DNA from: an uncultured Bacilli bacterium
GTDB lineage: Bacteria; Bacillota_I; Bacilli_A; RF39; UBA660
DNA: 37,141 bases
Reading direction: 5' to 3'
NCBI GenBank assembly: GCA_944331815.1
Contig: CALVIQ010000040.1
Location: 1 to 37,141, forward strand
Positions 1 to 37,141 of the stretch are shown here, piece by piece; the first letter of the stretch is position 1; each line of letters starts with the position of its first letter. The notes below the pieces were generated by a model that worked only from the letters and a program-made list of their open reading frames with translations, had not been told where the DNA came from and ran no database searches. Both the position numbers and the translations under genes were made by a program.

Positions 1-20
1 CAGGATAAAAACACGAAAAA
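1..20 (+). repeat. IS left terminal inverted repeat
   Basis: CAGGATAAAAACACGAAAAA. The reverse complement of 1448-1467 is the same sequence with one change (C to T at position 14). The match stops after about 20 bp. Confidence 0.85.
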
Positions 21-142
21 AATATAAATAAATATTGACAATATTTATTTATAAAGGAAAAATCGATAATTTTTAATAAAAATATAAAAATTTTTAATGC
101 ATAATTAGTAAAATACCTGTAAAATATTATTAGGTGTTATGT

Positions 143-1384
143 ATGAAAAAAGAAAAATTAACTAAATCTGAATTAAATTTAAAACTTTTAAATAAATATA
201 AAGTTGATATTGAACAATTAAATTTTGATGCATTAAAAGAGTTTAAAAATAAAGTTAAAGAGTTATCTGATAAAAGACAAAAAGGTAAAATTAAATATAA
301 AATTTGGGACATTGTTGTTGTAAGTTTTTTGGCTATTCTTGGTAATTGTAACGATTGGGAAGAAATTCACGATTTTGCTGTATTAAAAAAAGATTGGTTA
401 AAAAATTTCTTAATGCTTACTGGTGGTATTCCTTCTGCTATAACATATAAAAGAGTTTTTTCCATTATTAAGCCTGATGAACTAGAAAACATTTGTGTTT
501 TATTTGCCCAAGATGTCTTAAAGCTTTTTTCGAGCAAAAGAGATATTATGAATATTGATGGTAAAGTTGATAATGGTAGCAAAAGAAATGAAAATGAAAT
601 AAGAGATAAAGTTAAAGCTTTAAATGTCTTAAATGTTTATTCAAACAACTTGGGGTTATGTGTTGCGAGTGAAAAAATTGAAGATAAAACTAATGAAATT
701 CCTACTATTCCTAAAATTTTAGAAAAGATAAATGTTAAAGGCAATATTATTACTTGGGATGCTTTAAACACTCAAAAAAACAACGTTAAAATGGTTTATG
801 ATCTTAAAGGTGATTATGTTGTACCGATTAAATTAAATCAAGAAAATTTTTATAATGATTTGGTTTTATATTTTAATGATAAACAATTAGATATTATTAA
901 GGCTCAAGGATTAAAAAATTCTTATGCTATTCAAATCGAAAAATCTCATTCTTCTATCATAACTTATGAATACTTTCAAACTGAAGATATTTCTTGGTAT
1001 CACGATTATAAAAACTGGAAAGGATTAAAATCTTTTGGACTTGTTAAAAAAACTATAGATAAAAATGGTATTAAATCTGTCGAACTAAGATATTATATAT
1101 CTAGTTTATATAATGATATTGATACATTTTCTAAAGCAATTAGACAACATTGGAGTGTAGAAAATAAATTACATTGGCATTTAGATTTTACGTTTAAACA
1201 AGACGATAATTCTACTATGGATAAAAATGCTCTTTTTAACTTGCAAATATTAAAAAAACTTAGTCTTGCTTTTCTCAATGATGTCAAAAGAATATACAAC
1301 AGAAGTCTTAAAAGAATTAGATTTTGGTTATCTTTGGATTATGAAAATGAGATTTTAAGATTTTTCAATATTCTTGCGAATTAA
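143..1384 (+). CDS. ISAs1-family DDE transposase
   Basis: Transposase of 413 aa catalysing movement of the surrounding IS. The first part, about residues 10-110, resembles the ISAs1-type N-terminal domain (DDE_Tnp_1-associated), with a hydrophobic WDIVVVSFLAILGNC stretch. The catalytic DDE residues are visible as D139 (NIDGK), D206 (TWDALNTQ) and E340 (HWSVENKLHWHLD), the last within the usual ISAs1 motif. I chose ATG 143 because AGGTG lies 6 nt before it; a GTG at 134 is in frame but overlaps that ribosome binding site. It is the only gene of the element and is full length for the family. Assignment is from motifs; the subgroup is not determined. Confidence 0.9.
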   Translation: MKKEKLTKSELNLKLLNKYKVDIEQLNFDALKEFKNKVKELSDKRQKGKIKYKIWDIVVVSFLAILGNCNDWEEIHDFAVLKKDWLKNFLMLTGGIPSAITYKRVFSIIKPDELENICVLFAQDVLKLFSSKRDIMNIDGKVDNGSKRNENEIRDKVKALNVLNVYSNNLGLCVASEKIEDKTNEIPTIPKILEKINVKGNIITWDALNTQKNNVKMVYDLKGDYVVPIKLNQENFYNDLVLYFNDKQLDIIKAQGLKNSYAIQIEKSHSSIITYEYFQTEDISWYHDYKNWKGLKSFGLVKKTIDKNGIKSVELRYYISSLYNDIDTFSKAIRQHWSVENKLHWHLDFTFKQDDNSTMDKNALFNLQILKKLSLAFLNDVKRIYNRSLKRIRFWLSLDYENEILRFFNILAN

Positions 1385-1447
1385 ATTTTTTGTCAAAAAA
1401 ATAGTTAATTTCCTTTTATTATTTAGGATTTTTAACTATTTTAAATC

Positions 1448-1467
1448 TTTTTCATGTTTTTATCCTG
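1448..1467 (-). repeat. IS right terminal inverted repeat
   Basis: On the minus strand this reads CAGGATAAAAACATGAAAAA, a 19/20 match to the left end. It lies 64 bp after the transposase stop and marks the right boundary of the element. Confidence 0.85.
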
Positions 1468-1512
1468 AATCTTTTTATTGTATATTTTACAATATTGCAT
1501 ATTTATTAATAA

Positions 1513-1539
1513 AAATTCAAGTATTTTAAACTTGAATTT
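1513..1539 (-). terminator. Intrinsic terminator of the abgT-like gene
   Basis: A 9-bp perfect stem (AAATTCAAG / CTTGAATTT) with a 9-nt loop overlaps the stop codon of the transporter gene. On the minus strand it runs directly into TTTTTATT. It closes the parA-to-abgT run. Confidence 0.7.
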
Positions 1540-3028
1540 ACATAGTAGCTAAAGTATCAATCCCTAATGGTAGTCCTGCTATATACCAAATAATTAATAT
1601 CAATAACCAGAATATAATCATTGTAATAATAATTGGCCATATTAATTTAACAGTATTAAATAATGTAACTTTATTTTCATTTTTATTATATTTTTGCACA
1701 AATCCCAACATAACAATAAAATAAACAAATAATGGTGTAATTATTTTACCTATACTATCAGCTGCTTTAAATACAAATTGCGCAAAATCAGGTGTTAAAT
1801 TACCTCTCATAAATAGGGGAACTAAAACAGGGGAAATCAAAGCCCACTTTTCTAAACTTCCAGGTATTAAAATACTCATTAAAATAATAAATATAAATGT
1901 AATAATTATCAAAGGAATTCCGGTAAAATCAAATAAACTTATTATATAAATTAAATTATTTGCAATTACAGTTCCTAAATTTGTCCAATTAACAATACTA
2001 ATTAAAATTGATGATAAAAACATTAAAACAAATAAATATCCAATATTATTAATTTCTTTTGTAAAAGACCATCCAAAATCATGATTATTTTTAAAGTTTT
2101 TACTTATAACACCATATATTAAACTAGTTATAGTTAAAACAACTAAAAATAAATACATAAAAGATATATTAAATGGTGAATTATTTCCAAACACTTTAGC
2201 AACATAATGAGACTGAGTGTTATCTAATAATATTCCATTAGGTAATAACATTATTACAATAGGAATAATTGTAATAATTAACCCAATTATTGAAAATATA
2301 AAAGCTTTATTTGAGATTACTATTTCATCTTCATATTTAGTATTTATTGTGATTTTTTTACTTAAATATTTATTAATTAAAAAAGTAATTAAAAAGCTTA
2401 TTGCTATAGTACTAACAATCATTATATATATATTTGAATATAAATTAAACCTATATGATGGATCGACATCAATAACAGCGGCTGCTTGAGTTAATACACT
2501 TAAAGCATAATCATTATAGTTATAAAATATTCCTGTACCATAACCTAAAGTAATTCCTAAAAAAACAGTTAAAATTCCTAAAATAGGACTCTTGTTATTA
2601 TATTGATATAAAATAGCTATCAATGGCAATAAAATAATATAACTATAATCTCCAATGATAGTTGATATAACACTTATAAATATAACTATAAAAGTTAATA
2701 CATTAAATTTAACATTTTTTAAAGGATTAAATAAATGTTTTAAAAAACCGCTTTCTTTAGCAACTCCAACCGCCATTAAAGATAAAATTATCAATACAAA
2801 AGGTTCTAATAAACTAAAATTAGTTATAACATTACTAAAAAAGTAAATTAAACCTTCTTTAGATAAAATATTTTTAACAACTACAATTGATGTTTCTAAA
2901 ATACCATTAGATATTATTGTTCCTGTTCCATCAAAATTAATAAATGCTAATAAACTACTTAAAATAACAACAAAAACTATAATTATTATCATTGTTATAA
3001 TAGGGGATAAAGACTTTTTCTTTTGCAT
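1538..3028 (-). CDS. AbgT-family transporter
   Basis: Integral membrane protein of 496 aa with about a dozen hydrophobic segments. It belongs to the AbgT family, known for p-aminobenzoyl-glutamate uptake and, in some members, sulfonamide/antifolate export; substrate cannot be read from sequence. Family signatures are LTQAAAVIDVDPSYRFN in the middle, then NWTNLG, GSLEKWALISPVLVPLF and ADSIGKIITPLFVYF near the C-terminus, matching the conserved KWA..P..VP and D..TN.ITP regions. AGGAGG lies 4 nt before the ATG. It is 8 nt downstream of the DUF951 gene, so it is probably the last gene of that operon. Confidence 0.85.
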   Translation of the reverse strand: MQKKKSLSPIITMIIIIVFVVILSSLLAFINFDGTGTIISNGILETSIVVVKNILSKEGLIYFFSNVITNFSLLEPFVLIILSLMAVGVAKESGFLKHLFNPLKNVKFNVLTFIVIFISVISTIIGDYSYIILLPLIAILYQYNNKSPILGILTVFLGITLGYGTGIFYNYNDYALSVLTQAAAVIDVDPSYRFNLYSNIYIMIVSTIAISFLITFLINKYLSKKITINTKYEDEIVISNKAFIFSIIGLIITIIPIVIMLLPNGILLDNTQSHYVAKVFGNNSPFNISFMYLFLVVLTITSLIYGVISKNFKNNHDFGWSFTKEINNIGYLFVLMFLSSILISIVNWTNLGTVIANNLIYIISLFDFTGIPLIIITFIFIILMSILIPGSLEKWALISPVLVPLFMRGNLTPDFAQFVFKAADSIGKIITPLFVYFIVMLGFVQKYNKNENKVTLFNTVKLIWPIIITMIIFWLLILIIWYIAGLPLGIDTLATM

Positions 3029-3036
3029 ATTGCCTC

Positions 3037-3219
3037 CTATAAAACTTTTACTTTTTTTAATTTTTTATTAAATTCAATTCTTGGTAACATAATCATCCTA
3101 CCGCAATTACAACATTTAATTTTTATATCTGCTCCAACTCTTACTATTTCAAATTCATTAGTACCACATGGATGATCTTTTTTCATAATAACAATACTTC
3201 CTAATTTATACTCTTTCAT
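3037..3219 (-). CDS. DUF951 family protein (YyzM-like)
   Basis: Small protein of 60 aa matching DUF951: KKDHPCGTNEFEIVRVGADI, then CCNCGRMIMLPR and a basic tail. The CxxC pair (IKCCNCGR) and the upstream Cys suggest a small zinc knuckle. Function is unknown; the B. subtilis homologue yyzM lies near parAB-type genes, as here. I placed the start at ATG 3219, preceded by GGTGGT; a longer frame to 3252 adds an unrelated N-terminus. The start overlaps the end of mscS by 14 nt, implying coupled translation. Confidence 0.85.
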   Translation of the reverse strand: MKEYKLGSIVIMKKDHPCGTNEFEIVRVGADIKIKCCNCGRMIMLPRIEFNKKLKKVKVL

Positions 3220-4012
3220 TATGTACCACCAACTGATTATAAGGTATTTCAATTTTATTTTTATCTAGTTTTAATTTAACTGCTTTTCTAATTTGTCTTT
3301 GAACTGTATATTGAGTTCCCGCTTCAACTTCTGCAGTTAATCTAAATGTTATAGCACTATCACCCAATTTTTCAATACCTAATAAAGTAATATCACCTTT
3401 TAAATTTTTTATAGAATATTTTAATTCTTCACACAATTCATTTAATACTTTTTCTACTTTATCAATATCAGAATCATAAGAAACATTTACATCAACTATT
3501 GCTAAAGAATTAGCCGCAGTATGATTAATAACTTGCGTAATTGAGCCATTATTAATAATTAATATTTCTCCTTCATAAGCTCTTATTCTAGTTGTTTTCA
3601 TCCCAATACTTACTACTTCACCTTTAAATCCATTAATTGTTACCCAATCACCCACATTATAGCTATCTTCAAATATAAATGAAAATCCGGCAATAAAATC
3701 TTTTAAAATATCTTGAAACGCTAATCCAACTACAACAGTAACAGCTCCTAAAGACGCAACAATCATACTTGTTTTAATACCATATATTTCTAAAATAATT
3801 AAAATAGCAATTATCAAACAAATAACTCTTGCTAGATTAATAAAAAAATTCATTAAAGTAATTTGTTTTTTATGTTTAATTTTTTTAGTTTTAAAATTAA
3901 ATATTTTTTTAATTATTCTTTTTACTAATTTATAAAAAATAAACATAATTAAAATAGTTATAATTGGTCCAACAATTTTAACATTTAACAAATTATTAAA
4001 AAAATCTTCCAT
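3206..4012 (-). CDS. mscS: Small-conductance mechanosensitive channel, MscS family
   Basis: Membrane channel of 268 aa that would release solutes under hypo-osmotic shock. Three N-terminal membrane segments are visible, the last being the pore helix with alternating small residues (SLGAVTVVVGLAFQDILKDFIAGF). The beta domain follows (YNVGDWVTINGFKGEVVSIGMKTTRIRAYEG), then the C-terminal alpha/beta domain ending near EIPYNQ. The length fits YkuT/MscS-type proteins. ATG 4012 is chosen for AGGAAGTG 5 nt upstream; the longer frame to 4069 overlaps the GNAT gene. It sits in the parAB operon between the GNAT and DUF951 genes. Confidence 0.9.
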   Translation of the reverse strand: MEDFFNNLLNVKIVGPIITILIMFIFYKLVKRIIKKIFNFKTKKIKHKKQITLMNFFINLARVICLIIAILIILEIYGIKTSMIVASLGAVTVVVGLAFQDILKDFIAGFSFIFEDSYNVGDWVTINGFKGEVVSIGMKTTRIRAYEGEILIINNGSITQVINHTAANSLAIVDVNVSYDSDIDKVEKVLNELCEELKYSIKNLKGDITLLGIEKLGDSAITFRLTAEVEAGTQYTVQRQIRKAVKLKLDKNKIEIPYNQLVVHNERV

Positions 4013-4016
4013 TTTA

Positions 4017-4631
4017 TCACTTCCTATTTTTATAACTATTATCAAACAAATATTGGTTATAAATATCAAAGTGTTTATCTAACGATTCATCAATATTAAT
4101 CCAATAATAATTTGTCATAGTATTATCATAATTATCTAATTCTGTTTTTTCAAGCACGCCACCTAATGCCAAAATTGTTTTATTAGAACCAGTATTATCT
4201 ACTGTACATTCTAATAATACTCTCTCTTCACCTAATATTTTTGCTTCCTTTAGTGCTAAAAATAGACTTGCTTTAGCATATCCTTTTCTTCTCTCAGTTG
4301 GCCTTATATCATAGCCAATATGAGAATAGCCATTACTTATATATTCATCCGACAACTTGTATCTAATATTTATCATGCCAATTATTCTGTTATCCTCTTT
4401 TCTTATAACAAAAAATGTTTTTGATAGTGGCTTTTTTATTTTTTCACAATATTCTGGGTTATTTCTTTGTTCGACTTCTAAAAGCCATTGTTCGTATGTT
4501 GTACCATACAAACAATCATCCATACCACCTGTACCATTTATTTCTGAACCATATTCTACATGCTCTTTTAAAAATGCTAAAGCTTCAGATTTTCTACTTA
4601 TAGTTGGGGACTCTAAAAATATTTTTTCCAT
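4017..4631 (-). CDS. GNAT-family N-acetyltransferase
   Basis: Protein of 204 aa with a GNAT fold: IGMINIRYKL (beta 4), then the acetyl-CoA site GYDIRPTERRKGYAKASLFLALKEA (the Q/RxxGxG/A-type loop is RRKGYA), then VDNTGSNKTILALGGVLE, typical of GNATs that modify small molecules or protein N-termini. The substrate is unknown. GAGAGTG precedes ATG 4631; the start overlaps the end of parB by a few bases. It belongs to the parA-parB-GNAT-mscS run. Confidence 0.85.
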   Translation of the reverse strand: MEKIFLESPTISRKSEALAFLKEHVEYGSEINGTGGMDDCLYGTTYEQWLLEVEQRNNPEYCEKIKKPLSKTFFVIRKEDNRIIGMINIRYKLSDEYISNGYSHIGYDIRPTERRKGYAKASLFLALKEAKILGEERVLLECTVDNTGSNKTILALGGVLEKTELDNYDNTMTNYYWINIDESLDKHFDIYNQYLFDNSYKNRK

Positions 4632-4635
4632 TTTA

Positions 4636-5511
4636 TCACTCTCTAACATTTAATATTTCTAAAATTCTATTTAAATCAGCTATATTAGTAAATGATATAA
4701 TAACTTTTTTATCTTTTACTTTTATTTTTGTATCTAATTTATCTCTTAATAAATCTTCAACATATTTAAACTCATTATTTTCTTCTTTAACATGTTTTTT
4801 AATTTTTACTTTTCTTTCTTCATTATTGGTAATTTGTTCAGTTTCACGAACAGGTAATTTATTCTCTATAATCATTTTAGCATATTCTAACATTTTTTCT
4901 TCACTTTCTAATTTACTCAAAACTCTAGCATGCCCCATAGTTAATTCATTATTTATTAACATTTTTTGAATTTCATTAGGAAGTCTTAATAAACCTAATA
5001 TGTTAGTAATATGACTTCTACTTTTGCTTACTTTAGCACTTAATTCTTCTTGTGTTAAGTTTAATTTTTCAATCATTGTTTTATAAGCTAAAGCTTCTTC
5101 AATTACATTTAAATTTTCTCTTTGTAAATTTTCTAATAATGCAATTTCAATCATTTGCTCTTCAGAAAAATCTCTAATAATAGCAGGTATTGTTTGTTTT
5201 CCAGCTATTTTTGATGCTCTAAATCTTCTTTCACCAGCAACTAAATCATAACCTTTAATGCTTTTCTTTACTATAATTGGTTGAAAAACACCATTCTTTT
5301 TAATTGACTCAGCTAATTCATTTAATGCCTCTTCTTTAAATATTTTTCTTGGTTGATGAGGATTTGGTCTTATCTCATCTAAATTAAGTTCAATTATTTC
5401 ATCTTTTGGCGTTGTTTCGTATATTTGTTTTTCAAAATTTTCGAAATCTAAGTTTTCACTATTAAATAGTTGTTCTAATCCTCTACCTAAAGCTCTTTTT
5501 CTATTTTCCAT
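4636..5511 (-). CDS. parB: ParB/Spo0J chromosome partitioning protein
   Basis: CTP-dependent DNA clamp that loads at parS sites and works with ParA in chromosome segregation; 291 aa. Visible are the N-terminal ParA-interaction stretch (KRALGRGLEQLF), the ParB/Srx nuclease-like CTPase domain with PNPHQPRK and GERRFRAS, then the helix-turn-helix region (LTQEELSAKVSKSRSHITNILGLLRLP) and a short C-terminal dimerisation domain. ATG 5511 is preferred because AGAGGTGA lies 9 nt upstream; a TTG at 5520 is in frame but touches that site. Its start overlaps the parA stop. Confidence 0.93.
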   Translation of the reverse strand: MENRKRALGRGLEQLFNSENLDFENFEKQIYETTPKDEIIELNLDEIRPNPHQPRKIFKEEALNELAESIKKNGVFQPIIVKKSIKGYDLVAGERRFRASKIAGKQTIPAIIRDFSEEQMIEIALLENLQRENLNVIEEALAYKTMIEKLNLTQEELSAKVSKSRSHITNILGLLRLPNEIQKMLINNELTMGHARVLSKLESEEKMLEYAKMIIENKLPVRETEQITNNEERKVKIKKHVKEENNEFKYVEDLLRDKLDTKIKVKDKKVIISFTNIADLNRILEILNVRE

Positions 5512-6286
5512 CGTGATCAATCACCTCTTTAGCTAAATTTAAATAAGCCATTGTTCCTCTATTTTTAGGATCATATGCTAATATTGGTTTTCCATGACTT
5601 GGAGCCTCCGATATTTTAATCAATCTAGGTATAATTGTATCATATACTTTTTCCTTAAAATACGCTTTTATTTCTTCTACTACTTCTAATCCTAAAATTG
5701 TTCTACTATCTAACATAGTTAATAGTACACCTTCAATATTCAAATTAGGATTCAAATCCTTTTGAATAAATAAAATAGATTGAAGCAATTGTGTTATTCC
5801 TTCTAAGGCAAAAAATTCACATTGCACAGGTATTATTACACTATTAGCAGCAGCTAAAGCATTAGTAGTTAAAATACCTAAAGAAGGTGGACAATCAATA
5901 ATAATGTAATCAAATTTTTCTTTTGCAACATCTAAATATTTTTTCAATTGACTTGATTTATTGAAACTATGATCAACTCTACTTCTTTCCATTAATTCAA
6001 TATCAGCCCCTGCTAAATTAATTGATGCAGGAATTATATATAAATTTTTAAATTTCGTTTTAATTATAACTTCATCTAATGTAGCTCTATCAACTATTAA
6101 ATCGTAAACTGTTTTTTCATGAGAACTTTTACTTACACCTACACCTGTTGTACTATTACCTTGGCTATCCAAATCAACTAATAATACTTTTTTACCTAAT
6201 ACACCTAAAGATGCAGACAAATTTATACTAGTGGTAGTTTTACCAACACCACCTTTTTGATTAACTAAAGCTATAACTCTACCCAT
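5501..6286 (-). CDS. parA: ParA/Soj chromosome partitioning ATPase
   Basis: Walker-type P-loop ATPase of 261 aa that binds DNA nonspecifically when ATP-bound and is driven by ParB. The deviant Walker A motif KGGVGKTT is at residues 11-18, Walker A' is VDLDSQGN, and Walker B is IIIDCPPSLG. The length and N-terminus (GRVIALVNQKGG) match Soj-type chromosomal ParA. GGTGATGTT precedes the ATG. It is the first gene of the parA-parB-GNAT-mscS-DUF951-abgT run. Confidence 0.95.
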   Translation of the reverse strand: MGRVIALVNQKGGVGKTTTSINLSASLGVLGKKVLLVDLDSQGNSTTGVGVSKSSHEKTVYDLIVDRATLDEVIIKTKFKNLYIIPASINLAGADIELMERSRVDHSFNKSSQLKKYLDVAKEKFDYIIIDCPPSLGILTTNALAAANSVIIPVQCEFFALEGITQLLQSILFIQKDLNPNLNIEGVLLTMLDSRTILGLEVVEEIKAYFKEKVYDTIIPRLIKISEAPSHGKPILAYDPKNRGTMAYLNLAKEVIDHDGK

Positions 6287-6312
6287 AACATCACCATATT
6301 TCTACAAATACT

Positions 6313-6340
6313 ATTTTATCACATTTTAATCTAATTAGAT
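6313..6340 (-). promoter_or_regulatory. Possible parA promoter with adjacent 12-bp palindrome
   Basis: On the minus strand a -10-like GATAAAAT (6313-6321 region) is preceded by TG, and a perfect palindrome ATCTAATTAGAT (6329-6340) lies just upstream. There is no convincing -35. The palindrome could be an operator or chance in AT-rich DNA. Confidence 0.3.
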
Positions 6341-6385
6341 AGTAAATAATGATAAAAAAAATAAAAATGTTAATTTAAGCATATA

Positions 6386-6413
6386 AAAACTAAAGATTTT
6401 ATTCTTTAGTTTT
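6386..6413 (-). terminator. Intrinsic terminator of ftsH
   Basis: A perfect 10-bp stem (AAAACTAAAG / CTTTAGTTTT) with an 8-nt loop overlaps the ftsH stop codon. On the minus strand it ends in a T run. It separates the tilS-ftsH unit from parA. Confidence 0.7.
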
Positions 6414-8351
6414 GTCAATAGCGTTTTTTAACTCTTCTTCAGTCATTTTAGTATAACCTTTGATTTTTAATTCTTTAGCTTTTTCTTTTAATTCTTCTAA
6501 AGTTTCTTCTTCTTCACTTGGTAAACATTTATGTTCTACTAAATAATCAATTTCTTCTTTAGTTAATGTTTCTTTAGTAATTAAAGTATTAGCTATTAAG
6601 TCAAGTAAATCTCTATTTTCTTTAATCAATTGTGTTGCTTTTTTATAACATTCATCCATAATTTTACGCATTTCTTGATCTATTTCATATGCAACTTGAC
6701 CAGAAAAATTACGTGATTTATTATAATCTCTTCCTAAAAATACACTACCTTCTTGTTGTTCTAATTGGAGTGGTCCTAATGAACTCATACCATACTCAGT
6801 TACCATAGATCTTACTATTTTAGTAGCTTGCTCAAAATCATTATGAGCTCCAGTAGTTATTTCATTAAACACTAATTCTTCAGCAACTCTACCACCTAAT
6901 AAACCTATAATTCTTTCTAACAATTCTTGTTTAGTAGCAGTGAATCTTTCTTCTTTAGGTAACATCATTGTATATCCACCAGCATATCCACGTGGAATAA
7001 TAGTTATTTTTTGAACATCATTAGCACCATCTAATTTTATACCTAAAACTGCATGACCTGCCTCATGATAAGCTACTAATTTCTTATCATTTTCAGTATA
7101 TTTTTTAGATTTTTTAGCTGGCCCCATTAATACTCTATCATGAGCCTCATCTATTTCTAACATAGTTATACTTTCTTTATTTCTTCTAACCGCTAATAAT
7201 GCAGCTTCGTTAAGTAAATTTTCCAAATCAGCTCCACTAAATCCAACTGTTCTTTGAGAAATATTTTTTAAAGAAACATTTTTAGCAAAAGTTTTACCTT
7301 TAGCATGAACATTTAATATTTCTTCTCTTCCTTTAGCATCTGGTAAATTAACTTGGACTTGTCTATCAAATCTACCTGGTCGAAGTAATGCTGGATCTAA
7401 AACATCTGGTCTATTAGTAGCAGCAATTATAATAATTCCTTCATTAGCTCCAAACCCATCCATTTCAGTTAATAATTGATTTAGTGTTTGTTCTCTTTCA
7501 TCATGTCCGCCACCTAAACCAGCACCTCTTTGTCTTCCTACAGCATCTATTTCATCAATAAATATTAAACAAGGTGCATTATGTTTAGCTTGTTTAAACA
7601 TATCTCTTACACGAGATGCTCCAACACCAACAAATAATTCAACAAATTCAGAACCACTTATATAATAAAATGGTACATTTGCTTCTCCAGCTACTGCTTT
7701 AGCTAATAATGTTTTACCTGTTCCTGGAGGACCAACTAATAAAACTCCTTTAGGAATTCTAGCACCTAATCTTTGGAATTTCTTAGGATTTTTTAAGAAA
7801 TCTATTAACTCAGCAACTTCTTCTTTTTCTTCATCTAATCCTGCAACATCCTTAAATGTTACTTTATTATTTTGTTCATTTAATCTTGCTTTACTTCTTC
7901 CAAAATCCATTGACTTGTTAGCTGCGCCCATTTGTCTAGTTACAAAATAAAATCCAACGCCTAATATTATAATTGTAGGTAAAACATTCAATAAAAATAA
8001 TAATAAAGTACTTGAATCTGGATCTGATGAAGTAGCTATTTTAAAATCATAATCCTCTTCAGCATTTAATATTTTAGCTATTACTTCATTAGATAAAGGT
8101 ACTTTTAAATAAAATGTTTCGTTTTCTCCATAATTATTTAATTTACCTCTTATTTCATATACTCCTGCACTACTTCTTGGAGTAATTGATATTTCTGTTA
8201 TTTCTTTATTATCCATATGATCAATAAATTGATCATAAGTAAATTGATTTACTTTAGTATTTGATAAATTAAAGAAATAAAGAATTCCTAGCATTACTAC
8301 AAATAAAACTAAATATGGTAGTAATCCTTTTTTTACTTCTTTTCTATTCAT
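6399..8351 (-). CDS. ftsH: ATP-dependent zinc metalloprotease FtsH, with SAP/Rho-N-like tail
   Basis: Membrane-anchored AAA+ protease of 650 aa for membrane-protein quality control. In order: a membrane segment near residues 10-28, an extracytoplasmic FtsH_ext domain, a second membrane segment near 115-137, and the AAA+ domain with Walker A GPPGTGKT (207-214), Walker [13 protein letters not shown] and second region of homology [16 protein letters not shown]. The M41 protease domain follows, with the zinc site HEAGH (H429, E430). After the usual end there is an extra segment near 612-650 ([20 protein letters not shown]...) that looks like a SAP/Rho-N-type helix-turn-helix. It lies 13 nt after tilS, with AAGGAGG 6 nt before the ATG. 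Confidence 0.96.
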
Positions 8352-8364
8352 AATTTCCTCCTTT

Positions 8365-9693
8365 TTAATAATACTTAAGTATTATATCACAATTTTCAGA
8401 TTTTTCTTTACAAAATTTAGATTTTTTTAATCCTGGTAACCATACTATATTATCATCACTATCACACACTATTGGCCATAATTCTCTATCTTTACTTGAT
8501 ATTTTACAATCTATAAAAATATCTGATATCTTTTTTCTACCTAACATTCCTTTAACAGTCATTTTATCTCCATCATGACGATTTCTAACATATAAAGGTA
8601 ATTTAATAGATTTTGAATCTAATCGACATATATTATTATCATCTAATTTTGTTGATTTTATTACCTCTATATTTTTTCCATTAGGTAAATTTAAATATTC
8701 TTCAATTTGAATTTCATATATATCGTTTTTCAAATTTAATTTACACAACTCTAAAGTATTATATGACTTAATAGCTTGTATATTATTAGGTAAATGAATT
8801 GTAGCATTAGGTTTATTAGATAAAATTAAATTATGAATTATTTCACAATGTTTATCATTTATTAACATTAAATCATCTTGATAAATTTTTTCTAACATTA
8901 AATAAATTATTTTTTCTTGAATTAATTTTTCTTGTTTTAAAAATTCTTCAATATTTAAAACATTATCAGGACATATTTTACTATATTTTTTACTTACTTG
9001 TTTATCAATATAATCATTGTATTCTAATAATGTTTTACTAAATTTATAAAATTTTTCATGAACATTTTTATCTTCTTTTTTAAACTCAGGAACAATATAT
9101 TTTCTAAATCTATTTCTTGTATAAACATCCTTAGTATTAGATGAATCTTGCATATACTTTATTTTATTTTTATTTAAATAAGCATATATTTCATCTTTAG
9201 TATAATGAATTAATGGTCTTATAATTGTATAATTATCCATTTTAACTATTTCTGAAAATCCACTGTAACCTCTTAAAGTAGATCCTCTTACTATTCTCAT
9301 TAAAATTGTTTCGATTAGATCATCTGCATGGTGAGCTGTAAACACATATTTAGCATTATATTTTTTAGCTAACTTACTAAAATAATTATATCTGATACTT
9401 CTTGCTTCATTATGAAAATTATCATCACCATACTCTTCAATAACCATAGTTTCAAATATAACACTATTATTTTTACAATAATTTTCTACAAACTTTTGTT
9501 CCTCAAATTGTCCTTTTCTTCCAGTATTGTGATTAACATGAGCACATATTATTTGTAAATCCAAAGCTTTTTTTAATCTAATTAATATATGTAATAATGC
9601 CATAGAATCAGGACCACCTGATACACCTACTATAACTGCATCACCATATTTTAATCTAATATTATTTAATAAATAATCATACACTTTATCCAT
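8365..9693 (-). CDS. tilS: tRNA(Ile)-lysidine synthase
   Basis: Makes lysidine at C34 of tRNA-Ile(CAU), changing its decoding from AUG to AUA; essential in most bacteria. The 442-aa protein has the PP-loop ATP motif SGGPDS (25-30), then HHADDLIETILMRIVRGS and the N-type PP-loop ATPase core, followed by the TilS C-terminal domains (LPLYVRNRHDGDKMTVKGMLGRKKISDIFID). ATG 9693 is chosen for GGTGA upstream; an in-frame longer start at 9705 lacks one. It is the first gene before ftsH, the usual Bacillota order, although the hpt gene often found between them is absent. Confidence 0.94.
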   Translation of the reverse strand: MDKVYDYLLNNIRLKYGDAVIVGVSGGPDSMALLHILIRLKKALDLQIICAHVNHNTGRKGQFEEQKFVENYCKNNSVIFETMVIEEYGDDNFHNEARSIRYNYFSKLAKKYNAKYVFTAHHADDLIETILMRIVRGSTLRGYSGFSEIVKMDNYTIIRPLIHYTKDEIYAYLNKNKIKYMQDSSNTKDVYTRNRFRKYIVPEFKKEDKNVHEKFYKFSKTLLEYNDYIDKQVSKKYSKICPDNVLNIEEFLKQEKLIQEKIIYLMLEKIYQDDLMLINDKHCEIIHNLILSNKPNATIHLPNNIQAIKSYNTLELCKLNLKNDIYEIQIEEYLNLPNGKNIEVIKSTKLDDNNICRLDSKSIKLPLYVRNRHDGDKMTVKGMLGRKKISDIFIDCKISSKDRELWPIVCDSDDNIVWLPGLKKSKFCKEKSENCDIILKYY

Positions 9694-9754
9694 AATATTC
9701 ACCAATAATAATTATATACTAAAAAAAAATAGTAAGCAAGTATATTGCAAAAGA

Positions 9755-9779
9755 AAAAGTGATTTACTAAACCACTTTT
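9755..9779 (-). terminator. Intrinsic terminator downstream of the template repeat
   Basis: A 7-bp stem (AAAAGTG / CACTTTT) with an 11-nt loop, followed on the minus strand by TTCTTTT. It sits about 110 nt beyond the template repeat and would define the 3' end of the template RNA or of the target-gene transcript. Confidence 0.6.
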
Positions 9780-9892
9780 ATTCTTGTTGTATTATCACCA
9801 ATATTTTTAGGTTTTATACCTAGGGAATAAGAATTGTTTCCTAATTCTTGTTTTATACAACCTTGATCATATAAATTAAGTTTAGGAGGAAT

Positions 9893-9972
9893 CTGCACGG
9901 AGACCATTCGTGTTGGACACATCATTGTTGTTGGCATCACCATTGTTGTTCACGTTCCAAGCGTTAGAACTA
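9893..9972 (-). repeat. DGR template repeat (TR)
   Basis: On the minus strand these 80 bp align without gaps to VR1 (offset 250) and VR2 (offset 931). The TR is full of AAC/AAT codons at exactly the positions that vary: translated in the target frame it gives NAWNVNNNGDANNNDVSN, against AAWAVVDNGDANLNAVSF (VR1) and LAWRMNSNVGAGNNSVST (VR2). Of 25 TR adenines, 15 differ in VR1 and 12 in VR2; of 55 other bases only 3 and 7 differ. The 3' end GGTCTCCGTGCAG is identical in all copies. It lies outside any gene, in the usual TR position downstream of its target. Confidence 0.9.
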
Positions 9973-10002
9973 CGTATATTCTTACACCCAAACCTATTGC
10001 CT

Positions 10003-10030
10003 CACCTTGCCCATTTTCATCGGCAAGGTG
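10003..10030 (-). other. GC-rich hairpin 5' of the template repeat
   Basis: A perfect 9-bp stem (CACCTTGCC / GGCAAGGTG) with a 10-nt loop lies between the target stop codon and the TR. It has no T run, so it is not a classical terminator. It could be a structural part of the template RNA or a transcript-end stabiliser. Confidence 0.5.
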
Positions 10031-10071
10031 TGTATTGCTTCGTTTGTACTTATTCTTTTCATATTATTATT

Positions 10072-12072
10072 TTAAATCTTGTATGGACTTGACCAAGTAC
10101 CATTACCTCCGGTAATGGTGACATCAGAGTTGACAATTATAACTGCACGGAGACCAGACGCGAAGGACACAGCATTGAGGTTGGCATCACCATTGTCAAC
10201 CACCGCCCAAGCTGCAGAACTAATTGTAGATGGTGTCATGGTCCAATAGCGACTTGCATTATTATAACTACTTGTTGTTGTATATTCTTTAGTCAATATA
10301 CTACTACTTTGACTTGATAACATTTCTCCCACTCTTATTAATCCCACTGTTGCTTGAATACTTCTTGTTGGATTTTTTTCTTCTAGTGATATTTTATAAC
10401 TTTGACCATAACCAAATTCATTTTGATACCATGTATAGTTATTTACTAATTTTACTTTTTCTATATTATTATTATTTGTTAGCCAATTTAATACATCTCC
10501 ATTTAATTTTTGACCTATTCCTGTTGTTGTTGAAAATATATTTGTACTTGTATCATTATATTTCATTTTAAATATTTTTCCATCTTCTTCATAGTATCCA
10601 TCTAGTATTAATTTTGTATTTCCACTACTATCTTTATCTACTACTCGATATTTTCTTCCAGCAAACAACACATATTCACCACTTGTTGCTTTTTCATTTA
10701 ATTTTCCTGTTATCTCTACATTTTTATCTTCGTTTAAAATATATGGACCTGCTTGACTGCTCCAAGTTGCTCCTAGAGTACCATTACCTCCGGTAATGCT
10801 GACATCAGAGTTGACATTTATAACTGCACGGAGACCATACGCGGTGGAAACGGAATTGTTGCCGGCGCCAACATTGCTGTTCATGCGCCAAGCTAAAGAA
10901 CTACTATTTGGTGTCATTGTCCATTGCCACTGTCCTATATTTAAATAAGAACTACTACCACCAGCAAGATTATATTCATCTAATGTCATTAATCCTACTT
11001 TAGCTTTTTCTTTTGATAAGTTACTTGCACAATTTGTTCTTGCACTATTTTCATCAGTAGTTGTTTCACTACACCATGTTACTTCTTTTATTATATTATT
11101 TCCTTTTAATCTAGGATAAAAATAATTATTTAACCAATCTTTGGCATAACTTCCATCCCAATTTTCAGCAGTATTACTTGCTCCCCATGGTATTGCTGTT
11201 ACATTCTCATCTGTTATTAGCCTTACTGTTCCGTCAGCATTTATTCCCATTATTCTCCATAAAAATCCGGAATACCATAGTGAATTACTTATTGGTTGCA
11301 TAGCAAATAATTCTTCTGGAGTTGTTTGATAAATTAACTCGAATACAGTATCGACACCTGCGTTTGTTAATTGACTTTCTTTTATACCACCATCTGTTAA
11401 AGCCCAATTTTCAAAATTATCGGGTATAAAATTTCCTTCACTATCAAAAAATTTTTGATTAATTATATCTATTGAATCCAATCCAGGTGCACCATTTAGT
11501 CCAGCAACAAATATATCTTTTCCAGATAAACTACTTCTTTTTAAATAACATCCACCCATATAACTATAATTATTAGCTGTTGGAGTTACACATCCATTGC
11601 CATTTGTTTCCAAATATGGAAAATTTGATAACACTACGTCTTTTATTTGGCCTGTTGTTAATATGCCTACACTTCCTTCACATTTTTCATCATCCATGGC
11701 AAATGTTCCACTTGGACATAATGTGAAAGTATGATTATTACTTTCAATTACTAATTCAGTTAATTTTGAACCATTATATTTGATACTTTCTATGGTTGCA
11801 TTACCTAAATTAACCATTTCTTTTACTTTTTCTGCATCTAGACTTGATGTACATATTCTTACATAATCTTCATCCATTTGAGCTTTCACATCTTCTGTTG
11901 CACAATAATTATTTATCCCACCTAATATCATTTGCGCTTCAGATTTACCGGCTGATATTTTAGCATCATCCACTACATTTAATATTATTGGGGTTGCTAT
12001 AAGAGCTACTATGGCTAATATAATTATAACTGCTAGTAACTCTATAAGTGTAAAACCGAATTTGTTTTTCAT
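10072..12072 (-). CDS. Prepilin-like DGR target protein with two variable C-type-lectin-like domains
   Basis: A 666-aa protein that starts with a type IV prepilin signal: short basic leader, G/F cleavage site with Glu at +5 (KNKFGFTLIELLAVIIIL) and one hydrophobic helix, so it should be processed by a prepilin peptidase and assembled or displayed at the surface. After a pilin-like region (to about 200) come two related modules, about 255-450 and 465-666. Each ends in W.MTP..., a variable stretch and GLRAV, then NSDV.ITGGNGT, resembling DUF6273/C-type-lectin-like domains. The variable stretches (residues about 390-417 and 617-644) are DGR variable repeats templated from 9893-9972. AAGGG lies before the ATG. 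It follows the HPt-receiver gene by 29 nt. The ligand is unknown. Confidence 0.88.
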   Translation of the reverse strand: MKNKFGFTLIELLAVIIILAIVALIATPIILNVVDDAKISAGKSEAQMILGGINNYCATEDVKAQMDEDYVRICTSSLDAEKVKEMVNLGNATIESIKYNGSKLTELVIESNNHTFTLCPSGTFAMDDEKCEGSVGILTTGQIKDVVLSNFPYLETNGNGCVTPTANNYSYMGGCYLKRSSLSGKDIFVAGLNGAPGLDSIDIINQKFFDSEGNFIPDNFENWALTDGGIKESQLTNAGVDTVFELIYQTTPEELFAMQPISNSLWYSGFLWRIMGINADGTVRLITDENVTAIPWGASNTAENWDGSYAKDWLNNYFYPRLKGNNIIKEVTWCSETTTDENSARTNCASNLSKEKAKVGLMTLDEYNLAGGSSSYLNIGQWQWTMTPNSSSLAWRMNSNVGAGNNSVSTAYGLRAVINVNSDVSITGGNGTLGATWSSQAGPYILNEDKNVEITGKLNEKATSGEYVLFAGRKYRVVDKDSSGNTKLILDGYYEEDGKIFKMKYNDTSTNIFSTTTGIGQKLNGDVLNWLTNNNNIEKVKLVNNYTWYQNEFGYGQSYKISLEEKNPTRSIQATVGLIRVGEMLSSQSSSILTKEYTTTSSYNNASRYWTMTPSTISSAAWAVVDNGDANLNAVSFASGLRAVIIVNSDVTITGGNGTWSSPYKI
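10101..10117 (-). other. Hairpin 3' of VR1
   Basis: A perfect 7-bp stem with 3-nt loop (CATTACC-TCC-GGTAATG on the plus strand), 25 bp past the 3' end of VR1. It codes for part of the conserved ITGGNG peptide. The same hairpin follows VR2, and none is at the equivalent place beyond the TR. Confidence 0.55.
10143..10222 (-). repeat. DGR variable repeat 1 (VR1)
   Basis: 80 bp encoding residues of about 617-644 near the C-terminus of the prepilin-like protein. It matches the TR at 9893-9972 except at 18 positions, 15 of which are adenines in the TR coding strand; the other three are TR cytosines. Changes fall in AAC/AAT codons: N to A, A, V, D, L, F and S, plus D to A and T to A. The IMH-like GGTCTCCGTGCAG ends the repeat. 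Confidence 0.9.
10782..10798 (-). other. Hairpin 3' of VR2
   Basis: Same CATTACC-TCC-GGTAATG hairpin as after VR1, at the same 25-bp distance from the repeat end. The 46-bp constant flank containing it is 44/46 identical between the two modules. Confidence 0.55.
10824..10903 (-). repeat. DGR variable repeat 2 (VR2)
   Basis: 80 bp encoding residues of about 390-417 in the first lectin-like module. It differs from the TR at 19 positions, 12 of them TR adenines and 7 others. The excess of non-adenine changes suggests an older copy or one made from an earlier version of the template. It ends in the same IMH-like GGTCTCCGTGCAG. Confidence 0.85.
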
Positions 12073-12101
12073 AAATTTTCCCTTCTATATTTTTTTAAAT
12101 A

Positions 12102-12857
12102 TTAATTATTAATTATTTTTTCAACGACTTTTCTAATATCTCTTTCATTAAATGGTTTTCTTAAAACATCAATTATTTTATATTCAAAAGCTTTTTTAAC
12201 AATATCATCATTACCAACTCCTGTTATTATTGCCACAGGTATTTTTTCTAATAAATTATTTCTTTTCATATATTCTAAGACAACAAAACCATTAACATTC
12301 GGCATATTCAAATCTAATAACATTCCTACTAATTTATCATTATTTAATTGTTTTATAGCTTCCATACCATCTTTAGCAACTACAACATTAAATTCATTAT
12401 TAAATATTTTTTTTATAAAACTACTGATTACTTCTGAATCATCAACTACTAAAATAGTTTTATCTTTAACAGTACTAACTTCTTCTTTTTTAATAGTTTC
12501 TTTACCGAAATATTGTCTTACAATATTAAGTATTCTATCTGTTTCATTCATTAATTCATCAAAATTATCATAAACATAATAAATATGATTGGCTTTACTT
12601 TCTAATTCATGATTATACGCTAATTCGGCTAATTTATCAAAGCCAAAATATTTAGCATCACTTTTTAAAGAATGAACTAATATAGCATAATTAGCCATAT
12701 CGGCAATTTCTTTATACTTTTTAATATTACTTATCTTTTCATCTATTTCATTTAAAAATGTTTCTAATGTTTCATTATAAGTATCCATATCACCAAATAA
12801 TTCTAAACTTTTTTCTACATTAACACCATTATCTTTTAATATATTAACATCTTTCAT
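12102..12857 (-). CDS. HPt domain fused to a response-regulator receiver domain
   Basis: Signalling protein of 251 aa. The N-terminal half is a histidine phosphotransfer domain, with the phospho-acceptor H62 in VHSLKSDAKYFGF. A linker near 118-132 leads to a CheY-like receiver with the acidic pair VVDDSE, phospho-acceptor D182 (LLDLNMPNVNG), Thr in IITG and Lys in RKPF. There is no output domain, so it would pass phosphate or signal through protein contact. The kinase partner is unknown. AGGTGATAAT precedes the ATG. It is 29 nt upstream of the prepilin-like DGR target with no terminator between, so the two are probably co-transcribed. Confidence 0.87.
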   Translation of the reverse strand: MKDVNILKDNGVNVEKSLELFGDMDTYNETLETFLNEIDEKISNIKKYKEIADMANYAILVHSLKSDAKYFGFDKLAELAYNHELESKANHIYYVYDNFDELMNETDRILNIVRQYFGKETIKKEEVSTVKDKTILVVDDSEVISSFIKKIFNNEFNVVVAKDGMEAIKQLNNDKLVGMLLDLNMPNVNGFVVLEYMKRNNLLEKIPVAIITGVGNDDIVKKAFEYKIIDVLRKPFNERDIRKVVEKIINN

Positions 12858-12871
12858 ATTATCACCTATAA

Positions 12872-13360
12872 TTAGTATATCACATTTTTGATATTTATTT
12901 TATTATTATTTATCTCTTTTACACATATTTTTAATAGTTCTTCTAAAGATTCAATTGGTTCTTTATTATAATCTAATTTATATAACCAATCTAAATATTT
13001 TATTTTTTCAGCATCATTTGGTCGACCATAAATAACTTTACCACTATGTAACCAATAACCAAATTCGACATTTGTTGTAAAAGCTGGCATATTAGGCAGA
13101 TATCTAGGTATCCAAAAAGCAATTATATTAGCATTACTCAAACCAACTCTTTCCCACATTGCTTGGTCTACATAATCAGTTTTTGGTTTCCAACTAGAAT
13201 ATTCTGGAACATAAACAATTCCATCAAATCCTAAATTTTTCAGTATTTTAATTGCTTCATTTCGCCAAGATATTGTATCTTTATCTCGAGGAGTAGGTCC
13301 AGCTAAAAATATTGATTTTTCACCTTTTATAATTTCTTGATCAGAATAATTTACTATCAT
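12872..13360 (-). CDS. Nucleoside 2-deoxyribosyltransferase-like protein
   Basis: 162 aa with the family pattern FLAGPTPR at the N-terminus, SWRNEAIKILKNLGFDGIVYVPE, the AMWE segment, and FWIPRYLPNMPAFTTNVEFGYW. The Glu of NVEFG is the likely catalytic nucleophile position. Family members exchange or hydrolyse the glycosidic bond of (deoxy)nucleosides or nucleotides. The ATG overlaps the stop of the ASCH gene (ATGA), with GAAGGAG upstream inside that gene, so expression is coupled. The true substrate is unknown. Confidence 0.8.
   Translation of the reverse strand: MIVNYSDQEIIKGEKSIFLAGPTPRDKDTISWRNEAIKILKNLGFDGIVYVPEYSSWKPKTDYVDQAMWERVGLSNANIIAFWIPRYLPNMPAFTTNVEFGYWLHSGKVIYGRPNDAEKIKYLDWLYKLDYNKEPIESLEELLKICVKEINNNKINIKNVIY
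12874..12882 (-). promoter_or_regulatory. Extended -10 promoter for the HPt-receiver/prepilin unit
   Basis: The minus strand reads TGATATACT, a TGn-extended -10, 17 nt before the ATG of the HPt-receiver gene and inside the end of the preceding gene. The -35 region is poor. It would allow the signalling and pilin genes to be expressed apart from the genes upstream. Confidence 0.4.
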
Positions 13361-13758
13361 TTTATATCTCCTTCATAATTCCAAATCCCTAATTTACCTT
13401 TTACTTTAATTGGATTTATTATTTCAATATTATCTAATATCCAAGCATATCTCCCTATTTCATAATGTCCACATACATATTCTTGATGATTTAATTTTAC
13501 TTTATTTATAAAATTATCATCCATATAAACACAATCTTTTAAGTAAGCTTTACAAATTATATTACCATAATGCATATCTAAATTTTCAAATAACTTAACT
13601 AATTCTTTTCTTTCATATATTTCTTTTTTTATTTTAGATATAGATGCTTGAATAAATATTTCTCCCCTATAATTTGTTTTCCAACTTCTAGTTTCAATAT
13701 GTTTAATTTTATGCATAATTAATGTAGCAAAAGGTTCTTTTATTGTTAACACCTTCAT
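13357..13758 (-). CDS. ASCH-domain protein
   Basis: 133 aa with the ASCH fold: KVLTIKEPFATLIMHKIKHIETRSW at the start (the conserved G/KxKxxExR is KIKHIETR), YRGEIFIQAS, and GRYAWILDNIEIINPIKVKGKLGIW at the end. ASCH domains resemble PUA domains and bind RNA or nucleotides; some members act on modified cytidines. It overlaps both neighbours by 4 nt (ATGA), forming a tightly coupled trio with the ferredoxin and the deoxyribosyltransferase-like gene. Confidence 0.82.
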   Translation of the reverse strand: MKVLTIKEPFATLIMHKIKHIETRSWKTNYRGEIFIQASISKIKKEIYERKELVKLFENLDMHYGNIICKAYLKDCVYMDDNFINKVKLNHQEYVCGHYEIGRYAWILDNIEIINPIKVKGKLGIWNYEGDIK

Positions 13759-13949
13759 TTTATATCTTCCAATACTAATGCTTTCTTAGGGCAAAAATTA
13801 GCACATTTACCACACTTAATACACTTATCATAATCAACTATAGGAGCATTAAAATCTGTTTGTGATAATGCATTAACAGGACATACTTTAACTGCCGGAC
13901 ATTTATGATTTTGAGGACATCTTTCAACAACTAATTTTAATTTTTTCAA
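13755..13949 (-). CDS. Small 2x[4Fe-4S] ferredoxin-like protein
   Basis: 64 aa with two cysteine clusters: CPQNHKCPAVKVCP (unusual, widened spacing) and CIKCGKCANFCP (classical CxxCxxCxxxCP). It likely carries electrons or binds Fe-S clusters. The start is TTG at 13949, 6 nt after AGGTGA; there is no in-frame ATG. It overlaps the ASCH gene by 4 nt. The odd first cluster may bind a different cofactor or be a structural site. Confidence 0.82.
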   Translation of the reverse strand: MKKLKLVVERCPQNHKCPAVKVCPVNALSQTDFNAPIVDYDKCIKCGKCANFCPKKALVLEDIK

Positions 13950-14016
13950 ATTACATCACCTTTATCTTTAAAAATATTATATAATATATTTAAATATTAA
14001 GCAAGGAGAATTAATT

Positions 14017-14277
14017 ATGGAAATATTTGAAGGATTAGAAATTATTATAAATATGATTATTGAATTAATATATGATAAAGCGTTTGATAAAAAGAAAAAC
14101 TTAACTAAAAGAATACCTTATATTGCTTTATATTCTTTTTTGTTAAGTTTAATTATTATAGGATTAATTTATTTAATAATAATTTTATTTAAAAATGAGT
14201 ATATTATTTTGTCTATATCATTGACATTAATAGTAATATTACTTTTATATTTGTTAATTAAACCATTTTTTAATTAA
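14017..14277 (+). CDS. Small two-helix membrane protein, unknown function
   Basis: 86 aa, not recognised. AAGGAGA lies 7 nt before ATG 14017. The first 30 residues are a mixed helix, then KKKNLTKR, then two hydrophobic segments (about 40-60 and 65-83) joined by a short acidic turn. It is one of very few plus-strand genes, is divergent from the ferredoxin gene, and its end overlaps the end of the minus-strand gene at 14270 by a few bases. Confidence 0.65.
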   Translation: MEIFEGLEIIINMIIELIYDKAFDKKKNLTKRIPYIALYSFLLSLIIIGLIYLIIILFKNEYIILSISLTLIVILLLYLLIKPFFN

Positions 14278-14761
14278 TTTTTTTTCTAATAATGTCTAAA
14301 ATTTTTGTTTTTATATTTTTGGGTTCATCAAATATAGATTTCTTTTCTTGATTAAAAGAAATCAAAAAAGACATTTCTTTTTTAAATTGTTTTTTTCTAT
14401 ACAAATCATTTTCGATATGTTTAAAGAATTCTATAATTTGTTTTGACATTAAATTAATTATTTTTTGAGCATAATTACCTGATTTTGCATCGGCATGAAT
14501 ATAAACATCACAACTAACTATACTTGCAATTTTAACATTTAATGATGCTTTACAACCGAAAATAACATAATTTGATTTATCGTTTTTATTTCCATTTAAT
14601 AATTGAATTGCTAAAATACTAGTACCATTTTTCTTTCTTTCATAATACAAATATTTGGTATTAATATTTATACCAATTTTTTTGAAAACATCTTCAATTT
14701 CAAACAAGATTTTTTCAAAATATTTATAATCATCATTTTGATTTAAATTTTCTAATTGCAT
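14270..14761 (-). CDS. Hypothetical protein, 163 aa
   Basis: Not recognised. Soluble, lysine-rich protein with a plausible alpha/beta core (GTSILAIQLLNG, YVIFGCKASLNVKIASIVSCDVYIHADA) and a helical second half (YAQKIINLMSKQIIEFFKHIE). AAGGAG precedes the ATG. The N-terminus MQLEN resembles MQLEL of the next upstream small gene, but the rest is unrelated. A terminator separates it from that gene, so it may have its own promoter. Confidence 0.65.
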   Translation of the reverse strand: MQLENLNQNDDYKYFEKILFEIEDVFKKIGININTKYLYYERKKNGTSILAIQLLNGNKNDKSNYVIFGCKASLNVKIASIVSCDVYIHADAKSGNYAQKIINLMSKQIIEFFKHIENDLYRKKQFKKEMSFLISFNQEKKSIFDEPKNIKTKILDIIRKKIN

Positions 14762-14791
14762 AAAGAAACTCCTTTTTATATAACAAAAAAA

Positions 14792-14828
14792 GATATAAAT
14801 TCCATATTTTTAAATTAGAATTTATATC
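14792..14828 (-). terminator. Terminator after the 15102-14839 gene
   Basis: An 11-bp perfect stem, GATATAAATTC / GAATTTATATC, with a 15-nt loop, followed on the minus strand by seven Ts. The stem is AT-rich but long. Confidence 0.65.
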
Positions 14829-14838
14829 AAATATATAA

Positions 14839-15102
14839 TTATTTCAATATTTTTGTTTTATCAGATGTCTTCTCAAATAGTGGTTTCATATCAATTATAG
14901 AATAAACTTTATTTCCTTGATTTATACTTTTTCCATCAATCTTTATAGTAGGATTTTTCAAATCATAATATTTATTGTTTCTTCTTAATAATATTGTTTT
15001 ATATTCAGTATCTATTCCTGAATAACATTCACAACCTCCAAAATTCCACATTGTTATAACAGTACAACATCTAATCTGTGCATAATATAATTCTAATTGC
15101 AT
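14839..15102 (-). CDS. Hypothetical small protein, 87 aa
   Basis: Not recognised. It carries four cysteines near the N-terminus (IRCCTV, GCEC), followed by a charged region and a DLKNPTIKIDGKSINQGNKVYS beta-like stretch. ATG 15102 is chosen because GAGGAG lies 5 nt upstream. It has a good promoter of its own (15132-15161) and a terminator, so it is probably a monocistronic gene. No export signal is evident. Confidence 0.65.
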   Translation of the reverse strand: MQLELYYAQIRCCTVITMWNFGGCECYSGIDTEYKTILLRRNNKYYDLKNPTIKIDGKSINQGNKVYSIIDMKPLFEKTSDKTKILK

Positions 15103-15131
15103 AATACTCCTCACTCCAATTACACTAGCAT

Positions 15132-15161
15132 ATTATATCACACTTATAAAACATTATTCAA
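15132..15161 (-). promoter_or_regulatory. Promoter of the 87-aa gene
   Basis: TTGAAT (15156-15161), 18-nt spacer, TATAAT (15132-15137) on the minus strand, with a TGn extension before the -10. It lies just after the ABC permease stop. Confidence 0.55.
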
Positions 15162-18100
15162 CTGATTTTAATGATTCAATCATATCTATTTTTTTTAGTG
15201 AAAAATGAGTTATTATTTGAACTAAAACAGTAAAGAAAATCATAATTAAGAATGTATAAACATAACTTAATGTATTAATATTTTTAACAAATAATATTTC
15301 GTCTGTTTCTGCTATTGTTAATACAAAATTATTTAAAATTACTCCTAAAAATAAACCTATTAATATTCCTATTGAAGTTAGTATAACAGTTTCTCTATAA
15401 ACATAAGTAGATACTTCGTTATCTTTAAAGCCTAATACTTTTAAAGTAGCAATTTCTCTTTTTCTCTCATTTATATTAATTGTTGTCAAATTATATAAAA
15501 CTATAATTGTTAATAAACTAGATGATACAATAATTAAATAAACAATATTATTCATACCACTTATAATATCATTAAACACATCTAAACTATCAGTTGTAAA
15601 TTGAATATTACTAAAGTATCCAGTATCCATTAAAGTTGTAGCTAAAGATTCATCTACATTAGCAATAATAGTATTATAAGTTATTTCATTAAATATTTTA
15701 TTATAATAATTACTACTCATATAAATATAACTATTAACATAATTTTCACATATACCTTCTACCTTTAAAATAAATAATTCGTTTTCACTATTTCTAATAT
15801 TAATCGATTTACCTACTTCAGCATCTAATAATTCAGCCATTTTTGAAGTTATTATAACACCATTATCAGACAATTCTATCTTTTTACCATTTAAATCATT
15901 TATTTTAATATAATTATCTACTAAAGATAAATCATCAAAAGCTAATAAGTAAGTATCAATATTTTTATTATCAGCATTAAAAGTATAATTTTCCATATGA
16001 GCATATAATAAATTATTTATATTATTATCATTTAATACTTTATTAATTTCTTCATTAATAGTTGATTGTTCATCATTTAGTATAAGCATAGTATCATAAA
16101 CATGTATTTTATCATACTGAATACTTACTAATGAACTAACACTATCTCTTATACCAAACCCGGTTAATAATAAGGCTGTACATCCAGAAATACCTAATAA
16201 AGTCATAATAATTCTTTTTTTATACCTAAATAAATTTCTTATAGTTACTTTCCAAGTAAAAGATAACCTTTTCCAAATAAATTTAATTCTTTCTAATAAT
16301 ACTTTTTTACCATTTTTAGGTGGTTCTGGTCTCAATAATGTAGCAGGAACATATTTAAAATCTTTTAAAACAGTTAATAAAGTTACTATCACCATTAAAG
16401 ATATAGTTACTAAAATAATTGAAACACATGGTATTACTTCAGCATAAGTTTTTAATTCTGGGATTACAAAATTAGCATGATAAATACTATATAAAACATG
16501 AGGAACATATGCATATCCGATTATTAAACCGATAGATAATCCAATAGAAGTAGCAATTAAGACATAAAATAAATAACTTGATACTATTTTTATTTTACTA
16601 ATACCTAAAGATACATAGGTACCTATTTCGCCTCGTTCTTCTTCAATCATTCTTGTCATTGTATTTAAACTCATTAAAAATACTACTAACATAAAGAATA
16701 TTGGAAAAACAGCAGCAATAGCATCAATTTTAACAGCACTTTCGTAAAAATTAGTATATCCACTATTGTCTTCTCTTGACATTAAATACCATTTAGGTTT
16801 CTCAATAGTATTTAATTCTTCTTTAGCATCATTTATTTGATTTTCGGCTTTAGTTATTTCTTCAATATATTTATTATAATTTTCTTCATATTCTTTATAA
16901 CCATCTTCTAATTCTTTTTGAGCACTCTCTAATTTATCATAATTTTCATTTAAAGTATTTACTTGCTTTTCAAATTCTTCATTCCATAAATCAATATTAT
17001 TATTTAATTCTTTTTCTTGTTTATCTAATTCTTCTTTTGTATTTATTAATAATTCTATATTTTTTTTATTTTCTTCTAATAATTTTAATTGAGTACTATA
17101 AGCTATATATTCATCACTACTTGGATCTAATGTAGATAACAAATTATTTAAATTAGTAATTTGTTCGTTTAATAAATTTAAATTAGATTCTAATTCACTT
17201 TCTTTTATATTATATTTTTTTAAAGCATTATTATATTCTTTTTTAGCATCATCTAATTTAGCATTAGCATCATTAAATGTTCTTTCCATTTCTTTATTTG
17301 TTTCATATAATTCATCTTTACCATCTTCCCATTCTTTATAAGAATTATCTAGCTTTTCTTTATTTTCATCTAATTCTTTTTTAGCATCTTCTAATTTTTT
17401 ACCATTAGTTTCTTTTTCATTCAATAATTTTTCTTCTGCTTCATTAATAACATCCATTGCTTCTTTTAATATTTCTTCATATCTTATTGTTTCTCTAATT
17501 GGTTTTAATTCTTTTAATTTGCTATCTAAAACATTAATAACTTCTTTATAATCATCTAAATATGAAGTTTTATCAATACTATTTTTATCAATTATATATA
17601 TTTCAGTATAATATTCTAAATCAAAGTTATCCATTGGTATATAAATATATGTATCTAATTTACCATCACCAATAGTAGAAATACCTTTTGATTTATAAGT
17701 ATATAATGAACTAGTAATTGTACCAGACACAGTGTATTCTTTAATTTTTAAATTATCACTTTCGATAGTTATTTTATCCCCTATTTGATAAGTACCATCT
17801 TCTACTAAACATTCATTACTATTAGGCATTTTACCACTTACTAAATTAACTTTATTAACTTCCGTAATAGCATGAACTCTTGTTACATCACCATTTAACA
17901 AAATATCAAATGAATAAGATGGAACAACAATTAAATCAGATGTTATTTCTTTAATTGACTCAACATCACCTTCAGTTAATCCCATTGTACTTACTATCTT
18001 ATAATCCATTAAAGATGTTTCATCATAATATTCATCCATTGTTTTTATCATATCAGTAGCTGCTTCTCTAATACCAGAGAAAAAAGCACTACCTAACATA

Positions 18101-18171
18101 ACTATAAAAATTAATGATAAAAATCTTCCTAATGATTTTTTTATTTTTCTAAAACTATTTTTATATATCAT
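15154..18171 (-). CDS. MacB/FtsX-type ABC transporter permease with coiled-coil extracellular domain
   Basis: About 1005 aa. An N-terminal membrane segment (about 15-35) is followed by a MacB-like periplasmic-core region and a long, Glu/Lys-rich coiled coil (about 225-465) outside the membrane. Three membrane segments follow with an FtsX domain (about 485-630), another FtsX-associated core (about 680-860) and three final membrane segments. This two-FtsX layout fits exporters of peptides or lipids, or cell-wall signalling in Bacillota. ATG 18171 overlaps the ATPase stop by one base (TAATG). A TTG at 18177 is in frame and has better spacing from GAGGAG, so the start is ambiguous by two codons. 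Confidence 0.87.
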   Translation of the reverse strand: MIYKNSFRKIKKSLGRFLSLIFIVMLGSAFFSGIREAATDMIKTMDEYYDETSLMDYKIVSTMGLTEGDVESIKEITSDLIVVPSYSFDILLNGDVTRVHAITEVNKVNLVSGKMPNSNECLVEDGTYQIGDKITIESDNLKIKEYTVSGTITSSLYTYKSKGISTIGDGKLDTYIYIPMDNFDLEYYTEIYIIDKNSIDKTSYLDDYKEVINVLDSKLKELKPIRETIRYEEILKEAMDVINEAEEKLLNEKETNGKKLEDAKKELDENKEKLDNSYKEWEDGKDELYETNKEMERTFNDANAKLDDAKKEYNNALKKYNIKESELESNLNLLNEQITNLNNLLSTLDPSSDEYIAYSTQLKLLEENKKNIELLINTKEELDKQEKELNNNIDLWNEEFEKQVNTLNENYDKLESAQKELEDGYKEYEENYNKYIEEITKAENQINDAKEELNTIEKPKWYLMSREDNSGYTNFYESAVKIDAIAAVFPIFFMLVVFLMSLNTMTRMIEEERGEIGTYVSLGISKIKIVSSYLFYVLIATSIGLSIGLIIGYAYVPHVLYSIYHANFVIPELKTYAEVIPCVSIILVTISLMVIVTLLTVLKDFKYVPATLLRPEPPKNGKKVLLERIKFIWKRLSFTWKVTIRNLFRYKKRIIMTLLGISGCTALLLTGFGIRDSVSSLVSIQYDKIHVYDTMLILNDEQSTINEEINKVLNDNNINNLLYAHMENYTFNADNKNIDTYLLAFDDLSLVDNYIKINDLNGKKIELSDNGVIITSKMAELLDAEVGKSINIRNSENELFILKVEGICENYVNSYIYMSSNYYNKIFNEITYNTIIANVDESLATTLMDTGYFSNIQFTTDSLDVFNDIISGMNNIVYLIIVSSSLLTIIVLYNLTTININERKREIATLKVLGFKDNEVSTYVYRETVILTSIGILIGLFLGVILNNFVLTIAETDEILFVKNINTLSYVYTFLIMIFFTVLVQIITHFSLKKIDMIESLKSVE

Positions 18172-18872
18172 TACCAATCAATCTCCTCAACTAGTTTTGG
18201 ATTTTTATTAATAATAATATCTTTTACTGTACCATTTTTTATTTTAATTACTTTATCAGCTATATCGGCAATTATTGCATTGTGAGTTATTATAATTGTT
18301 GTCATATTAGAATCGTGACATGTTTTTTGAAGTAGTTCTAATATTAACTTACCTGTTTTAGAGTCTAGTGCGCCAGTAGGCTCATCACATAACAACAATT
18401 TAGGATTTTTAGCTAAAGCACGAGCAATACTAACTCTTTGTTGTTCTCCACCTGATAATTGCGCAGGAAAATGATTTATCCTATCACCTAAATCTACACT
18501 CTTTAATGTTTCTTCGCTATCTTTAGGATTTTTACATATTTGACTTGCTAAAGAAACATTTTCTAAAGCAGTTAAATTACCTACTAAATTATAAAATTGA
18601 AAAACAAAACCAATATCATATCTACGGTAATTAGTTAATTGTTTTTTACTGTATTTTGCAATATCTTTGCCATCTATTATAATACTTCCACTATCAGTCG
18701 TATCCATACCACCTAGGATATTTAAAACAGTTGTTTTTCCAGCACCAGAAGGACCTAAAATAACTACTAATTCTCCTTTTTCAATATCAAAAGAAACATT
18801 TTCTATTGCTTTAATAGAAATTTCTCCCATTTTATATGTTTTACTAATATTTTTAACTTCAATATACGCCAT
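18171..18872 (-). CDS. ABC transporter ATP-binding protein (LolD/MacB type)
   Basis: 233-aa nucleotide-binding subunit that powers the permease encoded next. It has Walker A GPSGAGKT, Q-loop FVFQFYNLV, signature LSGGEQQRV, Walker B LLLCDEPTGALDS and H-loop ITHN. The FQFYNL and EPTGALDS sequences are typical of the MacB/LolD/FtsE group. AGGTGATAAT precedes the ATG, and the stop overlaps the permease start by one base. Confidence 0.93.
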   Translation of the reverse strand: MAYIEVKNISKTYKMGEISIKAIENVSFDIEKGELVVILGPSGAGKTTVLNILGGMDTTDSGSIIIDGKDIAKYSKKQLTNYRRYDIGFVFQFYNLVGNLTALENVSLASQICKNPKDSEETLKSVDLGDRINHFPAQLSGGEQQRVSIARALAKNPKLLLCDEPTGALDSKTGKLILELLQKTCHDSNMTTIIITHNAIIADIADKVIKIKNGTVKDIIINKNPKLVEEIDW

Positions 18873-18888
18873 ATTATCACCTATTTAT

Positions 18889-18897
18889 ATTATACCA
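18889..18897 (-). promoter_or_regulatory. Extended -10 promoter of the ABC operon
   Basis: The minus strand reads TGGTATAAT, a consensus TGn-extended -10, 17 nt upstream of the ATPase ATG and just after the terminator of the permease gene at 18932. The -35 is weak. Confidence 0.5.
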
Positions 18898-18909
18898 TTA
18901 AAATAAGAA

Positions 18910-18933
18910 AAAAACTGAAATAATTCAGTTTTT
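18910..18933 (-). terminator. Terminator of the YfcC-like gene
   Basis: A 10-bp perfect stem, AAAAACTGAA / TTCAGTTTTT, with a 4-nt loop, overlapping the stop codon and followed by a T run on the minus strand. Confidence 0.75.
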
Positions 18934-20398
18934 AAATCATCATATTAGCAATAATAGCAATTACAATTACAACACCAAATATAATTAGTAAATATTTATA
19001 AATATATTTTACCCATTCTTTATAAGGTATTTGTAAATATGATAAACCTGCTATTAAAAATATACTAGTTGGAGCAATTAACATTACTAAACCATACATA
19101 GTTTGGAACATTAATGCGACAATTTGAATAACATTACTATCAAATGTACTAAAAGGACTTGATATAGTTGCTACTAATGTATAAAAATCATTATAGAAGA
19201 AACTAGAAACTAATGTTGCTATTGTTGTTCCAGCAACTGAGAAATTTTCTCCAACAAATTGATTTGTAATAGTGTTTACAAAATCACTACCATTCATATT
19301 TAAAATTGCAGTAAATACTACACATGATAATCCTGCATACATTGCTGGAGCAAACATCTCTTTCATTCCTTTAATAAATCCATCAACAGCTTCACTAAAT
19401 TTAACACTATAAATCCACATAATAACCAAAGATGTTATTACTAATACAGCTATTATATCATAATTTCCCCATAATCCTAAAGCAGATCCACTACCTATTA
19501 AATTAGCAAAAATTTCATAATTTCCTATTTTAGCACTCATCAAAGATTCATGAAAATCTTCTAAAAATGAAATTCCAAATGTATAAGATAAATTATAAAC
19601 TCCAAATACTAATATTACAAACATTATAGCAACAATAAGTACAAGAGGTAAAATACCTTTTTCACTACGTAATTCCTTATATAATGGAATATCAACTTTT
19701 TCTTCTTTAACTTCTGCTGTTTTTTCTTTTGCTTTTTTGTCTTTAACTATTTCTTTTTTGGTTACTTCTTTTTTAAATAAACTTTTTTTACTAACCAAAA
19801 TAACAAATAAAGATGTTACAATTATTAATAAAATAATTCTTATTAAAATTAAACTAGTCATTGTAAACGCACTATCTAATTGACCAAAAACGATTTTTAA
19901 ATATCCCCATGTTCCAAAGCCAATTGTTGAACCGATTTGACCTACTAACATTGCTCCAATAGTAGAAGCAAGAGCATTAATTTTACTATAACCTAATTTT
20001 AAAAGAACTGTTATAAAAAAAGGTACCAAAATTAAAATAACATTAAGAGTTCCTACAATAGAAGATAATAAAGCAAAAAATACAATTGTAATAATTAAAA
20101 ACTTTTTGTTATTATTATTATATTTTTTAACTACACCATCAACAATTTTTGTATAAACACCCGTCTTATTTAAAACACCATAAAATCCACCAATAGCTAG
20201 AATCAACAAAATATATTGAATAAAAGTAGCTAATGAAATAAATGGTAATCTAACTAAATCATAAAGTCCTAACGGAACAGCAGCATCTGCAGAACTAAAT
20301 GATCCACTAGAATAACTTCCTGCTGGAATAACCCAACTCATTAAAAATACAATTAAAAATGTTATCCCCAATACTTTTAATAAATCATACTTTTTCAT
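18932..20398 (-). CDS. YfcC/DcuC-like membrane carrier
   Basis: 488 aa with about 11-12 membrane segments and a charged cytoplasmic loop of Lys/Glu repeats (about 215-245). The N-terminus (FLIVFLMSWVIPAGSY) and FTAILNMNGSDFVNTI region fit the YfcC/C4-dicarboxylate anaerobic carrier group of the ion transporter superfamily, which moves dicarboxylates, amino acids or peptides. The substrate is not deducible. ATG 20398 follows GGAGG at 12 nt and AGGA at 5 nt; the frame open to 20437 lacks a site. Single gene with its own promoter and terminator. Confidence 0.72.
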   Translation of the reverse strand: MKKYDLLKVLGITFLIVFLMSWVIPAGSYSSGSFSSADAAVPLGLYDLVRLPFISLATFIQYILLILAIGGFYGVLNKTGVYTKIVDGVVKKYNNNNKKFLIITIVFFALLSSIVGTLNVILILVPFFITVLLKLGYSKINALASTIGAMLVGQIGSTIGFGTWGYLKIVFGQLDSAFTMTSLILIRIILLIIVTSLFVILVSKKSLFKKEVTKKEIVKDKKAKEKTAEVKEEKVDIPLYKELRSEKGILPLVLIVAIMFVILVFGVYNLSYTFGISFLEDFHESLMSAKIGNYEIFANLIGSGSALGLWGNYDIIAVLVITSLVIMWIYSVKFSEAVDGFIKGMKEMFAPAMYAGLSCVVFTAILNMNGSDFVNTITNQFVGENFSVAGTTIATLVSSFFYNDFYTLVATISSPFSTFDSNVIQIVALMFQTMYGLVMLIAPTSIFLIAGLSYLQIPYKEWVKYIYKYLLIIFGVVIVIAIIANMMI

Positions 20399-20419
20399 TT
20401 TTCCTATACCTCCAAAATA

Positions 20420-20448
20420 ATTATAATAAAAAAACATAAATATTACAA
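20420..20448 (-). promoter_or_regulatory. Promoter of the YfcC-like gene
   Basis: TTGTAA (20443-20448), 17-nt spacer, TATAAT (20420-20425) on the minus strand, 22 nt before the ATG. Confidence 0.6.
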
Positions 20449-20463
20449 GAAAAATACCAAAAT

Positions 20464-20493
20464 TTCACAATTTTTTTACAAAAATGGTATAAT
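20464..20493 (+). promoter_or_regulatory. Promoter of the radical SAM gene
   Basis: TTCACA (20464-20469), 18-nt spacer, TGGTATAAT with TATAAT at 20488-20493, 15 nt before the ATG. It is divergent from the YfcC-like promoter. Confidence 0.65.
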
Positions 20494-20508
20494 AAACATG
20501 GTGATTTT

Positions 20509-21429
20509 ATGAATTTTATATATTCTAATACAAATAAAAGGTATCACACATTAGATTATTATTATAAAAATAAATTTAAAACAAAAATTATAAAAATAAG
20601 TTTAAATGCTGGTTTTAGCTGTCCCCACTTAAAAAGTGGTGGTTGTATCTATTGTAGTAACTTAGGTAGCGGTGAATATGCAGGAAATATAAATGATGAC
20701 TTAATTACCCAATTTAATAAAGGTAAAGAAATGATGAATAAAAAATGGCCAAATGGCAAATATATTGGATACTTTCAAGCAAGAACAAATACTTATGCTC
20801 CACTTGAAATATTAAAAGAAAAATATGAAACTATTTTAAACTTAAAAGATGTAATTGGATTATCTATAGCTACAAGACCAGATTCTATTAGTGATGAATG
20901 TTTAGAATACTTAGATAAATTAAATAAAAAAACATTTTTAACCATTGAACTTGGATTACAGACTATTCATGAAGAAACTTCTAAATTAATAAATAGAGGG
21001 CATGATTTAAATTGCTTTATTGATATGGTTAAAAAATTAAGGCAAAAAAATATTAATGTTGTCGTTCATATTATTAATGGACTACCTTATGAGACAAAAG
21101 AAATGATGTTAGAAACTGTTAAATTTTTAAATAAATTGGATATACAAGGAATAAAAATTCATATGCTTCACATATTAAAAAACACAAAATTAGAAAAAAT
21201 ATATAATCAAAACAAATTTAAATTATTAACAAAAGAAGAATACATAAAATTAGTTTGTGAACAATTAGAATACCTAAGACCAGAAATAGTTATTCATCGA
21301 TTAACTGGTGATCCTAAAGTCGAAGATTTAATAGAACCAAAATGGATTACTAAAAAAATTGACGTTTTAAATGGTATAGATAAATACATGTCTAATAAAA
21401 ATATTGTACAAGGTGATAAAATTATATAA
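20509..21429 (+). CDS. TIGR01212-family radical SAM protein (YtqA/YhcC-like)
   Basis: 306-aa radical SAM enzyme. The Fe-S cluster cysteines are in FSCPHLKSGGCIYCS, with the extended spacing characteristic of this family rather than the plain CxxxCxxC. Further family features are YFQARTNTYAP, IGLSIATRPDS and LTIELGLQTIHE. The exact reaction of YtqA/YhcC proteins is poorly defined. GGTGAT precedes the ATG. It is followed by a 160-bp AT-rich gap with no recognisable element. Confidence 0.9.
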   Translation: MNFIYSNTNKRYHTLDYYYKNKFKTKIIKISLNAGFSCPHLKSGGCIYCSNLGSGEYAGNINDDLITQFNKGKEMMNKKWPNGKYIGYFQARTNTYAPLEILKEKYETILNLKDVIGLSIATRPDSISDECLEYLDKLNKKTFLTIELGLQTIHEETSKLINRGHDLNCFIDMVKKLRQKNINVVVHIINGLPYETKEMMLETVKFLNKLDIQGIKIHMLHILKNTKLEKIYNQNKFKLLTKEEYIKLVCEQLEYLRPEIVIHRLTGDPKVEDLIEPKWITKKIDVLNGIDKYMSNKNIVQGDKII

Positions 21430-21589
21430 TTTTATAAATTATAATCGTTATTTTAAATATATATATTCTAATATTTTAAAATGATATAGATAATTTTATA
21501 AATTAATAATTTTTTTTGCTAATTTTTAAAATCATTGATTTGATTTAAATTTTTATTTAATTATAATTGTAGATAAAGGAGGAGTTATT

Positions 21590-21796
21590 ATGGAAAAATT
21601 TATACAAAAAAAATCTCGTCTTTCTGAAGATGAGATTAACGAATTATTATATTATTATGAGCAAGGTATAAATATTGGAAAAGAAGAAATATTATTAACT
21701 GTAATAAATAATATGATAAATTTAAAATTTGATAAAAACACAATTGCAAAAATAATTAATAAAAAAGAAAATACCATTGAAAATTATTTAAATTAA
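21590..21796 (+). CDS. Small protein with C-terminal helix-turn-helix-like end
   Basis: 68 aa, not firmly recognised. AAAGGAGGAG lies before the ATG, a strong site. The last part (NLKFDKNTIAKIINKKENTIENYL) reads like a short helix-turn-helix and resembles the C-terminal tail of Rpn/PD-(D/E)XK transposase-like proteins, but the nuclease part is missing. It could be a stand-alone regulator or the remnant of such a gene. It ends at a bidirectional terminator. Confidence 0.6.
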   Translation: MEKFIQKKSRLSEDEINELLYYYEQGINIGKEEILLTVINNMINLKFDKNTIAKIINKKENTIENYLN

Positions 21797-21797
21797 A

Positions 21798-21819
21798 AAA
21801 AGTCTGTTTATAGACTTTT
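21798..21819. terminator. Bidirectional terminator
   Basis: An 8-bp stem, AAAAGTCT / AGACTTTT, with a 6-nt loop, followed by ATTTTTTTTT on the plus strand and by TTTTTT on the minus strand. It ends both the plus-strand small gene and the convergent HerA-like gene. Confidence 0.75.
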
Positions 21820-23584
21820 ATTTTTTTTCAACAAACCAAACGCCACTAATATCACAACTATTACTAGCTGGTGCTGGATTTGGCATATCTAATTTTATCA
21901 TAACAGGGACTTTAAAAGCTGAACCAAAGGCAATACAATTGCCAGGTTGCAAAATGCGTAATCTCTTTATTATTTCATTTGTTATATTAGGTACCATTTT
22001 TCTTATATATTCAACATCAACTGGATGTAACATTTTAAATATTAAGAAATTATTACATTGTGATAAGGAAGTTTCAGATAATTCACTAGGTCTTTGTGAA
22101 ATAAGTCCCAATAAAACTCCATATTTTCTACCTTCTTTAGTAATTCTCTCAAATATGTTGTATCCTAATAATTCAACATCATTATCATTTTGAACGTATC
22201 TATGGGCTTCCTCTAATATTATATGAAATGGCAAAGTTGCTCTTCTATCCATTGATTTAGCGTAATCAAACAATATTTTTGAATATATTTTAGTTAATGT
22301 TTTAGCAAATCTATCATCAACATAGTTTATATTAAAATTAATTATTTGAGCTTTTCTTCCATTTGGAGCAGTTAATAGTTCTTTAATATATTGCTCTTTT
22401 GTAACAAATTTATCATATTCAAAATATTTTTTATAATCACTATTAACTAAAGAATGTAATCTTACTTTTAATACATTTGATTCATTATAAACTTTTTCAC
22501 TATTTAAAATTCCTTCACTAATTAAAGCAAATTCAAAAGCTTTTTCCAAATCTTCTAATCCATACATAAAATCACCTTCTGGCAATTTTAATTCCAAATC
22601 ATTTTGAACAAACTTTTCAATAAATGTTGTTAGTAATTCCATTTCTCTAATTTTACCAGATGCATCAATTAATAAACATTGTTTTAAAGGTCTAGTATAT
22701 CCAGGTTGAAAAATAGGCGTTTCCAAATTTAATTCAGGAGTATTATAAAATGATAAAATTGAAAATATTTGATCCCTTATTTGAGATGGTGGATTACCAC
22801 TTGATAATATATCCAATAAGGATCTTGCAATTATATCGTTTTGATGCTTTACAACATCTGCACCATTTCTAGCAAAAATATTTACTAATTTTAAAGCTTT
22901 TTCTATTATTGGTAATTGGGATGGACTAGTAGCATTTAATAACAAAGCTAAATCATCAACACCTAATAGCCATGTAGGTATTTTTAAAACCTCTGATTCG
23001 CTAAAATTAGTATTAGTTGTATATGCTTTAAAAGATATATCTTCACCACCAACATTTTTAAAAGCATTATGATATTCTCCATATGCATCAAAAATGAATA
23101 AACTTGCTCTATAAGGTATAAATCTTTGTTTATCAAAAATATTTTGAATTATTCTTGCTACACCACATGATTTACCTGAACCAGTTGAACCTAATATAGC
23201 AAAATGATTACTAAAAAATTGATTGATATTAGCCCCTATTTTAACACCTTGATAAACAGGACTCATTCCTAAATAAACATCTATATTTTCTCTATAATTT
23301 TCAACACCTATTATCATCGGTATTTTTTCTTTAGAAATTAATTTAACTACTGAACTAAATGAAGGCTTAACAATAACACCAAATACAAATTTATTATCAA
23401 TTATTTCTCCTAATAAATTAATATGGGCAATATTATCTTTAATATCAATAATTTCCCCTACTAATTTTTTATTATTGTCTTCCATAATAACATGAACATT
23501 AATCAAATTTTCAAATTTATTAATATCGATAGCCAATTTTAATAAAACTTCATTTTCAACAATTCCTATTATATTACCCAACAT
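21818..23584 (-). CDS. HerA-like (FtsK-HerA superfamily) ATPase
   Basis: 588 aa. A HAS-barrel-like N-terminal region (1-110) precedes the DUF87 motor with Walker A GSTGSGKS (132-139), FDAYGEYH (HerA-type), Walker B IILEEAHRY, and the arginine-finger region ERITKEGRKYG followed by LISQRPSELSETSLSQCNN. HerA hexamers translocate DNA and normally work with a nuclease (NurA) in repair or with Sir2/nuclease partners in phage defence. No partner gene is adjacent. GGAGGG precedes the ATG. Confidence 0.88.
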   Translation of the reverse strand: MLGNIIGIVENEVLLKLAIDINKFENLINVHVIMEDNNKKLVGEIIDIKDNIAHINLLGEIIDNKFVFGVIVKPSFSSVVKLISKEKIPMIIGVENYRENIDVYLGMSPVYQGVKIGANINQFFSNHFAILGSTGSGKSCGVARIIQNIFDKQRFIPYRASLFIFDAYGEYHNAFKNVGGEDISFKAYTTNTNFSESEVLKIPTWLLGVDDLALLLNATSPSQLPIIEKALKLVNIFARNGADVVKHQNDIIARSLLDILSSGNPPSQIRDQIFSILSFYNTPELNLETPIFQPGYTRPLKQCLLIDASGKIREMELLTTFIEKFVQNDLELKLPEGDFMYGLEDLEKAFEFALISEGILNSEKVYNESNVLKVRLHSLVNSDYKKYFEYDKFVTKEQYIKELLTAPNGRKAQIINFNINYVDDRFAKTLTKIYSKILFDYAKSMDRRATLPFHIILEEAHRYVQNDNDVELLGYNIFERITKEGRKYGVLLGLISQRPSELSETSLSQCNNFLIFKMLHPVDVEYIRKMVPNITNEIIKRLRILQPGNCIAFGSAFKVPVMIKLDMPNPAPASNSCDISGVWFVEKK

Positions 23585-23607
23585 TTTATCCCTCCAATTA
23601 TAATATA

Positions 23608-23636
23608 ATTATACAATTTTTTTTTTAAAAAGTAAA
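23608..23636 (-). promoter_or_regulatory. Promoter of the HerA-like gene
   Basis: TTTACT (23631-23636), 17-nt spacer of mostly A/T, TATAAT (23608-23613) on the minus strand, 23 nt before the ATG. Confidence 0.5.
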
Positions 23637-23651
23637 TCAAAAAAAAAGTAA

Positions 23652-24899
23652 TTATTTTATTATAAAACAAATACCTTTTTTTTCATTATTAACGCTTATT
23701 TCATACCCTAATAAATTAAGAGTTTTTTTTACAATTGACAAACCCAAACCAAATTGTCCTTTTATCCCTTTTTTGTAAGGAGTAAATATATTATTTAGGA
23801 TATTAGGATCAATATGAGGTCCATCATTATATAGTGTAATTTTATTATTTTTAATTGTTATTTTAATTTCTTTTTCAGCATATCTCATAAAATTATTTAA
23901 CAAATTATCAATTATAGCCTCCCACATATCCATCGTACCATTAAATATTGTTTTGCCACTAATATTAACAGTAAAATTAACATCTGGGCGTTGTATTTTA
24001 AATTTATCAACACTACTTTCAATAATTGGTTTTATATCAATTTTTTCATCTTTTTTTTCTATATCCTTGAGATATACTAATTTATTTAAGTATAAAAGGG
24101 AGTGTACTTTTATTTCGAGTTTATTTATTTGTTCTTTAATAATACTTCCGCCTATCCCAGGATCCATTATACCATCCTCAATAGCTTCCATATGCGATTT
24201 TATAACAGTAAGTGGAGTTTTAAAATCATGAGAAATATTTTGATACATTTGATTTTTGTATTCTTCTTGTTTTTTTAAGGTAGCTTTCATGTCGTCAATC
24301 GCTTTATTTAAAGTGCTTAACTCATCATCTACCATATATTCGTATTTATCAACATAATCATCATTGTCTAAATTATCGACTTTTTCTTTCAGATGATATA
24401 TTTTTGTTACTATTTGATTTGCCCATAATATAATAATACCAATTGTAATTAACAATGTTCCAATTATTACAGGTAATAAAGTTTTCATTATATCTGCTCT
24501 TATTTCCAGTAAATAATCATTATTAGTAATTGCAATTTTATTAATATATTCGGTATCAATATTATAATAATAATATGTTTTACCTAAATAAGTAAATTTG
24601 CCATATTCATTATTTATTCTATCTAATATTTGTTTAGCATCAATATTAATTATATCCTTCAAATTTTCAGAAACTATTATTTTGTCATCAACAACATATA
24701 AATAAGCTATATCTTCAAATTCTACTTTATCAACATTACTTTCGATTAATTCTAGTGGTTGTTTGAGATATTGATATATATTTTTTTCATAGATAGGGAG
24801 TAAAAGTTTTGGGAGGAGTAAGCCCAAACTTATAAATATAATTCCACATATAATAACAGCTAAAGAAATTAATTGTCTATACAAAGTAGTTTTAATCAT
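23652..24899 (-). CDS. Two-component sensor histidine kinase
   Basis: 415-aa membrane kinase. A first membrane segment (about 10-34) and a second (about 141-161) enclose an extracytoplasmic sensor of about 105 residues with no recognised ligand motif. A HAMP-like linker, HisKA with phospho-acceptor H224 (NISHDFKTPL) and an ATPase domain with N-box NNFMRYA and G-box GQFGLGLSIVKK follow. It partners with the response regulator, overlapping its stop by 4 nt (ATGA). Confidence 0.92.
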   Translation of the reverse strand: MIKTTLYRQLISLAVIICGIIFISLGLLLPKLLLPIYEKNIYQYLKQPLELIESNVDKVEFEDIAYLYVVDDKIIVSENLKDIINIDAKQILDRINNEYGKFTYLGKTYYYYNIDTEYINKIAITNNDYLLEIRADIMKTLLPVIIGTLLITIGIIILWANQIVTKIYHLKEKVDNLDNDDYVDKYEYMVDDELSTLNKAIDDMKATLKKQEEYKNQMYQNISHDFKTPLTVIKSHMEAIEDGIMDPGIGGSIIKEQINKLEIKVHSLLYLNKLVYLKDIEKKDEKIDIKPIIESSVDKFKIQRPDVNFTVNISGKTIFNGTMDMWEAIIDNLLNNFMRYAEKEIKITIKNNKITLYNDGPHIDPNILNNIFTPYKKGIKGQFGLGLSIVKKTLNLLGYEISVNNEKKGICFIIK

Positions 24900-25552
24900 G
24901 TCAAACGATAACCAAAGCCATAAATTGTGTTAATATTCAATTTAGGCATTTTTTTTCTTAATCTTCTTATTAAATCATCAACTACTCTATCACTACCAAA
25001 ATAGTTTTCCCCCCAAATGATATTTAATATATCATCTCGACTATATGATTTACCCTTGTTACTTAAAAACATATATAATAAATCAAATTCTAAAGTGGTT
25101 AAATTAATTTCTTTGTTATTATGTAAAACTATTCTTTTATCAATATCAATTTCATAATCATCATATTTTATTATATTAGAATTAGTATAGACTCTTTTTA
25201 ATATATTATTGATTCTTAACATCAATTCCTTTGGTGAATATGGTTTAGCGATATAATCATCACTACCTAGCTCAAGACCTAATATTTTATCCAAATCTTG
25301 ATCACGAGCCGAAGTGAATATAACAGGAACATTTTTATCTAAACTTCTTATTTTTTTTATTAAATCATATCCACTAATTGAATCACCTAACATAATATCT
25401 AAAACCCAAAGATCTATTTTTTCTTTGCCTATATATTCTAAAGCATCATTTCCTTTATAAAATTGGATTACATCATATCCCTCTTTTTCCATATAGGACT
25501 TTATTAAATTATTTAATGATATTTCATCTTCTACTAAACAAATCTTATACAC
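24896..25552 (-). CDS. OmpR/PhoB-family response regulator
   Basis: About 218 aa. The receiver has the acidic pocket (VEDE), phospho-acceptor D52 (LDIMLGD), TSA and KPYS; the C-terminal winged helix has LTTLEFDLLYMFLSNKG and DDLIRRLRKKMP...YGFGYRL. The start most likely is GTG 25552, 5 nt after AGGTGA. ATG 25558 and GTG 25561, also in frame, overlap that site. Targets are unknown. Confidence 0.92.
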   Translation of the reverse strand: MYKICLVEDEISLNNLIKSYMEKEGYDVIQFYKGNDALEYIGKEKIDLWVLDIMLGDSISGYDLIKKIRSLDKNVPVIFTSARDQDLDKILGLELGSDDYIAKPYSPKELMLRINNILKRVYTNSNIIKYDDYEIDIDKRIVLHNNKEINLTTLEFDLLYMFLSNKGKSYSRDDILNIIWGENYFGSDRVVDDLIRRLRKKMPKLNINTIYGFGYRLT

Positions 25553-25561
25553 ATTCATCAC

Positions 25562-25709
25562 CTATTTTTAGTATAACATAAATTTATTCATATACCACCT
25601 TCTTTCTTTAAATTTTTTAAAATTTATATCTTCATCTATCACCTCCAACACATTAAGTATATAATATCATTGTGGTAATATTTTGATAAAAATATGGAAA
25701 AATGTGGTA
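25562..25709 (-). other. Leader region of the two-component operon
   Basis: On the minus strand this 148-bp gap contains two further strong ribosome-binding-like sequences, each followed by a tiny frame: GGAGGTGATAG-ATG giving MKI, and AAGGTGGTAT-ATG giving MNKFMLY. A TACCACA sequence occurs twice about 32 nt apart near 25665-25710. These could be leader peptides and regulator sites, or chance. Confidence 0.3.
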
Positions 25710-28157
25710 TTAAATATTTTCTGTATAATTGCATCCTTTATGATAATTAGTACAACCTATAAAATCATAATTCTTTTTATTGCTATGTTTGACAATCAAT
25801 TCTCCATCACATTTAGGACACTTCTTTATTTCTTTTTTATATTTTAAATTATTAGTTTTAAAACCACATAATTCTTTATCATTAGAACAAACATATAAAT
25901 TACTTATTTTAAAACTATTATACTTTCTAATTAATGGATAACCACACTTTGGACATATATGTGGTTTTTTTGATAATTTAATTCCTGTTTTATTATATAA
26001 GGATACATTATTATATTTAATTATTTCTAAAATAAAATCAGATGGCTTATTAACTGGCGTTAAAATATAAACTTTATTTTTAGTTCTAGTTAATGCTACA
26101 TAAAATAATCTTCTTTCTTCAGCAAATATAAATGATTTATCTTCTACATTAATTATTTTCATAATTGGATCATCTTTAATTTGAGATGGAAAACCATAAG
26201 TCCCATCATCACCATTTAAAATAATTACTTGATCATAACCTAATCCTTTAGAAGAATGCGCCGATAAAAAGTCAATTTCAAAATTAGGATATTTTTTTGA
26301 TTTTATTTTATCATTACTTATTTCATAAAAATCTTCACTGTTTATTAAATAATATTTTTCAAAATTATATCTACCAATTAATAATATTTTTTGCTTATCA
26401 CCAAATTTATTTTGAATATCTTTTAGACACTTATTTAACATACTAATCTTATTTTTTAATTTATTACTTGCATCATCATAAGCAATAACCATAACCGGAT
26501 TTTTTAATCTTTTAGGAGAAACTAATTTCTTTTTAATTTGTTTATTATTAGTCATAACAAATTTACCTGCTACATCAATTAATTGTTGACTATTACGATA
26601 AGTATGCGTTATTTGTAACAATTCTGCATACCCCATTAAATCTTTAAACTCTGTAAATAATGATATATCACTTCCTGCAAAAGCAAATATACTTTGAAAA
26701 TCATCACCAACAGCTATTATTTTAGAATCACTTACTTCCCCTATTTTTTTTGTTAAATTAAATCGTTGCATTGATATATCTTGATACTCATCAATAATCA
26801 CATATTTATAATTTAATTTAGTATTATTCAATTTATAATAAGCTTCATTTATCATATCTTCAAAATCAATATAATTATTTATTTTTAATTGTTCTTGATA
26901 ATAATCATATACTCCTTCAATAAAATTTAAAAATAAATTAGTTCGTTCATCAGTATAAATATGTTTTAATTTAGAAAAATCTTCTTTAGTATAACCTTTA
27001 ATTTTAAATCCTTGTATAAAATTTAAACAAAATATTATAAATCTAGTATAATAAACATCTTTAGAAGTATCAACTAATTTAGAATATACTTCAATATCTT
27101 TTTTCGGATTTAATATAATATTATGTTTTAACAACTCTCCTTTTAAATCTTTTAACAAATCACTACTTGAATAAGTTTCAATTAAAGTTGTGTTATTTAA
27201 TTTATGTATTTTTCTTTTATTATTAATTTGATATTTATATTTCAAACTATTTATATAACCATATAATTTATTAAACCCGCTTTTATTTAAACTATAATGT
27301 TCTAAATAAAATACTCTTTCTCCTTGATAAATAGTAAAATCTGGTAAATAAGTTTTACTTTTATCTAATTTAGGATAAGGCTTTTCATATTCATAATCAA
27401 TATTATTTAAATATAAAAAGTTAGCTATCATTACTTCTTCATTTGATTTTAAAAACTCACCTAAAATAGTATACCTTTTATTAGTTCGTTCATCAATTAC
27501 TTGTTTATTATAATCGTTTAATCTTGATTTTAAAGTAATATAATCATTTCTTTTCTTATAATTAAAATATTCATTTAAACTATTAAATTTTAAAGCAAAA
27601 TTAGGTATATCAAAATAAAACACAAAAAATTTTAAAAACTCTTTCAATTTTTTATTATCATTACATAACTCTTTATCAAAATAATCTTTAACTAAATTAT
27701 AAGAATTAGTTAAAACTTTTAAATGTTCATCCGTATTACTTTTTAATATTTCAACACCAAATTTATGAAATGTACAAACTAAAGCTGGTATTTTAAAATC
27801 TTTATTAATTCTTTGTTTTAACTCTGATACAGCTTTATTTGTATATGATATTAATATAATATCTTTAGGATCTACTTTTTTTATATCAACTAAAAACTTA
27901 ACTTTAGCCGCCATAGTAGTAGTTTTACCAGCACCTGCTCCAGCTATTATTAAATTATAATCTTCATCAGTTAGTATTGCTATTCTCTGTTCCTCATCTA
28001 AAATAATGTTATCATCTATTCCTTTATACATATTATCAAAATAATCTTTATATTTGATTAATGCTTCTTTAATGTATTTTTGATTATGTATTTTTACTTT
28101 ATCATAATCTAAATTATATTTTTTTATATCTTTAACCGAAATATATTCAAAAGGCAT
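25710..28157 (-). CDS. UvrD/Rep-family helicase with nuclease-like insert and C-terminal zinc ribbons
   Basis: 815-aa superfamily 1 DNA helicase of the DNA-helicase-IV-like type. It has Q-motif LDEEQR (Q57), Walker A GAGAGKTT (73-80), ISYTNKA, Walker B VIIDEYQDIS, GDDFQSIFAFAG, and motif VI region ALTRTKNKVYIL. Between motifs, residues of about 240-290 (ANFLYLNNIDYEYEKPY, PDF with D273, YLEH with E286) resemble a PD-(D/E)XK-type element, as in helicase IV relatives. The last 90 residues hold two topoisomerase-like zinc ribbons (CPKCGYPL...CSNDKELC and CPKCDGEL...CTNYHKGC). GGTGATATT precedes the ATG. Likely role: DNA repair or recombination. Confidence 0.9.
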   Translation of the reverse strand: MPFEYISVKDIKKYNLDYDKVKIHNQKYIKEALIKYKDYFDNMYKGIDDNIILDEEQRIAILTDEDYNLIIAGAGAGKTTTMAAKVKFLVDIKKVDPKDIILISYTNKAVSELKQRINKDFKIPALVCTFHKFGVEILKSNTDEHLKVLTNSYNLVKDYFDKELCNDNKKLKEFLKFFVFYFDIPNFALKFNSLNEYFNYKKRNDYITLKSRLNDYNKQVIDERTNKRYTILGEFLKSNEEVMIANFLYLNNIDYEYEKPYPKLDKSKTYLPDFTIYQGERVFYLEHYSLNKSGFNKLYGYINSLKYKYQINNKRKIHKLNNTTLIETYSSSDLLKDLKGELLKHNIILNPKKDIEVYSKLVDTSKDVYYTRFIIFCLNFIQGFKIKGYTKEDFSKLKHIYTDERTNLFLNFIEGVYDYYQEQLKINNYIDFEDMINEAYYKLNNTKLNYKYVIIDEYQDISMQRFNLTKKIGEVSDSKIIAVGDDFQSIFAFAGSDISLFTEFKDLMGYAELLQITHTYRNSQQLIDVAGKFVMTNNKQIKKKLVSPKRLKNPVMVIAYDDASNKLKNKISMLNKCLKDIQNKFGDKQKILLIGRYNFEKYYLINSEDFYEISNDKIKSKKYPNFEIDFLSAHSSKGLGYDQVIILNGDDGTYGFPSQIKDDPIMKIINVEDKSFIFAEERRLFYVALTRTKNKVYILTPVNKPSDFILEIIKYNNVSLYNKTGIKLSKKPHICPKCGYPLIRKYNSFKISNLYVCSNDKELCGFKTNNLKYKKEIKKCPKCDGELIVKHSNKKNYDFIGCTNYHKGCNYTENI

Positions 28158-28214
28158 AATATCACCAAAGTTATTATATATTAAATATGATAAAAAAGCA
28201 AAATAAACAAAAAA

Positions 28215-28239
28215 CGCACAATATTTTCAAAATACTGCG
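28215..28239 (-). terminator. Terminator downstream of fic
   Basis: An imperfect hairpin, CGCA + TATTTT arms with a small internal bulge, followed by TTTTTTG on the minus strand. It lies about 50 bp past the fic stop, beyond the first palindrome. Confidence 0.55.
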
Positions 28240-28266
28240 CATTTTTATATTTTTTATACCCTATTT

Positions 28267-28283
28267 TGCACAATCATTGTGCA
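28267..28283. repeat. Palindrome copy 1 (3' of fic)
   Basis: TGCACAATCATTGTGCA, a perfect 7-bp-stem palindrome with a 3-nt centre. An identical 17-mer lies at 29416-29432 on the other side of fic. On the minus strand this copy is followed by AAAATAGGG, not by a T run. Confidence 0.7.
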
Positions 28284-28287
28284 TTTT

Positions 28288-29361
28288 TTAATTTTTTCCA
28301 ACAAAAACATCATATATTTCTTTATATCGATATCCTAACTTAGTATGAGTTGAATCACTTACTATAATACCTAAATTAATTAATTGATCAATTAAAGTAG
28401 ATATTGTATTTCTTGATACTCCAGTTTCATCTTCAATTTCCTTTTTTGTAAATACAATTTGATGCATCATAGCAGGCATTACTCGATAAACAGCATTACT
28501 ATTTAAATTCTTAATTTTTTCCATATCTTTTTTATAAATTTTCTTAATCATATTTATTTTAGCAACATAATTATTACATTGTTCTATTATACATTGTAAG
28601 AAAAATTTTATAAAACCAACAATATTACCTTTTCTACTTTCATTTAAAAATTTTTGATAACTAGGTTTATATAATTCTAAAACTTCTGACAAGAAAAGAA
28701 TAGGCTCATCTTCAGTTAATTTAGCTAATTGAATAGATATCAAAGCACGACCTAATCTTCCATTTCCATCACGATATGCATGAATAGTTTCAAATTGATA
28801 ATGTGATATTGCAAGATTAATAAAAATAGGATCTATAAAATTATCATTCATGTATTTAAATAAATTATTAAGTAGAATTGGAACATCTTCTGGAATTGGT
28901 GGTACAAAAATTGCTTCATTGATACTACAGCCTGCTGGTCCAATCCAATTTTGAATAGTTCTTATTTTGCCTGGTTCTTTTTCATTTCCTCTTACACTAT
29001 CTAATAAAATTTTATGAATAGCATTAACAAAATGAATATTTATATCATTATTTTCAACTAAATAATTTTTTGCATACTCAATAACTTTTTTTAAATTTTG
29101 TATTTCCAAATTATCATCTGTTTTAGGCATGTACTTTAAATAATACATTTCATCTTGTGAAATTTGCGTTCCTTCTATTTGTGTAGATTTTAAACTTTCA
29201 CTTAATATAATAGAATCTAAAAAATATTTTGAATCAAATTCAACATTTCTTAAATATGACTTATATTCACCATATTTATAATTTGCTTCAGCTAATAAAT
29301 TTAAAAGTTCTTTATCTATATTATATTCGATTGGTAATTCTTTAACTCTCATTGGATTCAT
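28288..29361 (-). CDS. Fic-family protein (probable AMP-transferase) with N-terminal inhibitory motif
   Basis: 357 aa. Fic enzymes usually add AMP to target proteins. The core motif reads HAYRDGNGRLGR (H194, N200, R202): catalytic His, Asp/Gly and Arg are intact, but the usual HPF is HAY. An N-terminal helix carries the inhibitory (S/T)xxxE(G/N) signature, STQIEG with E63, placing it in the self-inhibited N-terminal class. A winged-helix domain (about 300-350, TKKEIEDETGVSRNTISTLIDQLINLG) ends the protein. ATG 29361 is preferred for AGGTGATAAAG upstream; the frame open to 29463 merely translates the palindrome region. Confidence 0.88.
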   Translation of the reverse strand: MNPMRVKELPIEYNIDKELLNLLAEANYKYGEYKSYLRNVEFDSKYFLDSIILSESLKSTQIEGTQISQDEMYYLKYMPKTDDNLEIQNLKKVIEYAKNYLVENNDINIHFVNAIHKILLDSVRGNEKEPGKIRTIQNWIGPAGCSINEAIFVPPIPEDVPILLNNLFKYMNDNFIDPIFINLAISHYQFETIHAYRDGNGRLGRALISIQLAKLTEDEPILFLSEVLELYKPSYQKFLNESRKGNIVGFIKFFLQCIIEQCNNYVAKINMIKKIYKKDMEKIKNLNSNAVYRVMPAMMHQIVFTKKEIEDETGVSRNTISTLIDQLINLGIIVSDSTHTKLGYRYKEIYDVFVGKN

Positions 29362-29415
29362 CTTTATCACCTGAACTAATAATAACATATAAATAGTTAC
29401 TTGTAAACACAAAAA

Positions 29416-29432
29416 TGCACAATCATTGTGCA
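29416..29432 (-). terminator. Palindrome copy 2, terminator of the MBL gene
   Basis: TGCACAATCATTGTGCA, identical to the copy at 28267-28283. On the minus strand it includes the MBL stop codon and is followed by TTTTT, so it can terminate that gene. It also lies about 55 bp upstream of the fic start. Confidence 0.6.
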
Positions 29433-29953
29433 TTTTTAAAATAAATGTTATTTTCTTTTTCATATCCTAAATTAGTAATTTCTCCATGACCTGGATATAA
29501 TGTTATATCATTAGGATATTTTTTAATCTTATTTATTGATTCAAACATATCTAATTTATTACTATTTTCTAAATCAATTCTACCTATAGAATCTTTAAAT
29601 ATAAAATCACCAACAAACATTAATTTATCTTTTTCAAAATAAATAGTAATACAAGTAGCATCATGTCCTTTAGTATGAATTACCTTAAATTTAAAATTAT
29701 TTATACTATATTCTTTTTCTTCTAATTTATAGTCATATACTTTTACATTATATTTATTAACTAATTCCTTTAAAGCACCTATATGATCAAAATGATAATG
29801 TGTAATTATAATTCCAACTGGTTTTAAATTACCAATTTCATTTATAATTTTATCTACTTCATCACCCGGATCAATTATTAAACATTCATTATCAATACTT
29901 ACAATATAACAATTAGTTTCTAAGTATCCAACCTTAACTGTTTTTATTTTCAT
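29423..29953 (-). CDS. Metallo-beta-lactamase-fold hydrolase (glyoxalase II-like)
   Basis: 176-aa cytosolic hydrolase. Metal ligands are visible: HYHFDH (about 52-57), a later His in TKGHDATC, the bridging Asp in FVGDFIF and the final His in PGHGEIT. The order matches small glyoxalase II-like MBL proteins (YcbL/YqgX type), acting on thioesters such as S-lactoyl adducts. AAGGAG is 7 nt before the ATG; the gene starts directly after the GNAT stop. Confidence 0.9.
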   Translation of the reverse strand: MKIKTVKVGYLETNCYIVSIDNECLIIDPGDEVDKIINEIGNLKPVGIIITHYHFDHIGALKELVNKYNVKVYDYKLEEKEYSINNFKFKVIHTKGHDATCITIYFEKDKLMFVGDFIFKDSIGRIDLENSNKLDMFESINKIKKYPNDITLYPGHGEITNLGYEKENNIYFKNAQ

Positions 29954-30412
29954 TTATAACTCCTTTTTCATTTTGTACATTTCAATATCATTACCCAGTT
30001 TCTTATATAAATTATAAGCATCAATATTATCTTTAAACACTGATATTTCAACTATTTTAACATTATTATCTTTACACCATTCATAAAACTTGTTTATTAA
30101 AGAAGTAGCGATTCCTTTTTTACGATAACTATCTAGCACATATAAAGCATCTATTTGAGCTACAGTTTTATAAAATAAATTGCTTGTAACAGATTTTATA
30201 TAACCATAAATAAATCCCACTGGTTTATCATTATCATAAACTATAAATAAAATATTATTGTCTTTTTTATATAAATTAACATAATTATTCGTAACAACAA
30301 AATCTTCTTTTATATTATTATCAAATTTTCTTTCATATTGAACTAATTTAGTTAGTAGATTATCACAATCCTTAGCCATTTGATCATTAATTACTTTTTT
30401 TATTTCAAACAT
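29954..30412 (-). CDS. GNAT-family N-acetyltransferase
   Basis: 152 aa with the acetyl-CoA loop LDSYRKKGIATSLINKFYEWCKDN (RKKGIA) and the late VFKDNIDAYNLYKKLG strand-helix. The substrate is unknown. ATG 30412 overlaps the stop of the upstream ATPase gene by one base (TAATG), suggesting translational coupling; the longer frame to 30430 lacks a ribosome binding site. Confidence 0.85.
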   Translation of the reverse strand: MFEIKKVINDQMAKDCDNLLTKLVQYERKFDNNIKEDFVVTNNYVNLYKKDNNILFIVYDNDKPVGFIYGYIKSVTSNLFYKTVAQIDALYVLDSYRKKGIATSLINKFYEWCKDNNVKIVEISVFKDNIDAYNLYKKLGNDIEMYKMKKEL

Positions 30413-31605
30413 TATTTTTCTAACAACCAATCTATAATATTTTTATGAATAATTCCATTTCTTGAAAAATCTTCTTTATCAAGTGATAAAACATATTTTG
30501 GATAATTATCATCAATACTATCAAATGCACTAAATTCTCTATTAATAACTGTATTGCTATTTAACATATAACAAACTTGGTAATATTCTTTTTTACCTTC
30601 TTTTGCTGCAATAAAATCTACTTCACCATCCTTAGTTTTTCCAATATATACATCATATCCTCTTATTAACAATTCATTATAAATAACATTTTCAAGGGCA
30701 AAGCCTTTATTTATTTCAAAATTATTATTTTTTATTTGAGCAATACCTAAATCAGTCATATAATATTTATTTAAAGTTTTAAGAATAGTTTTTCCGTGAA
30801 TATCATAACGATAAATTTTTTTTATTATCAGAGCTTTGCAAAGAGCATCTAAATAAATATATAAAGTTTCAGTTGAAACTGATTTTCCTTCCTGTTTTAA
30901 GAATTTTATAACATTTTCTGCTGAAAATTCTCTTCCAGTTGTATCAACAACATATTGCAATAATAAATCAAATAAAATTGTATCTTTTAAACCCAATCTA
31001 TCAACAACATCTCTTAATATGATTGAATCAAATACACTATGTAAATAATCTTTTATATTTATTTCAGAATTAAATTCACATCTATTAGGAAGTCCACCCC
31101 ATTTTACAAAATTCCAAAATGATTCTTCACTATTAGAATTTTTATTAGTTAATTGTATAAATTCTTTATAAGACAATGGGTATATATTAAATAAAACATA
31201 TCTTCCCGATAATACTGTAGATAATTCTTGAGATAATAATTTACTATTTGAACCAGTTATAAATATACTAACATTTTTAACTGATGCTCTAATTGAATTT
31301 ATTACTTCTTCAAATTTATCAACTTTTTGAATTTCATCTAAGAAAAGATAATATTTACCATTATCAATTATTTTTTCTTTTATATATCTATTTAATTCTT
31401 TATAATCCTTTAAATGTTCATATTCAATATATTCAAAATTAATCCAAATAATATGATCATCAGAAACATTTTTTTCTTTTATTTCGTCAATTATTTGATT
31501 TAAAATTACTGATTTACCACATCTTCTTATGCCAACTAAAATTTTTATTAAATCACTATCATAAAAACCTCTTATTCTTGATAAATAATTTTCCCTTTTC
31601 AACAT
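30412..31605 (-). CDS. AAA_14/DUF4143 ATPase
   Basis: 397 aa. Walker A GIRRCGKS (25-32), Walker B YLFLDEIQKV, sensor TGSNSKLLS, then LSGRYVLFNIYPLSYKEF and the C-terminal DUF4143 domain with a restriction-endonuclease-like end (GEVDFIAAKEGKKEYYQVCY). This archaeal-type ATPase family is common in anaerobes; its role is not established, with defence or toxin-antitoxin functions suggested for some. ATG 31605 follows GGTGAT. It has a near-consensus promoter of its own. Confidence 0.87.
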   Translation of the reverse strand: MLKRENYLSRIRGFYDSDLIKILVGIRRCGKSVILNQIIDEIKEKNVSDDHIIWINFEYIEYEHLKDYKELNRYIKEKIIDNGKYYLFLDEIQKVDKFEEVINSIRASVKNVSIFITGSNSKLLSQELSTVLSGRYVLFNIYPLSYKEFIQLTNKNSNSEESFWNFVKWGGLPNRCEFNSEINIKDYLHSVFDSIILRDVVDRLGLKDTILFDLLLQYVVDTTGREFSAENVIKFLKQEGKSVSTETLYIYLDALCKALIIKKIYRYDIHGKTILKTLNKYYMTDLGIAQIKNNNFEINKGFALENVIYNELLIRGYDVYIGKTKDGEVDFIAAKEGKKEYYQVCYMLNSNTVINREFSAFDSIDDNYPKYVLSLDKEDFSRNGIIHKNIIDWLLEK

Positions 31606-31621
31606 ATTAATCACCATTTTC

Positions 31622-31650
31622 ATTGTATACTTTTAAATAATTTTTGTCAA
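31622..31650 (-). promoter_or_regulatory. Promoter of the AAA_14 ATPase gene
   Basis: TTGACA (31645-31650, perfect), 17-nt spacer, TACAAT (31622-31627) on the minus strand. The predicted transcript would begin only about 10 nt before the ATG. The inverted repeat at 31649-31676 touches the -35 box. Confidence 0.65.
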
Positions 31651-31676
31651 GTTATTTCTCTTTTACGAAATAACTT
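31649..31676 (-). terminator. Inverted repeat after the DHH gene
   Basis: A 10-bp perfect stem, AAGTTATTTC / GAAATAACTT, with an 8-nt loop, 3 bp after the DHH stop. On the minus strand it is followed by GACAAAAATT, so the T run is poor. It overlaps the next promoter's -35 by two bases and may instead act as an operator. Confidence 0.5.
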
Positions 31677-31678
31677 TG

Positions 31679-32566
31679 TTATTCTATATTAATAATTGCA
31701 TCTTTAAATATTTCTTTAATTATTTTTTCTTTTAAATCAATTGGTATAGGACTACCTGAAGCATTGAAATGGCCACCACCATTATATTTTTTAGCTATTA
31801 CACTTAAGTCAACTTTATTATTACCACGATAACTAATACTTTTATCAACATTAATTAATATAACATAATCTAAATAATCATATTTATTAACTAAATAATT
31901 ACCTAACTCACTCATATTTCGCTCAGCAAATACTACTCCTACTTTTTTATTATCTAAAGATATTTCAATTATTTCTTTTTCTTCTATATATCTTTTTATT
32001 CTTAAATTTTCTAGTTCAATTAAATTTAAGTCTTCCCTACAATATAATTCATTACTATTAATTATTACATTATAAAATTTGTCTATAAATAATTCTCTAC
32101 CATATATTTTAAATAATACTACAATATTATTAGCTTCCTCTTTACTTGTAATACTAAAATCATAAGTATCCATTGTTCTTACATGTTCAACTAATTTTTT
32201 AGTTACATCTTTATTTAATAAATCATTATTATACTTTTCTAATAAAAATTTATAATACAGAGTTGTACCAGATTGTTTAATACCATCAATATCAATTACT
32301 TTAATAAATGGATATTTATTCATATGAATATTACTTAAATGATGATCAAATACTAAAACATTTTTATTATTATTTAAAATATAATTAGCAGTTTCTTCAC
32401 TAATATTTAAATCAACTATAATAATTTCTTCATCAATATTATCCATTACAAATTTATCAACTTCATCTATATCAGCTAAAATATATTTAAAATCTTTAAA
32501 TACTAATTTAGATAATACAATAGGTGTGACACCATCTGGATCAGATTTATGACTAATTATTAACAT
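31679..32566 (-). CDS. DHH-family phosphoesterase
   Basis: 295 aa. The N-terminal DHH domain has HKSDPDG, IIIVDLN and the signature VFDHH. The C-terminal DHHA1 part has NKVDLSVIAKKYNGGGHFNASG (GGGH substrate motif). Relatives hydrolyse oligoribonucleotides or cyclic dinucleotides (NrnA/Pap-like), but this variant starts with HKSDPDG rather than H..PDgD, so the substrate is open. GGAGG precedes the ATG. It overlaps the rnhB end by 14 nt. Confidence 0.87.
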   Translation of the reverse strand: MLIISHKSDPDGVTPIVLSKLVFKDFKYILADIDEVDKFVMDNIDEEIIIVDLNISEETANYILNNNKNVLVFDHHLSNIHMNKYPFIKVIDIDGIKQSGTTLYYKFLLEKYNNDLLNKDVTKKLVEHVRTMDTYDFSITSKEEANNIVVLFKIYGRELFIDKFYNVIINSNELYCREDLNLIELENLRIKRYIEEKEIIEISLDNKKVGVVFAERNMSELGNYLVNKYDYLDYVILINVDKSISYRGNNKVDLSVIAKKYNGGGHFNASGSPIPIDLKEKIIKEIFKDAIINIE

Positions 32567-33170
32567 CTAATACCTCCTTTACTGGACCATAAGATTTTCT
32601 ATATCCATCAATTAATCCATATTTATGAATTGCTTCAATATGTTTTTTAGTAGGATATCCTTTATGAGAAGCAAAACCATACATAGGATATTTTTCATCT
32701 AATTCATACATCATACTATCACGAGTTACTTTAGCAATTACACTAGCTGCTGCAATAGAAATACTTTTAGCGTCCCCTTTAATAATACTAGTAGTTGGAA
32801 TATCTAAATTAATTGGCATAGCATCGATTAAAACATGCTCTAAATTAATTTGTTCTCTTACTTTATTTATAGCTATAATCATTGCTTTTCTACTTGCTTC
32901 ATAAATATTTATTTCATCTATCTCTTCTGGTGATACAATACCTACTCCATATGCTACACAATTATTAATTATATAATCATAAAACAAATTTCTTTTTTTC
33001 TCAGATAATTTTTTTGAATCTGTTAAACCTTCTAGTACAAAATCTTTTGGTAATACAACACAACTAGCAACAACTGGACCTATTAAAGAGCCACGTCCTA
33101 CTTCATCTACTCCACCTATATACTTAACACCTTTATCATATAATTCATTTTCATATTCATATAAATCCAT
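32553..33170 (-). CDS. rnhB: Ribonuclease HII
   Basis: Removes RNA from RNA:DNA hybrids and single ribonucleotides from DNA. 205 aa, normal for the family. Motifs: GGVDEVGRGSLIGPVVASCVV with the first catalytic Asp and Glu, LTDSKKLSEKKR, a third Asp in VLIDAM, KGDAKSISIAAASVIAKVTRD, and YGFASHKGYPTKKH. ATG 33170 follows GGTGAT; the frame open to 33179 has no site. It is the first gene of the rnhB-DHH pair. Confidence 0.95.
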   Translation of the reverse strand: MDLYEYENELYDKGVKYIGGVDEVGRGSLIGPVVASCVVLPKDFVLEGLTDSKKLSEKKRNLFYDYIINNCVAYGVGIVSPEEIDEINIYEASRKAMIIAINKVREQINLEHVLIDAMPINLDIPTTSIIKGDAKSISIAAASVIAKVTRDSMMYELDEKYPMYGFASHKGYPTKKHIEAIHKYGLIDGYRKSYGPVKEVLDVNN

Positions 33171-33186
33171 TTTTATCACCTTTTTT

Positions 33187-33195
33187 ATTATATCA
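33187..33195 (-). promoter_or_regulatory. Extended -10 promoter of rnhB
   Basis: The minus strand reads TGATATAAT, TGn-extended -10, about 17 nt before the rnhB ATG. The -35 is weak. Confidence 0.45.
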
Positions 33196-33270
33196 TTTTT
33201 ATATGTAAAATTTTAAATTTTTTTAAAATTTGCTATTACACGAAAAATTTTTTTGTACTATAATCGATAA

Positions 33271-33423
33271 ATTTATTTAATTCATATACATTATAAATTC
33301 CATACCAATAGTGATTGGCATAATCTAAATCATTATGATATTGCTATCAATGTTGATTCATTATGTGTTGAAAAAACAGCAGAATTATTAAAAAATATTA
33401 TATTAGAAAAAAACTTACATTAA
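33271..33423 (+). pseudogene. Remnant of a cytidylate-kinase-like gene
   Basis: An open stretch of 50 codons without a usable start (stop just before 33271) ends in TAA. It translates to ...WHNLNHYDIAINVDSLC then VEKTAELLKNI. This resembles the C-terminal part of cytidylate kinase-like proteins (W...YDL.INS..LGI..TVDLI). A terminator follows directly, as after a real gene. The N-terminal three-quarters, including the P-loop, are missing. Confidence 0.5.
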
Positions 33424-33434
33424 TTTGTAAGTTT
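33411..33434 (+). terminator. Plus-strand terminator of the kinase remnant
   Basis: An 8-bp stem, AAACTTAC / GTAAGTTT, with an 8-nt loop, followed by TTTT on the plus strand. It overlaps the remnant's stop codon. Confidence 0.7.
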
Positions 33435-33438
33435 TTTT

Positions 33439-33646
33439 AACCAGTAATCAAATTATTTTCATGAATTATAACTTAAAATAGTAATATAAATTTACTGTTA
33501 ATTATTATTGTTTGGATTATTGATCCTTCTTTTTTTACTAATTTTGGTACTTATTATTCTATTTTATAAGAAAACAAATCTAAATACCTTTTATTTTAAG
33601 AAATCTTTTGGTTTAATTATTAATTGTCTTTCTTAGAACTATTAGC
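33439..33646. other. AT-rich interval with no supported gene
   Basis: Nothing firm is seen here. One plus-strand frame of about 39 codons (around 33515-33635) is hydrophobic but has no ribosome binding site and only a TTG as possible start. It may be further decayed sequence linked to the kinase remnant. Confidence 0.4.
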
Positions 33647-34357
33647 TTACTCAACAGCATTTATCATTAAATATTTATATTTTTCATCTTTATTAATGAC
33701 TTTAATTATTCCTTTTGATATTAGTTCATCTATGCGCTCCATAAAAATTAAATCTATATAGAAGCCACATAATTTCTCCGAAATACATTTTCCTACCAAT
33801 TCTAAATATTCAATTTTTTTCTCTATTTTTATAAAATTTATTATCATACTATCCAAGTAATCAAATGAAAATGACATTAACTTTCCATAATTTAAAACTC
33901 GTAAATCATTATTTTCTTTAACTAAATCATCCCAAATTTTTTTATAATTTATTTTTTCATTATTATCTAAAAGAATTGTATTTTTAGACAATTCTTTTAT
34001 TTCACTTGATGTATAACTGCTAAATGAAAAATGATCTTTATTTGCAATATCACAAATAAATATATCAATATTTTTATTACAAAAATAAGATATTAAAAAA
34101 TATAACGAACACATATCTTCATTATCTAAAGATGAATACCAAATACGAATTTGTGTTTCTTTTATAGATTTTAGTTTTTCTATTTCACTATTTACTGGAA
34201 TAGTAACATTTTTTAATATTTTAATTTTATAATCTGTCAAACATTTAATATTCCCATAACTGAGAACACAACAAAAAGTCATAACATTATTAAATCCAGC
34301 ACTTTTTAATAAATTTTCACCATATCCATCTATTATAATTTCTAACATTTTTTTCAA
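33647..34357 (-). CDS. DUF1835/DUF3658-like protein
   Basis: 236 aa. The middle (ETQIRIWYSSLDNEDMCSLY) matches the DUF1835 pattern and the C-terminal half (WDDLVKENNDLRVLNYGKLMS, FDYLDSMI, FMERIDELISKGI) matches DUF3658. Function is unknown for the family. The start is probably TTG 34357, which has GGAG 8 nt upstream; ATG 34348 is in frame but 17 nt away. It stands alone after tRNA-Cys. Confidence 0.65.
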   Translation of the reverse strand: MKKMLEIIIDGYGENLLKSAGFNNVMTFCCVLSYGNIKCLTDYKIKILKNVTIPVNSEIEKLKSIKETQIRIWYSSLDNEDMCSLYFLISYFCNKNIDIFICDIANKDHFSFSSYTSSEIKELSKNTILLDNNEKINYKKIWDDLVKENNDLRVLNYGKLMSFSFDYLDSMIINFIKIEKKIEYLELVGKCISEKLCGFYIDLIFMERIDELISKGIIKVINKDEKYKYLMINAVE

Positions 34358-34410
34358 TTTCTTATCTCCTTTATTTTTTTATTTATATTTTATTCTATAT
34401 AATAGAAAAA

Positions 34411-34430
34411 CTAATCCATTTCTGAATTAG
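34411..34430 (-). terminator. Terminator of tRNA-Cys
   Basis: A 7-bp stem (CTAATTC / GGATTAG, one G-T pair) with a 6-nt loop, followed on the minus strand by TTTTTCT. It lies about 40 bp after the tRNA. A second AAACTC/GAGTTT hairpin lies between. Confidence 0.6.
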
Positions 34431-34471
34431 CTATTTATCAAAACTCAAAAATTTCGAGTTTCATATCATAT

Positions 34472-34546
34472 TGGAGGGCCCAGCCGGACTTGAACCGACG
34501 CTCGGGGAGTTGCAGTCCCATGCCTTACCAACTTGGCTATGGACCC
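34472..34546 (-). tRNA. tRNA-Cys (anticodon GCA)
   Basis: A complete 75-nt tRNA with encoded CCA. Acceptor GGGTCCA pairs with TGGGCCC; D arm GCC/GGC; anticodon loop CTGCAAC gives GCA; T arm GTCGG/CCGGC with TTCAAGT loop; discriminator T (U73), the normal cysteine identity element. The first anticodon-stem pair is a T-C mismatch. Its promoter and terminator are visible. Confidence 0.95.
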
Positions 34547-34556
34547 GTGTAAATAA

Positions 34557-34585
34557 ATTATAGCAAAATATTTTTACTTAATCAA
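34557..34585 (-). promoter_or_regulatory. Promoter of tRNA-Cys
   Basis: TTGATT (34580-34585), 17-nt spacer, TATAAT (34557-34562) on the minus strand, 10 nt before the mature 5' end. Confidence 0.7.
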
Positions 34586-34607
34586 GTATTTTACTATAAT
34601 TTATTCA

Positions 34608-36356
34608 TTATTTAAATAAATTATACCTAATTATATTATTTGATGTTTCAATTAAATTTCTAGCATATTCTTCTTTTTCTTTTATATAATTAGAATCAAC
34701 ACTTTCATACATCTTGTATTCACTTAATTGATTGTTATAATATATTTTATCTGTTAACCAATTACCATTTGGAAAAACTACAATATTGTCTTCTACACTA
34801 AATATATCATTACCTAAAGCATATTTTGTATCAACACCAAACATATTACCAATAGTAGGCATAACATCAATAGCTCCCATTACTTTATCTATTTCTTGAC
34901 GTTTAATATCCTTACTCCATATTATTAAAGGAACTTTAGTTAGTTTTTCATATTCATAAAAATCTATTTCCTTACCTAAATATTCTTCATATTCTTTTTG
35001 CGAAAATTTCGCGTCATGATCACCATAAATAACTAATACTGTATTATCAAGATTTACTTTATTTATAAATTCACCTATTGCTTCATCAGCATAATGAACC
35101 AATTTAATATAATTTCCTATTCTAGTACCTTCAGCATCTCCTACATTAAAATCAATACCTTCAGTATAAAATGGAGTATGATTAGATAACATAATTAAAG
35201 TTCCATAATATTTATCATATTCTAAATTATTAATTATATCAGCTGATTGAATGAAAAATGATTTATCAGATAATCCTAAACCTAATTGTTCAGTTAAATC
35301 ATAAGTATCATAACAATAATAATGATCATACCCTATTTTTTGATACATTTTATCTCTATTCCAATAATTACATGTATTACCATGCATACTAAAAGTATAA
35401 TATCCATCATTTTTAAATGATTTAATTAACGAATTATATTCATTTTTATCATAACTAGTAAATACTGTACCTGTCCCTATTGGAAGTAATGAATTAGTAA
35501 TAGCTAGTTCAGTATCACTACTTGTTCCAACACTTTCTTCAGAATAATAATTATTAAAATAAATTCCTTCATTTTTCAATTTATATAGGTTTGGTGTTAT
35601 AGTTTCATTTATAAACATACTTTGAATACTTTCAGCATGGATAAACAAAATATTTTTATCTTTAAATATATTAGTGTATTCATTTGTTTTAGTTTCTTTA
35701 TTACTATAAAACTCTTCGACTTCTTCTTTAGCTTCAGTATATCCACATTTTGGACACATAAATTTAGATGCTACATAAAATATATCATTTAATTGATAAG
35801 TATAAACACCTAAATTTCTTACAACATAAGCTTTATTCCAATCATGTTTTAACCTGTATATATCATTAGAATTAATTGTTAATAAAGATATTACTAAAAT
35901 AGTAAAATAAACTGTAAAACTTTTTTTAAACATATTAATATCTTTAGTTTTATTACTTTTCTTATATAAAACAATCATTAAAATTATTTGCCAAAGAAAA
36001 ATAAAATCAATTATTTTAAATGTTCCAGTTATTGCTTCAGAAGGAAGTCTTAATGCTTGAACGAAAGCTTCTAATAAATAAATTGAAGCAAAGTCATTAA
36101 AATTATTATAGTATAATGAATTAATTGTACAAATAGCAGTTAAAACAATAGAAAATATTAAAAAATATAAATTTCTTTTTTTAATTAAAAATGAAAAACT
36201 ATAAATAAAAAGTAATAAAGTTAAATCAAATAATAAATATTTTAAACTAATAAAACCTGTCGTTAAATAAATTAATATACTACTATTTATTAAACTAGAT
36301 ATAATAAATATAATGCCATAATCTTTTAATGATGATGAAATATTAAACTTATGCAT
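34608..36356 (-). CDS. Lipoteichoic-acid-synthase-like membrane sulfatase
   Basis: 582-aa phosphoglycerol transferase-type enzyme. Five hydrophobic segments fill residues of about 12-160. The extracellular sulfatase-fold domain has metal ligand E242 (HAESIQS), the catalytic Thr T278 (SVGTSSDTEL), and the GDHDAKF metal site near residue 470. LTA synthases build polyglycerolphosphate on a glycolipid anchor, so the cell is probably Gram-positive. A CPKCG knuckle (201-204) just before the domain is unusual. The ATG overlaps the ZIP gene by 31 nt, with AGGAG 10 nt upstream. Confidence 0.9.
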   Translation of the reverse strand: MHKFNISSSLKDYGIIFIISSLINSSILIYLTTGFISLKYLLFDLTLLLFIYSFSFLIKKRNLYFLIFSIVLTAICTINSLYYNNFNDFASIYLLEAFVQALRLPSEAITGTFKIIDFIFLWQIILMIVLYKKSNKTKDINMFKKSFTVYFTILVISLLTINSNDIYRLKHDWNKAYVVRNLGVYTYQLNDIFYVASKFMCPKCGYTEAKEEVEEFYSNKETKTNEYTNIFKDKNILFIHAESIQSMFINETITPNLYKLKNEGIYFNNYYSEESVGTSSDTELAITNSLLPIGTGTVFTSYDKNEYNSLIKSFKNDGYYTFSMHGNTCNYWNRDKMYQKIGYDHYYCYDTYDLTEQLGLGLSDKSFFIQSADIINNLEYDKYYGTLIMLSNHTPFYTEGIDFNVGDAEGTRIGNYIKLVHYADEAIGEFINKVNLDNTVLVIYGDHDAKFSQKEYEEYLGKEIDFYEYEKLTKVPLIIWSKDIKRQEIDKVMGAIDVMPTIGNMFGVDTKYALGNDIFSVEDNIVVFPNGNWLTDKIYYNNQLSEYKMYESVDSNYIKEKEEYARNLIETSNNIIRYNLFK

Positions 36357-37033
36357 ATTATCAAAGCTCCTATTATAAATCCTGTTATATTATTTTTTTT
36401 ATTTTGATGTTTTAAATGTTCTAGTAATTCAAAAAATACAATATATACTAACATTCCTAATGTTATAGCAAACATAACTCCAATAAAGAATTCACTCACA
36501 TCACCTATCAAATATAATATAAATGATCCAATAAAAGTAGATAGTGATATTACAAAACTTATTAAAATTATTTTTGTTTTACTATATTTTGCATCTTTTA
36601 ATGTACTACCTATTACCATTCCCAATGGAATATTATGTAAACCAATACCTATTCCTAATAAAATACCTAAATTAAAGTTTTTATTTAAAGTAGAATATAA
36701 AATCATTCCTTCAATTAAATTATGAATAATTAAAGCTATAGAAGACATTAATCCGATATGGAAAACATGTTCTTTATGATTAGAGTGTTCATGATCTGGA
36801 ATAAATATATCTAATAATTTTAATAGTACAAATCCTATTAAAGCAAATATTATCATATTAAAATAATTAATATGTTCTAAAGTATGGGGTATTACTTCTA
36901 AAAATATCAAACAAAATAATACGCTAAAAGCAATACTAATAGATAATTCTGATATTTTTTTCTTTCTTTTAAATAATAATATAATAATAGTACCTAATAA
37001 AACTGTTAGCCCAAATAAAAATGTAATAAACAT
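36326..37033 (-). CDS. ZIP-family metal transporter
   Basis: 235-aa membrane protein with about eight hydrophobic segments. Zinc-site motifs are in two consecutive helices: HNLIEGM and HNIPLGM, the family's HNxxEG and HNxPxG. A His-rich cytoplasmic loop (DHEHSNHKEHVFH) and a terminal HHH probably bind metal. It likely imports Zn2+ or another divalent cation. AAGGAGTG precedes the ATG. Confidence 0.92.
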   Translation of the reverse strand: MFITFLFGLTVLLGTIIILLFKRKKKISELSISIAFSVLFCLIFLEVIPHTLEHINYFNMIIFALIGFVLLKLLDIFIPDHEHSNHKEHVFHIGLMSSIALIIHNLIEGMILYSTLNKNFNLGILLGIGIGLHNIPLGMVIGSTLKDAKYSKTKIILISFVISLSTFIGSFILYLIGDVSEFFIGVMFAITLGMLVYIVFFELLEHLKHQNKKNNITGFIIGALIICISLIFHHH

Positions 37034-37037
37034 ATAA

Positions 37038-37141
37038 TCACTCCTTAAACAACTTAGGATATTTTTTAATTAATTTATCCACAAAAATACTCATCAAGCT
37101 AAATATTATAGTCGATATAAATACTAATATCAAGATAAAAA
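37038..37141 (-). CDS. Partial gene, C-terminal end of a membrane protein
   Basis: The frame enters at the right edge and ends with TGA at 37038-37040. The last 34 residues comprise a hydrophobic helix (ILVFISTIIFSLMSIF) followed by a basic tail, VDKLIKKYPKLFKE. The family cannot be told. The AAGGAGTGA of its end is the ribosome binding site of the ZIP gene 4 nt on, so the two are probably co-transcribed. Confidence 0.55.
   Translation of the reverse strand, partial: FILILVFISTIIFSLMSIFVDKLIKKYPKLFKE

Follow-up and report, generated by a model that had tools for sequence, protein, structure and literature searches.

We propose that the 80-nt non-coding repeat beside a prepilin-like gene in the 37,141-nt stretch of DNA analysed here (the window) belongs to a diversity-generating retroelement (DGR) cassette that holds only the template and its target, and that the adenine-directed differences were probably written by a reverse transcriptase (RT) encoded elsewhere in the same genome, a reading which we hold with good confidence from sequence comparison. 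The features on which it is built are the following.

9893..9972, minus strand: template repeat (TR), 80 nt, non-coding, with a gap-free match to both variable repeats (VRs) and adenine-specific differences
10143..10222, minus strand: VR2, the C-terminal copy in the target gene, changed from TR at 15/25 A and 3/55 non-A positions
10824..10903, minus strand: VR1, in the middle of the target gene, changed from TR at 12/25 A and 7/55 non-A positions, its middle block fitting another TR type
10099..10119, minus strand: inverted repeat after VR2, with a 9-bp stem and a 3-nt loop, 23 bp past VR2
10780..10800, minus strand: inverted repeat after VR1, the same as that of VR2 with one stem mismatch, 23 bp past VR1
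10072..12072, minus strand: target gene, 666 aa, with a prepilin N-terminus (N_methyl) and a DUF6273-like region
10003..10030, minus strand: hairpin between target gene and TR, 9-bp stem, a possible 5' part of the TR-RNA
9750..9892, minus strand: conserved 3' scaffold of the presumed TR-RNA
9749..9779, minus strand: terminator-like stem at the 3' end of the presumed TR-RNA
8365..9705, minus strand: tilS (Pfam), a housekeeping gene which marks the slot and lies outside the cassette

When both strands of the window were scanned with the TR, the ungapped identity was 62/80 at VR2 and 61/80 at VR1, and the third-best 80-mer reached only 41/80, which bore out the gap-free match of this repeat to two segments of the gene described in an earlier note. 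The counts given there, 15/25 against 3/55 and 12/25 against 7/55, were exact for the copies at 10143 and 10824, respectively; the copy at 10143 is called VR1 there and that at 10824 VR2, and our numbering follows the direction of the gene, so that VR1 is the copy at 10824 and VR2 that at 10143. The one-sided Fisher p value for the adenine bias was 2.5e-7 at VR2 and 1.1e-3 at VR1, template A was replaced by G/C/T 5/5/5 times in VR2 and 6/3/3 times in VR1, and the TR codons are in frame in both VRs. TR, VR1, and VR2 have the same 3' end, GGTCTCCGTGCAG, so the invariant end reported earlier was found in all three copies. As at DGR target sites, this common end is followed at both VRs by the inverted repeat, a type of repeat that is absent after the TR; also as in DGRs, a non-coding TR stands beside coding VRs which differ from it mainly at TR adenines.

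In an alignment of 46 sequences (that of the window and 45 homologues, mostly other species or paralogues and not strains), the mean entropy was 2.65-2.67 bits at template-A codons, 0.30-0.43 bits at the other repeat codons, and 0.50 bits in the flanks. The lack of an excess at template-A positions, which the earlier note had named as the outcome that would speak against its reading, was thus not what these sequences, mostly from other species or paralogues, displayed. No near-identical strain was present among the best 120 of 401 matches listed, which were at most 80% over the searched region. Judged by these sequence patterns, the variation in the prepilin-like gene is DGR-type targeted variation. 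Adenine-targeted diversification from a nearby template, as claimed earlier, is therefore strongly supported; the word cassette, as used there for the DGR, was an overstatement, no gene for RT, Avd, or MutS_I having been detected in the window.

VR1 fits the local TR poorly, with its 7 non-A differences. Derivation of the whole of VR1 from another known TR type was considered and rejected, because the best alternatives (G002:C11 and G003:C81, each handle giving a genus genome and its contig) also leave 7 non-A mismatches, and so only the middle block of VR1 points elsewhere. No clean gradient of non-A mismatches along the repeat, as from partial copying that starts at the 3' end, was seen: with distance counted from the 3' end, the rate was 0.039 for 2-13 nt and 0.095 for 14-25 nt, and it had fallen to 0.049 by 62-73 nt.

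The target protein has an N_methyl domain above the Pfam cut-off (30.1 bits) and a DUF6273-like domain just below it (20.4-22.1 bits, cut-off 23.5), and in the homologue P0003 DUF6273 is above the cut-off. AlphaFold2 models were of low confidence both for the entire protein (46 sequences, mean pLDDT 47.8) and for its last domain (21 sequences, mean pLDDT 37.2), and a profile of the target matched, among PDB sequences, only pilins through the N-terminus and, weakly, cathepsin B. A lectin-like C-terminus, which the earlier note listed among the hallmarks of DGRs, is thus no more than putative in this protein. Several genus genomes have many paralogous prepilins. The host of the window is likely a gut bacterium.

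Pfam searches of 30 of the 35 open reading frames of at least 90 aa in the 37-kb window detected no gene for RT, Avd, or MutS_I, and tblastn of kin proteins, four kin RTs among them, gave nothing beyond a weak match of Avd within the ParB gene (E 0.075). The RT gene and Avd, both parts of a complete DGR, were thus not found in the locus, and a cassette of template and target alone would need a remote enzyme. Such an enzyme exists in the genus: closely related DGR RTs are present, one per genome, in 9 of 18 genomes, including the three nearest by tilS (G003, G004, and G008, 96-97% aa), each of which has one such RT locus, and we infer that the window's own genome has it too. In G002, the fourth by tilS (94%; assembly 85% complete), a full-length RT of this clade was not found, and three scaffolds of at least 120 nt and near-perfect repeats are kept. 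The gene order of the complete kin loci is prepilin, TR-RNA, MutS_I-like, Avd-like, and RT; in G004:C38 the RT lies upstream of the scaffold. The kin RTs carry IGN.TSQ or a close variant, a motif typical of DGR RTs, and among PDB entries they are closest to 8ub7 (E 7.3e-25), which we take to be the BPP-1 DGR enzyme. The two kin Avd-like open reading frames that were scanned match DivGenRetAVD below its cut-off.

The part of the locus which this enzyme would recognize is the TR-RNA. A covariance model detected its scaffold 48 times in 16 of the 18 genus genomes, mostly without an adjoining RT (a narrower TR pattern reached only 8 of 18), and by both the alignments and the model the 3' scaffold of the window is common to RT-linked copies. 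In several relatives, a single enzyme locus coexists with several templates that have no enzyme beside them. Of 17 aligned cassettes, 14 keep the stem of the hairpin at 10003-10030 unbroken, and no covariation was seen in it. A terminator scan called none by its rules, and the stem at 9749-9779 was called instead from the alignment, where, of 16 sequences, a single one has two pairs with both partners changed; the window is alone among the 16 aligned scaffolds in being without 12-14 nt of the terminator loop. The promoter scan gave one site against 3.2 expected, and the sole Rfam match was a tRNA. Compared with G002:C39 in the same slot, the scaffold of the window is 92.9% identical at ungapped sites and 83.9% counting gaps, far above the fourfold degenerate sites of tilS (65.9% of 88) and ftsH (63.9% of 208) between the window and G002, and therefore it is not decaying freely. 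This conservation could instead come from copying between cassettes, given that G008:C52 (97.1%) and G003:C81 (96.2%) resemble the TR-RNA of the window more closely than do the copies in the same slot, G002:C39 (92.3%) and G015:C17 (90.0%).

Repeats far from any scaffold also point to action at a distance. Six repeats on scaffold-free contigs (two in G002:C5, two in G008:C6, one in G004:C12, and one in G004:C23) differ from a TR elsewhere in their own genome at 6-14 adenines and at 0-1 non-A positions; G008:C14:5513, which is counted as remote despite the adjoining C14 scaffold because identical elements of a genome were merged, and G013:C25 and G008:C12, which end right after the VR and are not callable as remote, are not among the six (an adjacency test of G013:C25 and G013:C15 gave no exact overlap). 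Against the reading in trans stand the counts from the wider set of repeats, besides the case of G002, the poor fit of VR1, the shortened terminator loop, and the lack of a clean gradient. Of the 57 VRs with a length of 74 nt or more, we excluded 8 whose genome had no TR among its collected elements, and 32 of the other 49 had more than two non-A mismatches to the local or best TR. In pair sums restricted to VRs with at most 8 non-A mismatches (30/49), non-A changes numbered 65/608 in enzyme-less local pairs versus 11/247 in RT-linked pairs, and all 22 local pairs with no mismatch limit gave 281/530 A versus 183/1098 non-A changes. From the six remote repeats, together with the RT and scaffold counts, it is likely that one remote enzyme serves several template genes in genus genomes.

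Further, we propose how the locus would work. A TR-RNA consisting of the 5' hairpin, the TR, the conserved 3' scaffold, and the terminator would be transcribed from the window site, a remote RT with Avd would bind its scaffold and act in trans, the RT would make an error-prone copy of the TR, with adenines as the places of error, and the resulting cDNA would take the place of the repeats wherever the common 3' end and the inverted repeat after it mark a site. More tentatively, and with rather less than even confidence, hypermutation may be distributed genus-wide in these gut Bacilli, with one RT-Avd-MutS_I locus reading many free-standing template-RNA genes, each inserted together with a prepilin before a different housekeeping operon, and with templates cross-writing each other's targets, by which prepilins such as that of the window would be mosaics of several templates.

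Whether the cassette is still served by an enzyme bears on the most serious alternative, an improbable one in our judgement, namely that a once-complete DGR lost its local RT, that the genome has no other, and that the differences are relics of former activity. Short RT fragments in G007:C26 (adjoining a TR scaffold), G013:C2, and G008:C20, the shortened terminator loop and drifted VR1 of the window, and the 9 of 18 genomes, several with cassettes, in which a closely related full-length RT was not found (many assemblies being incomplete) would all suit such a remnant; however, 52 of the 55 non-A positions of the TR are unchanged in VR2, which points to recent writing, conservation of the scaffold far exceeds that of neighbouring fourfold sites, and each of the three tilS-nearest genomes has its closely related RT locus. 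That the repeats arose with no RT at all, by duplication and gene conversion between paralogous prepilins under diversifying selection, is barely credible: the many paralogous prepilins of several genomes and the mosaic pattern of VR1 would be expected of it, but not the concentration of changes on the adenines of a non-coding copy with all three product bases used, the conservation of the remaining codons in these repeats across 46 sequences, or the Avd-like gene and RT downstream in complete kin loci.

An assembly error was also weighed. The tilS slot is likewise occupied in G002, G010, and G015, no TR cassette was found at it in the eight other genomes checked, and the homology of cassette-free genomes stops at 9746-9724. 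From 9746 downward the window is collinear with G008:C18, and over 10061-22114 it is for the most part collinear with G008:C6, where the prepilin is not accompanied by a TR, so that the prepilin-TR unit is the sole link between the two parts. A misjoin inside the prepilin gene, by which VR2, TR, and tilS would come from one prepilin locus and VR1 and the upstream genes from a different one, would account for these different contigs and for the poorer fit of VR1 to the local TR. Nevertheless, G002, G010, and G015 have the same TR-tilS junction, G008 has the same junction of the response-regulator gene and the prepilin, no clear switch point in identity was seen along the gene, and real recombination between paralogous cassettes explains the pattern equally well; we consider a misjoin unlikely, and for VR2 and TR it is compatible with a template-only cassette served by a remote RT.

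Incomplete DGR loci served in trans have already been described, so the window is a variant and not a new kind. The available parts of the report on Thiohalocapsa PB-PSB1 describe one complete DGR locus per class together with loci without key machinery, and repeats at two RT-less loci that agree with the TR of another locus wherever it has no A, which was interpreted as action in trans; the incomplete loci there, from one genome, are termed degenerate and transposon-shaped (PMC10907252). In contrast to what that text describes, the RT-less cassettes of TR and target here are found in several species, in recurrent slots ahead of housekeeping operons; they have a conserved scaffold, a terminator-like end, and prepilin targets. 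As far as the consulted parts of the BPP-1 papers go (PMC3240598, PMC12875486), the window resembles that DGR in its adenine-directed differences, common 3' repeat end, inverted repeat after the VR, and 3' stretch after the TR, and the kin loci also in Avd and RT, whereas the BPP-1 components all lie in one locus, the kin order TR, MutS_I, Avd, RT is different, and the hairpins of phage DGRs have a 7-10 bp stem and a 4-nt GRNA loop (PMC3240598) compared with 9 bp and a 3-nt GGA loop here. In Treponema denticola and cyanobacteria, several targets per genome were ascribed to one core locus in the sections at hand (PMC4891356, PMC7517822); the remote loci there are target genes, whereas many here also have their own TR-RNA stretch. 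For gut phages, the excerpts describe DGR targets with a DUF6273 that contains the variable region (PMC10743442, PMC11792537) at the domain C-terminus (PMC11792537) and that was modelled as C-type lectin-like (PMC10743442), while here the gene is bacterial, with a prepilin N-terminus and two VRs in one polypeptide, and DUF6273 is sub-cut-off in the window's own protein. Among the best literature matches listed, as judged by titles and the starts of abstracts, no paper dealt with DGRs of this genus or with recurrent slots that hold template-only cassettes.

Searches led by the RT gene can overlook template-only loci, and a large DGR survey states, in the part available, that remote targets would escape its own approach (PMC8144416). 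If the reading in trans is true, more genes would be under targeted hypermutation in these bacteria than the count of DGR enzymes suggests, the choice of template would be an evolvable layer, and the conserved scaffold would offer a compact RNA for testing the recognition of templates in trans by a DGR enzyme.

The template repeat (TR) and its target gene lie side by side on the minus strand of the window.

Features of the locus
8365-9705, minus strand: tilS (Pfam)
9893-9972, minus strand: TR, 80 nt, in a non-coding stretch
10072-12072, minus strand: target gene, 666 aa, with a prepilin signal at its start (Pfam N_methyl, 30.1 bits)
10143-10222, minus strand: variable repeat VR2, gap-free to the TR, 62/80 identical
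10824-10903, minus strand: variable repeat VR1, gap-free to the TR, 61/80 identical

The runner-up ungapped 80-mer match to the TR in the window was 41/80. The earlier note had described adenine-biased differences between the TR and two segments of the gene, and these were recovered: VR2 is changed at 15/25 adenines and 3/55 other sites (p 2.5e-7) and VR1 at 12/25 and 7/55 (p 1.1e-3), with G, C and T as products at changed adenines, and the 3' end that it reported as shared, GGTCTCCGTGCAG, is common to all three copies. Changes of A in AAC/AAT codons never give stops. VR2 agrees with the local TR at 52/55 non-A sites, all three exceptions being third positions of AAC codons. VR1 has seven exceptions; its block TCCGTTTCC is of the TR type of G002:C11 and G004:C20 (contigs of two relatives), and its 3' end is that of the local TR. 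This mosaic could stem from two templates, from an older local template or from a junction within the prepilin gene. An inverted repeat (9-bp stem, 3-nt loop) stands 23 bp past VR2 and recurs with one mismatch past VR1; it is absent after the TR. In BPP-1 a hairpin or cruciform past the VR is required for efficient homing, and phage diversity-generating retroelements (DGRs) are described with stems of 7-10 bp, distances of 4-34 bp and loops of 4 nt, unlike the 3 nt here (excerpts of PMC3240598).

The homologue search gave 401 proteins; among the best 120 of these, which include the window's protein, no other exceeded 80% identity over the searched region, and none came from a near-identical strain. 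In an alignment of the window's protein with 45 of the other 119 listed homologues (65-82% identity), the mean entropy of codons with a template A at position 1 or 2 was 2.65 bits in VR1 and 2.67 bits in VR2 (14 codons each), against 0.43 and 0.30 bits in the remaining 12 codons per repeat and 0.50 bits over 281 flanking residues, 5 of them above 2.5 bits. The excess variation at TR-adenine positions, which the note had named as a check, was seen in this comparison between homologues and not within one species.

Pfam found no reverse transcriptase (RT) in 30 of the 35 window ORFs of at least 90 aa (the other five are 90-121 aa), and tblastn of the window with RT, Avd and MutS_I proteins of relatives gave a single hit, a weak one for Avd within the ParB gene (E 0.075). 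We assign the cassette to DGR biology because of its adenine-directed TR/VR pairs, the Avd and RT of its kin and the post-VR inverted repeat; since the window alone lacks the defining feature, an RT in the locus, it is filed as a DGR component cassette and is not a complete DGR. The edge of the window also has a gene for a DDE transposase (134-1384).

We compared 18 genomes of the genus. The nearest genome available for comparison shares 21% of the window's sampled words; the relatives with titles comprise bins of uncultured Bacilli or Tenericutes, one Bacilli bacterium and Candidatus Faecisoma merdavium. Complete loci there have the order prepilin, TR-RNA, MutS_I protein, Avd-like protein, RT, and no Avd ORF was called in G004:C20. 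The small MutS domain I protein between TR-RNA and Avd has 136-137 aa, and both copies scanned (L150:5919-6329, L043:2830-3243) exceed the Pfam cut-off; two Avd-like proteins scanned matched NCBIfam DivGenRetAVD (E 2e-9 and 5e-10, under the curated cut-off) and Pfam bAvd (under cut-off). The RTs are of ~332 aa, and those examined show IGN.TSQ, the DGR form of this motif, or a near variant; among solved structures the G001 RT is best matched by 8ub7 (E 7.3e-25), the BPP-1 DGR enzyme. Nine of the 18 genomes, G001 included, have one full-length RT each at ≥75% identity to the G001 query, absence being weak evidence in assemblies 68-94% complete. More divergent RTs (~38-58% identical) with the motif IGN/IGS..SQ occur in L202, L201, L204, L173 and L203; upstream of every one lie a small ORF and another of Avd size, which suggests that the genus has additional DGR lineages. 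Short RT fragments, beside a TR scaffold in G007:C26 (L168) and also in G013:C2 and G008:C20 (L199, L200), suggest that enzyme loss happens.

The scaffold is the conserved 3' part of the presumed TR-RNA. Its covariance model gave 48 matches in 16/18 genomes, and a sequence profile on retrieved stretches gave 48 scaffolds including the window's, 9 with MutS_I-(Avd)-RT genes downstream (8 by a motif rule that missed G012:C6). Among scaffolds of at least 120 nt, 24/35, the window's included, had no RT within 3 kb downstream, each with at least 3 kb there to search; in one of the 24, G004:C38, an RT of a more divergent kind lies immediately upstream. G001, G003, G004, G008, G010 and G013 each carry one RT-linked scaffold of at least 120 nt and 2 to 5 others. 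In G008, TR and VR at RT-linked C14 are apparently letter-identical to those of enzyme-less C52 (L153, L147), as the two sets were merged when identical elements were collapsed; recent copying or duplicate strains within the bin may explain this. The alignment of 16 scaffolds (A2) has a terminator-like stem with two pairs changed on both sides, in one sequence. In BPP-1 a folded spacer 3' of the TR recruits the complex of RT and Avd (PMC12875486, in part), the role that we infer for the scaffold.

Slots of enzyme-less scaffolds
Before tilS: window, G002, G010, G015
Before cofD-whiA: G004 (Pfam); G001, G003, G010, G015 (equal run of ORF lengths)
Before fmt: G002 (Pfam); G008, G004 (ORF lengths), in G004 behind a second prepilin
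Before an aspartyl-tRNA synthetase-like gene: G017
Before hrcA: G013
Before an S10 ribosomal gene: G006
Before an ABC transporter ATPase gene: G008
Before a Mur ligase gene: G013
Before parA-parB: G013; G007 (only a short piece of scaffold)

The tilS surroundings were compared in eight further genomes, where tilS-side homology stops abruptly at window 9746 (G003, G004, G006, G008), 9739 (G001, G014) or 9724-9727 (G013, G017), level with the TR-RNA 3' end or slightly below it. A 175-aa ORF, SpoIIR-like by eye, directly precedes tilS in G001, G006, G013 and G017, and a prepilin-TR unit lies between such an ORF and tilS in G002 and G015. The slot looks like a hot spot for insertions, since some relatives have other genes there: large ORFs in G003 and G014 and several ORFs in G004 (L226, L227, L229).

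At ungapped sites the window scaffold and the G002 scaffold of the same slot share 92.9% identity (83.9% if gaps are counted), with 4-fold sites of the neighbouring genes at 65.9% in tilS (of 88) and 63.9% in ftsH (of 208); for G015 the corresponding figures are 87.9% (78.8% if gaps are counted), 62.0% and 68.7%. Such an excess over 4-fold sites means that the scaffold is under constraint or was recently copied from a different cassette, and the latter is possible because the nearest relatives of the window TR-RNA occupy different slots in G008 and G003. Alone among the 16 aligned, the window scaffold is without 12-14 nt of the terminator loop. In G008, the nearest relative by tilS, synteny switches at the prepilin-TR cassette (window 9746-10061): window 10061-22114 is largely collinear with C6 (four blocks of 85-91%), a contig in which the search gave no TR scaffold, and the window from 9746 downward with C18. 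Both sides of the junction recur in relatives, so it reflects either recombination of paralogous cassettes or a misjoin of the contig inside the prepilin gene, along which identity had no visible switch point.

On action in trans, 57 VRs were compared with 28 TRs, and for 49 of the VRs the same genome supplied a TR. Ten VRs that have no TR within 1.5 kb agree with one elsewhere in their genome at 0-1 non-A mismatches; six were kept (two in G002:C5, two in G008:C6, one each in G004:C12 and G004:C23, all on contigs without a scaffold match), those dropped being at contig ends or having a collapsed identical local TR. The six show 6-14 adenine differences and are taken as evidence for action in trans. 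Two (one G002:C5, one G008:C6) fit another genome's TR slightly better (0 vs 1 mismatch), as species share similar TRs of a given type. Non-A changes, summed over VRs with at most 8 mismatches, were 65/608 in enzyme-less local pairs, 11/247 in RT-linked and 22/645 in remote pairs; 32/49 VRs exceed 2 non-A mismatches to the local or best TR. The 85% complete assembly of G002, whose repeats are near-perfect, yielded no full-length RT of this clade. The many imperfect VRs, the less perfect enzyme-less local pairs and the G002 result count against a reading in trans, and the cross-genome fits weaken its uniqueness.

RT-less loci diversified in trans are described in Thiohalocapsa PB-PSB1 (PMC10907252), remote targets in Treponema denticola and cyanobacteria (PMC4891356, PMC7517822), a single DGR with two TRs and six VRs in Stenotrophomonas (PMC6642488), and DUF6273 targets, with lectin-like models in one paper, in gut phage DGRs (PMC10743442, PMC11792537; all from excerpts). 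Within the literature searched, the arrangement seems to be new: cassettes of a TR plus a prepilin gene, each ending in a terminator-like element of its own, occupy recurrent slots in several species, and the enzyme locus includes a MutS_I protein.
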